Of a stretch of DNA of 64,000 nucleotides, positions 1 through 64,000 are shown piece by piece. Source of the DNA: Mesorhizobium sp. (GTDB lineage Bacteria > Pseudomonadota > Alphaproteobacteria > Rhizobiales > Rhizobiaceae). The stretch's first letter is position 1. Each line of letters begins with the position of its first letter. The stretch is from positions 26,112 to 90,111 of the forward strand of contig SAQE01000020.1 in assembly GCA_004020545.1 (NCBI GenBank). Direction: 5' to 3'. The notes beneath the pieces are model-generated. The model saw nothing but the letters and a program-made list of their open reading frames with translations, ran no database searches and was not told the DNA's origin. The position numbers and the translations under genes were made by a program.

Positions 1-2191
1 CACGGACGACGACCCGGTCATCGTCGAACGCCGGCGCTCCGGCATTAAGCCGAAAAGCGCCTGGCTCGAGCTCGAGCCTCTGAAGAACGTCCAGATCTGG
101 CGTTTCGCGCTCTACTATTTCTTCGTGTTCGGCGCCTTTGTCGCGCTCGCGCTCTGGCTGCCGCAATATCTCATCAACGTCTACAGCCTCGACATCAAGA
201 CGGCCGGCATGATCGCCGCCTTCTTCTCGGTGCCGGCGAGCCTGTTTCGCGCCTATGGCGGACATCTTTCGGACAGCTTCGGCGCCCGCCGCGTGCTCTA
301 CTGGACCTTCCTGGTTTCGGTGGTGACGACCTTCATCCTGTCCTACCCACCGACCGACTACGTCGTCCACGGCGTCAACGGCACGACCTCCTTCCATATC
401 GAGATGGGCCTTTTCGGCTTCATCATCACGATCTTCGTGCTCGGCTTCTTCATGGCTCTCGGCAAGGCCGCCGTCTACAAGCACATCCCGGTCTACTATC
501 CCGACCATGTCGGTTCGGTCGGCGGACTCGTCGGCATGATCGGCGGCCTCGGCGGTTTCGTGCTGCCGATCCTGTTCGGCCTGCTGCTCGACCTGACCGG
601 CCTTTGGACGAGCTGCTTCATGGCGCTCTTCCTGCTGGTCTCAGGTGCGCTGCTGTGGATGCACATGGCTATCCGCCAGATGGAACGCGGAACCGTTGGC
701 GAGGCTCTCGCCAAGCTACCGCCCTTCCCCGAAATGCAGGACATGCCCGCGCCCGTGGCAAAGACCCGAACGGGCGGCGCCCTTACCGACTGGCGTCCGG
801 AGGATAAGACCTTCTGGGCTGAAACCGGCCGCCGCATCGCCAAGCGCAATCTGTGGCTTTCGATCCCGGCGCTGCTGCTTTCCTTCGCCATCTGGCAGGT
901 CTGGTCGGTCGTCGTCGCCAAGCTCCCGCTGGTCGGCTTCACCTTCACCACGGATCAGCTCTTCTGGCTCGCCGCCCTGCCCGGGATCTCGGGGGCGACG
1001 CTGCGCATCTTCTATTCCTTCATGGTGCCGATCTTCGGCGGCAGGCTCTGGACGACGCTTACCACCTGGTCGCTCATCATTCCGGCGGTCGGCATCGGCT
1101 ATGCGGTGCAGAACCCCGACACGCCCTATGTGGTGCTGCTGATCCTGGCGCTGCTCTGCGGCTTCGGCGGCGGCAACTTCGCCTCGTCGATGGCCAACAT
1201 CTCCTTCTTCTTCCCGAAGGCGGAGAAGGGAAATGCGCTTGCGCTCAATGCCGGCCTCGGCAATCTCGGCGTCAGCGTCGTCCAGTTCGTCGTGCCGCTG
1301 GCCATCACCACCGGGATATTCGGCTGGCTCGGCGGCGATCCGGCCATGGTCAAGGGAGCGACCGGCGATGCACCGCTCTGGCTGCAGAATGCCGGCTTCG
1401 TCTTCGTCCCGTTCATCATAGTCTCGGCCTTCGCGAGCTGGTTCGGCATGAACGACATCGCTTCGGCCAAGGCATCCTTCAGCGAGCAGGCCGTGATCTT
1501 CCAACGCCGCCACAACTGGATCATGTGCTGGCTTTACACAGGCACTTTCGGATCCTTCATCGGCTATTCGGCCGGCTTCCCGCTGCTCACGAAGATGCTG
1601 TTTCCGGATGTCAATGCGCTCCAGTACGCCTTCCTCGGCCCGCTCGTCGGCGCGCTCTCGCGCTCGGGCTCCGGCTGGCTTGCTGATAAATATGGCGGCG
1701 CGCGCGTAACCTTCTTTGCCTTCGTGCTGATGATCGCGGGCGTTGCCGGGGTTTTGTGGTTCATCGGCATCAAGGATCAGCCGGGTGCGTTCCTGGGCTT
1801 CTTCGCGGCCTTCCTGCTCTTGTTCTTCGCAACCGGTGTCGGCAACGCCTCCACCTTCCAGATGATCCCGGTGATCATGGCCAAGGAGATGGGCCGCCTT
1901 ATGCCCGACGCCGACGCCGAGGCGCGCCGCAAGCAGGCTGAGAAGGAGGCCGCCGCCATCACCGGCTTCACCTCGGCGATCGCGGCCTTCGGGGCGTTCT
2001 TCATCCCGAAGAGCTACGGCACCTCTATCGCCCTCACGGGCGCGCCGAACGCCGCGTTGTGGGGTTTCCTTATCTTCTACGTGAGCTGCCTTGCCATCAC
2101 CTGGGGTGTCTACACCCGCAAGGGCGGCCTTCTCCACGACATCGAGCGCGCCAAGCGCGGCGCGCCCGTCCGTCCGGCCGCGGCCGAATAA
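1..2191 (+). CDS. narK: Fused NarK nitrate/nitrite transporter, 5' end outside window
   Basis: Inner-membrane transporter of the major facilitator superfamily that imports nitrate for the nitrate reductase encoded next and probably exports nitrite. The reading frame is open from base 2 with no stop, so the true start lies upstream of the window; the GTG at 125 is internal. About 729 residues are visible. A first MFS half ends near base 700, a hydrophilic linker rich in Pro and charged residues spans about 700-840, and a second MFS half with many membrane segments follows (nitrate-porter GxGxGNFASSMANISFFFP region near 1160-1220). Two NarK units in one chain is the NarK1-NarK2 fusion known from Paracoccus and Brucella. 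It ends 14 bases before narG, consistent with a narKGHJI operon. The promoter is not in view. Confidence 0.95.
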   Translation, partial: TDDDPVIVERRRSGIKPKSAWLELEPLKNVQIWRFALYYFFVFGAFVALALWLPQYLINVYSLDIKTAGMIAAFFSVPASLFRAYGGHLSDSFGARRVLYWTFLVSVVTTFILSYPPTDYVVHGVNGTTSFHIEMGLFGFIITIFVLGFFMALGKAAVYKHIPVYYPDHVGSVGGLVGMIGGLGGFVLPILFGLLLDLTGLWTSCFMALFLLVSGALLWMHMAIRQMERGTVGEALAKLPPFPEMQDMPAPVAKTRTGGALTDWRPEDKTFWAETGRRIAKRNLWLSIPALLLSFAIWQVWSVVVAKLPLVGFTFTTDQLFWLAALPGISGATLRIFYSFMVPIFGGRLWTTLTTWSLIIPAVGIGYAVQNPDTPYVVLLILALLCGFGGGNFASSMANISFFFPKAEKGNALALNAGLGNLGVSVVQFVVPLAITTGIFGWLGGDPAMVKGATGDAPLWLQNAGFVFVPFIIVSAFASWFGMNDIASAKASFSEQAVIFQRRHNWIMCWLYTGTFGSFIGYSAGFPLLTKMLFPDVNALQYAFLGPLVGALSRSGSGWLADKYGGARVTFFAFVLMIAGVAGVLWFIGIKDQPGAFLGFFAAFLLLFFATGVGNASTFQMIPVIMAKEMGRLMPDADAEARRKQAEKEAAAITGFTSAIAAFGAFFIPKSYGTSIALTGAPNAALWGFLIFYVSCLAITWGVYTRKGGLLHDIERAKRGAPVRPAAAE

Positions 2192-2205
2192 CCAGGGACA
2201 AGGCA

Positions 2206-5200
2206 ATGTCGCATTTTCTCGACCGGCTAACTTTCTTTCGCAAGACCGTCGACAGTTTCTCCGACGGCCACGGGATCGTCACCAATGAGGATCGCTCCTG
2301 GGAAGACGGCTACCGCAAGCGCTGGCAGCACGACAAGATCGTGCGCTCCACCCATGGCGTGAATTGCACCGGCTCCTGCTCGTGGAAGATCTACGTCAAG
2401 GGCGGCATCGTCACCTGGGAGACGCAGCAGACCGATTATCCGCGCACACGGCCCGATCTGCCCAACCACGAGCCACGCGGCTGCGCACGCGGCGCCTCCT
2501 ATAGCTGGTATCTCTATTCCGGCGCCCGGGTGAAATACCCGATGATCCGCGGCCGGCTGTTGAAGCTGTGGCGGGCCGCCCGTGCCAAGATGACGCCTGT
2601 CGCGGCCTGGGCCTCGATCGTCGAGGATGCGGATAAGCGCCAGTCCTATATCTCGATCCGCGGCCATGGCGGCTTCGTGCGCGCCACCTGGGACGAGGTG
2701 AACGAGCTCGTTGCAGCCGCCAATGCCTACACCGCCCGCAAGCATGGCCCCGACCGCATCATCGGCTTCTCGCCGATCCCGGCCATGTCGATGGTCTCCT
2801 ATGCCGCCGGCTCGCGTTATCTTTCGCTGCTCGGCGGTGTGTGCATGTCGTTCTACGACTGGTATTGCGACCTGCCGCCGGCGAGCCCGCAGACCTGGGG
2901 CGAGCAGACCGACGTGCCGGAGAGCGCCGACTGGTACAATGCCGGCTTCATCATCGTCTGGGGTTCCAACGTGCCGCAGACGCGGACGCCCGACGCGCAC
3001 TTCTACACCGAGGTGCGCTACAAGGGCACCAAGAGCGCGGTCGTCTCGCCGGACTATGCCGAGGCGACGAAGTTCGCCGACATCTGGCTCAATCCGAAGC
3101 AGGGAACCGACGCCGCGCTGGCGCTCGCCATGGGCCACGTGATCCTGCGCGAATACCACCTCGACCGCAGCGTGGCGTATTTCGACGACTACGCCCGGCG
3201 CTACACCGACATGCCGTTCCTGGTGCGGCTTGCGGAGCGCGACGGCAAGCTCGTCCCGGAGCGCCTGCTGCGCGCCTCCGAGATCAGGGGAGCCCTCGGC
3301 GAAAAGAACAACCCGCAATGGAAGACGGTGGCCATCGACGAGGCGACCGACGCGTTGGTCGCGCCCCTCGGATCGGCTGGCTACCGCTGGGGCGAGCAGG
3401 GAAAGTGGAACCTCGAAGAAAAGGACGGCAAGGGGCGGGACGTTCGGCTGAAGCTCTCCCTTGCCGGCGATGGAGCCGATATCGCGGCCGTCGACTTCCC
3501 CTATTTCGGCGGTCGGGCAACGGAGCATTTCGTGGCCACCGAGCATGGCGAGATCCTGACCCGCAACATCCCGGTCCGCACGATCAAGACCATCGACGGG
3601 GCGGTGAAGGTCGCGACGGTCTACGACCTGCTCATGGCCAATTACGGCCTCGACCGGGGCTTCGGCGGCGCCAATGTCGCCGCCTCCTATGACGACGATG
3701 TGCCGTTCACGCCCGCCTGGGCCGAACGCATTACCGGGGTCAAGCGCGACGCCATCGTCACCGTGGCGCGCGAGTTCGCCACCAATGCCGAAAAGACCAA
3801 CGGCCGCTCGATGGTGATCCTCGGCGCGGGTCTCAATCACTGGTACCACATGGATATGAATTACCGGGGGATCATCAATCTCCTGGTGTTCTGCGGCGCC
3901 GTCGGCCAGTCGGGCGGCGGCTGGTCGCATTATGTCGGCCAGGAAAAGCTGCGCCCACAGACGGGCTGGACTCCGCTCGCTTTCGCGCTCGACTGGGCGC
4001 GTCCCCCGCGCCATCAGAACTCGACGTCCTTCTTCTACGCCCACACGGACCAATGGCGATACGAGACCCTGACGGCGTCGGAGATCCTGTCGCCGACCGC
4101 GCCCGAAGGGGACTGGAACCAGAGCTTCATCGACTACAACGTCCGCGCCGAGCGGATGGGCTGGCTGCCCTCCGCGCCGCAGTTGAAGCAGAATCCGCTC
4201 GACATAGCCAAGCGTGCCTCGGCGGCCGGCCTCGAGGTCAAGGACTATGTGGCGGGGGCGCTGAAGTCGGGCGAGCTCGACCTCGCATGCGAGGACCCGG
4301 ACGATCCGGCGAACTGGCCGCGCAACATGTTCGTGTGGCGCTCCAACATCCTCGGCTCTTCCGGCAAGGGCCATGAATACTTCCTGAAGCACCTGCTCGG
4401 CACCAGGCACGGCGTCATGGGCAAGGATCTCGGCGCCGAAGGCAAGGTGCGCAACAAGGAGGTCGTCTGGCACGACGAGGCGCCGCAAGGAAAGCTCGAT
4501 CTTCTGGTCACGCTCGACTTCCGCATGTCGACGACCTGCGTCTACTCCGACATCGTGCTGCCGACCGCGACCTGGTACGAGAAGAACGATCTCAACACCT
4601 CCGACATGCACCCCTTCATCCACCCGCTGTCGGCGGCGGTGGACCCTGCCTGGGAAGCGCGCTCGGACTGGGATATCTACAAGGGCCTCGCCAGGGCCTT
4701 TTCCAAGGTCGCGCCGGAGGTGCTGGGCGTGGAGAAGGACGTAGTCCTCACCCCCATCCAGCACGACACACCCGGCGAGATCGCCCAGCCCTTCGATGTC
4801 GCCGATTGGAAGCGCGGCGAGATCGAACCGATCCCGGGCAAGACGATGCCGGCAGTGACGGTCGTCACGCGCGACTATCCGAACCTCTACGCCCGCTTCA
4901 CCGCGCTCGGCCCGCTGATGACCGAGGTCGGCAATGGCGGCAAGGGCATCAGCTGGAAGACGGCGCATGAGGTCGAGGCGCTCGGCGCGCTCAACGGCGT
5001 CCAGGCCGCCGGCCCCGCCAAGGGGCTGCCGAAGATCGAGACGGATATCGACGCCACCGAGGTTATCCTGATGCTCGCGCCGGAAACCAATGGCGAGGTC
5101 GCGGTGAAGGCCTGGGAGGCGCTCTCCAAGGCGACCGGCCGCGACCACGCCCATCTCGCCATCCCGAAGGAAGACGAGAAGATCCGCTTCCGCGACGTTC

Positions 5201-5946
5201 AGGCCCAGCCGCGCAAGATCATCTCCTCACCGACGTGGTCCGGCATCGAGAGCGAGAAGGTCTGCTACAATGCCGGCTACACGAACGTCCACGAACTGAT
5301 CCCGTGGCGCACACTGACCGGGCGCCAGCAGCTCTACCAGGACCATCTGTGGATGCGGGCGTTCGGCGAAGGCTTCATCACGTGGAAGCCGCCGGTCGAT
5401 CTCAAGACGATTCCCGCCGTCAAGGGGCTTAGGCCCAACGGCAACAAGGAGATCGTCCTCAACTTCATCACGCCCCACCAGAAATGGGGCATCCACTCCA
5501 CCTATACCGACAATCTCCTTATGCTGACGCTCAATCGCGGCGGTCCGGTGGTGTGGATTTCGGAGACCGACGCCAAGGCCGCGGACATCGTGGACAACGA
5601 CTGGGTCGAGGTGTTCAACGCCAACGGAGCGCTTACGGCCCGCGCCGTCGTCTCCCAGCGCGTCAAGCAGGGCATGATGCTGATGTATCACGCGCAGGAG
5701 AAGATCGTGAACACGCCGGGCTCCGAACTGACCGGCAACCGCGGCGGCATCCACAACTCGGTGACGCGAACGGTGCTCAAGCCGACGCACATGATCGGCG
5801 GCTACGTCCAGCAGTCATACGGCTTCAACTACTACGGAACCGTAGGCTCCAACCGCGACGAGTTCATCGTGGTTCGCAAGATGGCGGCCGTCGACTGGCT
5901 CGAGGAACCCCTGCAAGCCCACGCTCCCAAGGAGACCGCAGAATGA
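2206..5946 (+). CDS. narG: Respiratory nitrate reductase, alpha subunit NarG
   Basis: Catalytic subunit of the membrane-bound, cytoplasm-facing nitrate reductase; it reduces nitrate to nitrite at a bis-MGD molybdenum cofactor. The protein has 1246 residues, full length for the family. The N-terminal FS0 cluster motif is present with His50, Cys54, Cys58 and a further Cys in PNHEPRGCARG near residue 93. The Mo-ligand region YCDLPPASPQTWGEQTD near 222-238 carries the conserved Asp. I chose the ATG at 2206 because it gives the standard MSHFLDRL N-terminus; the open frame extends upstream into narK but those residues do not belong to the family. The stop overlaps the narH start as ATGA, implying translational coupling. 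No twin-arginine leader is seen, as expected for NarG. Confidence 0.98.
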   Translation: MSHFLDRLTFFRKTVDSFSDGHGIVTNEDRSWEDGYRKRWQHDKIVRSTHGVNCTGSCSWKIYVKGGIVTWETQQTDYPRTRPDLPNHEPRGCARGASYSWYLYSGARVKYPMIRGRLLKLWRAARAKMTPVAAWASIVEDADKRQSYISIRGHGGFVRATWDEVNELVAAANAYTARKHGPDRIIGFSPIPAMSMVSYAAGSRYLSLLGGVCMSFYDWYCDLPPASPQTWGEQTDVPESADWYNAGFIIVWGSNVPQTRTPDAHFYTEVRYKGTKSAVVSPDYAEATKFADIWLNPKQGTDAALALAMGHVILREYHLDRSVAYFDDYARRYTDMPFLVRLAERDGKLVPERLLRASEIRGALGEKNNPQWKTVAIDEATDALVAPLGSAGYRWGEQGKWNLEEKDGKGRDVRLKLSLAGDGADIAAVDFPYFGGRATEHFVATEHGEILTRNIPVRTIKTIDGAVKVATVYDLLMANYGLDRGFGGANVAASYDDDVPFTPAWAERITGVKRDAIVTVAREFATNAEKTNGRSMVILGAGLNHWYHMDMNYRGIINLLVFCGAVGQSGGGWSHYVGQEKLRPQTGWTPLAFALDWARPPRHQNSTSFFYAHTDQWRYETLTASEILSPTAPEGDWNQSFIDYNVRAERMGWLPSAPQLKQNPLDIAKRASAAGLEVKDYVAGALKSGELDLACEDPDDPANWPRNMFVWRSNILGSSGKGHEYFLKHLLGTRHGVMGKDLGAEGKVRNKEVVWHDEAPQGKLDLLVTLDFRMSTTCVYSDIVLPTATWYEKNDLNTSDMHPFIHPLSAAVDPAWEARSDWDIYKGLARAFSKVAPEVLGVEKDVVLTPIQHDTPGEIAQPFDVADWKRGEIEPIPGKTMPAVTVVTRDYPNLYARFTALGPLMTEVGNGGKGISWKTAHEVEALGALNGVQAAGPAKGLPKIETDIDATEVILMLAPETNGEVAVKAWEALSKATGRDHAHLAIPKEDEKIRFRDVQAQPRKIISSPTWSGIESEKVCYNAGYTNVHELIPWRTLTGRQQLYQDHLWMRAFGEGFITWKPPVDLKTIPAVKGLRPNGNKEIVLNFITPHQKWGIHSTYTDNLLMLTLNRGGPVVWISETDAKAADIVDNDWVEVFNANGALTARAVVSQRVKQGMMLMYHAQEKIVNTPGSELTGNRGGIHNSVTRTVLKPTHMIGGYVQQSYGFNYYGTVGSNRDEFIVVRKMAAVDWLEEPLQAHAPKETAE

Positions 5947-7469
5947 AAATCCGCGCTCAGATCGCGATGGTGCTGAACCTCGACAAGTGCATCGGGTGTC
6001 ACACCTGCTCGGTTACCTGCAAGAACGTCTGGACCAACCGCGAAGGCGTCGAATACGCATGGTTCAACAATGTCGAGACCAAGCCGGGCGTCGGCTATCC
6101 CAAGGAATGGGAGAACCAGCAGAAATGGAACGGCGGCTGGCGGCGAAAAAAGAACGGCAAGATCGAGCCGAAGATGGGCGCCAAGTGGCGCATCCTTGCC
6201 AACATCTTCGCAAACCCTGATCTGCCGGAGATCGACGACTATTACGAGCCGTTCACCTTCGACTACGAGCATCTGCACACGGCGAAGGAATCGAAGGCTT
6301 TCCCCACGGCCCGCCCGCGCTCGGCAATCACCGGCGAACGGATGGAAAAGATCGAATGGGGACCGAACTGGGAGGAGATCCTCGGCGGCGAGTTCGAGAA
6401 GCGGTCGAAGGACGTGAATTTCGAAGGCGTCCAGAAGGACATCTACGGCCAGTTCGAAAACACCTTCATGATGTACCTGCCACGACTGTGCGAGCACTGC
6501 CTCAACCCGGCCTGCGCGGCGGTGTGCCCGTCGGGAGCCATCTACAAACGCGAGGAGGATGGCATCGTCCTGATCGATCAGGACAAGTGCCGCGGCTGGC
6601 GCATGTGCGTCTCCGGCTGCCCCTACAAGAAGATCTACTACAACTGGTCGTCGGGCAAATCGGAGAAGTGCATCTTCTGCTTTCCGCGCATCGAGGCGGG
6701 GCAGCCGACAGTCTGTTCGGAAACCTGCGTCGGGCGCATCCGCTATCTCGGCGTGATCCTCTACGACGCCGACCGCATCGAGGCGGCCGCCAGCACTCCG
6801 CAAGAGAAGGACCTCTATCAGGCGCAGCTCGATGTCTTCCTCGACCCGAACGATCCGGCCGTCATCGCCCAGGCACGCGCCGACGGGATACCCGACAACT
6901 GGCTGGAGGCGGCCAAATTGTCGCCGGTCTGGAAGATGGCGATGGAGTGGAAGATCGCCTTTCCGCTTCACCCGGAGTACCGCACCCTGCCGATGGTCTG
7001 GTACGTTCCGCCGCTCTCGCCCATCCAGTCGGCGGCAGCCGCCGGCAAGATGGGCGTGGACGGCGACATGCCCGACGTGCGCAGCCTGCGCATCCCGCTC
7101 CAGTATCTCGCCAACCTGCTGGCGGCGGGCAATGAGGAGCCTGTGGCTCTTGCGCTCGAACGCATGCTGGCGATGCGAAGCTACATGCGGGCAAAGACGA
7201 TCGACGGCCGCCTCGACGAGTCGATCGCGGCGCGGGTCGGCCTGACGGGCGCGGCCATCGACGAGATGTACAAGGTGATGGCGATCGCCAATTACGAGGA
7301 CCGTTTCGTCATCCCGACGACGCACCGCGAGTGGAGCGAGGACGCGCAGGACATGCGCGGCTCCTGTGGCTTCTCCTTCGGCAACGGCTGCTCGGGCGGC
7401 TCCACCGAGACGAACCTCTTCGGCACCAGGCAGACCAAGCGGCCGACGAACCCGATGGAGATTGCGTGA
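5943..7469 (+). CDS. narH: Respiratory nitrate reductase, beta subunit NarH
   Basis: Iron-sulfur electron-transfer subunit that passes electrons from the NarI hemes to NarG. It has 508 residues. The first cluster motif CIGCHTCSVTCK places cysteines at 16, 19, 22 and 26. Later motifs are CEHCLNPACAAVCP and CRGWRMCVSGCP, in which Trp replaces one cysteine so that a [3Fe-4S] cluster is bound, typical of NarH. A final set lies in CIFCFPR and CSETCVGR. The ATG overlaps the narG stop by four bases and the TGA overlaps the narJ start, so the genes are tightly coupled. Nothing unusual was seen. Confidence 0.98.
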   Translation: MKIRAQIAMVLNLDKCIGCHTCSVTCKNVWTNREGVEYAWFNNVETKPGVGYPKEWENQQKWNGGWRRKKNGKIEPKMGAKWRILANIFANPDLPEIDDYYEPFTFDYEHLHTAKESKAFPTARPRSAITGERMEKIEWGPNWEEILGGEFEKRSKDVNFEGVQKDIYGQFENTFMMYLPRLCEHCLNPACAAVCPSGAIYKREEDGIVLIDQDKCRGWRMCVSGCPYKKIYYNWSSGKSEKCIFCFPRIEAGQPTVCSETCVGRIRYLGVILYDADRIEAAASTPQEKDLYQAQLDVFLDPNDPAVIAQARADGIPDNWLEAAKLSPVWKMAMEWKIAFPLHPEYRTLPMVWYVPPLSPIQSAAAAGKMGVDGDMPDVRSLRIPLQYLANLLAAGNEEPVALALERMLAMRSYMRAKTIDGRLDESIAARVGLTGAAIDEMYKVMAIANYEDRFVIPTTHREWSEDAQDMRGSCGFSFGNGCSGGSTETNLFGTRQTKRPTNPMEIA

Positions 7470-8164
7470 TGGCGGCGACGAATAGGACCTTCAAGGCGCT
7501 CTCGGCGCTCCTTTCCTATCCGACCGGGGAGCTTTGCGCGGCGGTCCCGGAAATCACCGCGGCGATTGCGGCCGAGGGATTGGTGTCGGACGAAGCGGGC
7601 AAGCAGTTACAGTCCTTGCTTGCCGATCTGGCCACCCTGGATCTCTACGATCTCCAGGAGCGCTACGTCGAGTTGTTCGACAAGACGCGCCGTCACTCGC
7701 TGCATCTCTTCGAACACATCCACGGCGAGAGTCGCGATCGCGGCCAGGCGATGGTCGATCTGGTCGAACACTACCGGCGTGGCGGGCTTGACGTCGCAGC
7801 AAACGAGTTGCCCGACTTCATCCCGCTTTTCCTGGAGTTTCTTTCCGCCCGTCCCTTTGAGGAGGCGCGCGGCCTGCTCAATGAAACCGCGCACATCTTC
7901 TCGCTGCTGGAAGAGCGGCTCGCCAAGCGCAACGCAGCCTATGCCGCCGTGTTCACGGCCATAGGGTCGATCGTCAGCGAGCCGGCCATGGTCGTGGACG
8001 CTGCCGAAATCGACGAGCCCGACGACCTTGCGGCCATCGACGCCGCCTGGGAAGAGACCGCCGTCGCGTTCGGCCCCGGGAATGCGACCGACGGCTGTTC
8101 CGTCGACCGGCTGAGAATCCAGATGCGCGCCGCCAATCGCGATGCGCGCAACAACGCGGCCTGA
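7469..8164 (+). CDS. narJ: Nitrate reductase assembly chaperone NarJ
   Basis: Private redox-enzyme maturation chaperone (TorD/DmsD/NarJ class) that holds apo-NarGH for molybdenum cofactor insertion and membrane attachment; it is not part of the mature enzyme. The protein has 231 residues, mostly helical, with the family segment ERYVELFDKTRRHSLHLFEH near residues 66-85 and LPDFIPLFLEFLS near 110-125. The start ATG overlaps the narH stop by one base (TGATG), so I ignore the longer upstream open frame inside narH. The position between narH and narI is the standard one. Confidence 0.96.
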   Translation: MAATNRTFKALSALLSYPTGELCAAVPEITAAIAAEGLVSDEAGKQLQSLLADLATLDLYDLQERYVELFDKTRRHSLHLFEHIHGESRDRGQAMVDLVEHYRRGGLDVAANELPDFIPLFLEFLSARPFEEARGLLNETAHIFSLLEERLAKRNAAYAAVFTAIGSIVSEPAMVVDAAEIDEPDDLAAIDAAWEETAVAFGPGNATDGCSVDRLRIQMRAANRDARNNAA

Positions 8165-8175
8165 TGGAGGAAGCC

Positions 8176-8955
8176 ATGTCCGACACGATCAACGCTGCGC
8201 TCTTTGGCTGGTATCCCTATTTCTGCCTGACCATCTTCCTGCTCGGCAGCCTGATCCGGTTCGATCGCGAGCAATATACCTGGAAGACGGGTTCCTCCCA
8301 GCTGCTGCGGCGGCGCCAGCTCCGCTGGGGTTCCAACCTGTTCCATGTGGGCATCCTGGCGATCTTCGCCGGCCACTTCGTCGGCCTGCTGACGCCGATC
8401 TGGGTGTTCGACGCGCTCGGTGTTTCCCACAGCTTCAAGCAGGGGCTGGCCATCACCGCCGGTGGCATCGCCGGCATCGCCTGCTTCATCGGCATAGGGC
8501 TTCTTGCCCATCGCCGGCTGTTCGATCCGCGCATCCGCAACACGTCCGCCCCCGGCGACATTGCGATTCTGCTGCTTTTGTGGCTGCAGCTCACGCTCGG
8601 CCTTTCCACCATCTTCGTCTCGCTCGGTCACATGGACGGCCACGAGATGGTGAAATTCATGAATTGGGCGCAAGGCATTCTCACCTTGCAGCCGGCAGCC
8701 GCGGCCTACGTCGCCGACGTCAATCCGATCTTCAAGGCGCATCTCCTGCTCGGCATGACGATCTTTCTGGTCTTCCCGTTCACGAGGCTGGTTCATGTCT
8801 GGAGCGCGCCGGTCTGGTATCTCAGCCGTCCCGGCTACCAGGTCGTGCGCACGCGTTTCGCCGAACGCCGGTCATCCGCGCCCGCGCCGGCGACGCGGTC
8901 GTCCGAGCCGGTACGGCGGCCCGCTGCCGCTCCCTCGCATCAGCCCGCGGAGTAG
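8176..8955 (+). CDS. narI: Respiratory nitrate reductase, gamma subunit NarI
   Basis: Membrane cytochrome b that oxidises quinol and anchors NarGH. About 259 residues with five predicted membrane helices. The di-heme ligand histidines are visible in FHVGILAIFAGHFVG (helix 2) and in FKAHLLLG plus TRLVHVWSAP (helix 5). An ATG also exists at 8164, but the one at 8176 is preceded by GGAGG at 8166-8170 and gives the usual N-terminus. The last ~35 residues are a charged, Pro/Ala-rich cytoplasmic tail a little longer than in enterobacterial NarI. It is the fourth gene of the nar operon. Confidence 0.97.
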   Translation: MSDTINAALFGWYPYFCLTIFLLGSLIRFDREQYTWKTGSSQLLRRRQLRWGSNLFHVGILAIFAGHFVGLLTPIWVFDALGVSHSFKQGLAITAGGIAGIACFIGIGLLAHRRLFDPRIRNTSAPGDIAILLLLWLQLTLGLSTIFVSLGHMDGHEMVKFMNWAQGILTLQPAAAAYVADVNPIFKAHLLLGMTIFLVFPFTRLVHVWSAPVWYLSRPGYQVVRTRFAERRSSAPAPATRSSEPVRRPAAAPSHQPAE

Positions 8956-8958
8956 ACC

Positions 8959-9858
8959 ATGACCGCGCTCGTCATCGATCATTCGGCCGGCCGCAAATCG
9001 TCCGAACATCCGCACGAACACCGGCCCGCAGCTCAAGACACGGCGCCGTCCCGCGAACGCGTGGCGATGCCGCCGGTCACCGTCAACGGGGTGGCGATCT
9101 CGCGCAAGGCGATCGCCGCCGAGGTGCAGAACTTTCCCGCCCGCAATCCAGGCGAAGGCTGGCGCGCGGCGACCCGCGCGCTCGTCGTCCGCGAGCTGCT
9201 CCTGCAGGAGGCGCGGCGCCTCGATATCGCCGCGGAGCAGCGGACCGACCAGGATGGGCGCCAGGAGACCATCGAGGACGCGCTGGTGCGCGGCCTGATC
9301 GAGCGTGAGGTTCGCATTCCCGAGGCGGACGAGGAGATGCTGCGGCGCTTCTACGAGAACAATCATCGCCGCTTCGTGACGCCGCCGCTTTATGAAGCCG
9401 ATCATATCCTCATAGCGGCCCGTCGCGATGATCGCGAGGCCTTTGCCGCCGCGCGGGAAAAGGCGCTTGCGCTCAGGTCAAGCCTGGCGGCGGCGCCTGA
9501 GCGTTTCGCGGCGCTGGCGCGGGACTGCTCGGATTGCCCGTCGGGGGCCGTTGGCGGCAGCCTTGGCCAGATCGGGCCGGGCGACACGACGCCGGAATTC
9601 GAGGCCGCTCTCATCGATCTCGCCCCGGGCGATATCTCGCCGCCGGTGGAGACGCGCTACGGCGTCCATCTCATTCGCCTGACGCGGCGCATCGATGGCC
9701 GCCAACTTCCGTTCGAGGCCGTGCGGGAGCGCATCGCCGCCTACCTGGCCGAGCACGTCAGCCGGCAGGCGACCGCGCAATATGTCTCCCTCCTTGTCGG
9801 CCGGGCGGACATCGGCGGAATTGCCATCGACGGCGCATCCTCGCCGCTGGTGCAGTGA
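8959..9858 (+). CDS. Parvulin-type peptidyl-prolyl isomerase of the nar operon (PpiC/NifM-like)
   Basis: Putative folding catalyst. The 299-residue protein has an N-terminal SurA/NifM-like helical region (about 40-130) and a parvulin rotamase domain (about 143-245) recognisable by EADHILIAAR, CPSGAVGGSLGQIGPGDTTPEFE and ETRYGVHLIRL. There is no signal peptide or membrane segment, so it should act in the cytoplasm, unlike periplasmic PpiD/SurA. It starts three bases after the narI stop, so it is almost certainly cotranscribed. As I recall, a PpiC-type gene also follows narI in Brucella and other rhizobial relatives. A role in maturing nitrate reductase is inferred only from position; NifM plays such a role for nitrogenase Fe protein. 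Confidence 0.9.
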   Translation: MTALVIDHSAGRKSSEHPHEHRPAAQDTAPSRERVAMPPVTVNGVAISRKAIAAEVQNFPARNPGEGWRAATRALVVRELLLQEARRLDIAAEQRTDQDGRQETIEDALVRGLIEREVRIPEADEEMLRRFYENNHRRFVTPPLYEADHILIAARRDDREAFAAAREKALALRSSLAAAPERFAALARDCSDCPSGAVGGSLGQIGPGDTTPEFEAALIDLAPGDISPPVETRYGVHLIRLTRRIDGRQLPFEAVRERIAAYLAEHVSRQATAQYVSLLVGRADIGGIAIDGASSPLVQ

Positions 9859-9868
9859 GGCGAATACG

Positions 9869-10144
9869 ATGCTCGGAGACATCATCGCCTCGCTGGAAGA
9901 CCCGAAAGCAGCCATGGCCATCGTTGCCGCTTTCGACGATCCGGCCTTGACCGCGCGGCTGACCGCCGCCGCCGATGCGTCCTGTCGTTTGCCGGCCGAT
10001 TTCGTCGGTTCGGCCGTTCGCAATTTCGTGGACACCGCCTCCGATGATCTTTGGACACAGCTCATCGGCCTCATGAATCGCGCGCAGGATCCGAGCCTTG
10101 CGGCCGTGCGCGCAATTCTCGAAAAGACACTATCCGGGCGGTAA
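9869..10144 (+). CDS. Unrecognised 91-residue protein downstream of nar
   Basis: I do not recognise this family. The start ATG follows the parvulin stop by ten bases and a longer open frame upstream overlaps that gene, so 9869 is preferred. The product is a soluble, Ala-rich, helical-looking protein beginning MLGDIIASLEDPKAAMAIVA with one Cys and no membrane segment or signal peptide. It lies in the same direction and tight spacing as the nar genes, followed after 19 bases by the DUF2478 gene, suggesting it is an operon member. Amphipathic helices and small size would suit an adaptor or regulatory partner, but that is only a guess. Confidence 0.72.
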   Translation: MLGDIIASLEDPKAAMAIVAAFDDPALTARLTAAADASCRLPADFVGSAVRNFVDTASDDLWTQLIGLMNRAQDPSLAAVRAILEKTLSGR

Positions 10145-10163
10145 GACTGAAGGAGTCTCAGGC

Positions 10164-10733
10164 ATGCAGTTCGACGATCCCGATTGCCCCATCACCGCCA
10201 TCGTCTATTCCGGCGGTTCGACGTTCGAGACCTTCCTGCGGGAAGCGACGGCCGCCATGGCCGCGCGGGGCGTGCGGTTGGCGGGCCTTGTCCAGCATAG
10301 CGAAGCGAAGCCGGATCGCCTGAAATGCGACATGCACCTGCAGGATCTCGCGACGGGCAGGCTTTACGGCATATCCGACGATCGGGGTCGCCACGCGCGT
10401 GGCTGTGTATTGAACACCGATCGGCTGACCCGCGCGTGCCAGGCAGCCGAAGAGGGCCTGTCCGCCGGAACCGATGTTCTGGTTCTTTCCAAATTTGGAA
10501 AAACAGAGGCGGAGGGCGGCGGATTCAGGGACCTGATGGCGCGGGCGCTCGAGCTGTCCGTTCCCGTCCTGATAGGCGTTCCGTTGGTAAACCTTGCATC
10601 GTTCCGGGAATTTGCCGATGGCCTTGCACGCGAGATCGAGCTCGACGACCTGATGTCCGATCGGACCACGGCGATAGAACGCCTGCTGCGCCATTCCATG
10701 CCCGACGGCGAGGGCAGGTTGGAGCTCGCGTGA
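10164..10733 (+). CDS. DUF2478 family protein (NTPase-like fold, function unknown)
   Basis: The 189-residue product matches my memory of the DUF2478 family: an N-terminal ITAIVYSGGS strand-loop, the block RLAGLVQHS, then DLATGRLYGIS, RGCVLNTDRL, and LVLSKFGKTEAEGGGFRD. Members are often found near molybdate transport or molybdoenzyme genes; the position after narGHJI fits a role in molybdenum-cofactor supply or sensing, which remains unproven. AGGAG at 10151-10155 sets the ATG at 10164 rather than earlier in-frame starts that overlap the 91-residue gene. No classical Walker A lysine motif is visible. It is probably the last gene of the nar operon. Confidence 0.82.
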   Translation: MQFDDPDCPITAIVYSGGSTFETFLREATAAMAARGVRLAGLVQHSEAKPDRLKCDMHLQDLATGRLYGISDDRGRHARGCVLNTDRLTRACQAAEEGLSAGTDVLVLSKFGKTEAEGGGFRDLMARALELSVPVLIGVPLVNLASFREFADGLAREIELDDLMSDRTTAIERLLRHSMPDGEGRLELA

Positions 10734-10853
10734 GGCGACCCTCGATCCGCGCTCAGACGCGGAGGGCCGCTTCAGTCATGGCGGCCGCGATCGAACCAAG
10801 TTCATCCGCGCGCGAGCCGAATCTTCGGCGGGACTCGACGGCCGGTGCCGTAA

Positions 10854-11009
10854 CTATTGATTGAAAAAAAGGACCGCGGCGATCGCGATTGTTACTGCAA
10901 TCGCGGAAATCGTTCCCGTTCTCTGGAGCACGCCGATGCGATAGAGCACCAGCGCGAAGCTGGCGATGATAGGCGCCGTCACGGCAAGACCAATTTGAGC
11001 GCTGCTCAT
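10854..11009 (-). CDS. Putative 51-residue two-helix membrane protein
   Basis: A short minus-strand frame running from an ATG at 11009 to a TAG at 10854-10856. A GGAG ribosome site lies eight bases upstream of the ATG. The product begins MSSAQIGLAVTAPIIASF and is almost wholly hydrophobic: one helix at about residues 7-23, a short basic loop (Arg24, Arg30), and a second helix at about 33-49, ending FFNQ. It is divergent from norE and the NnrR-like palindrome sits between them, so both may be switched on together. I do not recognise the family. Hydrophobic character, ribosome site and position support a real gene, but only conservation would prove it. Confidence 0.6.
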   Translation of the reverse strand: MSSAQIGLAVTAPIIASFALVLYRIGVLQRTGTISAIAVTIAIAAVLFFNQ

Positions 11010-11071
11010 CGCTGACTCCAAGGGCGGCATTTCTTCGGAGTCGCAGATTGCAGACTTTCGTGCGCCCGACC

Positions 11072-11085
11072 TTGCGCGAGCGCAA
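11072..11085. promoter_or_regulatory. NnrR/FNR-type operator upstream of norE
   Basis: Perfect palindrome TTGCG-CGAG-CGCAA, 33 bases before the norE start and 62 bases before the start of the divergent 51-residue gene. It has the TTG-N8-CAA frame of CRP/FNR regulators; the G/C in the fourth and fifth positions is what distinguishes NnrR-class nitric-oxide-responsive sites from the TTGAT arms of FNR. The regulator gene is not in the window. Confidence 0.8.
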
Positions 11086-11118
11086 AGAAGATGCGCGGCG
11101 AATGCCTAAAAGAGCCGC

Positions 11119-11676
11119 ATGGATGCGATGACGGTTTCTGCGGCGCGGGACGAGGAAGCTCCCGATGCCGGCGACCTTCTGCTGTGGATTCTGATATGGA
11201 GCGAACTGGCGGCCTTCGGCGCCCTGCTGGTTGCCTTCGCGATCGTCGATGTCGTTCAGGCGGACAAGTTCGCCGCGGCCCGACAGCATCTTTATCCATC
11301 CATGGCCGTCTGGAACACGGCGGTGCTGGTGACGAGCGGATGGCGGGCCGCACGCGCTGCCCGTCCGGCCGCGCGGCCAAGCGAGGCGCGACGGGATCTG
11401 GTCCTTGCGGCCCTGCTTGGTTTCCTGTTCGTCGGCATCAAGCTGCTCGAGTACGGCAACGAAATCGGCCACGCGGCGGACGAGCGTTTTGGCGCGTTTT
11501 TCGAACTCTACTTCCTCCTTACGGGCTTCCATCTGCTGCACGTTCTGTTCGGCGCTTTCGTATTGCTCCTGGTGAGCTGGCGGCTGGATCGCCCGAACCT
11601 GATTCTCATCACCACGCTCTGGCACGTATTCGATCTGATCTGGATCGTGATGTTCCCTCTCGTCTACCTGGCATGA
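11119..11676 (+). CDS. norE: NorE, cytochrome c oxidase subunit III-like protein of NO reduction
   Basis: Membrane protein of the heme-copper oxidase subunit III family that supports full activity of NO reductase but is not in the purified NorCB complex. The product has 185 residues with about five membrane helices; features typical of the family are LLWILIWSELAAFGALL near the N-terminus, YFLLTGFHLLHVLFG in the middle and TLWHVFDLIWIVMFPLVYL at the C-terminus. The stop overlaps the norF start as ATGA. It heads the norEFCBQD run and is preceded by an NnrR-like operator. Confidence 0.93.
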   Translation: MDAMTVSAARDEEAPDAGDLLLWILIWSELAAFGALLVAFAIVDVVQADKFAAARQHLYPSMAVWNTAVLVTSGWRAARAARPAARPSEARRDLVLAALLGFLFVGIKLLEYGNEIGHAADERFGAFFELYFLLTGFHLLHVLFGAFVLLLVSWRLDRPNLILITTLWHVFDLIWIVMFPLVYLA

Positions 11677-11954
11677 TTGTCTTGACCGGCAACACACATA
11701 CCCGTCTCTCGCAAACCTGGCTCGCGCTCCTCGGGCTTACCGGAGCGAGTGTCGTCATGCTGCGCATCGCTCACAGCGCTGCCGGGCTGGAGCTCATTTT
11801 GTTGTTCGCCGTGCTCAAGGCCTGCTTGGTGGTTCTGAATTTCATGGACCTGGGCGAATATCTGGCGATGCGTCGCGCTCTTATCGGCTGGTGCATGATC
11901 CTGGCCCTCGTCGGCGCCGCGAAGACAATTCTCGCCGTCGCCGCTGCCGGCTGA
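11673..11954 (+). CDS. norF: NorF, small membrane protein of the nor cluster
   Basis: A 93-residue protein with three predicted membrane helices, related to subunit IV of heme-copper oxidases; norF next to norE is typical of Paracoccus and rhizobial nor clusters and is needed for full NO reductase activity. Recognisable features are LSQTWLALLGLTG, the central AVLKACLVVLNFMDLGEYL segment with its acidic residues, and the hydrophobic C-terminus. The ATG overlaps norE by four bases. A longer open frame lies upstream inside norE and is discarded. Confidence 0.9.
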   Translation: MIVLTGNTHTRLSQTWLALLGLTGASVVMLRIAHSAAGLELILLFAVLKACLVVLNFMDLGEYLAMRRALIGWCMILALVGAAKTILAVAAAG

Positions 11955-11960
11955 ACTTGT

Positions 11961-11974
11961 TTGCCAAATCGCAA
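11961..11974. promoter_or_regulatory. NnrR/FNR-type operator upstream of norC
   Basis: Near-perfect palindrome TTGCC-AAAT-CGCAA, differing at one position from the site before norE. It lies 132 bases before norC in the 152-base gap after norF, suggesting a second NO-responsive promoter for norCBQD. Confidence 0.72.
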
Positions 11975-12106
11975 AGAACGCTTCTCTGAATTCCCTAGAA
12001 CGGCTCTTGATCCGGCGCAGCACCACGAGAGTGGCTGCCTGTGCCCCGGAATGGATCAGCCAAATCAATCCGCGCCCCGCGGACTCTGAACTGAAAGGGA
12101 TCGGTG

Positions 12107-12559
12107 ATGGCCGAACGCCTCACAAAGACAGGGGCTCGAAACGTCTTCTACGGCGGCTCGATCTTCTTCTTCGCAATCTTCCTGGGGCTCACAGCCCACA
12201 GCCATTTCTACATGCGTACCACCTCGACCGACGAGACCACGCTGACCGACTCAGTCGCGCGCGGCAAGCATGTTTGGGAGAGGAACTCCTGCATCAATTG
12301 CCACACGATCCTTGGCGAAGGTGCCTATTTCGCGCCTGAGCTCGGCAATGTGTGGAAGCGCTTCGGCGGGGCGAGCGATCCGGCCGGCGCCCGTGAAACC
12401 TTCAAGGCCTGGATGGCCGCCCAACCCTCCGGAGTCCAGGGACGCCGGCAGATGCCGCAGTTCAATCTGACCGATCAGGAATTGAACGACCTGGCGGACT
12501 TCCTTGAGTGGACAAGCCGCATCAAGACACAGAAGTGGCCGCCGAACGACGCCGGCTGA
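12107..12559 (+). CDS. norC: NO reductase subunit C (membrane-anchored cytochrome c)
   Basis: Electron-entry subunit of cytochrome-c-type nitric oxide reductase. The 150-residue protein has an uncleaved N-terminal membrane anchor (about residues 14-30) and a periplasmic cytochrome c domain with heme motif CINCH and a Met ligand in GRRQMPQFNLTDQE. A GTG directly precedes the ATG at 12107; the ATG is preferred, with an AAAGGGA ribosome site about six bases upstream. Fifteen bases separate it from norB. Full length for the family. Confidence 0.97.
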   Translation: MAERLTKTGARNVFYGGSIFFFAIFLGLTAHSHFYMRTTSTDETTLTDSVARGKHVWERNSCINCHTILGEGAYFAPELGNVWKRFGGASDPAGARETFKAWMAAQPSGVQGRRQMPQFNLTDQELNDLADFLEWTSRIKTQKWPPNDAG

Positions 12560-12574
12560 CCTCGGGAGAGAAAG

Positions 12575-13921
12575 ATGAAGTACCAAACCCAGAAGGTCGC
12601 GATGACCTATTTCTATGGCGCGCTGCTCCTGTTTCTTGCGCAGCTTGCCTTCGGTGTGCTGGCCGGCACCGTCTATGTCATGCCCAACACCCTGTCGGTG
12701 ATCTTGCCGTTCAACGTCATCAGGATGATCCATACGAACGCGCTGATCGTGTGGCTGCTGATGGGGTTCATGGGCGCGACCTACTATCTGCTTCCAGAAG
12801 AGACCGAAACTGAGCTGTTCAGTCCCAAACTGGCCATCGCGCAGTTTTGGATGTTCTTTGTCGCGGCGGGCGTAACTGTCGTCGGCTACATGTTCCGCAT
12901 ACATGAGGGCCGCGAGTTCCTCGAGCAGCCATTCGCCATCAAGGTCGGCATCGTCGTCGTCGTGCTGATGTTCCTGTTCAACGTCACCATGACGGCGCTC
13001 AAGGGCCGCAAGACGACGATCACCAACATCCTCCTGTTCGGTCTCTGGGCCCTGGCGATCTTCTTTCTCTTTTCCTTCTACAATCCGTCCAATCTCGCCC
13101 TCGACAAGATGTACTGGTGGTACGTCATCCATCTTTGGGTCGAAGGTGTTTGGGAATTGATCCTGGCGTCCATGCTGGCGTTCCTGATGATCAAGCTCAA
13201 CGGCGTTGACCGCGAAGTCGTCGAGAAATGGCTTTACGTCATCGTCGGCCTGGCGCTGTTCTCGGGAATTCTGGGCACCGGCCACCATTATTATTGGATC
13301 GGCGCGCCCGGTTACTGGCAGTGGGTCGGGTCGCTTTTCTCGACGCTTGAAGTGGCCCCCTTCTTCTCGATGGTGGTGTTCACTTTCCGGATGACGTGGA
13401 GAGCAGGGCGCAACCATCCCAACAAGGCGGCTCTGCTGTGGTCCCTCGGCTGCTCCGTGATGGCGTTCTTCGGTGCCGGCGTCTGGGGCTTCCTGCACAC
13501 GCTGTCCTGGGTCAACTACTATACCCACGGGACGCAGGTGACGGCTGCCCACGGACATCTCGCGTTTTTCGGCGCCTATGTGATGCTCAATCTCGCCATG
13601 ATGGCCTATGCCGTTCCCGAGATCCGCGGCCGCGCGCCATACAACCAGTGGCTCTCGATCGTCAGCTTCTGGGTCATGGTCACGGCGATGTCGGTCATGA
13701 CCTTCGCGCTGACTTTTGCAGGCATCATCCAGGTCCATCTGCAGCGCGTGCTGGGCCAGAGCTACATGGACGTCCAGGACCAGCTCGCTCTCTTCTACTG
13801 GGTGCGGCTCGGCTCGGGTGTTTTCGTGGTGGTCGCCGCTCTGATGTTCGTATGGGCCGTGCTGGTGCCCGGGCGCGAGCCCAGGCAGAGCACAGCACGA
13901 ATCCTGCAGGCCGCCGAATAA
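12575..13921 (+). CDS. norB: NO reductase catalytic subunit B
   Basis: Reduces two NO to N2O at a heme b3/non-heme iron site in the inner membrane. The 448-residue protein has about twelve membrane helices. Heme and iron ligands can be seen: His53 in RMIHTN, the GVWELILASML glutamate, the histidines of GTGHHYYWIG, the glutamate of STLEVAPF, and the pair in AAHGHLAFFGAY. There is no N-terminal cytochrome or quinol-oxidase extension, so this is the two-subunit cNor type that works with NorC. It is followed by a strong hairpin before norQ. Confidence 0.98.
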   Translation: MKYQTQKVAMTYFYGALLLFLAQLAFGVLAGTVYVMPNTLSVILPFNVIRMIHTNALIVWLLMGFMGATYYLLPEETETELFSPKLAIAQFWMFFVAAGVTVVGYMFRIHEGREFLEQPFAIKVGIVVVVLMFLFNVTMTALKGRKTTITNILLFGLWALAIFFLFSFYNPSNLALDKMYWWYVIHLWVEGVWELILASMLAFLMIKLNGVDREVVEKWLYVIVGLALFSGILGTGHHYYWIGAPGYWQWVGSLFSTLEVAPFFSMVVFTFRMTWRAGRNHPNKAALLWSLGCSVMAFFGAGVWGFLHTLSWVNYYTHGTQVTAAHGHLAFFGAYVMLNLAMMAYAVPEIRGRAPYNQWLSIVSFWVMVTAMSVMTFALTFAGIIQVHLQRVLGQSYMDVQDQLALFYWVRLGSGVFVVVAALMFVWAVLVPGREPRQSTARILQAAE

Positions 13922-13928
13922 CGACAGG

Positions 13929-13958
13929 CGGGTGGCCCGAACAGGTCCGGGCCACCCG
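13929..13958 (+). terminator. Intercistronic hairpin between norB and norQ
   Basis: Perfect 11-base-pair stem (CGGGTGGCCCG and its complement) with an 8-base loop, directly after the norB stop. No T-run follows, so it is more likely a processing, stability or partial-readthrough element that lowers norQD relative to norCB than a full terminator. Confidence 0.65.
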
Positions 13959-13987
13959 TCGTTCACGCTGTCCCCTGGGAGTTCCCG

Positions 13988-14800
13988 ATGAACATCGCCC
14001 TGCCAAATGCACGCCCGATCCCGCATGAAAGTGCCCATTACAGCCCGTCAGGCAATGAATGCAGCCTGTTCGAGCATGCCTGGGCCCGCCGGCTGCCAAT
14101 GCTCCTCAAGGGGCCGACAGGGTGCGGCAAGACGCGTTTCGTCAGCCACATGGCCGCGAAGCTGGGCTTGCCGCTGTCGACAGTGTCCTGTCATGACGAT
14201 CTGGCGGCGGCCGATCTCACCGGGCGCTATCTGCTGATGGGCGGCGATACGGTGTGGGTCGACGGGCCGCTCACCCGCGCCGTCCGCGAGGGCGGTATCT
14301 GCTATCTCGACGAAATCGTGGAGGCTCGGAAGGACGTCGCCGTGGTGTTGCACCCGCTGACGGACGACCGCCGGATCCTGCCCTTGGAGCGCACCGGCGA
14401 GCAGCTCGTAGCACCCGCCGGCTTCATGCTCGTCGTGTCCTATAATCCCGGTTATCAGAACCTGCTGAAAAGCCTGAAGCCCAGCACCCGCCAGCGCTTT
14501 ATCGCCATTGAATTCGACTTCCTGCCCAAGGCCGAAGAGATCGCGGTCGTTTCCATGGAAAGCGGACTTGCCGAGGCTCAGGTTGCGCCGCTGGTCGAAC
14601 TGGCGCGGCGTATCCGTGCGCTCAAGGGCCACGACCTCGAGGAGGGCGCGTCAACCCGCCTGCTCGTCTATTGCGCGAGCCTCATAGACGCCGGCGTGCC
14701 AAAGCGCGAAGCCGTCCTCGCTGCGCTGATCGAACCACTGACAGACGATCCCGATGTGAAGACGGCGTTGCTAGAGCTCGCCGATTCCCTGATCCGCTGA
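13988..14800 (+). CDS. norQ: NorQ, MoxR-type AAA+ ATPase for NO reductase assembly
   Basis: Cytoplasmic AAA+ ATPase that, with NorD, inserts the non-heme iron into NorB. The 270-residue protein has Walker A GPTGCGKT at 42-49, Walker B ICYLDEI near 108, and the MoxR sensor segment VVSYNPGYQNLLKSLKPSTR. GGGAG lies a few bases before the ATG. It follows norB by 66 bases containing a hairpin and precedes norD by nine. The family and partner order are standard. Confidence 0.95.
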   Translation: MNIALPNARPIPHESAHYSPSGNECSLFEHAWARRLPMLLKGPTGCGKTRFVSHMAAKLGLPLSTVSCHDDLAAADLTGRYLLMGGDTVWVDGPLTRAVREGGICYLDEIVEARKDVAVVLHPLTDDRRILPLERTGEQLVAPAGFMLVVSYNPGYQNLLKSLKPSTRQRFIAIEFDFLPKAEEIAVVSMESGLAEAQVAPLVELARRIRALKGHDLEEGASTRLLVYCASLIDAGVPKREAVLAALIEPLTDDPDVKTALLELADSLIR

Positions 14801-14809
14801 GCGCGACCG

Positions 14810-16711
14810 ATGCTCGATTTCCTTGAACTCGAGGAAACTGTCGGCCGCGCCTGGCATCGTCTCATCGGCAACGTCCACACCTGGCCTCGCCACCCCGACC
14901 ATGCGGTCCAACTGGCGGACATGCAGACGGTGCTTGCCGTCTGTTTCCGCGGGTTCGGCGGAGAGGCCACCGTTCAGATCGCCGCGATGCGCGGCAGAAC
15001 CTTGAGCCACCGGCTCGGCTGGCGGCAGCGTCTTGGGCTTGGCGAGGAAAGGCTGTCCCAGCCGGCACGCCACGGCTCGTCGCTCATGCTGCCGGGTTCG
15101 ATGGACTTCTTTCCCGACAGGGGCCTCAACCGCGACATGTATGTCTGGCTGGCGGCCTATATGGCGATGATGCCGGTCGAACCGATTGCCGAACCTGATC
15201 CGTTACAGCGCGACCTCGCCGCGCTAAGGCGCGCCGAAGAAACAGTGTCCAGCGTGCTGGCGCGTTTTCCCGGCCTGCAACGGCGTTACCGGCGGCTCGC
15301 GGCGGAAATGTTGGCAATGCGCCGTCGCGGCCCGCTTCCCGTGGTCGAGTCCCAGGTAGAGAGCCGGATCACAAGCCTTCTTCGGAAGGGCGCGCAAGAG
15401 CCCGACAACGTGCTGCCCGTCGTCTTTCAGCGCCGTGCCCCGGCCGGCTATCTTCCGATGCTTCCCGTGCCGCTCTGGCCGGACGCCCTGCAGCAGTTGG
15501 AGGCGGCGCCGCGCCACGGGGAAGACGAGCCGGTGACCGGCGGTCGCGACATTGCGGGTGCGGGAACGGAGCGCCAGCTTGCCGTTCGCGAGAACCAGGA
15601 CGACCGGAAGGAGGACCGGAGCCCCTTCATCCTCAACCGCTTCGAAAAGATCCTTGCCATGGCGGAAATGGTCAACGTCGACCGCCCCGCCGATGACAGC
15701 GACGACCACGATGCCAAGGCCGCGGAAGACCTTGACGATTTGACGCTTGGCGAGCGCAAGGGGCGCCCGGCCTCGCGCTTCCTGTTCGATCTCGACCTGC
15801 CGCCAGAAGCGTTGGATCGAACACCCCTGACCGCTGAGCGAACTTATCCGGAATGGGACTTCCGCTCGGGCTCCTATCTTCCCGATCACTGTCGGGTGTT
15901 GTGCGCGCCTGCGTCCGAACTCGGCTCTTGCCTGGCGCTGGATGTCGAGACGAAGCGCCTGATCCGTCGCGTCCGCCGCCAGTTCGAAGTGCTCAGGCCG
16001 CGCCACGAGGTACTGCGCGCCCAGATCGATGGCGCCGATCTCGACCTTGATGCCGTCGTACGCGTCCGCACCGACTTGGCGGCAGGTGGGCAGGGCAGCG
16101 ATCGCATCCGTCTCATGACCCGGCCGCAAGCCCACGATCTCGCCGTGACCATCCTCGTCGACGTCTCCCTGTCGACCGATGCATGGTTCGACGATCATCG
16201 AGTGCTCGATGTCGAGAAGGATGCGGTGTTGATACTGGCGCATGGACTTGCCGCCTGCGGCGACAACCACTCGATTCTGACGTTCACCTCACGGCGGCGC
16301 GATTGGGTACGCGTTGAAACGGTCAAGTCCTTCGACGAGCCGATGGGCCTGCTGGTGGAGGCGCGTATCGCGGCCTTGAGGCCAGGCTACTACACGCGTA
16401 TCGGCGCGGCGGTGAGGCACGCCACGGCGGAATTGGCAAAGCAGCCCAATCGAAAGAAACTGCTGCTCGTGCTGACCGATGGAAAACCCAACGACGTCGA
16501 TCACTATGAAGGACGGTTTGCGCTTGAAGACAGCCGTCGTGCCGTCAGGGAGGCTCGCCGCGCCGGACTCGCGGTCTTCGGCGTCACGGTGGACAAGGAG
16601 GCCAGGTCTTACGTGCCAGCGCTGTTCGGCCAGAACGGCTACGCCATTGTCGGCAATATCGCAAAACTGCCGGCCGCGCTTCCAGCCATCTTTCGCAGCC
16701 TTGCTGGTTAG
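14810..16711 (+). CDS. norD: NorD, VWA-domain partner of NorQ
   Basis: Cytoplasmic adaptor with a C-terminal von Willebrand A domain that recruits the NorQ ATPase to NorB. The 633-residue product has a long helical N-terminal part, an acidic stretch around 300-320 (DDSDDHDAKAAEDLDD), and the VWA fold beginning near 440, with MIDAS motif DVSLSTDAW and the later TDGKPND segment. Length agrees with NorD. It starts nine bases after norQ. Its stop codon forms part of a hairpin shared with the convergent hemN. Confidence 0.94.
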   Translation: MLDFLELEETVGRAWHRLIGNVHTWPRHPDHAVQLADMQTVLAVCFRGFGGEATVQIAAMRGRTLSHRLGWRQRLGLGEERLSQPARHGSSLMLPGSMDFFPDRGLNRDMYVWLAAYMAMMPVEPIAEPDPLQRDLAALRRAEETVSSVLARFPGLQRRYRRLAAEMLAMRRRGPLPVVESQVESRITSLLRKGAQEPDNVLPVVFQRRAPAGYLPMLPVPLWPDALQQLEAAPRHGEDEPVTGGRDIAGAGTERQLAVRENQDDRKEDRSPFILNRFEKILAMAEMVNVDRPADDSDDHDAKAAEDLDDLTLGERKGRPASRFLFDLDLPPEALDRTPLTAERTYPEWDFRSGSYLPDHCRVLCAPASELGSCLALDVETKRLIRRVRRQFEVLRPRHEVLRAQIDGADLDLDAVVRVRTDLAAGGQGSDRIRLMTRPQAHDLAVTILVDVSLSTDAWFDDHRVLDVEKDAVLILAHGLAACGDNHSILTFTSRRRDWVRVETVKSFDEPMGLLVEARIAALRPGYYTRIGAAVRHATAELAKQPNRKKLLLVLTDGKPNDVDHYEGRFALEDSRRAVREARRAGLAVFGVTVDKEARSYVPALFGQNGYAIVGNIAKLPAALPAIFRSLAG

Positions 16712-16747
16712 ACCCGGCAAAGGCGGCAGTCCAGGCGTCGCCGGGTC
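16711..16747. terminator. Possible bidirectional terminator between norD and hemN
   Basis: Inverted repeat GACCCGGC / GCCGGGTC with a 21-base G-rich loop in the short gap between the convergent norD and hemN genes, touching both stop codons. There is no long T-run on either side, so efficiency is uncertain. Confidence 0.45.
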
Positions 16748-18098
16748 AGGCCGCCTTGCTGTGCGTGCGGTTCGATTGCTCGATATAGGCGTCGAAGGCC
16801 GCGGCGACCGCCCTGATGACGAAGCGATGGTCCTGCGCGACACGGATCACGCCGTTCTCAACCTCCACGATGCCGTCCCGCTCAAGCTCGTCGAGCTTGC
16901 TATTGTCGGCGAGAAGTCGCGACTGGTCGAAGTCTCGATCTTGGCAGATCGCTTGAATGTCCGCGCTGAAATCGCACATCAGCCGCTCGATGATCTCGGC
17001 GCGCACCTTGTCTTCGCGCGTCAGGCTATAGCCCTTGGCCGTCGCCACCCTTCCGGAAGCGATCCGCCGAGCATAGAGGCCCGGCGCGGTCTCGTTCTGC
17101 ACATACCCTTTCCTCATACGGCCGATTGCCGAAGCGCCAAAGCCGATCAGCGTATCGCAGTTGTCGGTCGTATAGCCCTGGAAGTTCCGTCTCAGCCTGC
17201 CCGCCTCCTGAGCTCGGGCGAGTTCGTCCTCGGGCAGCGCGAAATGGTCGAGACCGATTTGCCTATAGCCTGCGGCCACCAGCGTCTCGGCAATCGCCCG
17301 GGCCTGCTCGTTGCGCGCCGTGGCATCGGGCAGGGCGGTTTCGTCGATCAACCGCTGATGCTTCTTGAATGTCGGGATGTGAGCGTAGCCGAATACGGCA
17401 AGGCGGTCAGGCCGCATTGCGACCGCCGCGCTGGCCGTGTCGATGCAAGACCGCACCGTCTGGTGTGGAAGGCCATAGATCAGATCGAAATTGATGCCGC
17501 CGACACCGGCGTCGCGGAGACGGTCGGCGGCCTCGGCGGTCTGCTTCTCGCTTTGGATCCGATTGATGGCCTTTTGCACCACGGGATCGAAGCTCTGCAC
17601 GCCGAGGCTTGCGCGGCTGACCCCTGCCACGCCCAGCGCAAGGGCCATTTCCGCGGTCAACCCGCGCGGATCGATCTCGACGGCGATCCCGGTCATGTCG
17701 GAGAAGGTGAAGTGCTCCCGCATAAGTGCCGTCAGAGCCAGGAATTCCGCCGGGGAAATGATGGTCGGCGTGCCGCCGCCGAAATGCACTTCCCGCACCG
17801 GCAAGCGGTCGGGAACGCGCGCGGCGACCATGCGGATTTCCTCGCGCAGCACGCTGAGATAGTCGAGGATTGGTTCATCCTGCCTGGTGATCGTCGTATG
17901 GCAGCCGCAGTACCAGCACATCGACCGGCAGAACGGAATATGCAGGTATAAGGACACTGCATCGCTGGATGGCAGGCTCCCCAGCCAGTTTGCATATGCC
18001 TCACCGTCGACCGCCGCCGAAAACCGCGGCGCCGTCGGGTAACTGGTATAGCGGGGCAGGCGCGCCTCGCCATATTTGGCCAGAATTGAAGTCTGCAA
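16746..18098 (-). CDS. hemN: Oxygen-independent coproporphyrinogen III oxidase
   Basis: Radical-SAM enzyme that decarboxylates coproporphyrinogen III during heme synthesis without oxygen, supplying heme for the Nar and Nor cytochromes during anaerobic growth. The 450-residue protein has the cluster motif CRSMCWYC (Cys57, Cys61, Cys64), the SAM-binding GGGTPT at 107-112 and the HemN-type N-terminus with YTSYPTA. It is convergent with norD. Its upstream region holds a TTG-N8-CAA palindrome typical of CRP/FNR control. A HemW paralogue is less likely because of the full length and N-terminal trip-wire region. Confidence 0.96.
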   Translation of the reverse strand: MQTSILAKYGEARLPRYTSYPTAPRFSAAVDGEAYANWLGSLPSSDAVSLYLHIPFCRSMCWYCGCHTTITRQDEPILDYLSVLREEIRMVAARVPDRLPVREVHFGGGTPTIISPAEFLALTALMREHFTFSDMTGIAVEIDPRGLTAEMALALGVAGVSRASLGVQSFDPVVQKAINRIQSEKQTAEAADRLRDAGVGGINFDLIYGLPHQTVRSCIDTASAAVAMRPDRLAVFGYAHIPTFKKHQRLIDETALPDATARNEQARAIAETLVAAGYRQIGLDHFALPEDELARAQEAGRLRRNFQGYTTDNCDTLIGFGASAIGRMRKGYVQNETAPGLYARRIASGRVATAKGYSLTREDKVRAEIIERLMCDFSADIQAICQDRDFDQSRLLADNSKLDELERDGIVEVENGVIRVAQDHRFVIRAVAAAFDAYIEQSNRTHSKAA

Positions 18099-18157
18099 CG
18101 GAGTTCTCCTGCCAGTACGTGCTGGCCACTCCTTAGCCGCAGCGACGGGCCGCCTCT

Positions 18158-18171
18158 TTGCTCTATGCCAA
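18158..18171. promoter_or_regulatory. Possible FNR/NnrR-type site upstream of hemN
   Basis: TTGCT-CTAT-GCCAA keeps the TTG-N8-CAA frame but the inner bases do not match FNR or NnrR well. It lies 59 bases before hemN. A separate 10-base palindrome TTTGCGCAAA sits at 18184-18193. Anaerobic control of hemN is expected biologically; the site itself is a weak call. Confidence 0.4.
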
Positions 18172-18238
18172 ATGCGCGCCGATTTTGCGCAAATGTGACT
18201 GACCGCAACCGGCGAGTGCCGTTTGCTCCAAAACGGTG

Positions 18239-19600
18239 CTAACGGAAAGCGCGGGACATCTGATCGGTAAGCGGCTTCAGCAGATAAGACCAGACGCTGT
18301 GCCGGTCCGTGCTTATATGGACCTCGGCCGGCATCCCCGGCTTGAGTTCCTTGGCGTCTGTCAGGCAGTCAGCCTTGTTTTCGACGCCGATGCGCGCCGA
18401 GAAATACGAAACCTGGCGCTGCTGGTCCTTGATCAGGTCCGCGGAAATCCACTTCACCGTGCCCTGGCAGGCGGGTGTCGTGGCGCTATCGAAAGCCGGA
18501 AAGCGAATCGAGACCGGTTGGCCGGAACGAACGTCGTCTACTCGAGACGGAGGAATGAGCGCGTCCACGACAAGATTGTCCGCATCGGGGACAATCGTCA
18601 TCAGCAACTCCCCGGGGGCGACTACACCACCGACCGTGTGGGCGGTGGACTGTTGTACCGTTCCGGATTGCGGGGCGCGGATTTCCGTCTTGGTCAGTTC
18701 GTCCAGAGCGACGATCTTGCGTTCGTCGAGTTCGGTCCGCTTGGCTTCCGTTTCGCGCAACTCGGTCGTCACATCGCTGCGCCTTTTTTCATCGAGCTGC
18801 AGGATTTGCAGCTCGGTCTCGCTGATCTTGGTCTGGGCTTCCGCGACCGCCGCCGCCAGCCGGCCGGACTCGCCTTTGGCTCGTGTCGCATCCAGTCTCA
18901 CGTTGCTCAACCGCTCTTTCGAGACCAGTTTCTTCGAATAGAGAGCATCCACGTCCGTCAGGTCGCGGCCGAGCAACGCCGCCGATTCATCCATTGCCAC
19001 CTGCTGGGCCTTCAGACCCTCGAGCTGACGTTCAATTTGCTGTGTCTGGCTCTTTAGAAGCGCCTTTTGCCCTGCCAATTCCGACGCCCGCGTTTCGAAC
19101 AGGGCACGCTCGCCATTGACCAGTGCCGCTAGGTCCGGTTTGCTCATTTCCGCCTGCAGGCTGGCTGGAAGCTGCATGGTCGTCAGCCCTTGGCGTTCGG
19201 CTTCCAGCCGGGCAAGCCGCACCGTGGCGCGGTCGAGATCCTCGCTGATGATCTGTAGGTTCGCCCGCGGCAGCGTATCGTCCAGCCGGACCAGTACGTT
19301 GCCGGCCCGAACATGATCGCCGTCTTGGGCAAAGATGCCGCTGATCGTGCCGCCGGTCTGGTGCTGGACCTTCTTGGTATTGCTTTCGACCACCACGGTT
19401 GCGGGGGCGATCACCGCGCCCGCTATCTTGGTGAAGCCAAGCCATAGCCCTCCACCAACGATGAGCAGGCACGTCACCGCCAGTCCGAGCACCAGGCTAG
19501 GCCCGATGCTGCCAGGGGATTCGGGCGAGGAACGCTGACCGGCATCGAACCGGGCGTAGGATGGCATGAACGCGAAGAGACGGGGCAAGACATCACGCAT
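18239..19600 (-). CDS. prsE: Type I secretion membrane fusion protein (HlyD/PrsE family)
   Basis: Periplasmic adaptor that links the ABC exporter to an outer-membrane TolC channel. The 453-residue product has a cytoplasmic N-terminus, one membrane helix at about 33-57, a lipoyl-like half motif around GGTISGIFAQDGDHVRAGNVL, long helical coiled-coil segments (about 110-290), the matching second lipoyl half around RAPQSGTVQQSTAHTVGG, and a beta-barrel C-terminus. It overlaps the upstream ATPase gene by eight bases. Rhizobial PrsE exports glycanases and other RTX proteins; the RTX gene 2 kb away is the likely cargo. The outer-membrane partner is not in the window. Confidence 0.9.
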   Translation of the reverse strand: MRDVLPRLFAFMPSYARFDAGQRSSPESPGSIGPSLVLGLAVTCLLIVGGGLWLGFTKIAGAVIAPATVVVESNTKKVQHQTGGTISGIFAQDGDHVRAGNVLVRLDDTLPRANLQIISEDLDRATVRLARLEAERQGLTTMQLPASLQAEMSKPDLAALVNGERALFETRASELAGQKALLKSQTQQIERQLEGLKAQQVAMDESAALLGRDLTDVDALYSKKLVSKERLSNVRLDATRAKGESGRLAAAVAEAQTKISETELQILQLDEKRRSDVTTELRETEAKRTELDERKIVALDELTKTEIRAPQSGTVQQSTAHTVGGVVAPGELLMTIVPDADNLVVDALIPPSRVDDVRSGQPVSIRFPAFDSATTPACQGTVKWISADLIKDQQRQVSYFSARIGVENKADCLTDAKELKPGMPAEVHISTDRHSVWSYLLKPLTDQMSRAFR

Positions 19601-21347
19601 GTCCGCTCACGCCCCTCTGGATCGGAATGACCGGGGACGGGCGGTGCGCGGCAGGAGAGGATGCTCGCGCCACACTCGCCAAGACCTCCTCGCGGGAGCC
19701 GAACGAGCGGACCATGCCGTTGGTCAGCACCAGAACCTGGTCGATGTTGGTGAGAGCGGACGGGCGATGCGCAACAACGATAACGATCCCTCCGCGCTGG
19801 CGCACGGCTAGAATTGCTCCCGCCAGGGCGGCGTCGCCTTCGACATCGAGATTTGAGTTCGGCTCATCCAGAACGACGAGAAACGGCTCACCGTAGAGTG
19901 CCCTGGCGAGGCCGATCAGTTGCCTCTGTCCAGCGGACAGGGCCCTGCCTCCCTCGCCGATGCGCGTTTGGAAACCTTCCGGCAGATGCATGATCATCGA
20001 ATAGACGCCTGCGGCCCTGGCGGCCGCAAGCACGCCTTTGGGATCGCTCTTGCCGCCGAATCTTGAGATGTTGTCGGCCACCGTCCCGTCAAAAAGTTCA
20101 ACGTCCTGCGGCAGATAGCCGATGTGGGCGCCAAGCGAATGCGGGGTCCACTGATCGAGGGAGGCGCCGTCCAATCTCACTTTGCCGTGCAGCGGCTTCC
20201 AGGCTCCTACCAAGGCGCGCACCAGCGTCGTCTTCCCGGAGCCGCTCGGCCCGACGATGGCCATTCCTGCGCCGCTGGACAATTGGAAATTCACATCGAG
20301 CACGGTCGGCTTCGGCACACCGGGCGGCGCGACCGTCAACCGCTCCACCGTCAGCCGCGTTTGCGGCCGCGGCAATTCCATGGGTTCGGTCGGATCTTCG
20401 AACGCATCGAGCGTCGCCTTGAGCTGGAAGTAGCTGTGTCGGGTCGTCAGGAAGCCTTTCCAGTTTGCAATCGCTGCATCAACCGGAGCCAGCGCGCGGC
20501 CCAGCAATATCGAAGATGCGATGATCACCCCAGGGGACGCTTCGCCGCCAATCACCAGATAGGCGCCAAGGCCCAGCACCGAAGACTGCAGCGCCATCCG
20601 CAGCGCCTTCGACAACGAACTGGTTCCCCCGATGATATCGGAGAGCTGCTCCTGATATAGGAGGTAGCTGTGAACCATGTCGCTCCAGCGCCGGGCCAGC
20701 CTGGAAGAGAGGCCCATGGCGTGAACGACCTCCGCATTGCGGCGACCGGACTCGGCAAGGGCGCGCTGCGAGATCATGGCTTCGGATGTCAGCCTGGCCG
20801 GCCTGCGGCCGAGAATTTCCGCCACCGCGGTCAACGCCACGACGGCGAGAGCGCCGATCGTCGCCAGCACGCCGAGCGAGGGGTGCAGCATATAGATGAT
20901 CAGCAAGTAGAAGGGGATCCAGGGCGCATCGAAGATGACGGTCGGCCCGGATCCTGAAAGAAAGCCGCGCAGGTGATCGAGGTCTCGCAGCGGATCCACC
21001 CGGTCTGCCTCCCGGCCGGCCTTGAGCGGCAAAAGCATCGATACGGCGAATGCCCTTTGGTGCAGGTTCCGGTAGAGCCGGCTGGCAATGCGGACCAAAA
21101 GGCGAAGCCGTACGAAGTCGAGCAGTCCGTAGGCTGCGTAAAGGCCCAGCATTCCAACAGTCAATCCAACCAGGGTCGGAACGCTCTGGGACGGCAGCAC
21201 CCGGTCATAGACCTGGAGCATGTAGAGGGACCCGGTCAGCGCCAGGATATTTGTCACCGCGGAAAAAAGCCCAACGCCAAGCAATCCCGGTGCGCAATCC
21301 GACATCGCGGTGCGTAAAAGGGAAGGTAACTCTTGCTTGGGCTTCAT
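19593..21347 (-). CDS. prsD: Type I secretion ABC exporter ATPase/permease (PrsD/PrtD family)
   Basis: Inner-membrane half-transporter that recognises the C-terminal signal of RTX proteins and drives their one-step export. The 584-residue protein has an N-terminal membrane domain (about 20-300, six helices) and a nucleotide-binding domain with Walker A GPSGSGKTT at 366-374, signature LSAGQRQ and Walker B VVLDEP followed by NSNLD. There is no N-terminal C39 peptidase-like domain, as expected for PrtD/PrsD. It overlaps prsE by eight bases, so the two form an operon transcribed away from the RTX gene. Confidence 0.92.
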   Translation of the reverse strand: MKPKQELPSLLRTAMSDCAPGLLGVGLFSAVTNILALTGSLYMLQVYDRVLPSQSVPTLVGLTVGMLGLYAAYGLLDFVRLRLLVRIASRLYRNLHQRAFAVSMLLPLKAGREADRVDPLRDLDHLRGFLSGSGPTVIFDAPWIPFYLLIIYMLHPSLGVLATIGALAVVALTAVAEILGRRPARLTSEAMISQRALAESGRRNAEVVHAMGLSSRLARRWSDMVHSYLLYQEQLSDIIGGTSSLSKALRMALQSSVLGLGAYLVIGGEASPGVIIASSILLGRALAPVDAAIANWKGFLTTRHSYFQLKATLDAFEDPTEPMELPRPQTRLTVERLTVAPPGVPKPTVLDVNFQLSSGAGMAIVGPSGSGKTTLVRALVGAWKPLHGKVRLDGASLDQWTPHSLGAHIGYLPQDVELFDGTVADNISRFGGKSDPKGVLAAARAAGVYSMIMHLPEGFQTRIGEGGRALSAGQRQLIGLARALYGEPFLVVLDEPNSNLDVEGDAALAGAILAVRQRGGIVIVVAHRPSALTNIDQVLVLTNGMVRSFGSREEVLASVARASSPAAHRPSPVIPIQRGVSGHA

Positions 21348-21748
21348 AGACTGCTGTCTTTCACGCGGAAATGCCGCGTGGCTTTCTTGGCTTTGGCCAA
21401 TATGGGAAACCTTTACTTTTGAGATACTGTCAGATCCGGGCGCAATTTCCGGACATGAGGTGTTGCTAACATATTCGAACTTTAATCAAAATGAAGCAAA
21501 ATCATGGCGCGGCTATCGGTCGGGAGCCGGCAAATCGGTGATATTCGGGGATAAGGACTGCGCGAAGCTTCACGCTTTCTGGAGCGAGCGCGCTGAAAAT
21601 GCGGAGTTTTTTCGCGCACGGAGGTTATCGATCACCTGGCGCCGATCAATTATTTTGACCGGCGAAATCTGTATGTGATTTCTTTCTAATATACCTTTCC
21701 GCTAGGCAGGGCGTGTTGGGGGGCGTTGCCGAATCAGAAGGAACTCAT
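21348..21748. promoter_or_regulatory. Divergent promoter region between prsDE and the RTX gene
   Basis: About 400 bases, clearly AT-richer than the flanking genes, with no convincing coding frame. Contents: a 7-base-pair inverted repeat CACGCGG/CCGCGTG at 21362-21380; TTGGC-TTTG-GCCAA at 21387-21400, which has the TTG-N8-CAA geometry of CRP/FNR operators and lies 40 bases before prsD; and an AT-rich stretch around 21460-21510. A ribosome site (GAAGGA, about 21737-21742) precedes the RTX ATG. I could not place a confident -35/-10 pair. Confidence 0.5.
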
Positions 21749-23239
21749 ATGGCAACTCTCCATTATGCAGCCGGCGGGTCTGCCACTGACGTGGCAGCCG
21801 CAGGGTTCAATCTCGTCGATGTTCAGTACCTTTCGCAGGTAAACGCACTGCCTGACGGAATGCAGGCGTTGGTCTATCTCAACGCCCATGATGGCGTTAC
21901 CCAGTCGTTCATTGATCAAGTCACTCCATTCCTTAACAATCCGAAGGTATTTGGGTTCTATCTGACGGATGAGCCGGATCCTACCGGCAGGTGGGGGACT
22001 TATGCGACCGCGGCAGATCTGAAGGCGGAATCCGACTGGATCCATTCTCATTTCTCGGGTGCAAAGACCTTCATCACGATGATGAATATGGGGTCCATCG
22101 CCGACCCGAGCTTCGCCAACACCTACAACCCGGCAAACACGGGCATCGATTATTACGGCATCGGTGCCTATGCGATCACTTCCAAGACAGTCAGCAATCC
22201 TGACTACAACATGATTGATCGCATGGTTGCGGCTGCGGTTGCTTCAGGGATTCCGGCTGACCGCATCATCCCGGAGTACCAGGCTTTCGGCGGCGGAAAC
22301 TGGGTAAGCGAAAATGGCGGCTCCTTCGTCGTCCCGACCGCTGACCAGGAAAAGATCATGATGGATCACTGGGCCAAGCTGGTTCCTTCGCCGGCGTTCG
22401 ACTTCACCTATGCGTGGGGCTCGCAGAACGGCGACACCGCGCTCGCGAACTCGCCCGAGCTGCAGGCCTTTTTCCTGCAGCACAATACCAGCTCGACCTC
22501 GTCGACACAGCCGGCGACCACAGAGCCGACGCAGCCGACAACCTCCGAGCCGGTACCCACCTCTGAGGCGACACCGCCACCGTCCGATCCGACGTCGCCA
22601 ACGACCGATCCGACGACGCCAACAACCACAGATCCTTCAAGCGGCGATCACATTATCCATGGAGGCAAGGGCAACAACACCTACCATATCGACAATGCGC
22701 ACGACAAAGTGATGGAAGCTGCCGGTGCCGGCTTCGACAAGGTGATGGCCTCGGTCAGCTATGCCCTGTCCGCCGGCTCGCATATCGAGCAGCTCTCCAC
22801 CGCCAGAACCGGCGCCAAGACGGCGATCGACCTGACCGGCAACGAGTTCGCCCAGAAGATCAACGGCAACTACGGCGACAACAAGCTGAACGGCGGTGGT
22901 GGGTCCGACATACTCAAGGGCTACGGCGGGCACGATGCCTTCGTGTTCAACACGGCTCTTGGGGCCGGAAACGTCGACAGGATCGTCGACTTCAATGTTT
23001 CCCAAGACAAGATCTACCTCGACCACACGATATTCACCGGACTTCAAAAGGGTGCGCTCGCAGCCGGCGATTTCCACATCGGTCAAGGCGCGCATGACGC
23101 CAACGACCACATGATCTACAACAGCCGGACTGGGGCGCTCTCTTTCGACAGCGACGGAGTTGGCGGCAATGCCCAGACGCAATTTGCCTCCCTCACTCCG
23201 CATCTCCACCTTGACGAACACTCCTTTTTTGTAATCTGA
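21749..23239 (+). CDS. RTX-type secreted protein with barrel-like N-terminal domain, possible polysaccharide hydrolase
   Basis: 496 residues, without a Sec signal peptide. Residues 1-245 look like a glycoside-hydrolase-style alpha/beta barrel: an acid in GFYLTDEPDP and another in IIPEYQAFGG could be the catalytic pair. Residues about 247-300 are a Pro/Thr/Ser-rich linker with repeats such as DPTTPTT. The C-terminal part is an RTX/peptidase-M10-C-like calcium domain with GGGGSDILKGYGGHDAF and IVDFNVSQDKIYLDH, ending in the hydrophobic SFFVI typical of type I secretion signals. I prefer the ATG at 21749, with a GAAGGA ribosome site. It is divergent from prsDE and adjoins the polysaccharide locus, so processing of the cell's own polysaccharide is plausible. 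It is not a recognisable GH16 (ExsH/PlyA) enzyme. Confidence 0.85.
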   Translation: MATLHYAAGGSATDVAAAGFNLVDVQYLSQVNALPDGMQALVYLNAHDGVTQSFIDQVTPFLNNPKVFGFYLTDEPDPTGRWGTYATAADLKAESDWIHSHFSGAKTFITMMNMGSIADPSFANTYNPANTGIDYYGIGAYAITSKTVSNPDYNMIDRMVAAAVASGIPADRIIPEYQAFGGGNWVSENGGSFVVPTADQEKIMMDHWAKLVPSPAFDFTYAWGSQNGDTALANSPELQAFFLQHNTSSTSSTQPATTEPTQPTTSEPVPTSEATPPPSDPTSPTTDPTTPTTTDPSSGDHIIHGGKGNNTYHIDNAHDKVMEAAGAGFDKVMASVSYALSAGSHIEQLSTARTGAKTAIDLTGNEFAQKINGNYGDNKLNGGGGSDILKGYGGHDAFVFNTALGAGNVDRIVDFNVSQDKIYLDHTIFTGLQKGALAAGDFHIGQGAHDANDHMIYNSRTGALSFDSDGVGGNAQTQFASLTPHLHLDEHSFFVI

Positions 23240-23251
23240 CGCAGCGCCTTG

Positions 23252-23284
23252 CCGGCAGGAGCGAACTGACGCTCCTGCCGGTTT
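23252..23284 (+). terminator. Rho-independent terminator after the RTX gene
   Basis: Perfect 12-base-pair stem CCGGCAGGAGCG with a 6-base loop (AACTGA) and its complement, followed by TTT, 12 bases after the stop codon. Confidence 0.8.
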
Positions 23285-23722
23285 CCGGCCCAGTGACCGG
23301 CTTCGTGCCGGTTCACGATTCAAGCCCGGTCAAACCGAGCCATTCCTCGGTTGGAGGATGAGGTCGATTCTCGTCCGTCAGCGCCTTGCCACCCAATCAG
23401 ATCCTGAAGCCGGCGCTCTCCCCTGGCGTTTGGTCCGCCCAACTCCAAAATATCCCTAGCTTTTTCTGTGCTGGGCTGCAGCCATCGTCGCATTCCCGGT
23501 GCAGGCGGGCCGGGGCCGTAGTCATTGAATCTGCATCAGTTTACATGCCCCAGCCGATCGGCCTGTGTCTTCATCATTCGAACGGACGAGGACAAAAATC
23601 GGACCCACCCCTAGCTTGGAAAACGAAACGAGCGCGTCCCCGCGGCTGTAGCGGGACCGTGAAAGACGATCCAAGTTCGGACCACTCGACTGGTGGACCG
23701 CACGGTTTTGGGGAGCGGCAAA
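23285..23722. other. Non-coding stretch before the polysaccharide locus
   Basis: About 440 bases between the RTX terminator and the first glycosyltransferase. An imperfect inverted repeat (GTGACCGGC ... GCCGGTTCAC, about 23294-23313) follows the terminator. Open frames across this stretch are shadows or have no family features. It presumably holds the promoter of the downstream gene set, but no clear -35/-10 pair was found. Confidence 0.4.
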
Positions 23723-24943
23723 ATGAGCCCGCACCTGGTGTGTGTAGGAGGCGAGGACCACGCACTGAGAATTCCATTTCTTATGGAACTGCGCGAGAGA
23801 GGCTTTCGGGTCACCGCCATCTCAAGTGGCGAGGAAACCCCGTTCCTGAGACATGGCATAGCGCATAGGAGCTATGGGTTTGATCGCTTCGCCACCGGCA
23901 GCGGCAAAGCGGGCACGGTCAGGACACTTCGCAGGTTGATAGCGGAGTTGCGTCCGGACATCGTGCAGAGTTTCGATACAAAGCCCAACTTGTTGGCGCC
24001 GCTGGCGATACGTGGACAGGTCCCGGTTGTCCGCACCATCAACGGGCTGGGCTGGACGTTCTCATCCATCGCGCCGCGCGCCTTGGCACTTCGGCCGGTC
24101 TTCTGCGGCCTGCAGTGGCTTGTGTCCTTCTGGACGGCCGCGACGGTGTTCCAGAACCGTGACGATCAGTCGTTCTTTGAACGTTATCGGCTGCTCGGAC
24201 ATGGCGAGGGACGCCTCATCGGCGGATCCGGCATCGATATCGATGCATTCACGGCTGCGAGACACCTTGGCCCGTCGAGAGCAAGGATACGCCAGGAATT
24301 CGGGCTTCAATCCGCCGAGGTCGTCATGTTTGTCGGCCGGCTGACCCGTCAAAAGGGGATTCCTACCCTCCTCAAGGCGGTGCCGAAGGTTCTCGCCAAA
24401 AGGCCGAATGCGCGCTTCGTGCTCGTTGGCCCATGGCAATCCGAAGGACCGTTCGCCGTCGACGAATCGGAAATTCGACGGTTTGGTTCCGATGTCGTCG
24501 TTTTGGGGAAGCGGCAGGATGTTCCCACCCTTCTGGGCATGGCCGACGTATTCGCCTTCCCAACCGAATACCGCGAGGGAATTCCGCGCGTATTGCTGGA
24601 AGCCGGGCTCGCAGGATTGCCGATCGTCGCCTCAAGGATGCCCGGTTGCAGCGATGTCGTCGAAGATGGACGGAATGGCTACCTGGTTGCGCCTCGCGAT
24701 GCAGAGGCGCTCGCGCAGCGAATAATCGACATATTGTCGGATCGTCCGGTTGCCGCGGCCATGGGTAGCCTGTCCGCCGCGCTCGTCCGGGACCGCTTTG
24801 CGCTATCGCTGATAGTCGACCAGTACTGCGACTTGTACGACAAAACCCTCAGCGCCAGGTCCCGAGGCGGAGCGATTGGACGGCGCCCGATCTCGCCAGA
24901 GCACGACCTCGCGGATCGCCGGTTGGACGGAGTGCGCGGATGA
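23723..24943 (+). CDS. Glycosyltransferase family 4 (GT-B fold)
   Basis: Cytoplasmic sugar transferase that would add one residue to the lipid-linked repeat unit. 406 residues from the ATG at 23723, which has GGGAG seven bases upstream; a GTG at 23693 is possible but lacks a ribosome site. The N-terminal half shows VVRTINGLGWTFSS as in WbpY/PglA-like enzymes, and the C-terminal half has the GT4 signature VGRLTRQKGIPTLL and the donor-binding EGIPRVLLEAGLAGLP near residue 285. The stop overlaps the next start as ATGA. Donor and acceptor cannot be deduced. Confidence 0.93.
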   Translation: MSPHLVCVGGEDHALRIPFLMELRERGFRVTAISSGEETPFLRHGIAHRSYGFDRFATGSGKAGTVRTLRRLIAELRPDIVQSFDTKPNLLAPLAIRGQVPVVRTINGLGWTFSSIAPRALALRPVFCGLQWLVSFWTAATVFQNRDDQSFFERYRLLGHGEGRLIGGSGIDIDAFTAARHLGPSRARIRQEFGLQSAEVVMFVGRLTRQKGIPTLLKAVPKVLAKRPNARFVLVGPWQSEGPFAVDESEIRRFGSDVVVLGKRQDVPTLLGMADVFAFPTEYREGIPRVLLEAGLAGLPIVASRMPGCSDVVEDGRNGYLVAPRDAEALAQRIIDILSDRPVAAAMGSLSAALVRDRFALSLIVDQYCDLYDKTLSARSRGGAIGRRPISPEHDLADRRLDGVRG

Positions 24944-26208
24944 TCCGGGACGCGCTCCTCGCCTTTGGGGTGGTGATGGCCGGTGCGACGCAGCTTAGCG
25001 TTCCGGGCTCGCCCTTCGGCTACGGCGAATTGTTCCTGACCCTCTGGATCATGCTGTCGATCGGGCGAATACTCGCCGGGGGTCGCATCGAATTTACGTC
25101 CGCCTTCACCAACCTCGCCGGCTTCTGGCTGGCCATGACGGCCACTCTGGCTTTCGGCACCATCGTCGCCTATTTGACCACGGTCTTATATACAACCGGG
25201 CTGATACACGACACCGAAGCCTATCTTCTGTTGGCCTGTATTACCTGCCTGATGGCTGCGGAGCCGGACGCACACCGCCATCTGCGCCGCAGCGGCTGGT
25301 GGCTGATCGCAATCGCGAATACGAGCCTTGCCATTCAGGTGATCCAGGGCTGGGGGTGGATCCCACGAACCGGCGTCGAATCCTGGTATTGGGATCGCTT
25401 TCGCGGCTGGTCGGAGAATCCAAATCAGCTCGCGCTCTACTGCGCAATATTTGGCATGCTGGCCTTGCATCTTGCGACAACCACCAGCAATCGATGGGGC
25501 AGGTCCGTCGGCATCGCCTGCGTGTTCTTCACCTTCTACGTCGGGAGGCTGACGAAGAGCGATGCCTTTTTGTACACCAGCATCCTGACTTATCTCACCT
25601 TCCTCGGGCTGCAGATCCGGACGTGGCTCAAGACGGCTGGCGCCAAGATCAGCCTTCCGCGGCAAGCCCTCATTCTGTTGCTGATCGGCAGCGTTCCGTT
25701 GACGATGTCGATCACTCCCTATGTCCTGTCGGAGGCGAGCATCCTGGAAAGCTTCGCCAAGAGCCTGACCAAGGACAAGGGCGGCGAAGCGACGGCCGAA
25801 ACCGCCGAGCTCCGCTTGTATCTCTGGAACGCAGCGTTGGAAAAAGGCGCGCGATCAGGGTCGCTGGGCCTTGGTCCAGGTCCGCATGTCGGCCGCCCAC
25901 CAACGTGGGACAGGCAATATGATGCTCTGACACGACCGTTCGAGGCCCACAACACAATCCTAGATTTGTACACCCAAGGTGGTCTCATCTCGGTCTTGGC
26001 GCTGGTCTGGATCGTCAGTGCCGCTGTCGCGTCGGCGTGGCGCGCGAAGCTGGACGCGCTGTTGGCGCTCATGGTGTCGATCGTCATCTTCAGCATGCCG
26101 CACCTGGTCATCCGCCATCCCATCGTGTGGTTTGCGATAACCTTCTGCCTTGTTGCGGGAACGCCTCGCGCGTTCCGTCAGCGGCTCATACCCGTCGAGG
26201 CCGTGTGA
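24940..26208 (+). CDS. O-antigen ligase/polymerase-type membrane protein (Wzy-like)
   Basis: Multi-spanning inner-membrane protein (422 residues, about ten or more helices) expected to polymerise undecaprenyl-linked repeat units in the periplasm. The Wzy_C-type features are the large periplasmic loop with SENPNQLALY, and ELRLYLWNAALEKGARSGSLGLGPG followed by FEAHNTILDLYTQGG near residue 335. Overlaps the upstream glycosyltransferase by four bases and the next gene by one base, so they form one transcription unit. An O-antigen ligase (WaaL) cannot be excluded, but neighbouring Wzx, Wzc-like and ExoF-like genes favour polymerase. Confidence 0.85.
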   Translation: MIRDALLAFGVVMAGATQLSVPGSPFGYGELFLTLWIMLSIGRILAGGRIEFTSAFTNLAGFWLAMTATLAFGTIVAYLTTVLYTTGLIHDTEAYLLLACITCLMAAEPDAHRHLRRSGWWLIAIANTSLAIQVIQGWGWIPRTGVESWYWDRFRGWSENPNQLALYCAIFGMLALHLATTTSNRWGRSVGIACVFFTFYVGRLTKSDAFLYTSILTYLTFLGLQIRTWLKTAGAKISLPRQALILLLIGSVPLTMSITPYVLSEASILESFAKSLTKDKGGEATAETAELRLYLWNAALEKGARSGSLGLGPGPHVGRPPTWDRQYDALTRPFEAHNTILDLYTQGGLISVLALVWIVSAAVASAWRAKLDALLALMVSIVIFSMPHLVIRHPIVWFAITFCLVAGTPRAFRQRLIPVEAV

Positions 26209-28205
26209 TGTGCGGGATCGCGGGAATTCTCATCGCACCGAATATGGCTGATCCGAAGTCGCTCGAGGCGATAGGGCAAATGACAACGGCGCTTCGACAC
26301 CGCGGGCCAGATGGCGAAGGACTGTGGACAGATCGGGAAGCCGGCATCGCGCTGGGCCACCGGCGGCTGGCGATCGTCGATCTGTCGGCAGCGGGGCGCC
26401 AGCCCATGCGTTCGGCCGGCGGCCGATATGTGATCACCTTCAACGGCGAGATCTACAATTTCAGAGATTTGCGGAGCGAACTCGAAGAGGCCGGCCACCA
26501 GTTTCGCGGCACGAGTGACACCGAAGTGATGCTGTGTGCCATTGAGAACTGGGGTCTCGAGGCCGCCCTCAGACGCTTTGCGGGCATGTTCGCCTTTGCG
26601 TTGTGGGACCTGAAGACCAGGACCCTTCATCTCGCCAGGGATCGAATGGGCAAAAAGCCGCTTTACGTCGCATTGGCCGGGCACGCTCTGGTCTTTGCGT
26701 CCGAGCTGAAGGCGATCAGGTGCTTTCCGGGCTTCTCCCCCGAACTCGACCTCGATGCCGCCGCTGCCATGCTTTCGAGAGGATGGGTACCGGATAACGG
26801 ATGCATCTGGCGGGGTGCGTTCAAGCTGCCGCCTGGTTCCCTGCTCTCCATCAGACCCCCAGATCTTGCGGAGGCGGGCGACGCCGTCTCCCTTTCCCAG
26901 CGGGTGAATCACTGGTGGTCACTGGCCGAAGTCGCCGCCAACGGCCGCGAACGGCCGATCGTCGGCAGCGACGATGACCTGACCGACGAACTGGATGACC
27001 TGCTTCGCCTCGCCGTTCGCGAACGGATGGTCGCCGACGTGCCGTTGGGAGCCTTTCTGTCAGGCGGCGTCGACAGCTCTACCGTCGTGGCCTTGATGCA
27101 GGCTCAATCCAGAACCCGGGTACGCACCTTCACCATCGCTTTCGGGGAAGGCGGCTTTGACGAAGCCCCCTATGCAGCCGAGGTCGCGAGACATCTGGGC
27201 ACCGACCACACAGAGCTTCACCTTTCATCCAGCGCCGCGCGCGCCGTCATTCCGGAGTTGCCGCGGATATGGGACGAGCCGTTCGCCGACGAATCTCAGA
27301 TACCAACCTTGCTGGTGGCCCGGCTCGCCCGGCAGCACGTCACCGTGGCTCTGTCGGGCGACGGCGGAGATGAGTGCTTCGCCGGCTACGGCCGCCACTT
27401 CATGGCCGATCGGCTGAGACGTCACGAAAGGCTCCCGTTAGCACTGCGGCGAACGATGGCAGCGGGCCTGGGACTGTTGGCCCGCGCAGCGCGCGAGGAT
27501 TTGATGCGCAGCCTGCCGCTTCCGGCAAACATTCGCCATATGCTGCGGAGCGACCGACTCGATCGCTTTGCCGGGTTGCTCACCGCAACTCACGAGGACG
27601 AACTATATCGGCGGTTGGTGGGATCATCGACCGAGAGCCTCGCTCGCCATAGCCCGCCAGCGTCGATCAACGGCGCACCACAGCTTGACGGGTTACTGCC
27701 CCGAATTCTGTATGACGACATGGCCGGCTATTTGCCCGGCGACATACTGGTGAAGCTGGACCGCGCGACCATGGCCAACAGCCTTGAAGGACGGTGTCCA
27801 CTGCTCGACCATCGGGTTGTCGAATTCGCCTGGCGCCTCCCGTCCAACGTGAAAGTTCGCAATGGCGGCGGCAAGTGGATCCTTCGTCACGTGCTGCGTC
27901 GTTATGTTCCGCAGCAGCTGGTCGACCGGCCGAAGCAAGGTTTCGATGTTCCCATTGCGGCCTGGCTGAGGGGTCCGCTGCGCATTTGGGCCAACGATCT
28001 CGTCGCCGATATGCGCGGTTCCGGCGATGGGATCTTCGACATTGCCAAGGTGGATGCTTGCTGGCGCGATCACATCGACGGCAGGCACGACCGCTCTCGC
28101 GCATTGTGGCCGGCTCTCATGTTCCAGGCCTGGCACAATGAGGCGCGGCGGCCATCGGTTCCAGAAACGGGGCTTGCTCGCGTGCCCGAACTCACAGGAG
28201 TATAA
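26208..28205 (+). CDS. asnB: Asparagine synthetase-like glutamine amidotransferase (first copy)
   Basis: Class II glutamine amidotransferase joined to an ATP-dependent synthetase domain. In a polysaccharide locus such proteins are thought to amidate sugar acids rather than make asparagine. 665 residues. The N-terminal nucleophile is Cys2 (MCGIAG), with RHRGPDGEG, FNGEIYNF and SDTEVML of the glutaminase; the synthetase domain has the PPi-loop SGGVDSS near residue 284 and LSGDGGDECFAGY. The start overlaps the previous stop (TGATG). Both catalytic halves look intact. It is followed after one base by the Wzc-like gene. Symbol is by family; a true housekeeping role is unlikely. Confidence 0.92.
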   Translation: MCGIAGILIAPNMADPKSLEAIGQMTTALRHRGPDGEGLWTDREAGIALGHRRLAIVDLSAAGRQPMRSAGGRYVITFNGEIYNFRDLRSELEEAGHQFRGTSDTEVMLCAIENWGLEAALRRFAGMFAFALWDLKTRTLHLARDRMGKKPLYVALAGHALVFASELKAIRCFPGFSPELDLDAAAAMLSRGWVPDNGCIWRGAFKLPPGSLLSIRPPDLAEAGDAVSLSQRVNHWWSLAEVAANGRERPIVGSDDDLTDELDDLLRLAVRERMVADVPLGAFLSGGVDSSTVVALMQAQSRTRVRTFTIAFGEGGFDEAPYAAEVARHLGTDHTELHLSSSAARAVIPELPRIWDEPFADESQIPTLLVARLARQHVTVALSGDGGDECFAGYGRHFMADRLRRHERLPLALRRTMAAGLGLLARAAREDLMRSLPLPANIRHMLRSDRLDRFAGLLTATHEDELYRRLVGSSTESLARHSPPASINGAPQLDGLLPRILYDDMAGYLPGDILVKLDRATMANSLEGRCPLLDHRVVEFAWRLPSNVKVRNGGGKWILRHVLRRYVPQQLVDRPKQGFDVPIAAWLRGPLRIWANDLVADMRGSGDGIFDIAKVDACWRDHIDGRHDRSRALWPALMFQAWHNEARRPSVPETGLARVPELTGV

Positions 28206-28206
28206 G

Positions 28207-30423
28207 ATGGAAGGGTCCAAAGTCAGCCGCATCCATCTTCCACATGCCACCGAAATGCCGGTGCCTACACGCGAGTTCAGCCAGCGTCTGAGACGGCCGT
28301 TGCGTGAACAGATGGACACGCAAACACCGGTCCATCAGCTTGTTGCTACCCTTCAACGAAAAAGATGGTTCCTGCTTGCCATGGTCATCGCAGGAGGTGT
28401 CTTGGCCGCGCTTTCGGGGCTTGCCCGTCCACCTCTGTACGAAGCCACGACACAGGTGCTCGTCGACGCGCCCAGCAGAGCAGCCCCTGCCGGCGGCCTG
28501 ATCTCGGCTCAGGACATGCTGGACTCCAGCATTGACGACCATATCACCATGCTCTCGTCGCAAAGCCATTTGCGAAGCGTGGTGGCGGCGCTGCGCAAGA
28601 TGGACGCCGCCGAGGCTGCAAAACAGCCTGGTGCTGGAACCGGAAACTCTCCTCCCGATCCTGCTCGCGTCGAGCCGAAGTCGCGCTCGGTCCTGGACAG
28701 TCTGCTGGCCAAACTTTGGCCGCGAAGCACGCCGGCGGAGCCGGATGCGGCTGAACTCAAGGTGCTGCGTGAGGGCTTGAGGATTGGACAGGAACTGAGA
28801 TCCAGAGTCATCAGCGTCGGCTTTACCGATCCTGATCCGGCGCGAGCCGCTCTGGTGGCCAACACATTCGTCCAGGTATATATCGGCGATCTTGCAGCCA
28901 AAAGTCAGGCTTCGGACAAGCAGGAACTCGACTCGATAGTCGTCGGACTTCCGGCTATACGAGACAGTCTCGCGGAAGCGACGGATCGGCTGGAGAGGTA
29001 TCGGCTGAGCCACGGCGCTGTCGATCAGGGTGCGGCGGACAATGCTGCCAAGGAGACAGCCGAACTCACCCAGCAGATATCGATGTCCAAAGCGGATCTC
29101 GCTGCGATGGAATCCCGTCTTCAGCGTATTGAGGACCTTCGCAAGCAGGGCGCACCAGTGACCTCGCTGGTCGAAGCCATCGGCACGCCTGAGTTGGCCG
29201 AGTTGGCCGCTCGCCAGGCCAACGCGCCGGCAGACAAGGATCTGAGCAAAGCGATTGACAGCGAGGTCGAGCAGGACCTCGCGCGTATGGCTGCGGAGGT
29301 GAATATTTACCGGGCTCAGGTACGGGCTCTGGAAGATCGTAAGAATGTCCTCGACGCGGTCGTGACAGATACAGCCGGCCGGCTCTCCGGACTGCGCGCG
29401 CTCGAGCCGCAGGTCAGCATCCTGACGCAGCGATACAATGACCTGTTGGCCCGGCAACAGGACCTGAAGCGGCGGATTGCAAGTCCGTCCCCCGGCGTCG
29501 CGGTCCTTTCCGCGGCGTGGCCGCCCACCAATGCAACGACCCTTCCGCCAATTTTCCTTGTTCCGCCGGGTATGATTCTGTTCGGCCTGATTGGAGGGGT
29601 CTTGGTGCTGGTCCGCCAACGGTTTGACCGCACTGTGCGCGGCGAGGTCGAAGCTGAAGCTGCGCTCAGGGTTCCGTGCCTGGGGCTGATACCGCAGGCG
29701 CCGACGACGCACGCGAAGCGACTGCAGCAGCTGGTTTTGGGCCAGCAGGAATCCCGATACAGCCGCGCCGTGACATCCCTGCTCGTCGCGGCGGCACCAA
29801 ATCAACTGAGAGTTCGTTCGCCGCACATCATGCTGATCACCTCCAGCGTGCCCGAGGATGGCGGGACCGAGCTCGCATGGAGTTTGGCATTGGCGGCCAC
29901 GCGGCTGGGCGGCCGAGTCCTACTCGTCGATCTTGAACCCAAGGGCGCTCAGCTCACACTCGAGTTTCTGCACCAGTTCAGTGGGCCAAAGGCTAGCCAT
30001 TCCTTCGCGGACTATGTCGGCAATCGCTGCGCCCTGGAGGATGCAGTTACCGGTATGCCTGAAGTCGGAATCGACTTAATGACCCTCGGTCCTTCGGAAG
30101 ATCTGCTGACTCTGCTGTCGCGCGGGAATGGGTCCGAAGTGATGGAGGATCTGCACTCGGTTTACAGCGTCGTCGTCATAAACGGACCATCGGGGCTCGG
30201 GAGGCCGGAAGCCAGGTTCCTCACCGGATGGGCGGACGTGGTGCTTTTCGCGGTCCGATGGGCGAAGACGCAACGCCATGTCGCCCGGGGCGTGCTGGAA
30301 CTGCTTCAGGGAGACGATTCTGTTTCGGTACCCGTCGGAAGCGTCCTTACGCGGGTGAACCTCAAAAAGCATGCCAGGTATCGGCTCGGCGACAGCGCCG
30401 ATCTCTTACGCGAGAAGATTTGA
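28207..30423 (+). CDS. Wzc-like polysaccharide co-polymerase with degenerate ATP-binding site
   Basis: Chain-length regulator spanning the inner membrane. 738 residues: membrane helix at about 54-73, a periplasmic region with long coiled coils (about 210-440), a second helix at about 447-470, and a cytoplasmic BY-kinase-like domain. The Walker A position reads SSVPEDGGTELAWSLA (about 542-558) and lacks the Lys of GxGK[ST]; the following Walker A' strand VLLVDLEPKG is present. The C-terminus has no tyrosine cluster. It therefore is likely a non-kinase co-polymerase. AGGAG at 28196-28200 precedes the ATG. The last ~30 codons recur as a remnant at 32052-32150. Confidence 0.9.
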   Translation: MEGSKVSRIHLPHATEMPVPTREFSQRLRRPLREQMDTQTPVHQLVATLQRKRWFLLAMVIAGGVLAALSGLARPPLYEATTQVLVDAPSRAAPAGGLISAQDMLDSSIDDHITMLSSQSHLRSVVAALRKMDAAEAAKQPGAGTGNSPPDPARVEPKSRSVLDSLLAKLWPRSTPAEPDAAELKVLREGLRIGQELRSRVISVGFTDPDPARAALVANTFVQVYIGDLAAKSQASDKQELDSIVVGLPAIRDSLAEATDRLERYRLSHGAVDQGAADNAAKETAELTQQISMSKADLAAMESRLQRIEDLRKQGAPVTSLVEAIGTPELAELAARQANAPADKDLSKAIDSEVEQDLARMAAEVNIYRAQVRALEDRKNVLDAVVTDTAGRLSGLRALEPQVSILTQRYNDLLARQQDLKRRIASPSPGVAVLSAAWPPTNATTLPPIFLVPPGMILFGLIGGVLVLVRQRFDRTVRGEVEAEAALRVPCLGLIPQAPTTHAKRLQQLVLGQQESRYSRAVTSLLVAAAPNQLRVRSPHIMLITSSVPEDGGTELAWSLALAATRLGGRVLLVDLEPKGAQLTLEFLHQFSGPKASHSFADYVGNRCALEDAVTGMPEVGIDLMTLGPSEDLLTLLSRGNGSEVMEDLHSVYSVVVINGPSGLGRPEARFLTGWADVVLFAVRWAKTQRHVARGVLELLQGDDSVSVPVGSVLTRVNLKKHARYRLGDSADLLREKI

Positions 30424-30598
30424 CGAGAGCTGCAGGCTCGCCTTCAGGCAAGGACAAATGCATGGATCTGGCGCGAGTATCGGCCAGGTTCGGGCCGCTG
30501 CCTGCACGCTGAGCGGCCTTCCTCGAATGGGTGGTGGTCCTTGCAGCTTGGCTGCCCGATCAACCGAGCATTCGCAGCAGGCCGTTTTGCTACTTGGC

Positions 30599-31630
30599 TT
30601 AATGAGGCCGTGGCGCCGGTAACGAGACTTTGTCGATTCTCGCCCACAGTGCGTTCCCACCCAGCGTCGATGCGTTCTTGACCGCATATGCCCACGCCGG
30701 CAAGCGTGACGGTGAAATCGCAAGCGCAGTCAGACCCTGCGCAATCCGTTGAGCTCTGCTTCGTGGCAGGGCGCGGACGAATTCACTCAGGGTGCCTGGT
30801 TTCTCGCCCTTGCGCAAATAGCTGTTCACGATGTCTTGCTTGAGGAATCCAAGCAGGTTGAACGGTTCCCGCTCACATTTGGTCAATTGCAAATCGTGCC
30901 GCCGGCACATGGCAGCGAACGCTCCTTTCGTCCAGCGACCGATGTGGTTTGGCGGCATGTCTATGAGGGAGCCGTGGGACTCCATATAGTAGGTTCTGTT
31001 ATCGTTTGGCACCGCAATGAATACAGACCCCTGCGGCCTTAAGAGGAATTTCAACCGAGAGAAGACGTCGTCCACATGGTCCATGTGCTCAAAGACTTGA
31101 AACAGACAAATAAAGTCGAATGCCTCTCTCATGGAATCGAAGCTACCTGCTCGAACGTCGTTCGAAAATGTCTTGAAGCCTTTGGATGACAATACGGACT
31201 GCGATTCTTCGTTGTAGTCGACAGCAGAAATATCTGAGATTTCAAAGAATTTACCCTTCACGCGGTCGAGAAAATAACCGAACCCGGCTCCTACGTCGAC
31301 GACGGTCTTTCCTTTGGTCTTCAAGCCCGTAAGCTCAGCGATTGTTCTTGCATATTCCCATCTCATGGTTGGATAGGAAGGGTGCGCCCAGGCCAAGTTA
31401 TAAAATTCGACGCCGCCCGCGACGAAGGGATCTGCGAAACCGAATCCGCAATCCGAGCATTTGCGGATATCGCAGGCGTCGCTGCCCCAGAGATCCGAGA
31501 GGTGGCTCGTCAGCTTTCGAGAGCGCTCGGGGTCTTGCCGCGGATTAATGAAGTGTCGGGAGGCCTCGTCGGCTGTCACTTCGAACAATTTCACAGTTGA
31601 TTTGCTGCCACACGCCGGACAGATGGTCAT
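30599..31630 (-). CDS. SAM-dependent methyltransferase with N-terminal zinc-ribbon
   Basis: 343-residue class I methyltransferase. N-terminal cysteine pairs CPACGS and CSDCGFGF form a likely zinc ribbon, as in sugar C-methyltransferases and related proteins. The Rossmann motif I is VVDVGAGFGYFLDRV, and LFQVFEHMDHVDD matches motif IV of methyltransferase family 12/23. I place the start at the ATG at 31630, which has an AGGGA eight bases upstream, giving the N-terminus MTICPACGS; the longer frame to 31729 adds unconserved-looking residues. It lies against the direction of its neighbours and appears lower in GC than them, suggesting later acquisition. The substrate may be a sugar of the polysaccharide. 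Confidence 0.85.
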   Translation of the reverse strand: MTICPACGSKSTVKLFEVTADEASRHFINPRQDPERSRKLTSHLSDLWGSDACDIRKCSDCGFGFADPFVAGGVEFYNLAWAHPSYPTMRWEYARTIAELTGLKTKGKTVVDVGAGFGYFLDRVKGKFFEISDISAVDYNEESQSVLSSKGFKTFSNDVRAGSFDSMREAFDFICLFQVFEHMDHVDDVFSRLKFLLRPQGSVFIAVPNDNRTYYMESHGSLIDMPPNHIGRWTKGAFAAMCRRHDLQLTKCEREPFNLLGFLKQDIVNSYLRKGEKPGTLSEFVRALPRSRAQRIAQGLTALAISPSRLPAWAYAVKNASTLGGNALWARIDKVSLPAPRPH

Positions 31631-31973
31631 CACGCTTGTCCCTAAAGCCCTGACCGCACGAAGCCGCGATTCCGAATTGGCAAATGCACTTGATGCGACC
31701 TTACGATGGAGACCGAACGCCACCATCATTTATCTGAATGACATCGTTCGGCGGTGCGGCGGCGCAATGAACCCTCATGCCGCGTAGGGTTGAGGCCCTA
31801 AGATTTGAGAGACCCCGCTGTCTGCCCGGGAAGTTCGCAATTGTTGAACCTTCGCGCCGGGTTCCGTGGCGCATCGCGCGGAATGCCGATGCCCGGGAAT
31901 GAAAGCGCTTAGCGGTGACTTGCAGCGAGCGGAACAACACAAACTCGCGATCCAGCCGCACTGCCGAATCCCG

Positions 31974-32020
31974 TCATTCAGGCGAATGATGGCGAGGCCC
32001 AGCGCCCATCGTAAGCTCTC
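31974..32020 (+). repeat. Repeat copy A (47 bases, palindromic core)
   Basis: Aligns without gaps to 33131-33177; the first 25 bases differ at one position, ten bases (CGTAAGCTCT) near the end are identical, and the centre diverges. The core TCATTC-AGGC-GAATGA is an inverted repeat. Both copies lie upstream of a gene of the polysaccharide locus in the same orientation, so a shared operator or promoter element, or a duplicated segment, are both possible. Confidence 0.7.
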
Positions 32021-32051
32021 CTTACCGTGACAAAGGGACAGAGCGGATTCG

Positions 32052-32150
32052 GTGCCGATGGGGAGCGTCCCAACACGAGTGAATCTGAAGCAGCACGCCA
32101 GGTTCCGATTTGGCGACAGCGCGGATCTTTTGCTCGCAAGAAGACCGTGA
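32052..32150 (+). pseudogene. Remnant of the 3' end of a Wzc-like gene
   Basis: The frame starting GTG CCG ATG reads VPMGSVPTRVNLKQHARF and then RFGDSADLLLARRP stop. This aligns over its length with the C-terminus of the Wzc-like protein ending at 30423 (VPVGSVLTRVNLKKHARY, then RLGDSADLLREKI stop). Similarity may extend about 15 bases further upstream with a one-base shift; no start or remaining gene body is present. It is thus the tail of a lost second wzc-like gene or of a partial duplication. Confidence 0.85.
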
Positions 32151-32169
32151 GTGCAGAGTACAGAAATTC

Positions 32170-32952
32170 GTGATCATCGAGCTTTTCGGACCGCCCGGTT
32201 CGGGCAAAACAACCTTCGCTCACGCCCTTGCCAAGCGACTATGCGAGAACGGATACCGCGCCGAAGTTGCGCGCAGTTACCAGCCTGCCCAAAGGTCGGG
32301 CACTCTCGACTTCGGAGTCTTTTTGTTTGTCAGGAGGATTGTCTCAGCGACGTTTTCCACGATGAAATTGATCTGCTTTCCGCGGAACGGCATCGAGGAC
32401 CTGTCGAAATCTCTGCTGATGGTCAGGGCAATTCCGCCCAAAAAAGCAATTTGGCGCGCCCGCATCTGGCAGCATCTGCTGAAAATGTCTTGTGTTTGGG
32501 ATCAGGCCAAGCTCACCGAAGGCATTGTGATCTTCGACGAGGGTTATGTTCAGGCAATCGGGTCGCTGGCATCGCTGAATGGAGCCGCGGGAAAAGCCGC
32601 CCTTGCAACGGCGCTGAACAACGTTCCCGTAGCTGATATCACCGTTAGAGTCGTGGTGCCGCGGCCGATCGTTGCGACACGTTTGCGCCAACGCATGGAA
32701 CGCGAACCCCCTGCGGAACGCCTCTTCGAGGCCGATTTCGATGTAAACATGGGATCCTTTGGCGTCTTCAAAAAAATAAGCGAACTGCTTTCTGTGTCTG
32801 GTCGCGACTTTATTTCGGTGGGCATCTCAAGCGGGCCCACAACGATGAAAAGCATCCAGGACGTTGAGCGCAAGATCGTCGCCAAATTGACAGAATCCGG
32901 CGGCGGATCCCCAAGCGGAACTTCGGCACGCGCAATGGATGGCGCCAACTGA
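32170..32952 (+). CDS. P-loop NTPase/kinase-like protein of the polysaccharide locus
   Basis: 260 residues from the GTG at 32170, beginning with the strand and Walker A of a small-molecule kinase fold, IELFGPPGSGKTTFAHALAK. A later IVIFDEGYVQ looks like Walker B and VVVPRPIVATRLRQRMERE like a lid region. An in-frame TTG at 32110 would add 20 residues but overlaps the wzc remnant in another frame, so the shorter start is preferred; its ribosome site is weak. It resembles nucleotide or sugar kinases and thymidylate-kinase-like proteins, but I cannot assign a substrate. Base composition appears less GC-rich than the core EPS genes. Confidence 0.75.
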   Translation: MIIELFGPPGSGKTTFAHALAKRLCENGYRAEVARSYQPAQRSGTLDFGVFLFVRRIVSATFSTMKLICFPRNGIEDLSKSLLMVRAIPPKKAIWRARIWQHLLKMSCVWDQAKLTEGIVIFDEGYVQAIGSLASLNGAAGKAALATALNNVPVADITVRVVVPRPIVATRLRQRMEREPPAERLFEADFDVNMGSFGVFKKISELLSVSGRDFISVGISSGPTTMKSIQDVERKIVAKLTESGGGSPSGTSARAMDGAN

Positions 32953-33130
32953 GGCAGCGGTCCTGACTCCGGAAGTCCGCGTCCCCGTGCGGTCGCGACC
33001 ACCAGCTCGAGAGTTGCCAAGGCTGATCGTTCCAACCGATGGGCGGGATAGGGGCAGGCGTGTCAAGAATTGTGCTGGTCCGCAATCCAACGGTCTCATT
33101 CCGGCAGCCGGAGCGCTCGGGCGCGCAGCA

Positions 33131-33177
33131 TCATTCAGGTGAATGATGGCGAGGCGCGGTGTGCACCGTAAGCTCTT
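33131..33177 (+). repeat. Repeat copy B (47 bases, palindromic core)
   Basis: Partner of copy A at 31974-32020. Here the core is a longer palindrome, CATCATTCA-GG-TGAATGATG at 33129-33148 (nine-base arms). It ends 36 bases before the Wzx start. Confidence 0.7.
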
Positions 33178-33213
33178 TGTCCCAGTCCTCAGCCGCTTCT
33201 GGAATCGCGAGCC

Positions 33214-34575
33214 ATGTCCCAAAGCGACTTTCTGAGATCCAGGGGGGGTCCAATAGGAGCAGAGCTGCCTCCAAACGCGATCGGCAAAATCGTCCGGGCG
33301 GCGGGTGGCGTATCGGCGATGGCGATTGCCGGGCAACTCATCCTCGTCGCCACGATTCCGATACTGGCCAGGCTCTATTCTCCCGCGGATTTCGGCCTCT
33401 TCACGATCTATCTTTCGGCCGTAAACATACTTGGCGCCGTCGCAGCACTGCGCTTCGAGCCTTCGCTGTACGGCGTCAAGGAAGCCGGACAGACCTATGT
33501 CACGGTCAAGCTAATTCTCCTGGCCGTGTTGGTGACCGGGGCGCTGACCTTTGCGGCCGGGCAGGCGCTTTCGAGCGTTACACCTGTCCAACTCAGACAA
33601 CTGGTCTGGCTCGTTCCAATCGGGATGAGCGGCGCAGCACTCGTTGAAACGATGAATTGCTGGGCCCTGCGTGCGGGCTTGTTGCGTGACTTCGCCGTCG
33701 GCCGTCTCATCTTGCCCGCAACCATGGCGTTGCTGCAATTGGTTTTCGGCTTCGCCCGTCTGGGGGGCGAGGCGATGGTGCATGCGCATATTCTCAGCCA
33801 GTTCGTCTTTCTCGCTTTCCTGGGCCTCCGCATTCTGAGTTGGGATGACCTGCGCGGCATCGCCCGGGCGCCATGGCGGAGCGTCCTTGACAAGGCCAGA
33901 AGGGAATACAAGTTTCCGTTGTTCGACATCCCTGCGACCCTCGGCAGCTATGCCATCAACAATCTTCCGGCGATTCTTGTCGGTTCATTGTTCGGCGCGG
34001 CTTTTGCCGGCTACCTCGGTGTCGCGGCGCGGCTCGTAACTGGGCCGATCGTGCTGATCGCCACGCCGCTCAGCAACGTCTTTGTCGCCGAGGCGAACAA
34101 GAGCAGCAATCGCGGCCATATGCTTGGCATCGCGCGAGGCCTTCTGATTCTTGCAGCCGGTCTTGCCGCATTGCCGATCCTGGCGCTTGGGCTGGCGGCC
34201 CCTTACCTTGTCGTTCCCCTCCTGGGCGAAGCCTGGATCCCGACCGCCCAGATCATGACCGCACTGGCGTTCATGGGCGCCGTGCAGGCACTATCGACGC
34301 CGATCGGCGAGGTTCCCGCTCTGCTGCGGCGGCAAGAAGTGCGGCTCGTCGTCGACGCCGCGCGAATGGTGCTCGTGTTTGGTCCGTTGCTCGCCGGTGC
34401 CAAGGCGGGTTGGGCGCCTATCGACGTCATCTATCTCATGGCGGCCGGTGGAACAGTCGGCTTTGCCCTCAGAACCGCGGCCTCAGTCTACCTTTTGAGG
34501 CGCGCCGCGGAGCCGCCGCCATTGCCGAGTTCATATCATCGCGAGGAAAGAGCCCATGAAGCTCCAATTGAATAG
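33214..34575 (+). CDS. Polysaccharide flippase, Wzx/MOP superfamily
   Basis: Inner-membrane protein (453 residues, about twelve helices) that would flip undecaprenyl-linked repeat units to the periplasm. Family features include the N-terminal segment LVATIPILARLYSPADFGLFTIYLS, the polysaccharide-synthase loop RREYKFPLFDIPATLGSYAIN near residue 230, and LPAILVGSLFGAAFAGYLGVAAR. The C-terminal 20 residues are charged and overlap the next gene by 20 bases. It pairs with the Wzy-like and Wzc-like genes as a Wzx/Wzy-dependent export system. Confidence 0.93.
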   Translation: MSQSDFLRSRGGPIGAELPPNAIGKIVRAAGGVSAMAIAGQLILVATIPILARLYSPADFGLFTIYLSAVNILGAVAALRFEPSLYGVKEAGQTYVTVKLILLAVLVTGALTFAAGQALSSVTPVQLRQLVWLVPIGMSGAALVETMNCWALRAGLLRDFAVGRLILPATMALLQLVFGFARLGGEAMVHAHILSQFVFLAFLGLRILSWDDLRGIARAPWRSVLDKARREYKFPLFDIPATLGSYAINNLPAILVGSLFGAAFAGYLGVAARLVTGPIVLIATPLSNVFVAEANKSSNRGHMLGIARGLLILAAGLAALPILALGLAAPYLVVPLLGEAWIPTAQIMTALAFMGAVQALSTPIGEVPALLRRQEVRLVVDAARMVLVFGPLLAGAKAGWAPIDVIYLMAAGGTVGFALRTAASVYLLRRAAEPPPLPSSYHREERAHEAPIE

Positions 34576-35668
34576 CGGCGCGCGCTCTGAAGGGGCCATG
34601 CCACCAGCGAATTCCCCGGGGCGCGAAGAAGGTGAGGCAGGTCGGTCGCGACTCGGTCCGCGCGATATCAACGATGCTGCTCATTTTGCCGATGCTACGA
34701 CAGTGCGCCCGTTCATTTCAGTTGCCGTTCCAACCTTTCGCCGGCCCGACACCATTCGGCGCACCATTGACAGTATCGTGGGGCAAGACTTCTCGAACTG
34801 GGAGCTTGTTGTCAGCGACGACGAGGGCCGAGGAGGGGTCAGCTGGCCCATCTTGGAAGAATACGCGCGAACCGACCCTCGCATTCGAATCGTTGAAAAT
34901 CACCGAGGTCGAGGGCAGGTGGAGAACACCAACAACGCCATGCTCGCCTGCAGGGGGAAGTGGATCAAGTTGCTGCATGACGACGACTGGTTGGCGCCGG
35001 GAGCCCTGAAGAGGTTCGCCGAGATTTCGATAAAACATCCGTCGGCGGCGTTCATGACCTGCGCAGCGCATGTCGTCGAGGAGAGCCGAGTGGTGATGCG
35101 CTCGGATCCACCGGAGCAAAACCGGGTTTCGCTCTATTCAAGCCAGCAGTGCCTGACGGACCTTTATCTGGTTCGCATGACCAGGAGCCTTGGCATCATA
35201 CCCTCGACGCTCTTGATCAACGCTACGATCATTCACGCCGGGTGCCTGATGCGCGCCCATAAATCAATCCCGGCCGGGGTCGACCAGTTGTTCTTCGTAG
35301 ACCTTGCCCGTTGCGGAGATATGGTTGCCATCAACGAAGGCCTGATCTTCTACGACGCGACACGCCACCCTAGTATCACCACGACGAAGAGCTACGACGA
35401 CGTGGACGAGGTAACCCTTGCCGTCAAGCAGCTCAACTGGGGTCTTATCGAGGACAGGAAGGGGCTGCCTGATCCCGAGACCCTTTTGCGTGCGCTGCGG
35501 GTCGCCCGCATCCCGGCCAGGCTTCGGTATCAGTCCTGGCGAACAACCATGCGGGATGCGCTGCAGATCCTTCGTCCATCGGTAATGAAAATAGCCAATC
35601 AATATGCTCGGGAATACCTGTTCAGGATACGCCGGACACTCGGGCCGTTGCAGACCCGCAAACGCTGA
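34556..35668 (+). CDS. Glycosyltransferase family 2
   Basis: GT-A fold sugar transferase, 370 residues. After a ~50-residue hydrophilic N-terminal extension the catalytic domain begins ISVAVPTFRRPDTIRRTIDS, with the VVSDDEG region and the metal-binding LLHDDDWLAPGAL near residue 140. The C-terminal ~100 residues are basic and may associate with the membrane. The start lies within the wzx gene (20-base overlap), preceded by a GAGGAAAGAG-like ribosome site. With the GT4 enzyme and the initiating transferase it would give a short repeat unit. Donor sugar is unknown. Confidence 0.92.
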   Translation: MKLQLNSGARSEGAMPPANSPGREEGEAGRSRLGPRDINDAAHFADATTVRPFISVAVPTFRRPDTIRRTIDSIVGQDFSNWELVVSDDEGRGGVSWPILEEYARTDPRIRIVENHRGRGQVENTNNAMLACRGKWIKLLHDDDWLAPGALKRFAEISIKHPSAAFMTCAAHVVEESRVVMRSDPPEQNRVSLYSSQQCLTDLYLVRMTRSLGIIPSTLLINATIIHAGCLMRAHKSIPAGVDQLFFVDLARCGDMVAINEGLIFYDATRHPSITTTKSYDDVDEVTLAVKQLNWGLIEDRKGLPDPETLLRALRVARIPARLRYQSWRTTMRDALQILRPSVMKIANQYAREYLFRIRRTLGPLQTRKR

Positions 35669-35676
35669 GCGCTATC

Positions 35677-35726
35677 AGAGCAATTCCAGGAAAAGTGTGA
35701 AACGGTTTTCCGTCCGGAATTGCTCT
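35677..35726. repeat. Palindromic intergenic element (REP-like) and probable terminator
   Basis: Arms AGAGCAATTCC and GGAATTGCTCT (11 bases, perfect) enclose an inner pair GGAAAA/TTTTCC, so the whole can fold into an extended hairpin. It sits between the convergent GT2 and LuxR genes and covers the last two bases of the luxR-type frame. I recall closely similar palindromes scattered between genes in Mesorhizobium genomes; that recollection cannot be checked here. Confidence 0.75.
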
Positions 35727-36423
35727 AAGGCAACACCGAAATTCGCCCTAGAAGAGCGACCAGCTCCGCCTGGCGCTTCGTGTCCGTTTTCGCGAAGAGC
35801 GATGCAAGCTGGGTGCGGATTGTCGTCCGGCTAAGCTGACAATGCTCGGCGATTTCCAGGGGAGCATCGCCTTTCGCCAAGCGCAATGCCAGATGCGTTT
35901 CGGCACCGGTCAAGCCGAACATTTTCTGCAGCGTTTGAGGGTTAGGCCCGGATCTCGGCTGGCGGTCGAGGAGAGCGAGGATGATCGACCTGTCGGGAGT
36001 GACGATCCCTTCTTCGTTGAGGATGACCGGCCGGTCTCCGGCGCTGCGGATCACGATCCAGGACAGTGTTCCGGGCGTAAAATGAGCGGGGACGCTGGCG
36101 ATCAAACTCCTCAGCGCCGCGGCTAGATCGCTGTGCGGACCCGGGGAATTTCCATAGCTGTCAAGAATGATTTCGGCGGCTGCGTTCCATTTGAGAACCC
36201 TCTTCGACTCGCTTAACACAAGCCAGCCACAGCCTATGCGCTCGAGCATGCCGGTTATCGAATCGAGCCCCGGCCGCTCGCACCTGCTTACCGGAACCGG
36301 CCTGACCTTGCGGTCAGAGCCTCGAGCATAGACCGAGGTCTTTGGCCTGCCGCCAAAGCCTGCCTCCAACATGCTGTGTTGCGCGCTGTATCGCGTGTCG
36401 TTCTGCCCATCGACCAGGTTCAT
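35725..36423 (-). CDS. LuxR-family transcriptional regulator without receiver domain
   Basis: 232 residues. The N-terminal part (about 50-150) resembles a PAS-like sensor (GCGWLVLSESKRVLKWNAAAE) and the C-terminal part is a LuxR/GerE helix-turn-helix, with LTGAETHLALRLAKGDAPLE and LSRTTIRTQLASLFAKTDTK. No phospho-acceptor domain is seen. It is convergent with the glycosyltransferase and divergent from the histidine kinase. Control of the surrounding polysaccharide genes is a reasonable inference. The ligand, if any, is unknown. Confidence 0.85.
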   Translation of the reverse strand: MNLVDGQNDTRYSAQHSMLEAGFGGRPKTSVYARGSDRKVRPVPVSRCERPGLDSITGMLERIGCGWLVLSESKRVLKWNAAAEIILDSYGNSPGPHSDLAAALRSLIASVPAHFTPGTLSWIVIRSAGDRPVILNEEGIVTPDRSIILALLDRQPRSGPNPQTLQKMFGLTGAETHLALRLAKGDAPLEIAEHCQLSRTTIRTQLASLFAKTDTKRQAELVALLGRISVLP

Positions 36424-36631
36424 TGACTACCCCCATCGCCCATCGCCGCTATCGGTGCCCTGACGCCAGGTCGCTGCTTCGACACAAATGCGTCTTGACG
36501 ATCGATAGCCGGAAGGTTTGGCTGCTGATTCTCAATAGGCCGGGACGTTGGAGTGTGAAAGCGGGCAGACGTACTAGATTGCGCGTTCGACGGTCTAAGC
36601 TCGACGGGTTAAGCCGAAAGTTGTAGTTAGG

Positions 36632-38356
36632 TTGGATGAGGTTGCTGAAAGAGGTCTAGTCCTGTCGCGAACTCATCTAGCGTCGACGGCCATACTGATC
36701 GCTACATTGCTCTTCGAGGCAAGGGTTTCCCTTACTGGTGCCACTGACCCAGGTTTTCTCGAATTCATCCCGGCGATCGTTATCATTGCCTTCCTTGAGA
36801 ACCGCTGGCTTGCGATCGCATCGACCCTTGTGATGGCGGCTGCCGGCTTGGGTGCCCGGATCGTCATCAATGGCCAGGCTTTTGCCGATGAATGGGTACG
36901 CGCCATCCTGCTTTTGCTTGCCGGCGGGATGATTGCCTTTCTTTTCGACCGTTCGAGGCAAAGCTTACGTGCGTCGCTGGACGTCAAGCTCGCAGCCGTC
37001 GAGGCTGCCGAGTCGCGTTACCGCCGGGTTTTTGAGCGAGCCGCCATGGGCTTTGCCACCGCCAACGACAAAGGTGAATTGCTGCGATCGAACAGGCGCC
37101 TCGGTGCCTTGCTGGGCTATCCCGAAGATGACCTTGTTGGCCGGCATATGGATACGTTTGTCCATCCGGACGATCGTGACTTGTTCAAAAAGTCGCTGGC
37201 AGGGTTGAGTGCCGAGACGCCGTCGTCCGGCTCAGAAATGCGCCTGATCAGAAAGGATGGCAGCACGTTCTGGGCCCGGCTCACGCTTTCTTTGTCCGCG
37301 CCGGACACGTCGCCGCTCGATAGTCTGTTCATGGTCGTCGACGACATTACGGAACAACGATCCGCTCGCGAAGCGCTTGTGGCTCAGAGGGAGTGGCTGG
37401 ACCTCGCGCTATCTGCCGGCAGGCTTGGTATGTGGCGAATAGAGTATGACGAAAAGGTCATCTCGGGCTCAAACAAATTTTGGGAGATTTTAGGGCTGCA
37501 GCCGGCTGCGCTTCGTCCCTTGGGAGATATGTCGGCAATCGTACACCAAGCGGACTGGGCGAAACTCGCATCGCCTCCAAGGAAGGATCGTCCTGGGGGC
37601 AACTATGACGTGGAGGTCCGTATCAAGCGGCCAGACGGCCAAATTCGTTGGATCGCCTTGCGGGGACGCGAGGAAAACCAGAACGGCCGCAATCAACGGA
37701 CTGGCATCGCAGCGGATTTGACCGAGCGACGGCAAACGACGCTGTTGCGTGCGGCGATAAGAAAGCAAGAAGGGCTGATGCTCGAACAGCGCCATAGGTC
37801 CAGCAACTTGTTTGCTGTCATCACGGCCGTAGTGAAGATGGTCAATGCGCCGGACGGCAACCTCGTCAAATTCAAGGAAACGCTCATCGAGCGAATTCGC
37901 GCGCTCGAGGTGACGCATAAGCTGCTCACGAACAGCGCCGATGCATCGTCCACCATTCATGATCTCGTCGCTCAGGAACTTCGGCCCTTCTCGGAAGCAG
38001 GCAAGACAACGGTTACGGGCCCTGAGATCAAGATTTCAAGCGGGGCGGCTGAGAGTTTTGCAATGATCGTCCACGAACTCACCACCAATTCGATAAAGCA
38101 TGGGGTGCTCGGCGACGCGCAAGGCAAGATCGAGGTGCGATGGGATTTCGCCTCAGGCAGGGCAGGCGACGAGGTCGTATTTGATTGGATCGAAACAGGG
38201 GGCCGGCGCATCGCTCCGATCAAGCGTCAGGGCTTTGGATCAATGGTTCTGGGGGTCGACGGAGCACCCCTTGTGGGGCATTCCTCAAAATTCGAAATGC
38301 GGGAGGATGGGTTGCGGTATTCTCTCCGGCTGTCGCCGAAGGAGATCCAAGGCTAG
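36632..38356 (+). CDS. Membrane sensor histidine kinase, HWE/HisKA_2 type
   Basis: 574 residues starting at a TTG with no better in-frame start nearby. Three to four membrane helices occupy about residues 15-115, followed by two PAS domains (about 125-250 with NRRLGALLGYPEDDLVGRHM, and about 255-375 with RRPDG-like KRPDGQIRW). The kinase core has the phospho-accepting His in EQRHRSSNLFAVI near 387, the N-box HELTTNSIKHG, and the DWIETGG tryptophan-glutamate motif that defines HWE kinases. The gene ends one base before the convergent response regulator, which is the obvious partner. Confidence 0.92.
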   Translation: MDEVAERGLVLSRTHLASTAILIATLLFEARVSLTGATDPGFLEFIPAIVIIAFLENRWLAIASTLVMAAAGLGARIVINGQAFADEWVRAILLLLAGGMIAFLFDRSRQSLRASLDVKLAAVEAAESRYRRVFERAAMGFATANDKGELLRSNRRLGALLGYPEDDLVGRHMDTFVHPDDRDLFKKSLAGLSAETPSSGSEMRLIRKDGSTFWARLTLSLSAPDTSPLDSLFMVVDDITEQRSAREALVAQREWLDLALSAGRLGMWRIEYDEKVISGSNKFWEILGLQPAALRPLGDMSAIVHQADWAKLASPPRKDRPGGNYDVEVRIKRPDGQIRWIALRGREENQNGRNQRTGIAADLTERRQTTLLRAAIRKQEGLMLEQRHRSSNLFAVITAVVKMVNAPDGNLVKFKETLIERIRALEVTHKLLTNSADASSTIHDLVAQELRPFSEAGKTTVTGPEIKISSGAAESFAMIVHELTTNSIKHGVLGDAQGKIEVRWDFASGRAGDEVVFDWIETGGRRIAPIKRQGFGSMVLGVDGAPLVGHSSKFEMREDGLRYSLRLSPKEIQG

Positions 38357-38357
38357 T

Positions 38358-39014
38358 TCACATCGGCCCTAACCAAGTCTTGATCAAAACCGCCGCTTCC
38401 GTGCGATTTCGAACCCCCAGCTCTCGCATGATCGCGGCGGCATGAATCTTCGTCGTCGCCTCGGCGATATCGAGATCTCGCGCGATTTCCTTGTTCGAAT
38501 ATCCTTCAGCCATCAGCCTCAGAACATCCTTCTGTCGCGACGTGAGCCTTTCCAGGGCGCCGGCACCGGCGCTGTTCCCGTGCGGAATCTCCAGCATGTG
38601 CTCTCGGCTTCCGGAGTTTCGGGACAGCAGCGCTGGTACGTAGATTCGGCCCGAGAGGATTTCCTTGACCGCCAGCACGACTTCCTCGTCGCTCTGCGAT
38701 TTCACGATATATCCGTGCAGCCCCACCGAGAGAGCGGTCAGTATTTCGGATCGTGAATCGTTTCCAGAAACAATCGCAAACCGTGTGTCCGGATAGGTCG
38801 CCAGGACATCGCCAAGCACTTCTTGAGTGAAGAGCCCCGGCATATTGAGGTCAAGCATCGCGAGGCTGACGGGCTTGTGTTCGGCAAGAAGGCCAACGAC
38901 GGCATCGAAACACGTCGCCTCAAAGATATCGACGCCATCGATGCCGGCGGTCAAAGCCAACCGCAAGCCACGCCGGTAGAGGCCGTGATCATCGGCGATG
39001 ACGATCTTGTACAT
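38358..39014 (-). CDS. NarL/FixJ-type response regulator
   Basis: 218 residues from the ATG at 39014; a GTG 15 bases earlier is also possible. Receiver domain 1-120 has the acidic pair in IVIADDHG, phospho-acceptor Asp in MLDLNMPG near residue 54 and the Lys of YIVKSQSDEE. The C-terminal LuxR-type helix-turn-helix (about 150-205) has LTSRQKDVLRLMAEGYSNKE. It faces the HWE kinase tail to tail with one base between stop codons. Likely targets are the flanking polysaccharide operons. Confidence 0.92.
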   Translation of the reverse strand: MYKIVIADDHGLYRRGLRLALTAGIDGVDIFEATCFDAVVGLLAEHKPVSLAMLDLNMPGLFTQEVLGDVLATYPDTRFAIVSGNDSRSEILTALSVGLHGYIVKSQSDEEVVLAVKEILSGRIYVPALLSRNSGSREHMLEIPHGNSAGAGALERLTSRQKDVLRLMAEGYSNKEIARDLDIAEATTKIHAAAIMRELGVRNRTEAAVLIKTWLGPM

Positions 39015-39460
39015 TTTACCCCAACGCACACACTGCCCATTGGGGGGCTAACGGCAATCGCCCAGAGCGTTGTTCTGCCCAATACGAATTCTGAGGCGAT
39101 CCATAACCTGTAGCCGGTCCCCAACAATGCCCGCTTCACACTCAGTCGCCAGTCTGATGTACCCATCCGGCGACAGAAAAGCTTACTCCCCGTTTACCAT
39201 GATTCAAGTCGGACCTTGGTCCGTCGGGGCCTGCGGGCGGACGAGCTTGGACGCCGAGCGACAGATCTCGCTATCCAGGCTCCGATCCGTGCAGCTTTGA
39301 GCAGAGTCCGGAGCGCCATTCGAACGCACGACGACAGGCCACCGGCCACGGCGTAATTTCCCGGCCATGAAGTCGAGGCACGTCCGGCAGGCCATCGGTC
39401 GCGTTCATCCTGCCGAGGTTGATCATTGGTCGTGTCGGCCGAGTACGCACGGAGGATCGT
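39015..39460. promoter_or_regulatory. Divergent promoter region between response regulator and sugar-nucleotide operon
   Basis: About 445 bases without a credible gene. It contains the palindrome CGGACC-TT-GGTCCG at 39210-39223, which could be an operator, and GGAGG at 39451-39455 as ribosome site for the next gene. No clear sigma-70 boxes were found. Confidence 0.45.
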
Positions 39461-40183
39461 ATGAAAGCGGTTATTCAATGCGGTGGAATGGGTACGCGGC
39501 TTCGGCCATTCACATCGGTATTGCCCAAACCTCTGATGCCGATCGGCGCCCGGCCAGTGCTTGAATTGCTGCTGAAATGGCTGCGGCGCAACGGTATCGA
39601 AAACGTCTATGTCACAACCGGCTACCTCGGCCATCTGATCCGCAGCGTCTGCGGTGACGGTTCGCAATGGAACCTGAAGATCCGCTACACCCAGGAGATG
39701 GAACCGCTCGGGACCATCGGCCCGCTCTCCTTGATCAGGGACGAACTGGATGAACCGTTTCTTGTCCTCAACGGCGACGTGCTTACCGACCTGAGCCTCA
39801 GTCGGTTCGTGGCGTCGCACAAGGCGCACAACGATTTGGTCACGATCGCGACCGCTTCGCGTATCACCAAGATGGACTTCGGCGTCATCGACGAGGTCAA
39901 CGACACAGTCCGGGTGTTCCGCGAGAAGCCTGCGCTCTCGCACCTGGTAAGCATGGGAATATACTGCATGAATCCAGGCGTTCTGCAGTTCATTCCATCG
40001 GGCATCCCCTTCGGGTTCGATGATCTCATGCTGCAAATGCTTCAAGATGGACAGGTCGTGCACGTCTATAAGCACGAAGGTCTTTGGCTGGACATCGGCC
40101 GGGTCGAGGATTTTCAGAAAGCGCAGGCGACATCCTGGGAGGAGCAGTCGGCATCCATCGAGGTCGCCGCCGCCGCGGCGTGA
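39461..40183 (+). CDS. Sugar-1-phosphate nucleotidyltransferase
   Basis: 240-residue GT-A-like nucleotidyltransferase with the signature GGMGTRLRPFTSVLPKPLMP at the N-terminus, substrate loop GTIGPLSLI, LVLNGDVLTD metal site and WLDIGRVEDF at the C-terminus. It would make the activated sugar for the following dehydratase and aminotransferase. Whether it uses GTP, CTP, UTP or dTTP cannot be read from sequence. The GDP-linked route of Campylobacter legionaminic acid (PtmE, LegB, LegC) is one precedent for this gene combination. It lacks left-handed helix repeats for acyl transfer. Confidence 0.9.
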   Translation: MKAVIQCGGMGTRLRPFTSVLPKPLMPIGARPVLELLLKWLRRNGIENVYVTTGYLGHLIRSVCGDGSQWNLKIRYTQEMEPLGTIGPLSLIRDELDEPFLVLNGDVLTDLSLSRFVASHKAHNDLVTIATASRITKMDFGVIDEVNDTVRVFREKPALSHLVSMGIYCMNPGVLQFIPSGIPFGFDDLMLQMLQDGQVVHVYKHEGLWLDIGRVEDFQKAQATSWEEQSASIEVAAAAA

Positions 40184-40225
40184 AGGCGCATATCGACACA
40201 CGTGAAGGATCACCGGGAGGTTGGG

Positions 40226-41362
40226 ATGCTCTTGGTTAGTGCCCCCGTGCTGGGTGTACCAGAGAAGGCTGCTTTATCCAAAGTTATTGACAGCGGCTGG
40301 CTGACGATGGGCGAGCGTGTTCGGGCGTTTGAAGAGGCATTTGCCGCAATGCACGGCGTCGAAGACTGCGTCGCGGTGAACTCTTGCACCGCGGCGCTTC
40401 ATCTCATCCTCTACGGACTTGGCATTGGACCCGGTGACGAAGTCCTGGTGCCTTCATTGACTTTCGTGGCGACCGTGAACGCGGTCCTTTATGTCGGTGC
40501 CACGCCAGTCTTCGTCGACATAGAATCCGAAGACGTGCCGCTGATGTCGGTTGCAGAAGCGGAGGCGCGCTGCACGCCCCGCACCCGGGCCGTGATCCTC
40601 GTCCATTTCGCAGGTTATCTTGCCAACAAGGAAGAATGGCAGACATTCGCAAACGTACGAGGCCTCTACATCATCGAGGACGCCGCGCATGCTCCTGGAC
40701 TGAAGGAGGTGGGCACATTTGGTGCCGGAGCGGCATTCAGCTTCTATGGCAACAAGAATATGACCACCGCCGAAGGTGGGGCGGTCGTCACGAGGGACCC
40801 CAACCTGCGTGAGACGATCCGCCAAGCCCGTGGGCACGGCATGACTACCGGAACCCGCCAGAGATTGAACAGCCGCACGCCGCAATATGACGTGACCATG
40901 CTGGGCTTCAACTACCGCATGGATGAAATGCGGGCTGCGATCGGTTTGGTTCAGCTGCGCAATCTGCAGGAGTGGAACGAGGTCAGGCGCATCCTCGTTG
41001 TGCTGTATCGGCGCCTTATCGCCATGCGCTGTCCGACCGTCACGATCCCGTTTTGCGAACCTCGCACCTCCGCCTATCACATAATGCCGATCCTCCTGCC
41101 TCGTTACGTCAACAGGCAAGATGTGATCGACGAGCTGCGTGCGCAGGGCATACAGACCACAATTCACTATCCTCCCGTGCATCAAATGACGCTGTACCGG
41201 GAGCGTTACCCAGGGGTCCACCTACCGCGTACCGAGGATTTCGCCGAACGTGAGCTGACTATTCCACTGCATCCCCAGATCACATCTCCCGTCGCGGAGG
41301 CGGTCGTGGATGCCTTGGCATCAGCCCTCAATGGCGGTGCTCGGGCGGGGGCCGTCGCATGA
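40226..41362 (+). CDS. DegT/DnrJ/EryC1/StrS-family sugar aminotransferase
   Basis: PLP enzyme that converts a nucleotide-linked 4-keto sugar to an amino sugar. 378 residues from the ATG at 40226, which has GGGAGG five bases upstream; a GTG at 40202 is less likely. Motifs: SGWLTMGERVRAFEEAFA, the VNSCTAALHLIL cofactor pocket, IEDAAHAPG with the conserved Asp, and the PLP lysine in FYGNKNMTTAEGG. The gene overlaps the next by four bases. The dehydratase two genes downstream would supply its keto-sugar substrate. Confidence 0.92.
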   Translation: MLLVSAPVLGVPEKAALSKVIDSGWLTMGERVRAFEEAFAAMHGVEDCVAVNSCTAALHLILYGLGIGPGDEVLVPSLTFVATVNAVLYVGATPVFVDIESEDVPLMSVAEAEARCTPRTRAVILVHFAGYLANKEEWQTFANVRGLYIIEDAAHAPGLKEVGTFGAGAAFSFYGNKNMTTAEGGAVVTRDPNLRETIRQARGHGMTTGTRQRLNSRTPQYDVTMLGFNYRMDEMRAAIGLVQLRNLQEWNEVRRILVVLYRRLIAMRCPTVTIPFCEPRTSAYHIMPILLPRYVNRQDVIDELRAQGIQTTIHYPPVHQMTLYRERYPGVHLPRTEDFAERELTIPLHPQITSPVAEAVVDALASALNGGARAGAVA

Positions 41363-42027
41363 ACGCATTCGACCTGCCCCGGCCTGCAATGACACGCGTA
41401 CGCCACGGATTCGGCAGGCGCGCGATGGATATCATTGCCGCGTCCGTCGGCATCATAGTCCTATCCCCGCTGATGTTGACAATTGCGCTCGTGCTGCTGC
41501 TCGAAGGCGGCCGGCCCGTGCTTTTTGTGCAACCCCGCATAGGCGCCGGCGGCCGGCTCTTCCACATGTACAAGTTTCGAAAATTCGATCCGCGCTGCGA
41601 TTCCGGCGGCCTCGCGCTGACCCTTGCCAATGATCTGCGCATGACCGCCGTGGGCAGAATCCTCGCCCTCACCAAATTCGATGAACTGCCGCAGTTGTGG
41701 AACGTCTTGAAAGGCGAAATGGCAATAGTCGGTCCGAGGCCGGAGAGCCTCGCTTTCGCCGAGTGTTTCAGGGACGGCTATGAAGCTGTTCTGCAATATA
41801 AGCCAGGATTGCTCGGCCCTGCTCAAATCATGTTTCGCCGCGAGGCCCTTTTCTATCCTCACGGCATAGAGCCGACGCTTTTCTACAAGGAAGTCCTGTT
41901 CCCAGCAAAAGCCAGGATAGATCTCTCCTATTATGGTCGGCGAACGATGGCGTCGGACGCCGCACTCGTCATCCGCGGTGTCTTCGTTCTTCTTGGCCTT
42001 GGCTTGTCGCGTTCGATGGAACCGTGA
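41359..42027 (+). CDS. Initiating sugar-phosphate transferase (PssA/WbaP C-terminal type)
   Basis: Transfers the first sugar-1-phosphate to undecaprenyl phosphate at the inner membrane. 222 residues with a re-entrant or single N-terminal helix (about 30-50, ending PLMLTIALVLL) and the catalytic motifs QPRIGAGGRLFHMYKFR, TKFDELPQLWNVLKGEMAIVGPRPE in two blocks. The short length means it lacks the extra membrane domain of full WbaP, as in rhizobial PssA or PglC-like enzymes. It overlaps the aminotransferase by four bases, suggesting that the amino sugar could be the first residue. Confidence 0.9.
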   Translation: MNAFDLPRPAMTRVRHGFGRRAMDIIAASVGIIVLSPLMLTIALVLLLEGGRPVLFVQPRIGAGGRLFHMYKFRKFDPRCDSGGLALTLANDLRMTAVGRILALTKFDELPQLWNVLKGEMAIVGPRPESLAFAECFRDGYEAVLQYKPGLLGPAQIMFRREALFYPHGIEPTLFYKEVLFPAKARIDLSYYGRRTMASDAALVIRGVFVLLGLGLSRSMEP

Positions 42028-42093
42028 GCGTTTCGCATGGTCGTCAGCGGCATTCGCAAGTCAGTGCTTGGGTGATGCGAGGGTTATATAGTC

Positions 42094-43098
42094 ATGACCT
42101 ACGAGGGAAAGAGAGTTCTGGTCACGGGCGCGGATGGATTCATCGGGTCGCATCTGACCGAAGCGCTGGTTCGCGGGGGCGCCGACGTGACCGCATTGGC
42201 CCTCTATAACTCGTTCGACAGTCACGGGTGGCTGGATGATCTGCCGGACGATATCCGAAATCAGCTGAAGCTCCTGCGCGGCGACGTTCGCGACAGCGCG
42301 TTCCTGGACAGGATCGTGCGTGGCCAAGCCGTTGTCTTTCATCTCGCGGCACTGATCGCCATTCCATATTCCTATGCGGCTGCCCAGTCATATGTGGAGA
42401 CCAACGTCATGGGCACCGTCAACGTCCTGGAAGCGGCGCGCCAGTGGGACGCCGAGCGTGTCGTGCACACCTCCACCAGCGAGGTCTACGGCACCGCACT
42501 CAGCATGCCGATCAGCGAATCCCACCCGCTGCAGGGACAATCGCCATACTCGGCCTCCAAGATCGGAGCCGACATGATGGCGGAGTCCTATGCTCGATCG
42601 TTCGGCGTGCCCGTCGTGGTGCTTCGTCCCTTCAACACCTTCGGACCGCGACAGAGCGAACGGGCAATCGTGCCGACGATTATCAGGCAGGCCCTCGACC
42701 CGAAATGCCCAGCCATCATGGTGGGTGATACCAGCCCGATCCGCGACCTCACCTTCGTCGAGGACACCGCGGCGGCCTTCCTCGCCGCCGGCTCGGCCGA
42801 ACTCGAATTCGGCCATGCCTACAATGCCGGAAGCCAACGCGCGGTGACCATATCGGACGTGTTGGACCTGGTGCTCGACTTGAGCGGCTCCAACAAGCCG
42901 GTTCATCGCGATGAAGGGCGGTTGCGGCCGCAGAATTCCGAGGTCCGGGCTCTGCTGGCGGATTCATCCCGGTTTGAGACCGCAACGGGATGGAGGGCGC
43001 AGACCGGTCTTCGCGAAGGCTTGAGCCGAACCATTGCGTGGTGGCGGACACGGCTCCGTGCGGGCCTCGTACGTCATGAGATGGGTTACATGACATGA
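42094..43098 (+). CDS. NAD-dependent sugar-nucleotide 4,6-dehydratase (LegB-like SDR)
   Basis: 334-residue extended SDR with Rossmann motif VTGADGFIGSHL, the TSTSEVYG strand carrying the catalytic Thr/Ser and acidic residues of 4,6-dehydratases, and YSASKIGAD (Tyr-x3-Lys). The N-terminal YNSFDSHGWLDDLP segment is characteristic of LegB (nucleotide-GlcNAc 4,6-dehydratase of legionaminic acid synthesis) in my memory. It would produce the 4-keto-6-deoxy sugar for the DegT aminotransferase. The stop overlaps the next start as ATGA. An epimerase cannot be ruled out without alignment. Confidence 0.88.
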   Translation: MTYEGKRVLVTGADGFIGSHLTEALVRGGADVTALALYNSFDSHGWLDDLPDDIRNQLKLLRGDVRDSAFLDRIVRGQAVVFHLAALIAIPYSYAAAQSYVETNVMGTVNVLEAARQWDAERVVHTSTSEVYGTALSMPISESHPLQGQSPYSASKIGADMMAESYARSFGVPVVVLRPFNTFGPRQSERAIVPTIIRQALDPKCPAIMVGDTSPIRDLTFVEDTAAAFLAAGSAELEFGHAYNAGSQRAVTISDVLDLVLDLSGSNKPVHRDEGRLRPQNSEVRALLADSSRFETATGWRAQTGLREGLSRTIAWWRTRLRAGLVRHEMGYMT

Positions 43099-44363
43099 GA
43101 CTTCCCCCGCTTGTTGCCGTATTGCTGCTGGTTTGCGTTGCCGCGCTGCTGAACTTGCGGACGGCCGGCGGTCAAGGAAGCAACACATCCACGGGCTTCG
43201 TGGCGCCCGTGGCGATGGATCTGCCTGACTATCTTCGCCCAGCGACCGACCCGGCCTTCGGCACAAGCTTCGTTCGCATCACCAAGACCGGGGCTCTTGG
43301 AAATGGTGTCGTTTGCGGGCCAAAATACTGCAGCCATCGCTATTCGAGCGCTCAAGCCTGGAACGCAGACCAGACATTGCTGCTCCTCGACAACGGCTGC
43401 AATGGAATGTGCTTTCTCGACGGGCACACTTATGTGGCGCTGTTCAGTCGGAAGAGAGGAGGAGAGTGCGAGTGGCACCCTCGAAGCGCCGAGCTGATGA
43501 TCTGCGTTCAAGGCCGGACGATTTCGACCTGGGCACCACGGACGAACCAGGAAGAGATCCTGTTCACCTCCACGGCGTATCACGATCTGCGATTCGGCCC
43601 ATCGAAGGGCAATCCCAGCCGGGACGGCAGCCGCATCGCGGTCCGCGCGGTCCGCAAGGACGGCACGGACGTTGTTTTTGCCTATGATCTGAACCAGCGG
43701 CTGAAATTCCCGGACATCGACCTTGCTCAGGTTCCCGGAACGACCAGCTCCTGCACGATCTCGCCGCTCGGAGCGTATATCCTATGCTTCCAAAACCTGG
43801 TGGACGGCACAGAGCAAAGAGCGATTTTCGCCGTTGACGGCACCTTGCATCAGAGATGGACGGACCATCATCGGCCCGGTCACGGGGATCTGACGGTCGA
43901 CGAGGACGGCAGCGAAGTCTATGTCGGCATCAGCAAATCCAGTCCGGACAAGTTCCAGATCATCAAGCGCAGGCTTTCGGATGGGAAGGCGACTTCCCTT
44001 ACCGCTTACGGCCAGGCGGAACATGCATCGACCCGCGCCCTGGCCAGGGGCGATTGGGTATTCCTGAGCTATGGCGGCGATCCGGACGAGGTATCGGCCA
44101 ATCCGGGCTGGGCTCCCTATGCGCGCGAAGTCATCGCGCTCCGCATCGATGGCAGCGGCGCCATCCGTCGCATCGTGCAGACGCGAAACCCTCCCTCCGA
44201 CTATTGGAGCGAGACTCATGCCTCGCCTTCTCCGGATGGCTCCCAGGTGATCTGGTCGAGCAACTGGGGCACGCCGGGCGGCCCGGTCTACGAGTTCGTC
44301 GCGCGCCTCGACTGGGGCGAACAACAAAATCCGAAGGAGGTTGTTGCCAATGACCAACCTTAG
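43095..44363 (+). CDS. Secreted beta-propeller-like protein of unknown function
   Basis: 422 residues with an N-terminal Sec signal (LPPLVAVLLLVCVAALLNL). The remainder contains repeated blade-like segments such as SPLGAYILCF, SPDGSQVIWSSNWG and NPSRDGSRIAVRAV, suggesting a WD40/oligogalacturonate-lyase-like propeller. There are several cysteines early in the mature protein (CGPKYCSH, CNGMCF, CEWHPRSAELMIC) that could form disulfides. I do not recognise the family. Its position, overlapping the dehydratase and followed by the export gene, suggests a periplasmic or surface role in polysaccharide modification or binding. Confidence 0.75.
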   Translation: MRLPPLVAVLLLVCVAALLNLRTAGGQGSNTSTGFVAPVAMDLPDYLRPATDPAFGTSFVRITKTGALGNGVVCGPKYCSHRYSSAQAWNADQTLLLLDNGCNGMCFLDGHTYVALFSRKRGGECEWHPRSAELMICVQGRTISTWAPRTNQEEILFTSTAYHDLRFGPSKGNPSRDGSRIAVRAVRKDGTDVVFAYDLNQRLKFPDIDLAQVPGTTSSCTISPLGAYILCFQNLVDGTEQRAIFAVDGTLHQRWTDHHRPGHGDLTVDEDGSEVYVGISKSSPDKFQIIKRRLSDGKATSLTAYGQAEHASTRALARGDWVFLSYGGDPDEVSANPGWAPYAREVIALRIDGSGAIRRIVQTRNPPSDYWSETHASPSPDGSQVIWSSNWGTPGGPVYEFVARLDWGEQQNPKEVVANDQP

Positions 44364-45612
44364 CCGGTTCTTCCTTGCGGTTCTTGCGCTCTTGGGCACC
44401 GCGCCGATGGCGGCCGCGGCCGATACATCGAGCGCCTACCGGATTTCACCGGGCGACACGGTCGAAATCGGGATAACCTCCATTCCCGACCGGACCCAGC
44501 GCGCGGTTGTCCAGATGGACGGCACGATCGTGCTTCCTGATGCCGGCACGGTCTCGGTGGGCGGTCTGACGCCGCCCGAATTGCAGACGCGCATGCAGAC
44601 GATTCTGCCGACCAAGATCTTTCACATCCGCATGCCCGACGGCCGCGAACAGATGGCGGTCGTCAGACCAAGCGACGTGACGGCGATCATCGCCGAGTAT
44701 CGCCCCATCTATGTAACCGGCGATGTGCTTACACCGGGACAGCAGGCCTATCGTCCGCTCATGACCGTACGACAGGCGGTCGCTGTGGCTGGCGGTTTCA
44801 GCCTCCTGCGGGCGCGGGGCAACCAGGCAGGCCCGGATCCGACGGATCTGCGACGCGACTATGAGATGATCTGGGGAGAATACACCAGGGATTACTTCCA
44901 CAGCGCGCGCCTGCGCGCCGAACTCGACAAACAGGCAAGCTTCGACACGCAGCCTCCGCAAGGATCGCCTCTTTCTCCCGCGTTGGCGGCCGGAATAGCC
45001 AAGGCCGAAGCGGAAGCGCTCAAGCTCTCGCTGGACAATTTTCAGCAGGAGCAGAGCTTTGTCGAAAAGGGCGCCAAGGATGCCGCCACGCAGGTCGAAG
45101 CGCTGCTGAAGCGCGCGCAGGATGAAGCGGATGGAGTGAAGGCCGATGAAGACGACCTGGAGCAGGTCACCAAGCTGTTCAAGGCCGGGAACCTGACGAA
45201 CAACAGGCTCGCCGATGTTCGGCGCGCTGTCCTGCTTTCGTCAAGCCGGGCGCTGGAAACATCGGTCGAGCTCATGAGAACGCGGCGCCAGCAGGATGAT
45301 TTTGCCAGGCAGCTCGAGCGCAACGAGAACCAAAGGCGTATCGGTTTGCTGAACGAATTGAGGGACACAGAGGTCCGGCTGGCCGACATCGGGACAAGAC
45401 TTCGCGCCGCAAGCCAGAAGCTGCAGCCCCAGGGCGCTACCGCCGCCCCTTTGTCGATCGCCGGCGAAACCGTCAGGGCTCAGATGACGATCGTTCGCAA
45501 GATCGATGGGCAATGGCGCAAGGAACCTGCCGACGAAGACGCCGAAGTGTCGCCAGGCGATACGATCGAGGTCAGGTTCAGCAGTGAACTCGAAAGCGCG
45601 GCGGTCCAGTAG
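44350..45612 (+). CDS. Polysaccharide export protein, ExoF/Wza-like with SLBB and coiled coil
   Basis: Periplasmic/outer-membrane export component. 420 residues; signal peptide ending near AAAA-DTSS, then a poly_export domain (YRISPGDTVEIGIT), an SLBB domain (YVTGDVLTPGQQAYRPLMTVRQAV in two parts), and a long coiled coil (about 210-345). Size and layout are like rhizobial ExoF. AAGGAGG at 44334-44340 supports the ATG at 44350 over the TTG codons just before it. It overlaps the preceding gene by 14 bases. No lipobox cysteine is visible, unlike Wza. Confidence 0.88.
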   Translation: MTNLSRFFLAVLALLGTAPMAAAADTSSAYRISPGDTVEIGITSIPDRTQRAVVQMDGTIVLPDAGTVSVGGLTPPELQTRMQTILPTKIFHIRMPDGREQMAVVRPSDVTAIIAEYRPIYVTGDVLTPGQQAYRPLMTVRQAVAVAGGFSLLRARGNQAGPDPTDLRRDYEMIWGEYTRDYFHSARLRAELDKQASFDTQPPQGSPLSPALAAGIAKAEAEALKLSLDNFQQEQSFVEKGAKDAATQVEALLKRAQDEADGVKADEDDLEQVTKLFKAGNLTNNRLADVRRAVLLSSSRALETSVELMRTRRQQDDFARQLERNENQRRIGLLNELRDTEVRLADIGTRLRAASQKLQPQGATAAPLSIAGETVRAQMTIVRKIDGQWRKEPADEDAEVSPGDTIEVRFSSELESAAVQ

Positions 45613-45644
45613 GCCGTCGTTTCCGCAACAATCGACCAAACTCG

Positions 45645-46358
45645 ATGTCGTTACGAGTGCAAGTCTTGAGCGAAGATATCAGCGTTACCGACGCCTACAG
45701 CAAAGGCAGCACCGCCTTCATGGGAATGGAGATGCTGGTCGCTCCCGGTGCACTGGTCCCGCGGCCGGAGACCGAACTGCTTGGCACGACCGCGGTCGAT
45801 GTCTTGCATAAAATGAACCTGCCGGCGCCGCGCGTCGTCGACATGTGCTGCGGCGCAGGCAATCTCGCTTGCGCCATCGCGCATCATGTTCCGGCCGCGA
45901 CGGTCTGGGCCAGCGATCTTACCGATGCGTGTGTCGAAGCAACGCACCGCAATATCGTCCACCATGGACTGGTCGGCCGGGTATCGGTCCTGAAGGGCGA
46001 TTTGTTCGAAGCTCTATCCACTTTGCTGCCTCAGGGCACGATCGACCTTATCGTGTGCAATCCGCCCTATATCTCGGAGAAACGGCTTGAAGGCGATCGC
46101 TCCCATCTGGTCGCTCTCGAGCCGCGCGAGGCTTTCGCGGCCGGGCCCTACGGCATCGCCATCCACATGCGCGTGGTGAAAGATGCCCTGCGGTATCTGC
46201 GGGTCGGCGGTGCGCTGCTGTTCGAGGTCGGCCTCGGTCAGGACCGCCAGGTCGCAAGCCTGATGGAGCGCAGCAGGGGCTACGAGAATATCGCCGCCGT
46301 CACCAACCTCACCGGCGAGGCGCGCGTCGTGCTCGGATACGCAAAGCCGCAGCCCTGA
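45645..46358 (+). CDS. PrmC/HemK-like methyltransferase
   Basis: 237-residue class I methyltransferase with the PrmC-type GALVPRPETELL segment, motif I VVDMCCGAGNLACAI, and the NPPY motif (CNPPYISEKRL near residue 139) that binds a planar amide or amine. It lacks the N-terminal helical domain of housekeeping PrmC, which contacts release factors, so it is likely a paralogue with another substrate. It ends 18 bases from the convergent acyl carrier protein gene, so it could serve either the polysaccharide locus or the adjacent biosynthetic operon. Confidence 0.85.
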   Translation: MSLRVQVLSEDISVTDAYSKGSTAFMGMEMLVAPGALVPRPETELLGTTAVDVLHKMNLPAPRVVDMCCGAGNLACAIAHHVPAATVWASDLTDACVEATHRNIVHHGLVGRVSVLKGDLFEALSTLLPQGTIDLIVCNPPYISEKRLEGDRSHLVALEPREAFAAGPYGIAIHMRVVKDALRYLRVGGALLFEVGLGQDRQVASLMERSRGYENIAAVTNLTGEARVVLGYAKPQP

Positions 46359-46376
46359 GCAACTCGCAGGTCGGCT

Positions 46377-46652
46377 TCACCCCCTCTTTCGGGCGATGAA
46401 CTGCGCTATTCCCTGGATGGAATCGAGGTTCTCCGGGAGGAGCTCGCTGTCTTCGACGATGATGCCAAAGGTCTCTTCGATGAAGCCGATGACCTCGAGC
46501 ACCCCGGTGGAATCGACGATGCCCTGGTCGAGCAGCGATTCGGTGGTGCTGAGAGATTTCACGTCCGCGATGTAGAAGTTCGAAGCCAGAAAATCCCGAA
46601 TTTGCTTCGTGTAAACGTCGCCCGCGGGCTTGGTTGCCAAAATCGAATCCAT
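46377..46652 (-). CDS. Free-standing acyl carrier protein
   Basis: 91 residues with the carrier helix pattern and phosphopantetheine serine in GIVDSTGVLEVIGFIEETF near residue 48. It is the last gene of the minus-strand biosynthetic operon, 55 bases after the AMP-ligase, so the ligase probably loads it. The DST in place of the usual DSL motif suggests a specialised carrier rather than the fatty-acid ACP. Confidence 0.9.
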   Translation of the reverse strand: MDSILATKPAGDVYTKQIRDFLASNFYIADVKSLSTTESLLDQGIVDSTGVLEVIGFIEETFGIIVEDSELLPENLDSIQGIAQFIARKRG

Positions 46653-46707
46653 CTAATCCACCCTCCGATAAAAAAAGACAAATGCGATCCGCGCCGTCCA
46701 ACAGGCG

Positions 46708-48261
46708 CTACGAAAGAGCTACCTTCTTGAGTTTTCCGGTGTCCGTCCTGGGCAGACTGGGCACGATGACGATGGACTTCGGGACCATGAAGTTTTCCAG
46801 CCGCTTCTGGCATTCCATCTGAAGCTGCTTTTCGCCGACAATCCGTCCTTGCTCGATCACGACGAACGCCTTCACCGCCTGGCCCAGAAGCTCGTCGGGG
46901 ACACCGATCACCGCGGCCTCCTTCACGCCCGGAATGTTCACCAGCACGTTTTCGACTTCCTTCGGCGCAACCTTCTCGCCGCGGGATTTAATAATTTCGT
47001 CGCCGCGGCCGATGAAATAGAGATAGCCCTCCGCGTCCATCCGGCAGTAGTCTCCAGTGTAGAGGACCTGCTCGCCCGGCAAGGGGCCGGGCTTGAGCTT
47101 CCTGGCGGTCGCTTCCGGTTTGCCCCAGTAGCCCTTCATCACCGTCGCGCCACGGATGACAAGCTGTCCAACGGTTCCGGGCCCGACCCGCCTGTCGTTG
47201 TCGTCGACGATCCACATTTCCGTGTTCGGGATCGCAATCCCCACGCTCAGGGGCTTTCGCTCGAGATCTTCCGGCGGCAGGTAGGTGCAGCGCTTGCACT
47301 CGGTGAGGCCGTACATCGAATAGATTCGCGCGTCCGAAAACAGCTCCCTGAGCATGTTGATGTGCTTGAGCGGCAAGGCGGCCGCGGTGTTGGTGACATA
47401 GCGGATGCTCGAAAAGTCGTGGTCCTTCAGCGACTTGAGCTCTGCAAGCGAAGCAAAGATTGTCGGCACTCCGGGAAAGCCCGTAATCCTCTCGTCCTTG
47501 ATGAGCTGAAGGATCCGCGCCGGAAAAGCGAAGGAACGTTCGAGGACAAGCCGAGCGCCGGTGCGGAAGGCCATCAGCATCTGATAGAGGCCGTAGTCGA
47601 AGGCTAGGGGCAGGACGTTGAGGATCACCTCATCTTCGCGAAGCTCCAGATATGACGCTATCGACGTGCATGCCGCCGTCATGTTGCGGTGTGTCAGCAT
47701 CACTCCTTTGGGTTCGCCCGTGGACCCGGAGGTATAGATGATGGCGGCAAGATCGATGTCGATCGAACGGCGTGCCGGCGCGGCGGAAGCTCTTTCGGCG
47801 GCCGTTTCCCAGCGCATCCCATGCGGCAGCCGGCTGAGTTCGTCATCCTCGATCGGCCCCGATACGATCACCTTTCGCAGCGAGCGGCAGTCGCGCGCCG
47901 GCCCGCCGAACACCGAGCGCAAGTGCTGGTCAGTGATCAGCGCCGCCGGTAGGCAATCATTCAGGAGGTAGTCGAGCTTCTCGCTTTTTGTGAGCGGATT
48001 GACGATGCACACGACAGCGTTTGCCTTGAGCGCCGCCCAGAAGCTGACAACGGTCTCGAGCGTGTTGTCGGCGAAGATCATCACGCGGTCGCCGCGTTGC
48101 ACGCCGGCCGATACCAGACATTGCGCGAGCCCGTTGGAGCGCTCGTCGATTTCGGCGTAGGTGATGCGTTGCCGATTGCAAACCAGCGCCACCTTATCGC
48201 CGAGCCGGCTGGCGGAGTGGATCAGATAGTCGTGCAGGAGCGGTACGGCACCATGGATCAT
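46708..48261 (-). CDS. Acyl-AMP ligase (acyl-CoA synthetase family)
   Basis: 517-residue ANL-family enzyme that activates a carboxylic acid with ATP. Motifs: P-loop YTSGSTGEPKG, the A5 segment YGLTECKRC, TGDYCRMDAEGYLYFIGR, and the C-terminal lysine in PRTDTGKLKK. I set the start at the ATG at 48261, overlapping the upstream AsnB stop; the longer open frame contains unrelated sequence. With the adjacent carrier protein it likely forms a loading pair. An AMP ligase, carrier and amidotransferase together also occur in exosortase-type polysaccharide loci. The acid is not predictable. Confidence 0.9.
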   Translation of the reverse strand: MIHGAVPLLHDYLIHSASRLGDKVALVCNRQRITYAEIDERSNGLAQCLVSAGVQRGDRVMIFADNTLETVVSFWAALKANAVVCIVNPLTKSEKLDYLLNDCLPAALITDQHLRSVFGGPARDCRSLRKVIVSGPIEDDELSRLPHGMRWETAAERASAAPARRSIDIDLAAIIYTSGSTGEPKGVMLTHRNMTAACTSIASYLELREDEVILNVLPLAFDYGLYQMLMAFRTGARLVLERSFAFPARILQLIKDERITGFPGVPTIFASLAELKSLKDHDFSSIRYVTNTAAALPLKHINMLRELFSDARIYSMYGLTECKRCTYLPPEDLERKPLSVGIAIPNTEMWIVDDNDRRVGPGTVGQLVIRGATVMKGYWGKPEATARKLKPGPLPGEQVLYTGDYCRMDAEGYLYFIGRGDEIIKSRGEKVAPKEVENVLVNIPGVKEAAVIGVPDELLGQAVKAFVVIEQGRIVGEKQLQMECQKRLENFMVPKSIVIVPSLPRTDTGKLKKVALS

Positions 48262-50279
48262 GCTACCTCCCTTTCCCGATGCTCGTAGTCGACATCGATG
48301 CCGAGATCCGGCCTTGTCGCGCCGGCTGGACGGGTTGCGACAAATTGTTGATGCAGGAGTTGCGTCGACAGCACGCCCACCAGGGCCATGTTGTCGGAAT
48401 TCGACATGTCGCCCTCGCCAACTCGGGCCTGGCACTTTCCAACCAGACGGGCAACCGATTGAGGATCGAAGACGCCCGCCGCTTGCAAAGCCGTCTCGGA
48501 CAATGCTTCACGAATGTATGCCGGGGCGTCGGCGGCGAAGAAACTCAACGCATTCGGCGCCCGGTAGGGTTGCTTCTTTCGAGCAACGACCTGTGGCGGC
48601 AGAATCGGCGCCGCGGCGCGCTTCAGCACGTGCTTCTCATCGAGGCCCCGCAGCTTGTAAGCGTCCGGAAGCGCATTGGCCAAGGCGACGACCTTGTCAT
48701 CCAGGAAGGGGAAGCGGCCTTCGACGGAATGGGCCATCAGCATCCTGTCGCCTTGGGAGGAGAGCAGATAGCCCGACATCAGAGTCCGGATCTCCAGATA
48801 TTGGTCCTGGGCGAGGGGGCTCCATCGCGGGAATTCGGCCGGCAATGTCGAGAGCAGTTCGGTCACCGCGTCGCGCCGTTCCGATGCGGCGCGCATATCC
48901 GGGCAGAACAGGCGTTTGATGGCGCTCGTCGTGCGCCAGCGCGTGTCATGCGCAAATCCGGCCACGGTGTGGGCCTGAATGTTGCGGCCGAAGAATTGCC
49001 TGGCCAGCGCCTGCTGATGAACCGGTGAGCGCGAGAGGTAAGGGTAGAGCCGTTCGAGCAGCCGGGCGCGCCTTGTCGAAGCCGGCTGGCGCCCCCAGAA
49101 GCGGCGCACCTTGCCTTCGCGGAACAGGTCATAGCCGGCAAACATCTCGTCGGCACCTTCGCCTGTCAGCACCACCTTGATGCCGTGTTCCCGCACCAGC
49201 CTGGACAGCAGGAAGAGCGGTGCCGGGGCGGTTCTGAGGATTGGCCGCTCGGTGTGGCGGATCACCTCGGGAAAGACCGAGGCGATGTCGCTGCGCGAAA
49301 CGACTACCTCGTGGTGCTCGCTCCCGGTTCGGGCGGCGACGAGCCGCTGGAAATGGGTCTCGTCATACTCGGCATCTGCAAAACGCAGGGAGAAGGTTTG
49401 GAAACGCTCGCCGGCGAAGCGCCTTCCGAGCGCGGCGACAAGGGAGCTGTCGAGCCCGCCCGACAGATAGCAGCCAACCGGCACATCGGCCTGCACGATC
49501 CGCAACGCCGTCGCGGCTTCCAGCGCGACGCGCACCTCCTCGACCGCATCGTCCAGGGAGCCGCCAGATCGATCGTGTTCCCGACCATCGATTTCCGGAA
49601 AGCGCGGTTGCCAAAAGGGATACTCGCGCGCCACGCCGTTCTCATAGAGGCGCACATGTCCAGGCGGGAGTTCGCGGATGCCCTGAAACACGCTCTGCGG
49701 AGGAACAACCGTCCACATGGTGAAGGTCTGATCGATGCCGGCCGGATCGAACGCGCGCGGGATCGCGGCCTCGGCCGCGAAGATTGCCTTGACTTCGCTC
49801 GCAAAGAACACACGGCCGCCATGCTCGCAGAAATGCAGCGGGCAAATGCCGTAGCGATCGCGCGACAATACCAGGCGGCCGGCAACCGGGTCCCAGATCG
49901 CCAGCGCCCATTGGCCGTTCATACGCTCGAAGGCGGCCTGACCCCATTCCTGATAGGCGTGCAGAGCGACTTCGGTATCGCTGCGGGTGCGGAACCGATG
50001 ACCGAGGGCGATCAGACTGTCCCGCAGTTCGAGGTAGTTGAAAATCTCGCCGTTGAACACGACCCACATCAGGCCGTCAGCGTCGGTGAGGGGCTGCTGT
50101 CCATGTCGAAGATCGACGACCGACAAGCGAGCATGCGCCAGCCCGGCACGTCTGTCCCGGTACAGTCCCCGCTCGTCCGGGCCGCGATGCGCAAGCGCTC
50201 CAGCCATGCGTATCAGTGCCTCACGAGAAGGCGGTTCGGCGGTGGCGCTCAGCGCCAGTATTCCGGCGATCCCGCACAT
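48258..50279 (-). CDS. asnB: Asparagine synthetase-like amidotransferase (second copy)
   Basis: 673 residues. Glutaminase domain with Cys2 (MCGIAG), LAHRGPDERG, FNGEIFNY and SDTEVALHAY; synthetase domain with SGGLDSS near residue 265 and LTGEGADEMFAGYD. All key residues seem present, so it should be able to amidate a carboxylate with glutamine nitrogen. It is only moderately similar to the copy at 26208, especially C-terminally, so it is not a recent duplicate. It overlaps the ligase by four bases and follows nadE by five. In an operon with a ligase, carrier and NRPS-like protein, a role in product tailoring is more likely than asparagine supply. Confidence 0.92.
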   Translation of the reverse strand: MCGIAGILALSATAEPPSREALIRMAGALAHRGPDERGLYRDRRAGLAHARLSVVDLRHGQQPLTDADGLMWVVFNGEIFNYLELRDSLIALGHRFRTRSDTEVALHAYQEWGQAAFERMNGQWALAIWDPVAGRLVLSRDRYGICPLHFCEHGGRVFFASEVKAIFAAEAAIPRAFDPAGIDQTFTMWTVVPPQSVFQGIRELPPGHVRLYENGVAREYPFWQPRFPEIDGREHDRSGGSLDDAVEEVRVALEAATALRIVQADVPVGCYLSGGLDSSLVAALGRRFAGERFQTFSLRFADAEYDETHFQRLVAARTGSEHHEVVVSRSDIASVFPEVIRHTERPILRTAPAPLFLLSRLVREHGIKVVLTGEGADEMFAGYDLFREGKVRRFWGRQPASTRRARLLERLYPYLSRSPVHQQALARQFFGRNIQAHTVAGFAHDTRWRTTSAIKRLFCPDMRAASERRDAVTELLSTLPAEFPRWSPLAQDQYLEIRTLMSGYLLSSQGDRMLMAHSVEGRFPFLDDKVVALANALPDAYKLRGLDEKHVLKRAAAPILPPQVVARKKQPYRAPNALSFFAADAPAYIREALSETALQAAGVFDPQSVARLVGKCQARVGEGDMSNSDNMALVGVLSTQLLHQQFVATRPAGATRPDLGIDVDYEHREREVA

Positions 50280-50284
50280 CCGGG

Positions 50285-51268
50285 TCAGCCCGCGTCCATC
50301 GGGACGGATGGCAAGGGCCGGGCGTGCAGGTAACGTGCTGCCCGACGCTTGGCCTCAATGTCCTTGTAGACCTTTTCGACCTGGCCGCCGGTGAGGCCCG
50401 CAGCCGCCGCGACCTCGTCCGCGCATACTCCATGGTTCACTCCATAGAGGCACAGATCCGTCAGGTGGTAAGGCAGTGCGAAGTAGAATTCCTCCTGGCT
50501 CTGCGCCATGGAGAATGTGTCGGTGGTCGGAGGCCGGCGCCGGATTTCTTCGTTCACCCCGAGATATTCCGCCAACTGGTAAACCTGCGTTTTGTAGAGG
50601 TGCACGATCGGCATCACGTCGGCGATGCCGTCGCCTTGCTTGACGAAAAAGCCCTGGTCGTATTCGAGCCGGTTCGGCGTTCCCGCTACCGCGTAGCCGA
50701 GGCGGTCCGCGTGATAGTACTCCGTCATCTTGCGGATGCGCTGCTTGTAGTTGGTCGCGGCGACGATCTGCAGATAGGCTGCCATGGGCAGCCGGACCGT
50801 GTTGACCTTGCCTTCAGGATCCTGAACCGTGAGACGGGTGATGTTGAGGCCCTGGCTCTCCAGGACCGAGGTAAGCACCAGTTTGCATTTCCACCCTTCG
50901 TCATAGTCTGGAACGACGGAGCGGATGGCCTCGATTTGTCGACGATAGGCGCCGATGGCATCAAGCGCCGGGGCTATGTCTTCCACCAGGGTGTCGATGC
51001 CGAGCTGGGCCGCGATGACGCGCCCGAGCCTAAGCGAGTCTCCGGAGGAGTCACGCTCCGGCATGAAGATTCCCAGGACCTTATCCCTTCCGAAGGCGCG
51101 CACGCACAACGATGCGACGACGGAACTGTCGATGCCGCCTGACAGCCCGACCACCACGCCGCGCCGACGAAGCGTGACCAGAACCTGCTCGCGCGTCGAC
51201 GACGCGATGCGGTCCGCCTCCGCGGCGGCATCCAATGCCAGCACATCCTTGGTGAATAGCGAGATCAT
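50285..51268 (-). CDS. nadE: NAD-synthetase-like amidating enzyme
   Basis: 327-residue N-type ATP pyrophosphatase of the NadE family, ammonia-dependent type since no nitrilase-like glutaminase domain is fused. The PPi loop is VGLSGGIDSSVVAS near 40-53; GTPNRLEYDQGFFVKQGDG and PIVHLYKTQVYQLAEYLG match NadE active-site regions. In NadE the next block is PTADL-like; here it is PPTTDTFSMAQSQEE, which differs. It overlaps the NRPS-like gene by four bases. It may be a paralogue that amidates another acyl-adenylate; the alternative is a normal NAD synthase caught in the operon. Confidence 0.82.
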   Translation of the reverse strand: MISLFTKDVLALDAAAEADRIASSTREQVLVTLRRRGVVVGLSGGIDSSVVASLCVRAFGRDKVLGIFMPERDSSGDSLRLGRVIAAQLGIDTLVEDIAPALDAIGAYRRQIEAIRSVVPDYDEGWKCKLVLTSVLESQGLNITRLTVQDPEGKVNTVRLPMAAYLQIVAATNYKQRIRKMTEYYHADRLGYAVAGTPNRLEYDQGFFVKQGDGIADVMPIVHLYKTQVYQLAEYLGVNEEIRRRPPTTDTFSMAQSQEEFYFALPYHLTDLCLYGVNHGVCADEVAAAAGLTGGQVEKVYKDIEAKRRAARYLHARPLPSVPMDAG

Positions 51269-54000
51269 GCCGGTTGGCCCTCCAATCGCAGAGATTCGGC
51301 CGGCGTATACGTTTGCAGGACGGCCTTCTCGATCAGTGGACGGTTGGTCGCGACGTGAGGCTCCACGACGAGATCGATGTGGGTACCGACGATCGGAATC
51401 ACCTGCAGGTCGCGGAATACGCTATCCCACCCGATGGCGCGGGACATGCCCGGACGAGCACAGCGAAACAGGGTGCCGGGGATCGAAAGCGCCGCTTTGG
51501 GTTCCTCCAGCCACCGGAAGAAGGCCTGGGCCCGCAACACTTCTTGCAGCTCCAGCTTGACCCGGAAGCAGGCTCCATTGAACTGGCCGTCGGTGTAACG
51601 GTCGATCGCGCGAGCGAGACGAGTTTCGTAACCCATTCTGACCGCGATCTTCGCCAGAGCGCGGCAGGCGACGCGGTGGAACGAGATGCGGTTGGACCGT
51701 AGCCGACGCACCGTGCGGGTGACCGTCTCCCAGCGACGGCTGCGCTCGCCCTCAAGGCTCGTGTCGAGAATGCCGACGAACTTTACCGACCGTCCCGCCT
51801 TGAGCAGGCGCACGGCGACTTCCAGGGCAACCGCCCCGCCGAGCGAGTGGCCGAGAAGCCTGACATGGCCCGACGGCTGGGCGCGGTTGACCTGCTGGAC
51901 CGCGGCATCCACCATGCTCGCCAGATCGTTCTGTCCCTTGAGGATCATTGCGAGACCTGGATATCTGATCGGCACGACCTTTGCGGTCCTGCCCATGGCA
52001 GAGGCGAAGGCGGCAAGGCTTGGTCCGTACCCGACGGATCCGGGAAACAGGAAAAGGAGCGGAGGATCATGTTCCGGTGCGGCTCTGCTCGGTGCGGCTG
52101 CTTGCGCCGCGACGACTGCCCTCACCATCTCGTCCGCGCTCATCCCCACGGTGAAGTTCTCAAGCCCGAGCTCCTGGCCGATCAGTGTCTCGATCTCCAT
52201 CACGCAATGCAGCAGCTTGAGCGAGTCTCCACCGGCTTCGTCCCACCTTCCTGCTGCTGCTCGCGTGTTGAGAACCTTGCCCCAGGCCTTTTGCACCACC
52301 TGACGCTCTTTGAGGTCGCTGCCGGGACTTGGCGGATCGGCAATGGTGGTCGGCTTCCTGGCCAGAAGGTCCATCTTGCCGAGTTTCGCCAAGTCTATCT
52401 TTCCGCTGCCCAAGCGCGGAATCTCATCCACGCGATGAAGCCGCAGAGGCCGCAAGGGTGAGGGCAGCGCGTTTGCGATCAACTGGCGAAGGTCGTCCAC
52501 AAAGTCCGGACCCGCGGAATCATTCGGGGTTGCGAATGCGACAAGTTCGGTTGCCTCCGTCACGATCGCCACGGCATCCTGAACGGATGGGGCGGATCGC
52601 AGCACCCTCTCGAGCTCGGCCGGCTCGATGCGTCGACCATTGATCTTTATCTGCCGCCCCTTTCGGCCAATGATCCTCAATAGTCCGTGGCTGTCCAATT
52701 GGACGAGGTCGCCGGTCGGAAAAATCCGCTCGCGCGGATTGTCGGGGTCCGCTTCGGCGGGGGCGACGGCGCCGTTCTCCCAATGCCCAAGGAGGACATA
52801 GGGGCTTTTTATCACGAGCTCTCCCGTTTCACCGGGCGGGGCAGGCCGTCCCTCCTCATTCACGATCGCAAAGGCGATTCCCGGCAAGAGGTGCCCAACC
52901 GGCACGTCCACCTCGGCGTTCGGGTGTTCCAGCGGCAAAAACCACTGCGAGCCTGTCGTTTCCGTGGACGAATAGCCGATCTGGACGAGGCATTGCGGCG
53001 GGACGGCTTTGCGCAGAAGGGCAATGTCGGTCCAAAGCACTCTTTCACCCCCGACGCGGGCTACCCTGAGCGAGCTGAACGTGTCGGCGGGAGCATCGGC
53101 CATGAGCGTGCGAAGCAAGGCGGGCACGAGGTAGGTGACGGTTGTGCCCTGGTCTTTGATCCTCGCGCGAACGCCGCGCAGGCCGATCGTTTCCAGCTCA
53201 ACGAGGTGCAAGGTGGCGCCTGTGAGAATGGCCGCCAAAACCTCTCGACAGCCGGCTATCGTGGCCAGACCCGTCAGGGGAAGGAAAACATCCTCGGAAT
53301 TGATGTGACATGCGTCGACATATTGTTGCACGCGGCAGAGCAAGCTGCGCTGGCTGTTGACGATGCCCTTGGGACGCCCGGTGCTGCCCGACGTATAAAG
53401 AACGATCGCCGGCGCATCGACAGACGATGATGGATGCGGCATGGCCGACAATTGATCGTCCGCTGCGGCATTTGCCGTAATGTCGATCCACTGGATTTCG
53501 GCAGCCAAATCTTCAGGCCGGCTCCCTGTGCCAAGGATGGCAGAGAGCTGCGCCGCGGATGCAATCTCGTTGATCCTGACACTGGGATCCCTTGCATTGA
53601 GCGGGACTGAAATCCTTCCTGCGGCAATGATCGCAAGCACCGCAACAATGTACCAGACCGAAGCCGGCTGGCAGATTCCGACCGCCTTTCCCTCAGGGGC
53701 AAGGGCGGTGACACGTCGGGACCAAATCTGGACGGCGGCATCGAGATTCGAGTAGCGAAGTTCATCCACGCCGTCATGGATGGCCACCTTCGAGGGGTAG
53801 CGCGCCGCAATTTCCCTGAGGTGAGCCGCGATCGAAATGTCTGCGAAGCCGGGCCCTAACGGCCGGTATGGGCGCCGGACCGGGCCCCCGTGATCCAGGT
53901 CATAATCGTCTACGCTTTCCCATCTGCAGGATGCCGGCAAATTAGAATTTTCAAAAAAAACCGTATCCGCCGCTGGTGCCTTCCAGTATGCCGGGAGCAT
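51265..54000 (-). CDS. NRPS-like protein: adenylation, carrier, thioesterase (A-T-TE)
   Basis: 911 residues, first gene of the minus-strand operon. After ~55 residues of N-terminal extension comes an adenylation domain (about 55-545) with YTSGSTGRPKG, GYSSTETTG, FPTGDLVQLDSHG, IKINGRRIEPAE and GSGKIDLAKL; then a carrier domain with GGDSLKLLHCVME near 592-605; then a thioesterase with GHSLGGAVALEV near 715-725. There is no condensation domain. At the position of the Asp that binds the amino group of amino acids (FDxS motif of A4) the sequence reads LATIAGCREV, with no Asp, so the substrate may not be an alpha-amino acid. Monomodular A-T-TE proteins of fungi (atromentin) and bacteria (ralfuranone) act on keto acids. 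The upstream gap is AT-rich and non-coding. Confidence 0.9.
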   Translation of the reverse strand: MLPAYWKAPAADTVFFENSNLPASCRWESVDDYDLDHGGPVRRPYRPLGPGFADISIAAHLREIAARYPSKVAIHDGVDELRYSNLDAAVQIWSRRVTALAPEGKAVGICQPASVWYIVAVLAIIAAGRISVPLNARDPSVRINEIASAAQLSAILGTGSRPEDLAAEIQWIDITANAAADDQLSAMPHPSSSVDAPAIVLYTSGSTGRPKGIVNSQRSLLCRVQQYVDACHINSEDVFLPLTGLATIAGCREVLAAILTGATLHLVELETIGLRGVRARIKDQGTTVTYLVPALLRTLMADAPADTFSSLRVARVGGERVLWTDIALLRKAVPPQCLVQIGYSSTETTGSQWFLPLEHPNAEVDVPVGHLLPGIAFAIVNEEGRPAPPGETGELVIKSPYVLLGHWENGAVAPAEADPDNPRERIFPTGDLVQLDSHGLLRIIGRKGRQIKINGRRIEPAELERVLRSAPSVQDAVAIVTEATELVAFATPNDSAGPDFVDDLRQLIANALPSPLRPLRLHRVDEIPRLGSGKIDLAKLGKMDLLARKPTTIADPPSPGSDLKERQVVQKAWGKVLNTRAAAGRWDEAGGDSLKLLHCVMEIETLIGQELGLENFTVGMSADEMVRAVVAAQAAAPSRAAPEHDPPLLFLFPGSVGYGPSLAAFASAMGRTAKVVPIRYPGLAMILKGQNDLASMVDAAVQQVNRAQPSGHVRLLGHSLGGAVALEVAVRLLKAGRSVKFVGILDTSLEGERSRRWETVTRTVRRLRSNRISFHRVACRALAKIAVRMGYETRLARAIDRYTDGQFNGACFRVKLELQEVLRAQAFFRWLEEPKAALSIPGTLFRCARPGMSRAIGWDSVFRDLQVIPIVGTHIDLVVEPHVATNRPLIEKAVLQTYTPAESLRLEGQPA

Positions 54001-54137
54001 GGCTTGCCTGAGCTAAAGTTGACGCCCGGTTATCGCTCTGCAGGGTGGCATTTTCATCAATCATTCTGATGATGCACAGGCATAGCCGGCACAGCACGAT
54101 TGCGGCAGACGGCCATCTTTGCCTATCGCAGGTCGTA

Positions 54138-54153
54138 ATGATCAATCGATCAT
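54138..54153. promoter_or_regulatory. Inverted repeat upstream of the NRPS operon
   Basis: ATGATC-AATC-GATCAT, a perfect 6-4-6 palindrome 138 bases before the NRPS-like start. Its geometry suits a dimeric helix-turn-helix regulator; no regulator is assigned. Confidence 0.4.
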
Positions 54154-54344
54154 AGTCCTCTGGTGTAAGGCTGGCCCTTGCGAAGCTGGGAGGCCGACCG
54201 CAATCCGCCTTTCGTCACACAGAACTTCCAACTTCCCGATCAAGCGGCCATCGCTGACCGTGCGAGAACCACGGGAGCTGCGAAATCGCCGTACTAATAT
54301 TCAGAAAAAAGTAGGGCGGCTTCTCGCTAAGTGTTTGAAAATAT

Positions 54345-54388
54345 GGTGATCCCGACAGGAATCGAACCTGTGACCTACAGATTAGGAT
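54345..54388 (-). other. 3' fragment of a tRNA-Arg(CCU) gene, candidate att site
   Basis: Read on the minus strand, the segment runs from the anticodon loop (TCCTAA), through the 3' anticodon stem TCTGT, variable loop AGGTC, T-arm ACAGG-TTCGATT-CCTGT, acceptor strand CGGGATC and A to CCA. The T-stem pairs perfectly. The 5' half (acceptor, D-arm, 5' anticodon stem) is absent: bases beyond 54388 do not continue the tRNA. Such 3' fragments are typical scars of tyrosine-recombinase integration into tRNA genes. By the usual geometry the element would lie at higher coordinates, with the intact gene beyond the window. Confidence 0.8.
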
Positions 54389-54462
54389 TTGTCAGACGGC
54401 CTCTCCCGTTGTTTCGGTGCGACCGGCTTTGCCGCTTTCCTGAAAGCAGACATCGTCAGCGA

Positions 54463-55191
54463 CTACACCGGAGGTCGTGATTGCGCTAAATGCGGGACTT
54501 TCACACCATGACGTGCCTTAACGGACTTGGGATCGTCAGCGGCAAACACCGCGCTTGCCTCGCTGACAATGGAGACATGGTCCCTGGCGGCCTTACCCGC
54601 AGCCGCAGCGTCACCGCGCATGATTGCGGTGACGATCACGTCATGTTCCTGCCAGGATTTGGCAAGCCGGCCCGGCAGCATGAACTGCGCGCGCCGGAAC
54701 GGCGCCAGCCGGCTGCGGGTCGCCACGGTCAAATCGTGGATATGCGTGTTGTGGGCGCCGCGATAAAGCCTGCTGTGGAACTCGGTGTTGAAATACTCGT
54801 AGTCCTCCTCGGCTCCGACCTGCACGAGCCGCGCCGATGCCTGATGCTCGATCTCCAGTGAGCGGCGCTCGGCGGCAGTCATTCGCTCGGCCGAGAAGCG
54901 CGCGCAGATCGCTTCCAGTTCGGCCATGCTTTCGAACATCGAGGCCAGATATTCCTGCGTCACCACGGCGACAATGGCGCCCCGGTTGGGCCGTCTTTCG
55001 ACCAGTCCGATGGCGCTCAACTGGCCGAGCGCCTCCCTCACCGGCGTGCGCGAGACCTCGAACCGGGCGGCGAGCGAGGACTCGTCGAGCTTCTCGCCGG
55101 GGCGCAGATAGCCGGTGACGATGCGGTCAGCGATCGCCCTCACCATCTGATCCACGGTCGTGCCCGACCTGACCAAGCGCTTTCCCGACAC
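54463..55191 (-). CDS. GntR-family regulator, FCD subfamily
   Basis: 242 residues: N-terminal winged helix-turn-helix (about 10-75) with LRPGEKLDESSLAARFEVSR followed by TPVREALGQLSAIGLVE, and a C-terminal FCD ligand domain with the metal-binding helices (EYFNTEFHSRLYRGAHN contains the Asp/His-type ligands). It is divergent from the transport and ureide operon and probably represses it until substrate is present. Two identical 11-base sequences in the 290-base gap are candidate operators. Confidence 0.92.
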   Translation of the reverse strand: MSGKRLVRSGTTVDQMVRAIADRIVTGYLRPGEKLDESSLAARFEVSRTPVREALGQLSAIGLVERRPNRGAIVAVVTQEYLASMFESMAELEAICARFSAERMTAAERRSLEIEHQASARLVQVGAEEDYEYFNTEFHSRLYRGAHNTHIHDLTVATRSRLAPFRRAQFMLPGRLAKSWQEHDVIVTAIMRGDAAAAGKAARDHVSIVSEASAVFAADDPKSVKARHGVKVPHLAQSRPPV

Positions 55192-55325
55192 GTCTCCTCC
55201 CGTCCAGTTTTATTTGCGGTCAGGCCCGCGACCTGGACGGCTCGCGGGCTGAATTCGACTCAGGCTGCACCTGTATGCCTAGATTTTGACCTCTATGTCA
55301 AATTGATCATTTTACAGGCACAAAC

Positions 55326-55336
55326 TGCATGCACTT
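55326..55336 (+). promoter_or_regulatory. Candidate GntR operator, copy 1
   Basis: TGCATGCACTT, with palindromic core TGCATGCA. An identical copy lies at 55417-55427, 91 bases away, in the same orientation, within the divergent promoter region of the GntR gene and the transporter operon. Confidence 0.5.
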
Positions 55337-55416
55337 GCCTTGCGCTTATGCAGATCTTCTAAAGTCGCTTGTTGATTTTATTACAGAAAACGTCGCGGCG
55401 GAACTGGCATAGCGAT

Positions 55417-55427
55417 TGCATGCACTT
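55417..55427 (+). promoter_or_regulatory. Candidate GntR operator, copy 2
   Basis: Second exact TGCATGCACTT, about 56 bases before the start of the substrate-binding protein gene. See copy 1. Confidence 0.5.
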
Positions 55428-55482
55428 TCTTGGCGAGACATTAACCGACCCCGCCGGGGTCCAAGAAAGGGGAGCATTCGAT

Positions 55483-56610
55483 ATGACCGACAAATTCATG
55501 CTTAGCCGCCGCGATCTGCTCAAGACCTCCGCCGCCGGAGCTGCCCTCGGGCTGGCATCGGCAGCCTTTCCGATCCGTGCGGCGCGCGCCGCCTCCGCGA
55601 CCGTCGGCTTCATCTATGTCGGCCCGAAGGACGACTACGGCTACAACCAGGCGCATGCCGAAGGGGCCGCGTCGCTGAAGGGCATCGAAGGCATTTCCAT
55701 CGTCGAGGAAGAGAACGTTCCCGAGACGGTCGACGTCCAGAAAACGATGGAATCGATGATCAATCTCGACGGCGCCTCACTGATCTTCCCGACCTCCTTC
55801 GGCTATTTCGACCCGCATATGCTGGCCATGTGCGCGAAATTCCCCGACGTGCAGTTCCGCCACTGCGGCGGCCTGTGGAACAAGGACAAGCATCCGATGA
55901 ATGCTGGCTCGTATTTCGGCTATATCGGCATGGGCCAATACCTGAATGGCATCGTTGCCGGCCACACCACCAAGTCGAAGAAGCTCGGCTTCGTCGCCGC
56001 CAAGCCGATCCCGCAGGTCCTGCTCAACATCAATTCATTCCTGCTCGGTGCGCGCGCCGTCGATCCGGCGATCACCTGCCAGGTGATCTTCACCGGCGAG
56101 TGGTCATTGGCGGTCAAGGAGGCAGAAGCCACTAATGCCCTGGTCGACCAGGGCGTCGATGTCGTCACCTGCCATGTCGACAGCCCCAAGGTGGTGGTCG
56201 AGACGGCCGCCGGCCGCGGTGCCTTCGTCTGCGGATATCATGCCAATCAGAGCCCGCTGGCGCCCGAAAAGTACCTGACCGGCGCCGAATGGAACTGGGC
56301 CAAGGTCTATAAGATGTTCGTCGACGATCTCGTCGCGGGCAAGCCGCTGCCGAACTTCACGCGCGGCGGCCTCGCCGACGGCTTCGTCAAGATGAGCCCG
56401 CTCGGTCCGGCCGTCGGCGAGGCGGCGCGCAAGCAGTTCGACGCCACGCTGGCCGAGATGATGAAGGGCGGCTTCTCCGTCATCAAGGGTCCGCTCAAGA
56501 GCAACAAGGGCTCTGTCGTCGCGACCGAAGGCCAGGCCTTCGCCGAAACCGCCATCGAGCTCGAGAGCATGGATTATCTCGTCGAGGGCGTCGTCGGCTC
56601 GACCGCCTGA
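55483..56610 (+). CDS. BMP-family ABC transporter substrate-binding protein
   Basis: Periplasmic solute receptor, 375 residues, with a twin-arginine leader (SRRDLLKTSAAGAALG, mature after about RAARAAS). The BMP/PnrA domain is recognisable by VGFIYVGPKDDYGYNQAHAE, LIFPTSFGYFDPHM and FVAAKPIPQVLLNINSF. BMP proteins usually bind purine nucleosides, but the operon context points to a ureide such as biuret. The ATG at 55483 has GGGGAG upstream; an earlier in-frame start would precede the leader. First gene of the operon. Confidence 0.93.
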   Translation: MTDKFMLSRRDLLKTSAAGAALGLASAAFPIRAARAASATVGFIYVGPKDDYGYNQAHAEGAASLKGIEGISIVEEENVPETVDVQKTMESMINLDGASLIFPTSFGYFDPHMLAMCAKFPDVQFRHCGGLWNKDKHPMNAGSYFGYIGMGQYLNGIVAGHTTKSKKLGFVAAKPIPQVLLNINSFLLGARAVDPAITCQVIFTGEWSLAVKEAEATNALVDQGVDVVTCHVDSPKVVVETAAGRGAFVCGYHANQSPLAPEKYLTGAEWNWAKVYKMFVDDLVAGKPLPNFTRGGLADGFVKMSPLGPAVGEAARKQFDATLAEMMKGGFSVIKGPLKSNKGSVVATEGQAFAETAIELESMDYLVEGVVGSTA

Positions 56611-56630
56611 ACCCGGACGGAGGCGGCAAG

Positions 56631-57755
56631 ATGGCAGACACGATCGCAGGTGCCGGCGCGCCCGCGACCTTCGGCGCCAAGGGCTATCCTGCGGCGCTCG
56701 AGTGGGTCGCGCGGCGAGCCGAGGCTCTTGTCATTCCGCTCGCGGCGCTGGTCGTCGGCATGGCCCTGTTCAGCCTGTTCATAGCCCTGGTCGGCAAGTC
56801 GCCGGTCCAGCTTTATGAAACGATGTGGCGCGGCGGCTTCGGCTCGTGGTTCTCGGTCCAGAACTCATTGTCGCGAGCCGCACCTCTGCTGCTGGCAGCG
56901 CTCTGCGTGGCATTGCCGGCCCGTCTCGGCCTCGTCGTCATCGGTGGCGAAGGCGCCATCGTGCTCGGCGGCGTCGCCGCCGCGGCGGCCGGCACGGCGC
57001 TCAACGGCGCCCCCTCCTTCATCGTCATTCTCGTCATGGGCGTGGCGGGCATGGCCGCCGGCGGCATCTGGATCGGTGCCGTCGGCGCGCTCCGCCATTA
57101 CCGCGCCGTCAACGAGACCATCTCCAGCCTGCTGATGGCCTACATCGCCATCGCCCTGATGAACCAGCTGGTCGAGGGGCCGTTGCGCGACCCGGCCTCG
57201 CTCAACAAGCCCTCGACCCAGCCGTTGGCCGACATCTACCGCATCGGCAACATGCCGGGCATGGAGGTGCATTGGGGACTTGCAGTCGGCGTGCTGGCCT
57301 GCGTCCTGTCCTGGGTGTTGATCGAAAAGACGCGCTGGGGCTTTGCCGCCCGCATCGCCGGCGGCAATGTCAGGGCGGCCCAGGTTCAGGGGCTCGCCGT
57401 CGGCTCGCTGATCGTCGCCTTCACCGGGCTGGCTGGTGCCTTTGCCGGACTTGCCGGCATGCTGGAGGTCGCCGCGGTGCAGGGCAGCGCCAACGCTTCG
57501 CTTGCCGCCGGCTATGGCTATACCGGCATTCTCGTCGCCTTCCTTGCCCGTCACAATCCGCTGGCCATCATCCCGGTCGCCTTCCTGCTCGGCGGCATCG
57601 ACGCATCGGGCGGGCTGATCCAGCGCCGCATGGACCTGCCCGACGCCACCGTGCTGGTGCTGCAGGGCATGTTGTTCATCGTCATCCTGTTCAGCGAGAC
57701 CTTCTACGGCCGCTTCAAGGCTTTCAATCCCGATCTGTGGCAAAGGAACGGCTGA
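56631..57755 (+). CDS. ABC transporter permease, BMP/nucleoside type (first)
   Basis: Inner-membrane permease of the BPD_transp_2 family, 374 residues and about ten helices. Typical features are VQNSLSRAAPLLLAALCVAL, VIGGEGAIVLGG and FAARIAGGNVRAAQVQGL, the cytoplasmic EAA-like loop. It starts 20 bases after the binding-protein gene and its stop overlaps the second permease by one base. Partner of the next gene, forming a heterodimer as in the YufP/YufQ or NupPQ systems. Confidence 0.92.
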   Translation: MADTIAGAGAPATFGAKGYPAALEWVARRAEALVIPLAALVVGMALFSLFIALVGKSPVQLYETMWRGGFGSWFSVQNSLSRAAPLLLAALCVALPARLGLVVIGGEGAIVLGGVAAAAAGTALNGAPSFIVILVMGVAGMAAGGIWIGAVGALRHYRAVNETISSLLMAYIAIALMNQLVEGPLRDPASLNKPSTQPLADIYRIGNMPGMEVHWGLAVGVLACVLSWVLIEKTRWGFAARIAGGNVRAAQVQGLAVGSLIVAFTGLAGAFAGLAGMLEVAAVQGSANASLAAGYGYTGILVAFLARHNPLAIIPVAFLLGGIDASGGLIQRRMDLPDATVLVLQGMLFIVILFSETFYGRFKAFNPDLWQRNG

Positions 57756-58681
57756 TGGACGCCACCGGGATCGGCCTCTGGGGCGTGCCGCTCGCCATCC
57801 TCGGCGGCGCCATACGCGTCTCGACGCCCTTCATTTTCGTGTCGATAGGCGAAGCCATCACCGAGCGCTCCGGCCGCATCAACCTTGGCCTCGAGGGCAC
57901 GCTGGTGTTCGGCGCCATGACCGCCTATGCGGTAGCGGTCAAGTCCGGTTCGCCCTGGCTCGGCCTCATCTCGGCCGCCTTCGCCGGCCTCTGCTTCGGC
58001 CTCTTCCACGGCTGGATATGCAAATTCCCGAAGGTCAACGACATCGCCATCGGCATCGCCCTGATGCTGTTCGGCTCGGGCCTGGCCTTCTTCTTCGGCA
58101 AGCCGTTCATCCAGCCTTCGGCGCCCGACCTGCCGGCCATTCCCTTTGGCGCCTGGTCGGATATCCCGCAGGTGCGGGCAGCCCTCGACGTCAACGTGCT
58201 GTTCCTGATCGGCGCGGCACTGGCGGTGTTCCTGTGGTGGGCCTTCCGCAACACGCGCGCCGGCCTCATCGTGCGCGTCGTCGGCGACAGTTCCGACGCC
58301 GCGCGCGCCATGGGCCTCAACCCGAACACGGTGCGCCTCGTCACCACCGGCGTCGGCGGCGCGCTGGCCGGCATAGGCGGCGCCTATCTGTCACTCTATT
58401 ATCCCGGCAGTTGGACCGAGCGCATCTCCTCCGGCCAGGGGCTGATGGCGGTGGCGCTGGTCATCTTCGCACGCTGGAACCCGCTCGGTTGCTTTGCCGC
58501 CGCTCTTTTGTTCGGCGGCGCCGGCGCCCTGGGCCCGGCGCTGCAGTCGGTCGGCGTCACGCAGGGCTACTACCTCTTCTACGCCGCTCCCTACATCCTC
58601 ACCCTCATCATCATGATCGCCACCTCCTCGCCGAGCCGGACGCTCGCCGGCGCGCCCGGCGAACTGTCGATCATCAAATGA
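57755..58681 (+). CDS. ABC transporter permease, BMP/nucleoside type (second)
   Basis: 308 residues, eight or so helices, BPD_transp_2 family. Features include IGEAITERSGRINLGLEG near the N-terminus and the loop RVVGDSSDAARAMGLNPN. A long open frame upstream overlaps the first permease in another phase and is not used; the ATG at 57755 overlaps the first permease stop. It is followed by biuH after 40 bases, so transport and hydrolysis genes are one unit. Confidence 0.92.
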   Translation: MDATGIGLWGVPLAILGGAIRVSTPFIFVSIGEAITERSGRINLGLEGTLVFGAMTAYAVAVKSGSPWLGLISAAFAGLCFGLFHGWICKFPKVNDIAIGIALMLFGSGLAFFFGKPFIQPSAPDLPAIPFGAWSDIPQVRAALDVNVLFLIGAALAVFLWWAFRNTRAGLIVRVVGDSSDAARAMGLNPNTVRLVTTGVGGALAGIGGAYLSLYYPGSWTERISSGQGLMAVALVIFARWNPLGCFAAALLFGGAGALGPALQSVGVTQGYYLFYAAPYILTLIIMIATSSPSRTLAGAPGELSIIK

Positions 58682-58721
58682 CTGTTCCTAGGAAACCGCT
58701 CCCAAGACCGGAGTTTTTGCC

Positions 58722-59423
58722 ATGAACGCCAGAGCCGAGATCACAGAGCGCTATATCGACGCCGATCCCTATCCCTGGCCTTACAATGGCGATCTGCGGC
58801 CGGAGAACACCGCGCTGATCATCATCGACATGCAGACCGATTTCTGCGGACCGGGCGGCTATGTCGACCACATGGGATACGACCTGTCGCTGGTCCGCGC
58901 CCCGATCGAGCCGATCAAGTCGGTGCTGTCGGCGATGCGCGCCAAGGGCTATACCATCATCCACACCCGCGAGGGCCACCGGCCCGACCTTGCCGACCTG
59001 CCGGCCAACAAGCGCTGGCGCTCGCGCCGCATCGATGCCGGCATCGGCGATCCCGGTCCTTGCGGGCGCATCCTGGTGCGCGGCGAGCCGGGCTGGGACA
59101 TCATCCCCGACCTCTATCCGGCGGAGGGCGAGCCGATCATCGACAAGCCTGGCAAGGGTTCGTTCTGCGCCACCGACCTCGAGCTGATCCTCAACCAGCG
59201 CGGAATCGAAAATATCATTCTGACCGGCATCACCACTGATGTCTGCGTCCACACCACGATGCGCGAGGCCAACGACCGCGGCTTCGAATGCGTGATGCTG
59301 GAGGACTGCTGCGGCGCCACCGACTACGGCAACCATCTCGCCGCCATCAAGATGATCAAGATGCAGGGTGGCGTCTTCGGCGCGGTTTCGAACTCGGCCG
59401 CGCTCGTCGCCCAACTGCCATGA
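58722..59423 (+). CDS. biuH: Biuret amidohydrolase
   Basis: Cysteine hydrolase of the isochorismatase-like superfamily that converts biuret to allophanate and ammonia. 233 residues with the catalytic triad Asp36 (IIIDMQTDF), Lys142 (DKPGKGSF) and Cys175 (TTDVCVHTT). The N-terminal [14 protein letters not shown] and [17 protein letters not shown] segments agree closely with my memory of BiuH from Rhizobium leguminosarum. It lies between the permease and ATPase genes of the transporter, with allophanate hydrolase downstream, so the pathway biuret to allophanate to ammonia and CO2 is complete. RutB-like ureidoacrylate hydrolase is the main alternative. Confidence 0.92.
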
Positions 59424-59433
59424 GGAACTGGCG

Positions 59434-60966
59434 ATGAGCAGCAGCTTCTACAGAAAGGCGATCGGCGCCGAGACCATCGGCATGACCATGCGTTTCGGCG
59501 CATTCACCGCGCTGGACGATGTCTCCATCAAGGTGCCGGCCGGCTCGTTCCATGCCTTGCTCGGCGAGAACGGCGCCGGCAAGTCGACGCTGGTCAAATG
59601 CATGATGGGTTTTTACCACCCGACGTCGGGCGACATGCTGGTCGACGGACGCGAGGTGACGATCGCCAGCCCCAGGGATGCCTCGGCGCTCGGCCTCGGC
59701 ATGGTCTATCAGCATTTTACGCTCGTGCCTTCGCTGACGGGCGCCGAGAACCTGGTCATCTCACGTGAGAAGGTGCCCGGCGTCATCGACTGGCGAAAGG
59801 AGCGCGGCGCGCTTGCCGCCTTCATGAGCGGCATGCCGTTCAAAGTGCCGCTCGACGTCAAGGTGGCCGAACTCGCCGCCGGAGAGAAGCAGAAGCTGGA
59901 GATCATCAAGCAGCTTTATCTCGGCCGCAATTTTCTGGTGCTGGACGAGCCGACATCCGTGCTTACCCCAGGCGAGGCGCAGGAAGTGCTCGGCCTGGTG
60001 CGCGACATGACGAAGGCCGGCGACCTCACCGTGCTGATGATCTCGCACAAGTTCCATGAGGTCACGGCATTCGCCGACGACATCACGGTGCTGCGCAAGG
60101 GCAGACTCACCGGGACCGGGAAGGTCTCGGATCTTTCGCACAGGGAGATGGCCACGATGATGATCGGCGACCAGCCGATCGCCGCGCTCGACAGCCGCGC
60201 CGAGCCGAGGCCGGACGCTGAGATCGTGCTCAAGGTGAAGGCGCTGAAGGCGCCGGACCGCACCGGCCTCAAGTCGATCGACATCGCGGATCTCGGCGTG
60301 CGCTCGGGCGAGATCGTCGGCATCGCCGGCATTTCCGGCAATGGTCAGAAGGAATTCCTGGAAGTGCTGGCCGGGCAGCGCGCTCGCGAAGCTGGCGAGG
60401 TCATGGTTCGCGGCACGGCCTATGCGGCAACCCGCGCCGAGGCGCGCGCGCTCAATGTGCGCCTGATCCCGGAGGAGCCGCTGAAGAATGCCTGCGCGCC
60501 AAGGATGACCGTGGCCGAGAACATCGCCTTCCGTACCTTCGACGTGGATGGTAGCGGCAAGCCGGTGAGTTGGATCAGCGCCGGTGCCATCAAATCCTTC
60601 AGCGCCCGCCTGGTCGAGCAGTTCAAGGTCAAAACCGCATCGCTCTCGTCGCCGATCGCGTCGCTGTCGGGCGGCAATGTGCAGCGCGCGGTGCTCGCCC
60701 GCGAATTGACGGGCGAGGTCGACCTGCTGATCGTCTCCAACCCCTGCTTCGGCCTCGATTTCTCCGCCGTCGCCGAAATCCGCGCCCGCATCATGAAGGC
60801 GCGCAATGCGGGGGCCGCGGTGCTGTTGATGTCGGAAGACCTCGATGAACTCCTGGAGCTATCCGACCGCATCCTCGTCATGTCCGATGGCGCGCTGGTC
60901 TACGAGGCCCCGATCGCCCAAGCGAGCGTCCAGACCATCGGCGAGCACATGGCGGGGCACCACTGA
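59434..60966 (+). CDS. ABC transporter ATP-binding protein, double domain (BMP/nucleoside type)
   Basis: 510-residue tandem ATPase energising the two permeases. Domain 1 has Walker [10 protein letters not shown], a signature region near [11 protein letters not shown] and Walker [10 protein letters not shown]. Domain 2 has GISGNGQKE in place of Walker A and [10 protein letters not shown] as signature, the asymmetric pattern normal for this family. The start ATG at 59434 has GAGGA upstream. The stop overlaps the next start (ATGA-like). Cytoplasmic face of the inner membrane. Confidence 0.93.
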
Positions 60967-61634
60967 TGGCGGAAATCGACGCACTGCCGTTCGCCTTTGT
61001 CTTCAGGCCAGAAACGACGGCGCTCATCGTCATCGACATGCAGCGCGACTTCGCCGAGCCGGGGGGCTTCGGCGCCAGTCTTGGCAACGACGTCAGCCGG
61101 GTCACGGCGATCGTGCCGACGGTGAAGCGGCTGATCGAGGGTTTTCGCGTCGCCGGCCTGCCGGTGATCCACACCATGGAGTGCCACAGGCCCGACCTTT
61201 CGGACCTGCCACCGGCCAAGCGTGATCGCGGCGATCCGTCGATCCGGATCGGTGACGTCGGCCCAATGGGCCGCGTGCTGATCGCCGGCGAGCCAGGCAC
61301 GGCGATCCTCGATGAGCTCGCGCCTCGACGCGGCGAGATCGTCATCGAGAAGCCCGGCAAGGGTGCCTTCTACGCGACCAGCCTCAGCGATAATCTGAAG
61401 CGGATCGGCGCCCGGCAGTTGGTCTTTGCAGGCGTGACGACCGAGGTCTGCGTGCAGACGACGATGCGCGAGGCCAACGACCGCGGCTATGAGTGTCTGG
61501 TCGCCGAAGACGCGACGGAGAGCTACTTTCCCGAATTCAAGGCTGCCGCGCTCGCTATGATCAGGGCGCAAGGCGCGATCGTCGGCTGGACGGCGACCAC
61601 CGACCAGGTGCTCGAGGGAATTGCGAATGCCTAA
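60966..61634 (+). CDS. Second isochorismatase-like cysteine hydrolase
   Basis: 222 residues, same superfamily as BiuH but clearly divergent. Catalytic residues Asp24 (IVIDMQRDF), Lys129 (EKPGKGAF) and Cys162 (TTEVCVQTT) are present. It starts at the last base of the ATPase gene and overlaps the cupin gene by eight bases. A related cysteine hydrolase, TrtA, splits triuret to a carboxybiuret that decays to biuret; this protein could have that role upstream of BiuH, but sequence alone does not show it. Other ureides are possible. Confidence 0.85.
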
Positions 61635-61977
61635 TCTTGCCTTTGCCGGCCTCGTCGACGGCGGCTGGCGCGATCTGGCGTTCGAGCCCTTCCGCGACGG
61701 CGTGACGGTGCACTGGCTTCTCACGGGCGGGCCGGTCGAACCGTCCGTAGCGGTCCTTAAATACCAGCCGGGCGCCGGTGTGCCGCGCCACCGTCATGCC
61801 GGGCTGGAGACCATCGTTGTCCTGGAAGGCACACAGAGCGACGAGAATGGCGACTATCCCGCGGGCAGCGTGGTCCTCAACCCGGTCGGCACCGAACATT
61901 CGGTGTGGACGAAGGACGGCTGCGTCGTGCTGATCCAATGGAGCCTGCCGGTGATCTTTCTGGGGGAGACGAAATGA
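61627..61977 (+). CDS. Cupin-domain protein
   Basis: 116-residue single cupin like the ChrR/anti-sigma C-terminal type: metal motif [19 protein letters not shown] with the family's two His and Glu, and the second His in VGTEHSVW. I use the ATG at 61627 with GAGGG eight bases upstream. It overlaps the hydrolase before it and ends overlapping atzF (ATGA), so it is a fixed operon member. It could be a sensor or an isomerase/decarboxylase-like accessory enzyme; its role is unknown. Confidence 0.85.
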
Positions 61978-63779
61978 GCGACATCCGCTTCGACATAGCA
62001 AGCCTGCACGCCGCCTATCGGAGCGGCACGGGCATAGCCGAGGTGATCGACACGATCTTTGCCCGAGCCGAAGCGGCCGACGACCCCGGCATCTTCATCC
62101 ACCTTGCGACAAGGGCCGAGCTGCTGACGCAGGCCGAGGCGCTCGGCCCGTTCGATCCTGTGGCGAAGCCGCTCTGGGGCATCCCTTTTGCCGTCAAGGA
62201 CAACATCGACGTCGCCGGCATGGCGACGACGGCCGCCTGCGCCGAATATGTCTATACGCCGGACAAGGACGCCACGGTGGTGGCGCGGCTGAAGGCGGCC
62301 GGCGCCCTGGTCATCGGCAAGACCAATCTCGACCAGTTCGCCACCGGTCTTGTCGGTGTGCGCACGCCCTGGCCGATCCCAAGGAACGCGATCGATCCAA
62401 GGCTGGTGCCGGGCGGCTCCTCGTCGGGCTCGGCGGTGGCAACGGCGCGTGGCATCGTTTCCTTCGCGCTCGGCACGGATACCGCCGGCTCCGGTCGCAT
62501 TCCGGCCGGCCTCAACAACATTGTCGGGCTGAAGCCCACCGTCGGCTCGCTCTCGACGACAGGGGTGGTGCCGGCCTGCCGGACGCTCGACTGCGTCTCG
62601 GTTTTCGCGCTGACTGTCGACGACGCCTATGCGGCGTTCGGCGTCGCCTCCGGCTTCGATCCGACTGATCCCTATTCGAAATCCGTGCCCGCCGCTCCAC
62701 TACGACTTCGCCCGCCGGCGCTGACGGTCGGCATTCCCGCGAGCGCGGACCGCAAATTCTTCGGCGACGCCTCGATGCAGGCAGGTTTCGAGGCCGCGCT
62801 TGTCGCGCTGGAAGCGATGGGAGCCAGACTGGTGGAGATACCTTTCGGCGACTTCTACGCCGCCGCCGATCTCCTCTACGAAGGCGCCTGGGTGGCCGAG
62901 CGCTATGCGGCGATCCGCGATTTCTTCGAGGCGAACGAAGCAGCACTTCATCCGGTAACGCGCAAGATCATCGGCGGCGCCAGAACCCTTTCGGCAGCCG
63001 ACGCCTTCCGCGGCCTCTATGCCTTGCAGGCCTACAAGGCCCAGCTCGCTCCCGTCATAGCCTCCGTCGATCTGTTCTGCGTGCCGACCGCGCCGACCCA
63101 CTATGCCGTCGATGCGGTGCTTGCCGATCCGATCGCCACCAACAGCCGGCTGGGCACCTACACCAACTTCGTCAATCTGCTCGACATGTGCGGCATCGCC
63201 GTGCCTACCGGCACGCGCGACGACGGCCTGCCGATGAGCGTGACCCTGCTTGCTTCCGCCGGACGGGACGGGCTCGTTGCGGCGGTCGCGCGCGATCTCC
63301 ATGCCGCGAGCGGTCTCTCTCTCGGCGCAACCGGATGGCGGCAGCCGATTGCCCGAGCTGCTGCCGCATCGGCCGAAGGCGGCATCGAGCTGGTGGTGGT
63401 CGGCGCGCACCTCTCGGGCATGCCGCTCAACGGTCAGTTGAAGGACCTCGGTGCGTGTTTCTGCAGGACGGCGAGGACCGCGCCCATTTACAAACTCTAC
63501 GAGCTTGCCGGCCAGACCCCGCCGAAGCCGGGACTGGTCCGAGTCGACAATGGCGGCGCGGCCATCGAGGTCGAAGTTTGGCGCCTCTGCGCCGACGCCT
63601 TCGGCCGTTTCGTCGCCGCCATCCCGCCGCCGCTCGGCATAGGCACCATCGAGCTCGACGACGGCACCTCGGCGAAAGGCTTCCTGGCAGAGTCAGCAGG
63701 TCTGTCGGCGGCGACGGACATCTCTGCCTACCGCGGTTGGCGCAGCTACGTTGGTCGCGATGTAAATACGGCCCGCTAG
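61974..63779 (+). CDS. atzF: Allophanate hydrolase
   Basis: Amidase-signature enzyme that hydrolyses allophanate toward ammonia and CO2. 601 residues, the normal size of two-domain AtzF. Catalytic Lys75 (AVKDNIDVAG), cis-Ser149 in GGSSSGSAVATA and nucleophile Ser173 in TDTAGSGRIPAG are all present. The C-terminal domain (about 465-600) with VVVGAHLSGMPLNGQL is the AtzF-type region that acts on the decarboxylated intermediate. GGGGGAG precedes the ATG. Final enzyme of the biuret pathway and last gene of the operon in view. The AtzE/GatA alternatives lack this C-terminal domain. Confidence 0.95.
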   Translation: MSDIRFDIASLHAAYRSGTGIAEVIDTIFARAEAADDPGIFIHLATRAELLTQAEALGPFDPVAKPLWGIPFAVKDNIDVAGMATTAACAEYVYTPDKDATVVARLKAAGALVIGKTNLDQFATGLVGVRTPWPIPRNAIDPRLVPGGSSSGSAVATARGIVSFALGTDTAGSGRIPAGLNNIVGLKPTVGSLSTTGVVPACRTLDCVSVFALTVDDAYAAFGVASGFDPTDPYSKSVPAAPLRLRPPALTVGIPASADRKFFGDASMQAGFEAALVALEAMGARLVEIPFGDFYAAADLLYEGAWVAERYAAIRDFFEANEAALHPVTRKIIGGARTLSAADAFRGLYALQAYKAQLAPVIASVDLFCVPTAPTHYAVDAVLADPIATNSRLGTYTNFVNLLDMCGIAVPTGTRDDGLPMSVTLLASAGRDGLVAAVARDLHAASGLSLGATGWRQPIARAAAASAEGGIELVVVGAHLSGMPLNGQLKDLGACFCRTARTAPIYKLYELAGQTPPKPGLVRVDNGGAAIEVEVWRLCADAFGRFVAAIPPPLGIGTIELDDGTSAKGFLAESAGLSAATDISAYRGWRSYVGRDVNTAR

Positions 63780-63923
63780 TCTACTCATGTTCCCTGTCAA
63801 GCAGAGGACGAGAGGAGATCGGCTGCTTGGCAGGTTTGCGAAGCAGTCTGATCGGCTGAAGCTGCACAGGGCTGGGGGTGGAGCTCAGAGACGACGGTTG
63901 ATCAGACTCTCATCCGCGGGTTG

Positions 63924-63967
63924 GGTACCGGCCTTCCGTGTCTTCGGTACCGGCCTTCCGTGTCTTC
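63924..63967 (+). repeat. Perfect tandem duplication, 2 x 22 bases
   Basis: A 22-base unit beginning GGTACCGGCCTTCC and ending GTGTCTTC is repeated exactly once, back to back, in the non-coding region after atzF. Two copies with no variation suggest a recent slippage or a regulatory pair. No terminator was recognised in 63780-64000. Confidence 0.85.
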
Positions 63968-64000
63968 GTCTCGGGGCTGTCCTCGGTCTAGAGGGCGGGC

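Follow-up and report, generated by a model that had tools for sequence, protein, structure and literature searches.

What could a bacterial operon make that joins an A-T-TE synthetase, a NadE-like enzyme, an AsnB-like enzyme, a carrier-protein ligase, and a free acyl carrier protein (ACP), and is its product tied to the exopolysaccharide (EPS) cluster beside it? We addressed this question for a Mesorhizobium locus within a window of 64,000 nucleotides, the whole stretch of DNA that was analysed. The minus strand carries all five ORFs, in the order just given (Table 1). The A-T-TE and NadE-like genes overlap by 4 bases, as do the AsnB-like and ligase genes, and the remaining gaps are 5 bases (NadE-like to AsnB-like) and 55 bases (ligase to ACP), which confirms the one-strand operon with four-base overlaps or small gaps of the preliminary description. 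For the ligase we adopted the ATG start giving 46708-48261; the longest ORF begins at 48435. The convergent gene for a PrmC-like methyltransferase, 18 bases beyond the ACP gene, was absent from the earlier list of genes and recurs as part of the set.

Table 1. The operon and neighboring features, in coordinates of the window.
Feature	Position	Strand	Remarks
A-T-TE synthetase	51265..54000	-	911 aa; AMP-binding and thioesterase by Pfam/NCBIfam
NadE-like ATP pyrophosphatase	50285..51268	-	327 aa, without glutaminase domain; NAD_synthase
AsnB-like glutamine-dependent amidotransferase	48258..50279	-	673 aa; Asn_synthase and glutaminase
VinN-like carrier-protein ligase	46708..48261	-	517 aa; AMP-binding
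Free acyl carrier protein (ACP)	46377..46652	-	91 aa; PP-binding; Ser48 in DST motif
PrmC/HemK-like methyltransferase	45645..46358	+	237 aa; convergent with operon
Polysaccharide export protein (Poly_export/SLBB)	44341..45612	+	adjoining EPS cluster, context
LegB-like 4,6-dehydratase	42094..43098	+	EPS cluster, context; 408 bits, below cut-off 475
Initiating sugar-phosphate transferase, Bac_transf	41359..42027	+	context
DegT aminotransferase, PseC/ArnB-like 4-amino-sugar enzyme	40202..41362	+	context; under PseC/ArnB equivalog cut-offs

Relatives of the NadE-like protein are encoded in at least 579 genome stretches, and we compared the neighborhoods of the 80 best-scoring of these loci, a sample that leans to close relatives. 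The genes for the NadE-like protein, AsnB, ligase, and ACP occur together in 63 of these 80, in loci ranging over Proteobacteria, Myxococcota, Planctomycetota, and Bacteroidota, with the gene order permuted from group to group; the ACP was not seen in any of the four Acidobacteriota loci among the best-scoring 80. The methyltransferase recurs in 36 of the 80 and was not seen in the other 44. In this best-scoring sample, the A-T-TE gene was seen only in loci of Mesorhizobium type (20 of 21, against 0 of the 59 others), as was the exact five-gene set (19 of the 80 loci). The conserved unit is therefore NadE, AsnB, ligase, and ACP, often with the PrmC-like methyltransferase. That the genes form a unit, as had been proposed, is borne out by the conservation of the neighborhood across phyla, but the five-gene composition has to give way to a core of four.

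To counter the bias of the best-scoring loci toward close relatives, we sampled 299 Pseudomonadota genomes, 12 of which carry the NadE-like subfamily. An ACP of this operon type lies within 4 kb of the NadE-like gene in all 12, AsnB within 4.2 kb in 11, and the ligase nearby in 10, and the arrangement is thus far from chance. Fifteen of the 287 NadE-negative genomes were examined, and no ligase, AsnB, or methyltransferase scoring like the linked ones was seen in them. Across 45 loci the pairwise distances of the four core proteins correlate (r 0.63-0.88; the best of 999 permutations reached at most 0.29). The parts are also found apart: genome G252 has an unlinked ligase (500 bits), and in genome G336 AsnB and ACP stand as a pair, unaccompanied by the NadE-like gene. 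Our literature search returned no paper on combinations of nadE, asnB, carrier-protein, NRPS, or EPS. The public plasmid records with gene tables that we examined label the genes NAD(+) synthase, asparagine synthase, and acyl-CoA ligase, AMP-binding protein, or adenylate-forming enzyme, so the genes of this pathway are likely mistaken for housekeeping genes in public annotation.

Both the NadE fold and the SGGxDS motif are present in the NadE-like protein, which matches PRK00876 with 515 bits (cut-off 313). It contains a conserved, subfamily-specific insert at residues ~107-160, where alignments to solved NadE proteins break. The AsnB-like protein belongs to the asparagine synthetase B family (TIGR01536, 539.8 bits against a cut-off of 267.1), and its glutaminase Cys2 and SGGLDSS residues are at least 95% conserved in 90 homologues. 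Neither gene is the only copy, so one finding named in advance as refuting the preliminary interpretation, that these are the sole housekeeping copies, does not apply: the same genome holds a second nadE-like match (39% over residues 36-112, within a 573-aa frame) and two more asnB-like genes. Two amide-forming enzymes exceed the needs of a single amide, which counts against the reading that we favor below.

The ligase pocket residues Asp222, Tyr223, Thr292, Lys323, and Arg324 agree at all five positions with D230, F231, S299, K330, and R331 of VinN (PMC11253843), the F-to-Y and S-to-T changes being conservative. Among PDB structures, it is also VinN, a 3-methylaspartate ligase, that best matches the pocket fragment from the Sinorhizobium meliloti homologue. 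The window ligase thus bears a VinN-type pocket signature and not that of TIGR03098 ligases, which suggests that it activates an amino-diacid. The Lys-Arg pair is found in 73 and the Arg in 84 of 94 ligase homologues, a set that is not dereplicated, in which some loci share a genome and two entries (L022 and L023) represent the A-T-TE protein; in loci L042-L121 alone, with 73 homologues from the best of at least 579 loci, the counts are 57 and 65. Read by the column of the ligase alignment, Arg is present in 93 of 95 homologues, and for Asp222 the count falls to 69 of 95. In seven homologues ATA or AAA replaces xxR in the motif, and the acid may therefore differ among lineages. The signature makes a specific and cheap assay possible.

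The carrier domain of the A-T-TE protein is not reported by Pfam, but all 35 full-length homologues that were aligned have the Ser593 (GGDSL) of this domain. In the A-domain pocket, whose positions were read from pairwise alignments and are approximate, Ile248 replaces the amino-group-binding Asp, and Arg252 and Arg315 are invariant. Activation of an alpha-amino acid, as in a canonical NRPS, is disfavored by this Ile at the Asp235 position and by the Arg residues at positions aligned to 239 and 299. The PrmC-like methyltransferase keeps the catalytic NPPY motif, lacks the N-terminal part, and scores 169 bits against TIGR03534, below the equivalog cut-off of 199.1; a separate PrmC-like gene lies elsewhere in the genome (G000:C130). 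The linked methyltransferases score 310-400 bits, as opposed to 82-133 bits for PrmC-like genes. Other lineages carry a putative GNAT-type partner, a label first guessed from its sequence, for which Pfam/NCBIfam named nothing at the thresholds used; the first 49 Foldseek matches of its model are N-myristoyltransferases, of moderate similarity (TM-score ~0.5, rmsd 7-9).

We tentatively favor the reading that the window operon represents, in Mesorhizobium, a carrier-protein pathway of wide distribution, in which an amidated and perhaps N-methylated amino-diacid is passed to an amine. The ligase would activate an aspartate-like amino-diacid and load it onto the free ACP, probably via the beta-carboxylate as VinN does; acylation of the ACP by its ligase is reported for the S. 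meliloti pair SMb20650-SMb20651 (PMC7232532). The glutamine-dependent AsnB and the NadE-like enzyme, presumably ammonia-dependent and with a reshaped substrate region, would form one or more amides on the carboxylate left free in the carrier-bound unit or in a partner. The PrmC-like enzyme, judging from its NPPY site, may then methylate the amide nitrogen, and the acyl unit would be passed to an amine by the TE-type domain in rhizobia and by the GNAT-type protein in other lineages. In Mesorhizobium, the A-T module fused to the TE would bring a second acid without an alpha-amine, and the likely acceptor would be a 4-amino-4,6-dideoxy sugar apparently made by the adjoining EPS genes. The wider claim is rather unlikely to hold in full, namely that several phyla share a carrier-protein pathway, undescribed in the literature searched, in which a NadE-fold amide synthetase works with AsnB and an amide N-methyltransferase derived from PrmC, and whose product, an aspartyl unit made on a free ACP and N-methylated or amidated there, is attached to amino groups of surface sugars. 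If our reading holds, a NadE-fold enzyme acts on carrier-bound substrates.

The amine acceptor is where this reading meets its closest competitor, according to which the product is a free secreted or intracellular small amide (a signal, osmolyte, or antimetabolite) that the TE or an acyltransferase sets free, with the EPS genes as mere chromosomal neighborhood. We regard this as a serious possibility without calling it probable. A TE domain can release free products, and an EPS export homologue occurs in the fetched flanks of only 17 of the best-scoring 80 of at least 579 loci. Outside the Mesorhizobium type it is present in only 2 of the 41 loci with full flanks in that sample, and most such loci, including that on S. 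meliloti pSymB, have the core without it; decoration of the window polysaccharide therefore cannot be the general function. Even among the Mesorhizobium-type loci of the best-scoring 80 it is absent from the fetched flanks of 6 of 21. Against a free amide, all 11 genomes with a window-type operon in a sample of relatives carry it beside the same EPS cluster, and in two Bradyrhizobium loci (L073 and L075) the operon runs on the same strand into DegT, sugar transferase, and export genes. The EPS link of window-type operons is thus frequent, not universal: it holds in 15 of the 21 Mesorhizobium-type loci of the best-scoring 80, and one operon lies on a plasmid. Conversely, in 4 of 15 Mesorhizobium-type genomes the EPS core stands alone, with the operon missing, which weighs against our reading, and a cluster that can go without the operon fits an accessory decoration module. 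The 4-amino sugar of the adjoining exopolysaccharide is perhaps the acceptor in Mesorhizobium, judging from the gene content. Of the original suggestion, a small amidated acyl product or a decoration of the neighboring polysaccharide, what we retain as the best reading is an amidated acyl group bound to a carrier; in most loci the set stands apart from this EPS locus.

It is improbable that the ligase acts as a long-chain acyl-ACP synthetase, with the remaining enzymes modifying a lipid. For the S. meliloti pair, passages of PMC7232532 describe a ligase gene, smb20650, that adjoins and is reported to be cotranscribed with the gene for the ACP SMb20651, and, citing Ramos-Vega et al. 2009, an ACP acylated by the ligase expressed in E. 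coli. Such acylation would suit a fatty-acyl system, but according to the same passages smb20650 failed to rescue the tested phenotypes of the fadD mutant, and the Asp, Lys, and Arg of a VinN-type pocket likewise argue against a fatty-acid ligase. pSymB of strain 1021 encodes a single ligase of this kind and a single strong match to this type of ACP, both in the S. meliloti operon.

Still less probable is membership in the exosortase-A/PEP-CTERM EPS machinery, to which the operon had been likened. TIGR03098 and TIGR03108 are the best or second-best models for the ligase and AsnB, and two loci examined (L071 and L094) have hydr2_PEP- or hydr1_PEP-like genes, both under the cut-off. However, the ligase reaches 489.4 bits against a curated cut-off of 592.35 and the AsnB-like protein 411.8 bits against 816.9. 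The pocket motif also differs: TEAFRS is present in all 19 readable of 20 TIGR03098 loci (14 of the 19 over the cut-off), in contrast to TECKR in the window ligase and most operon ligases. TIGR03098 matches over the cut-off occur in 17 of the 299 Pseudomonadota genomes, but in none of the 12 that are NadE-positive. The missed cut-offs and the other motif lead us to reject membership, and what remains of the analogy is relatedness of the parts. Least probable of all is that the NadE-like gene, despite its fold and its PRK00876 match, encodes a second NAD synthase and lies in the operon by chance, since the genome has another nadE-like gene, the conserved insert sets the protein apart from solved NadE proteins, and the gene follows AsnB, ligase, and ACP from phylum to phylum.

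Compared with known systems, our preferred carrier-protein pathway shares a related ligase and AsnB, and in some loci the EPS setting, with the exosortase-A set (TIGR03098, TIGR03108, hydr1/hydr2), from which the window operon is set apart by scores below the cut-offs, the other pocket motif, and the NadE-like gene. The linking sugar of the P. gingivalis Wbp/Vim system, as presented in passages of PMC7468200, offers a parallel in AsnB-type uronamide formation and aminoacyl transfer to an amino sugar, the transfer being proposed for the N-acetyltransferase-like VimA; a ligase-ACP pair and a NadE-like enzyme are not described in those passages. Bacterial NadE, including the Francisella NMN synthetase (3fiu), shares the fold and the ATP pyrophosphatase motif with the window protein, which differs in its extra conserved segment and has its own partner genes. 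VinN acts with the free carrier protein VinL and the decarboxylase VinO in vicenistatin biosynthesis. Like the window ligase, it has Asp, an aromatic residue, Ser/Thr, Lys, and Arg at the five pocket positions (PMC11253843), whereas the window ligase is accompanied by NadE, AsnB, and often the methyltransferase. SMb20650-SMb20651 belongs to the same operon family as the window operon, with the order AsnB-ACP-ligase-NadE and without A-T-TE; the passages of PMC7232532 on this pair make no mention of NadE or AsnB and leave the acyl group unstated. If our reading is true, it assigns a role to the S. meliloti pair.

By its near matches, the genome of the window is closest to Mesorhizobium. The five minus-strand genes named in the preliminary description are all present as open reading frames, and the domain searches agree with their assignments. 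The four-base overlaps at NRPS/nadE and asnB/ligase are also there as claimed, while the remaining gaps within the operon are 5 and 55 bases. The PrmC/HemK-like methyltransferase gene on the opposite strand belongs with this group as its sixth gene. Neither nadE nor asnB is the sole copy in the genome, a case the preliminary description had raised: a second nadE-like gene lies within a 573-aa frame, and two AsnB-like genes were found besides that of the operon, one of them within the exopolysaccharide (EPS) cluster of the window. The genome also carries a PrmC-like gene separate from the operon-side methyltransferase. The AsnB-like protein of the EPS cluster is nearer than that of the operon to the exosortase-A-associated amidotransferase family TIGR03108, scoring 572 bits and thus below the cut-off of 817.

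Features of the operon and its surroundings in the window
Feature	Length or position	Strand	Basis or remark
A-T-TE synthetase	911 aa	minus	ORF reading and domain searches
NadE-like	327 aa	minus	ORF reading and domain searches
AsnB-like	673 aa	minus	ORF reading and domain searches
Ligase	517 aa, counted from ATG at 48261	minus	ORF reading and domain searches
ACP	91 aa	minus	ORF reading and domain searches
PrmC/HemK-like methyltransferase	45645-46358	plus	its end 18 bases from ACP gene end
AsnB-like, EPS cluster	26037-28205	plus	
GntR/FCD regulator	54463-55191	minus	upstream side of operon
PnrA-like ABC transporter genes	55369-57755	plus	upstream side of operon

A contig scan with an alignment of the NadE-like protein confirmed at least 579 relatives, the best 80 of which were analysed as loci. 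Among these 80, AsnB is present in 71, the ligase in 74 and the ACP in 68, with all three together in 63. Ten of the 17 loci without the full set are broken off at contig ends; the remaining seven (L087, L095, L104, L105, L106, L114 and L116) have about 10 kb on either side, so the genes are absent there or too divergent. Four-gene loci occur in Alpha-, Beta- and Gammaproteobacteria, Myxococcota/Deltaproteobacteria, Planctomycetota (L091, L099), Bacteroidota (L085) and Candidatus Manganitrophus (L092). The ACP was not detected in any of the four Acidobacteriota loci (L086, L087, L095 and L104), in which NadE and AsnB are present. The genes mainly follow either the order NadE-AsnB-ligase-(methyltransferase)-ACP, with variants in Myxococcota, or the order AsnB-ACP-ligase-NadE, often with a GNAT-like gene and sometimes with the methyltransferase. 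In 45 dereplicated loci, the four proteins show correlated pairwise distances, with r of 0.63-0.88, a figure that still includes the shared ancestry of the hosts; the best r in 999 permutations was at most 0.29. The methyltransferase was found in 36 and the GNAT-like protein in 17 of the best 80 loci. The set also occurs away from this EPS cluster, a point the preliminary description had marked for checking: the EPS export homologue is found in the fetched flanks of 17 of the 80.

Locus L110, titled Bacillus subtilis SK6B4, has nearly the same operon layout and spacing as L113 from Pseudochrobactrum, and its contig is probably a contamination or mislabelled. In L064, L066, L067, L070, L071 and L079, a GDSL-like protein, a hexapeptide-repeat transferase and/or a hydr2_PEP-like hydrolase adjoin the ACP; one example per type was family-searched and the others were assigned as homologues.

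As a less biased sample than the best 80 loci, we used 299 Pseudomonadota genomes. The NadE-like subfamily occurs in 12 of them, with a single match each (the weakest at 1.7e-128) and no further matches up to 1e-60. An ACP lies within 4 kb of the NadE-like gene in all 12, AsnB within 4.2 kb in 11 (that of G319 is on another contig) and the ligase nearby in 10 (G336 and G338 gave no ligase match at 1e-100). Six have a methyltransferase that scores over 300 bits at a distance of up to about 4 kb. The linked genes score at least 597 (ligase), 702 (AsnB) and 310 bits (methyltransferase); the 15 genomes tested of the 287 NadE-negative ones contain no ligase above 391, AsnB above 413 or methyltransferase above 129 bits. 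Strict linkage is countered by an unlinked second ligase in G252 (500 bits) and by a second AsnB in G336 (586 bits), which neighbours a weak ACP match; the NadE-like gene is not on that contig. In G252, a genome of the same genus, one TGA interrupts the AsnB reading frame of the operon (G252:C7:160936-162855).

To this core, the A-T-TE gene has been added locally. It is present in 20 of 21 loci of the Mesorhizobium type (L042-L062; L050 stops at a contig end) and in none of the 59 others. The exact five-gene set of the preliminary description was recovered in 19 of the 80 loci, each of the Mesorhizobium type. At a match threshold of 33% identity, six of the 59 (L063, L065, L069, L072, L073 and L075; Bradyrhizobium, Tardiphaga, Phreatobacter and a proteobacterial MAG) carry T-TE or TE only at this position, which suggests a stepwise domain fusion. 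On the Mesorhizobium sp. AR07 plasmid (L048 7262-9986), the A-T-TE match runs over two frames near the 3' end, with no annotated gene. Paralogues with about 47-50% identity reside without a nearby core on M. japonicum pMLb and a B. elkanii plasmid, where FkbM and/or aldo/keto reductase genes are nearby (L022 11755-14688, L023 11881-14616). Three Mesorhizobium loci (L047, L054 and L057) contain both paralogues about 3.3 kb apart, the additional one upstream of the operon. The A domain has Ile248 where the amino-group-binding Asp is expected, together with Arg252 and Arg315 at positions that pairwise alignments place approximately at 239 and 299; all three are invariant in 35 of 35 full-length homologues. 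Its predicted substrate is non-amino and acidic.

The AlphaFold model of the NadE-like protein is good (pLDDT 86.8), and Foldseek places it in the NadE fold, with TM-scores up to 0.86 by target and 0.67 by query among the hits listed. The sequence alignments to three solved NadE proteins break at residues about 107-160, a segment that adds one helix and three strands and carries residues conserved in the subfamily. The NadE fold has switched its substrate previously, as shown by the Francisella NMN synthetase, which is present among the matches.

For the ligase, the best PDB match of a 188-residue fragment of the Sinorhizobium meliloti homologue is VinN, the 3-methylaspartate ligase of vicenistatin biosynthesis (131 bits; next 8xjz, 87). 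The key residues of VinN for 3-methylaspartate include D230, F231, S299, K330 and R331 (PMC11253843). With the chain-number offset checked, the window ligase has D222, Y223, T292, K323 and R324 at these positions. The three residues following TE are CKR in 73 of 94 ligase homologues from the loci, with the final R in 84, ATA or AAA in seven and three unreadable. Unlike these mostly TECKR-bearing ligases, matches of other genomes to the exosortase-A-associated ligase family TIGR03098 show TEAFRS in every one of the 19 readable cases (of 20), 14 of which are above the family cut-off. Judged by its VinN-type pocket residues and non-TIGR03098 motif, the ligase looks like a free-standing amino-diacid:ACP ligase.

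In S. meliloti, the pSymB gene of SMb20650 is cotranscribed with that of the ACP SMb20651, expression of SMb20650 in E. coli yielded acylated SMb20651 on the authority of an earlier paper, and smb20650 did not revert the fadD mutant phenotypes (PMC7232532). On pSymB of strain 1021, we found a single ligase (E up to 1e-10) and a single strong ACP beside AsnB and NadE-like genes; another ACP match scores a weak 27.6 bits and lies elsewhere. Because the ligase and the strong ACP are unique there, we infer that they are SMb20650 and SMb20651. Looking this gene up by name would fail for the Sinorhizobium megaplasmids NC_003078.1 and NC_017326.1, whose gene tables are nearly empty (a single feature in each), and for many further Sinorhizobium records in which the position of the nadE-like gene carries no entry.

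Among 37 genomes of the genus, including the window's own, the EPS export homologue (above 600 bits) occurs in 15, of which 11 carry the window-order operon and four lack any NadE-like gene. EPS genes adjoin the operon in all 11, and A-T-TE was seen in 10 of these operons (the contig of G017 ends). All four operon-free genomes retain the DegT, sugar transferase, LegB and export genes, and in L145, which belongs to these four, the copy of the 43095 gene is shortened. The export gene is absent at this threshold from the five genus genomes with the other gene order only. The EPS link is weaker in the wider set, where 15 of 21 Mesorhizobium-type loci have the export gene and the fetched L047, L048, L053, L054, L057 and the short L049 showed none; the L048 operon is plasmid-borne, with FkbM and polysaccharide genes in its vicinity. 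In the Bradyrhizobium loci L073/L075, genes for a DegT aminotransferase, a sugar transferase and export follow the core on its strand. The LegB-like dehydratase and PseC/ArnB-like aminotransferase of the window would together produce a 4-amino-4,6-dideoxy sugar, and the amine of this sugar may be the acceptor of the carrier-bound group.

The methyltransferase keeps NPPY, the PrmC site for amide-nitrogen methylation, but the N-terminal portion retained by relatives such as that of L070 is missing from the window copy. In the other gene order, the GNAT-like partner has moderate similarity to an N-myristoyltransferase-like fold (TM-score about 0.5), and this modelled fold would suit transfer of a thioester-bound acyl group onto an amine. 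In the pathway we propose, the ligase and ACP would form an aspartyl-type thioester, the acid being presumed and ACP acylation being reported for the S. meliloti pair only. AsnB and/or the NadE-like enzyme would convert the free carboxylate to an amide, the methyltransferase would methylate this amide, and the TE or GNAT-type partner would pass the unit to an amine.

The component enzymes are all from known families. In agreement with the preliminary description, which knew of no pathway with this exact set, we found no description of it in the open-licence literature searched, and an earlier one may exist elsewhere. We rate the system as akin to carrier-protein amino-acid tailoring modules such as that of VinN, with a partner set not found described.
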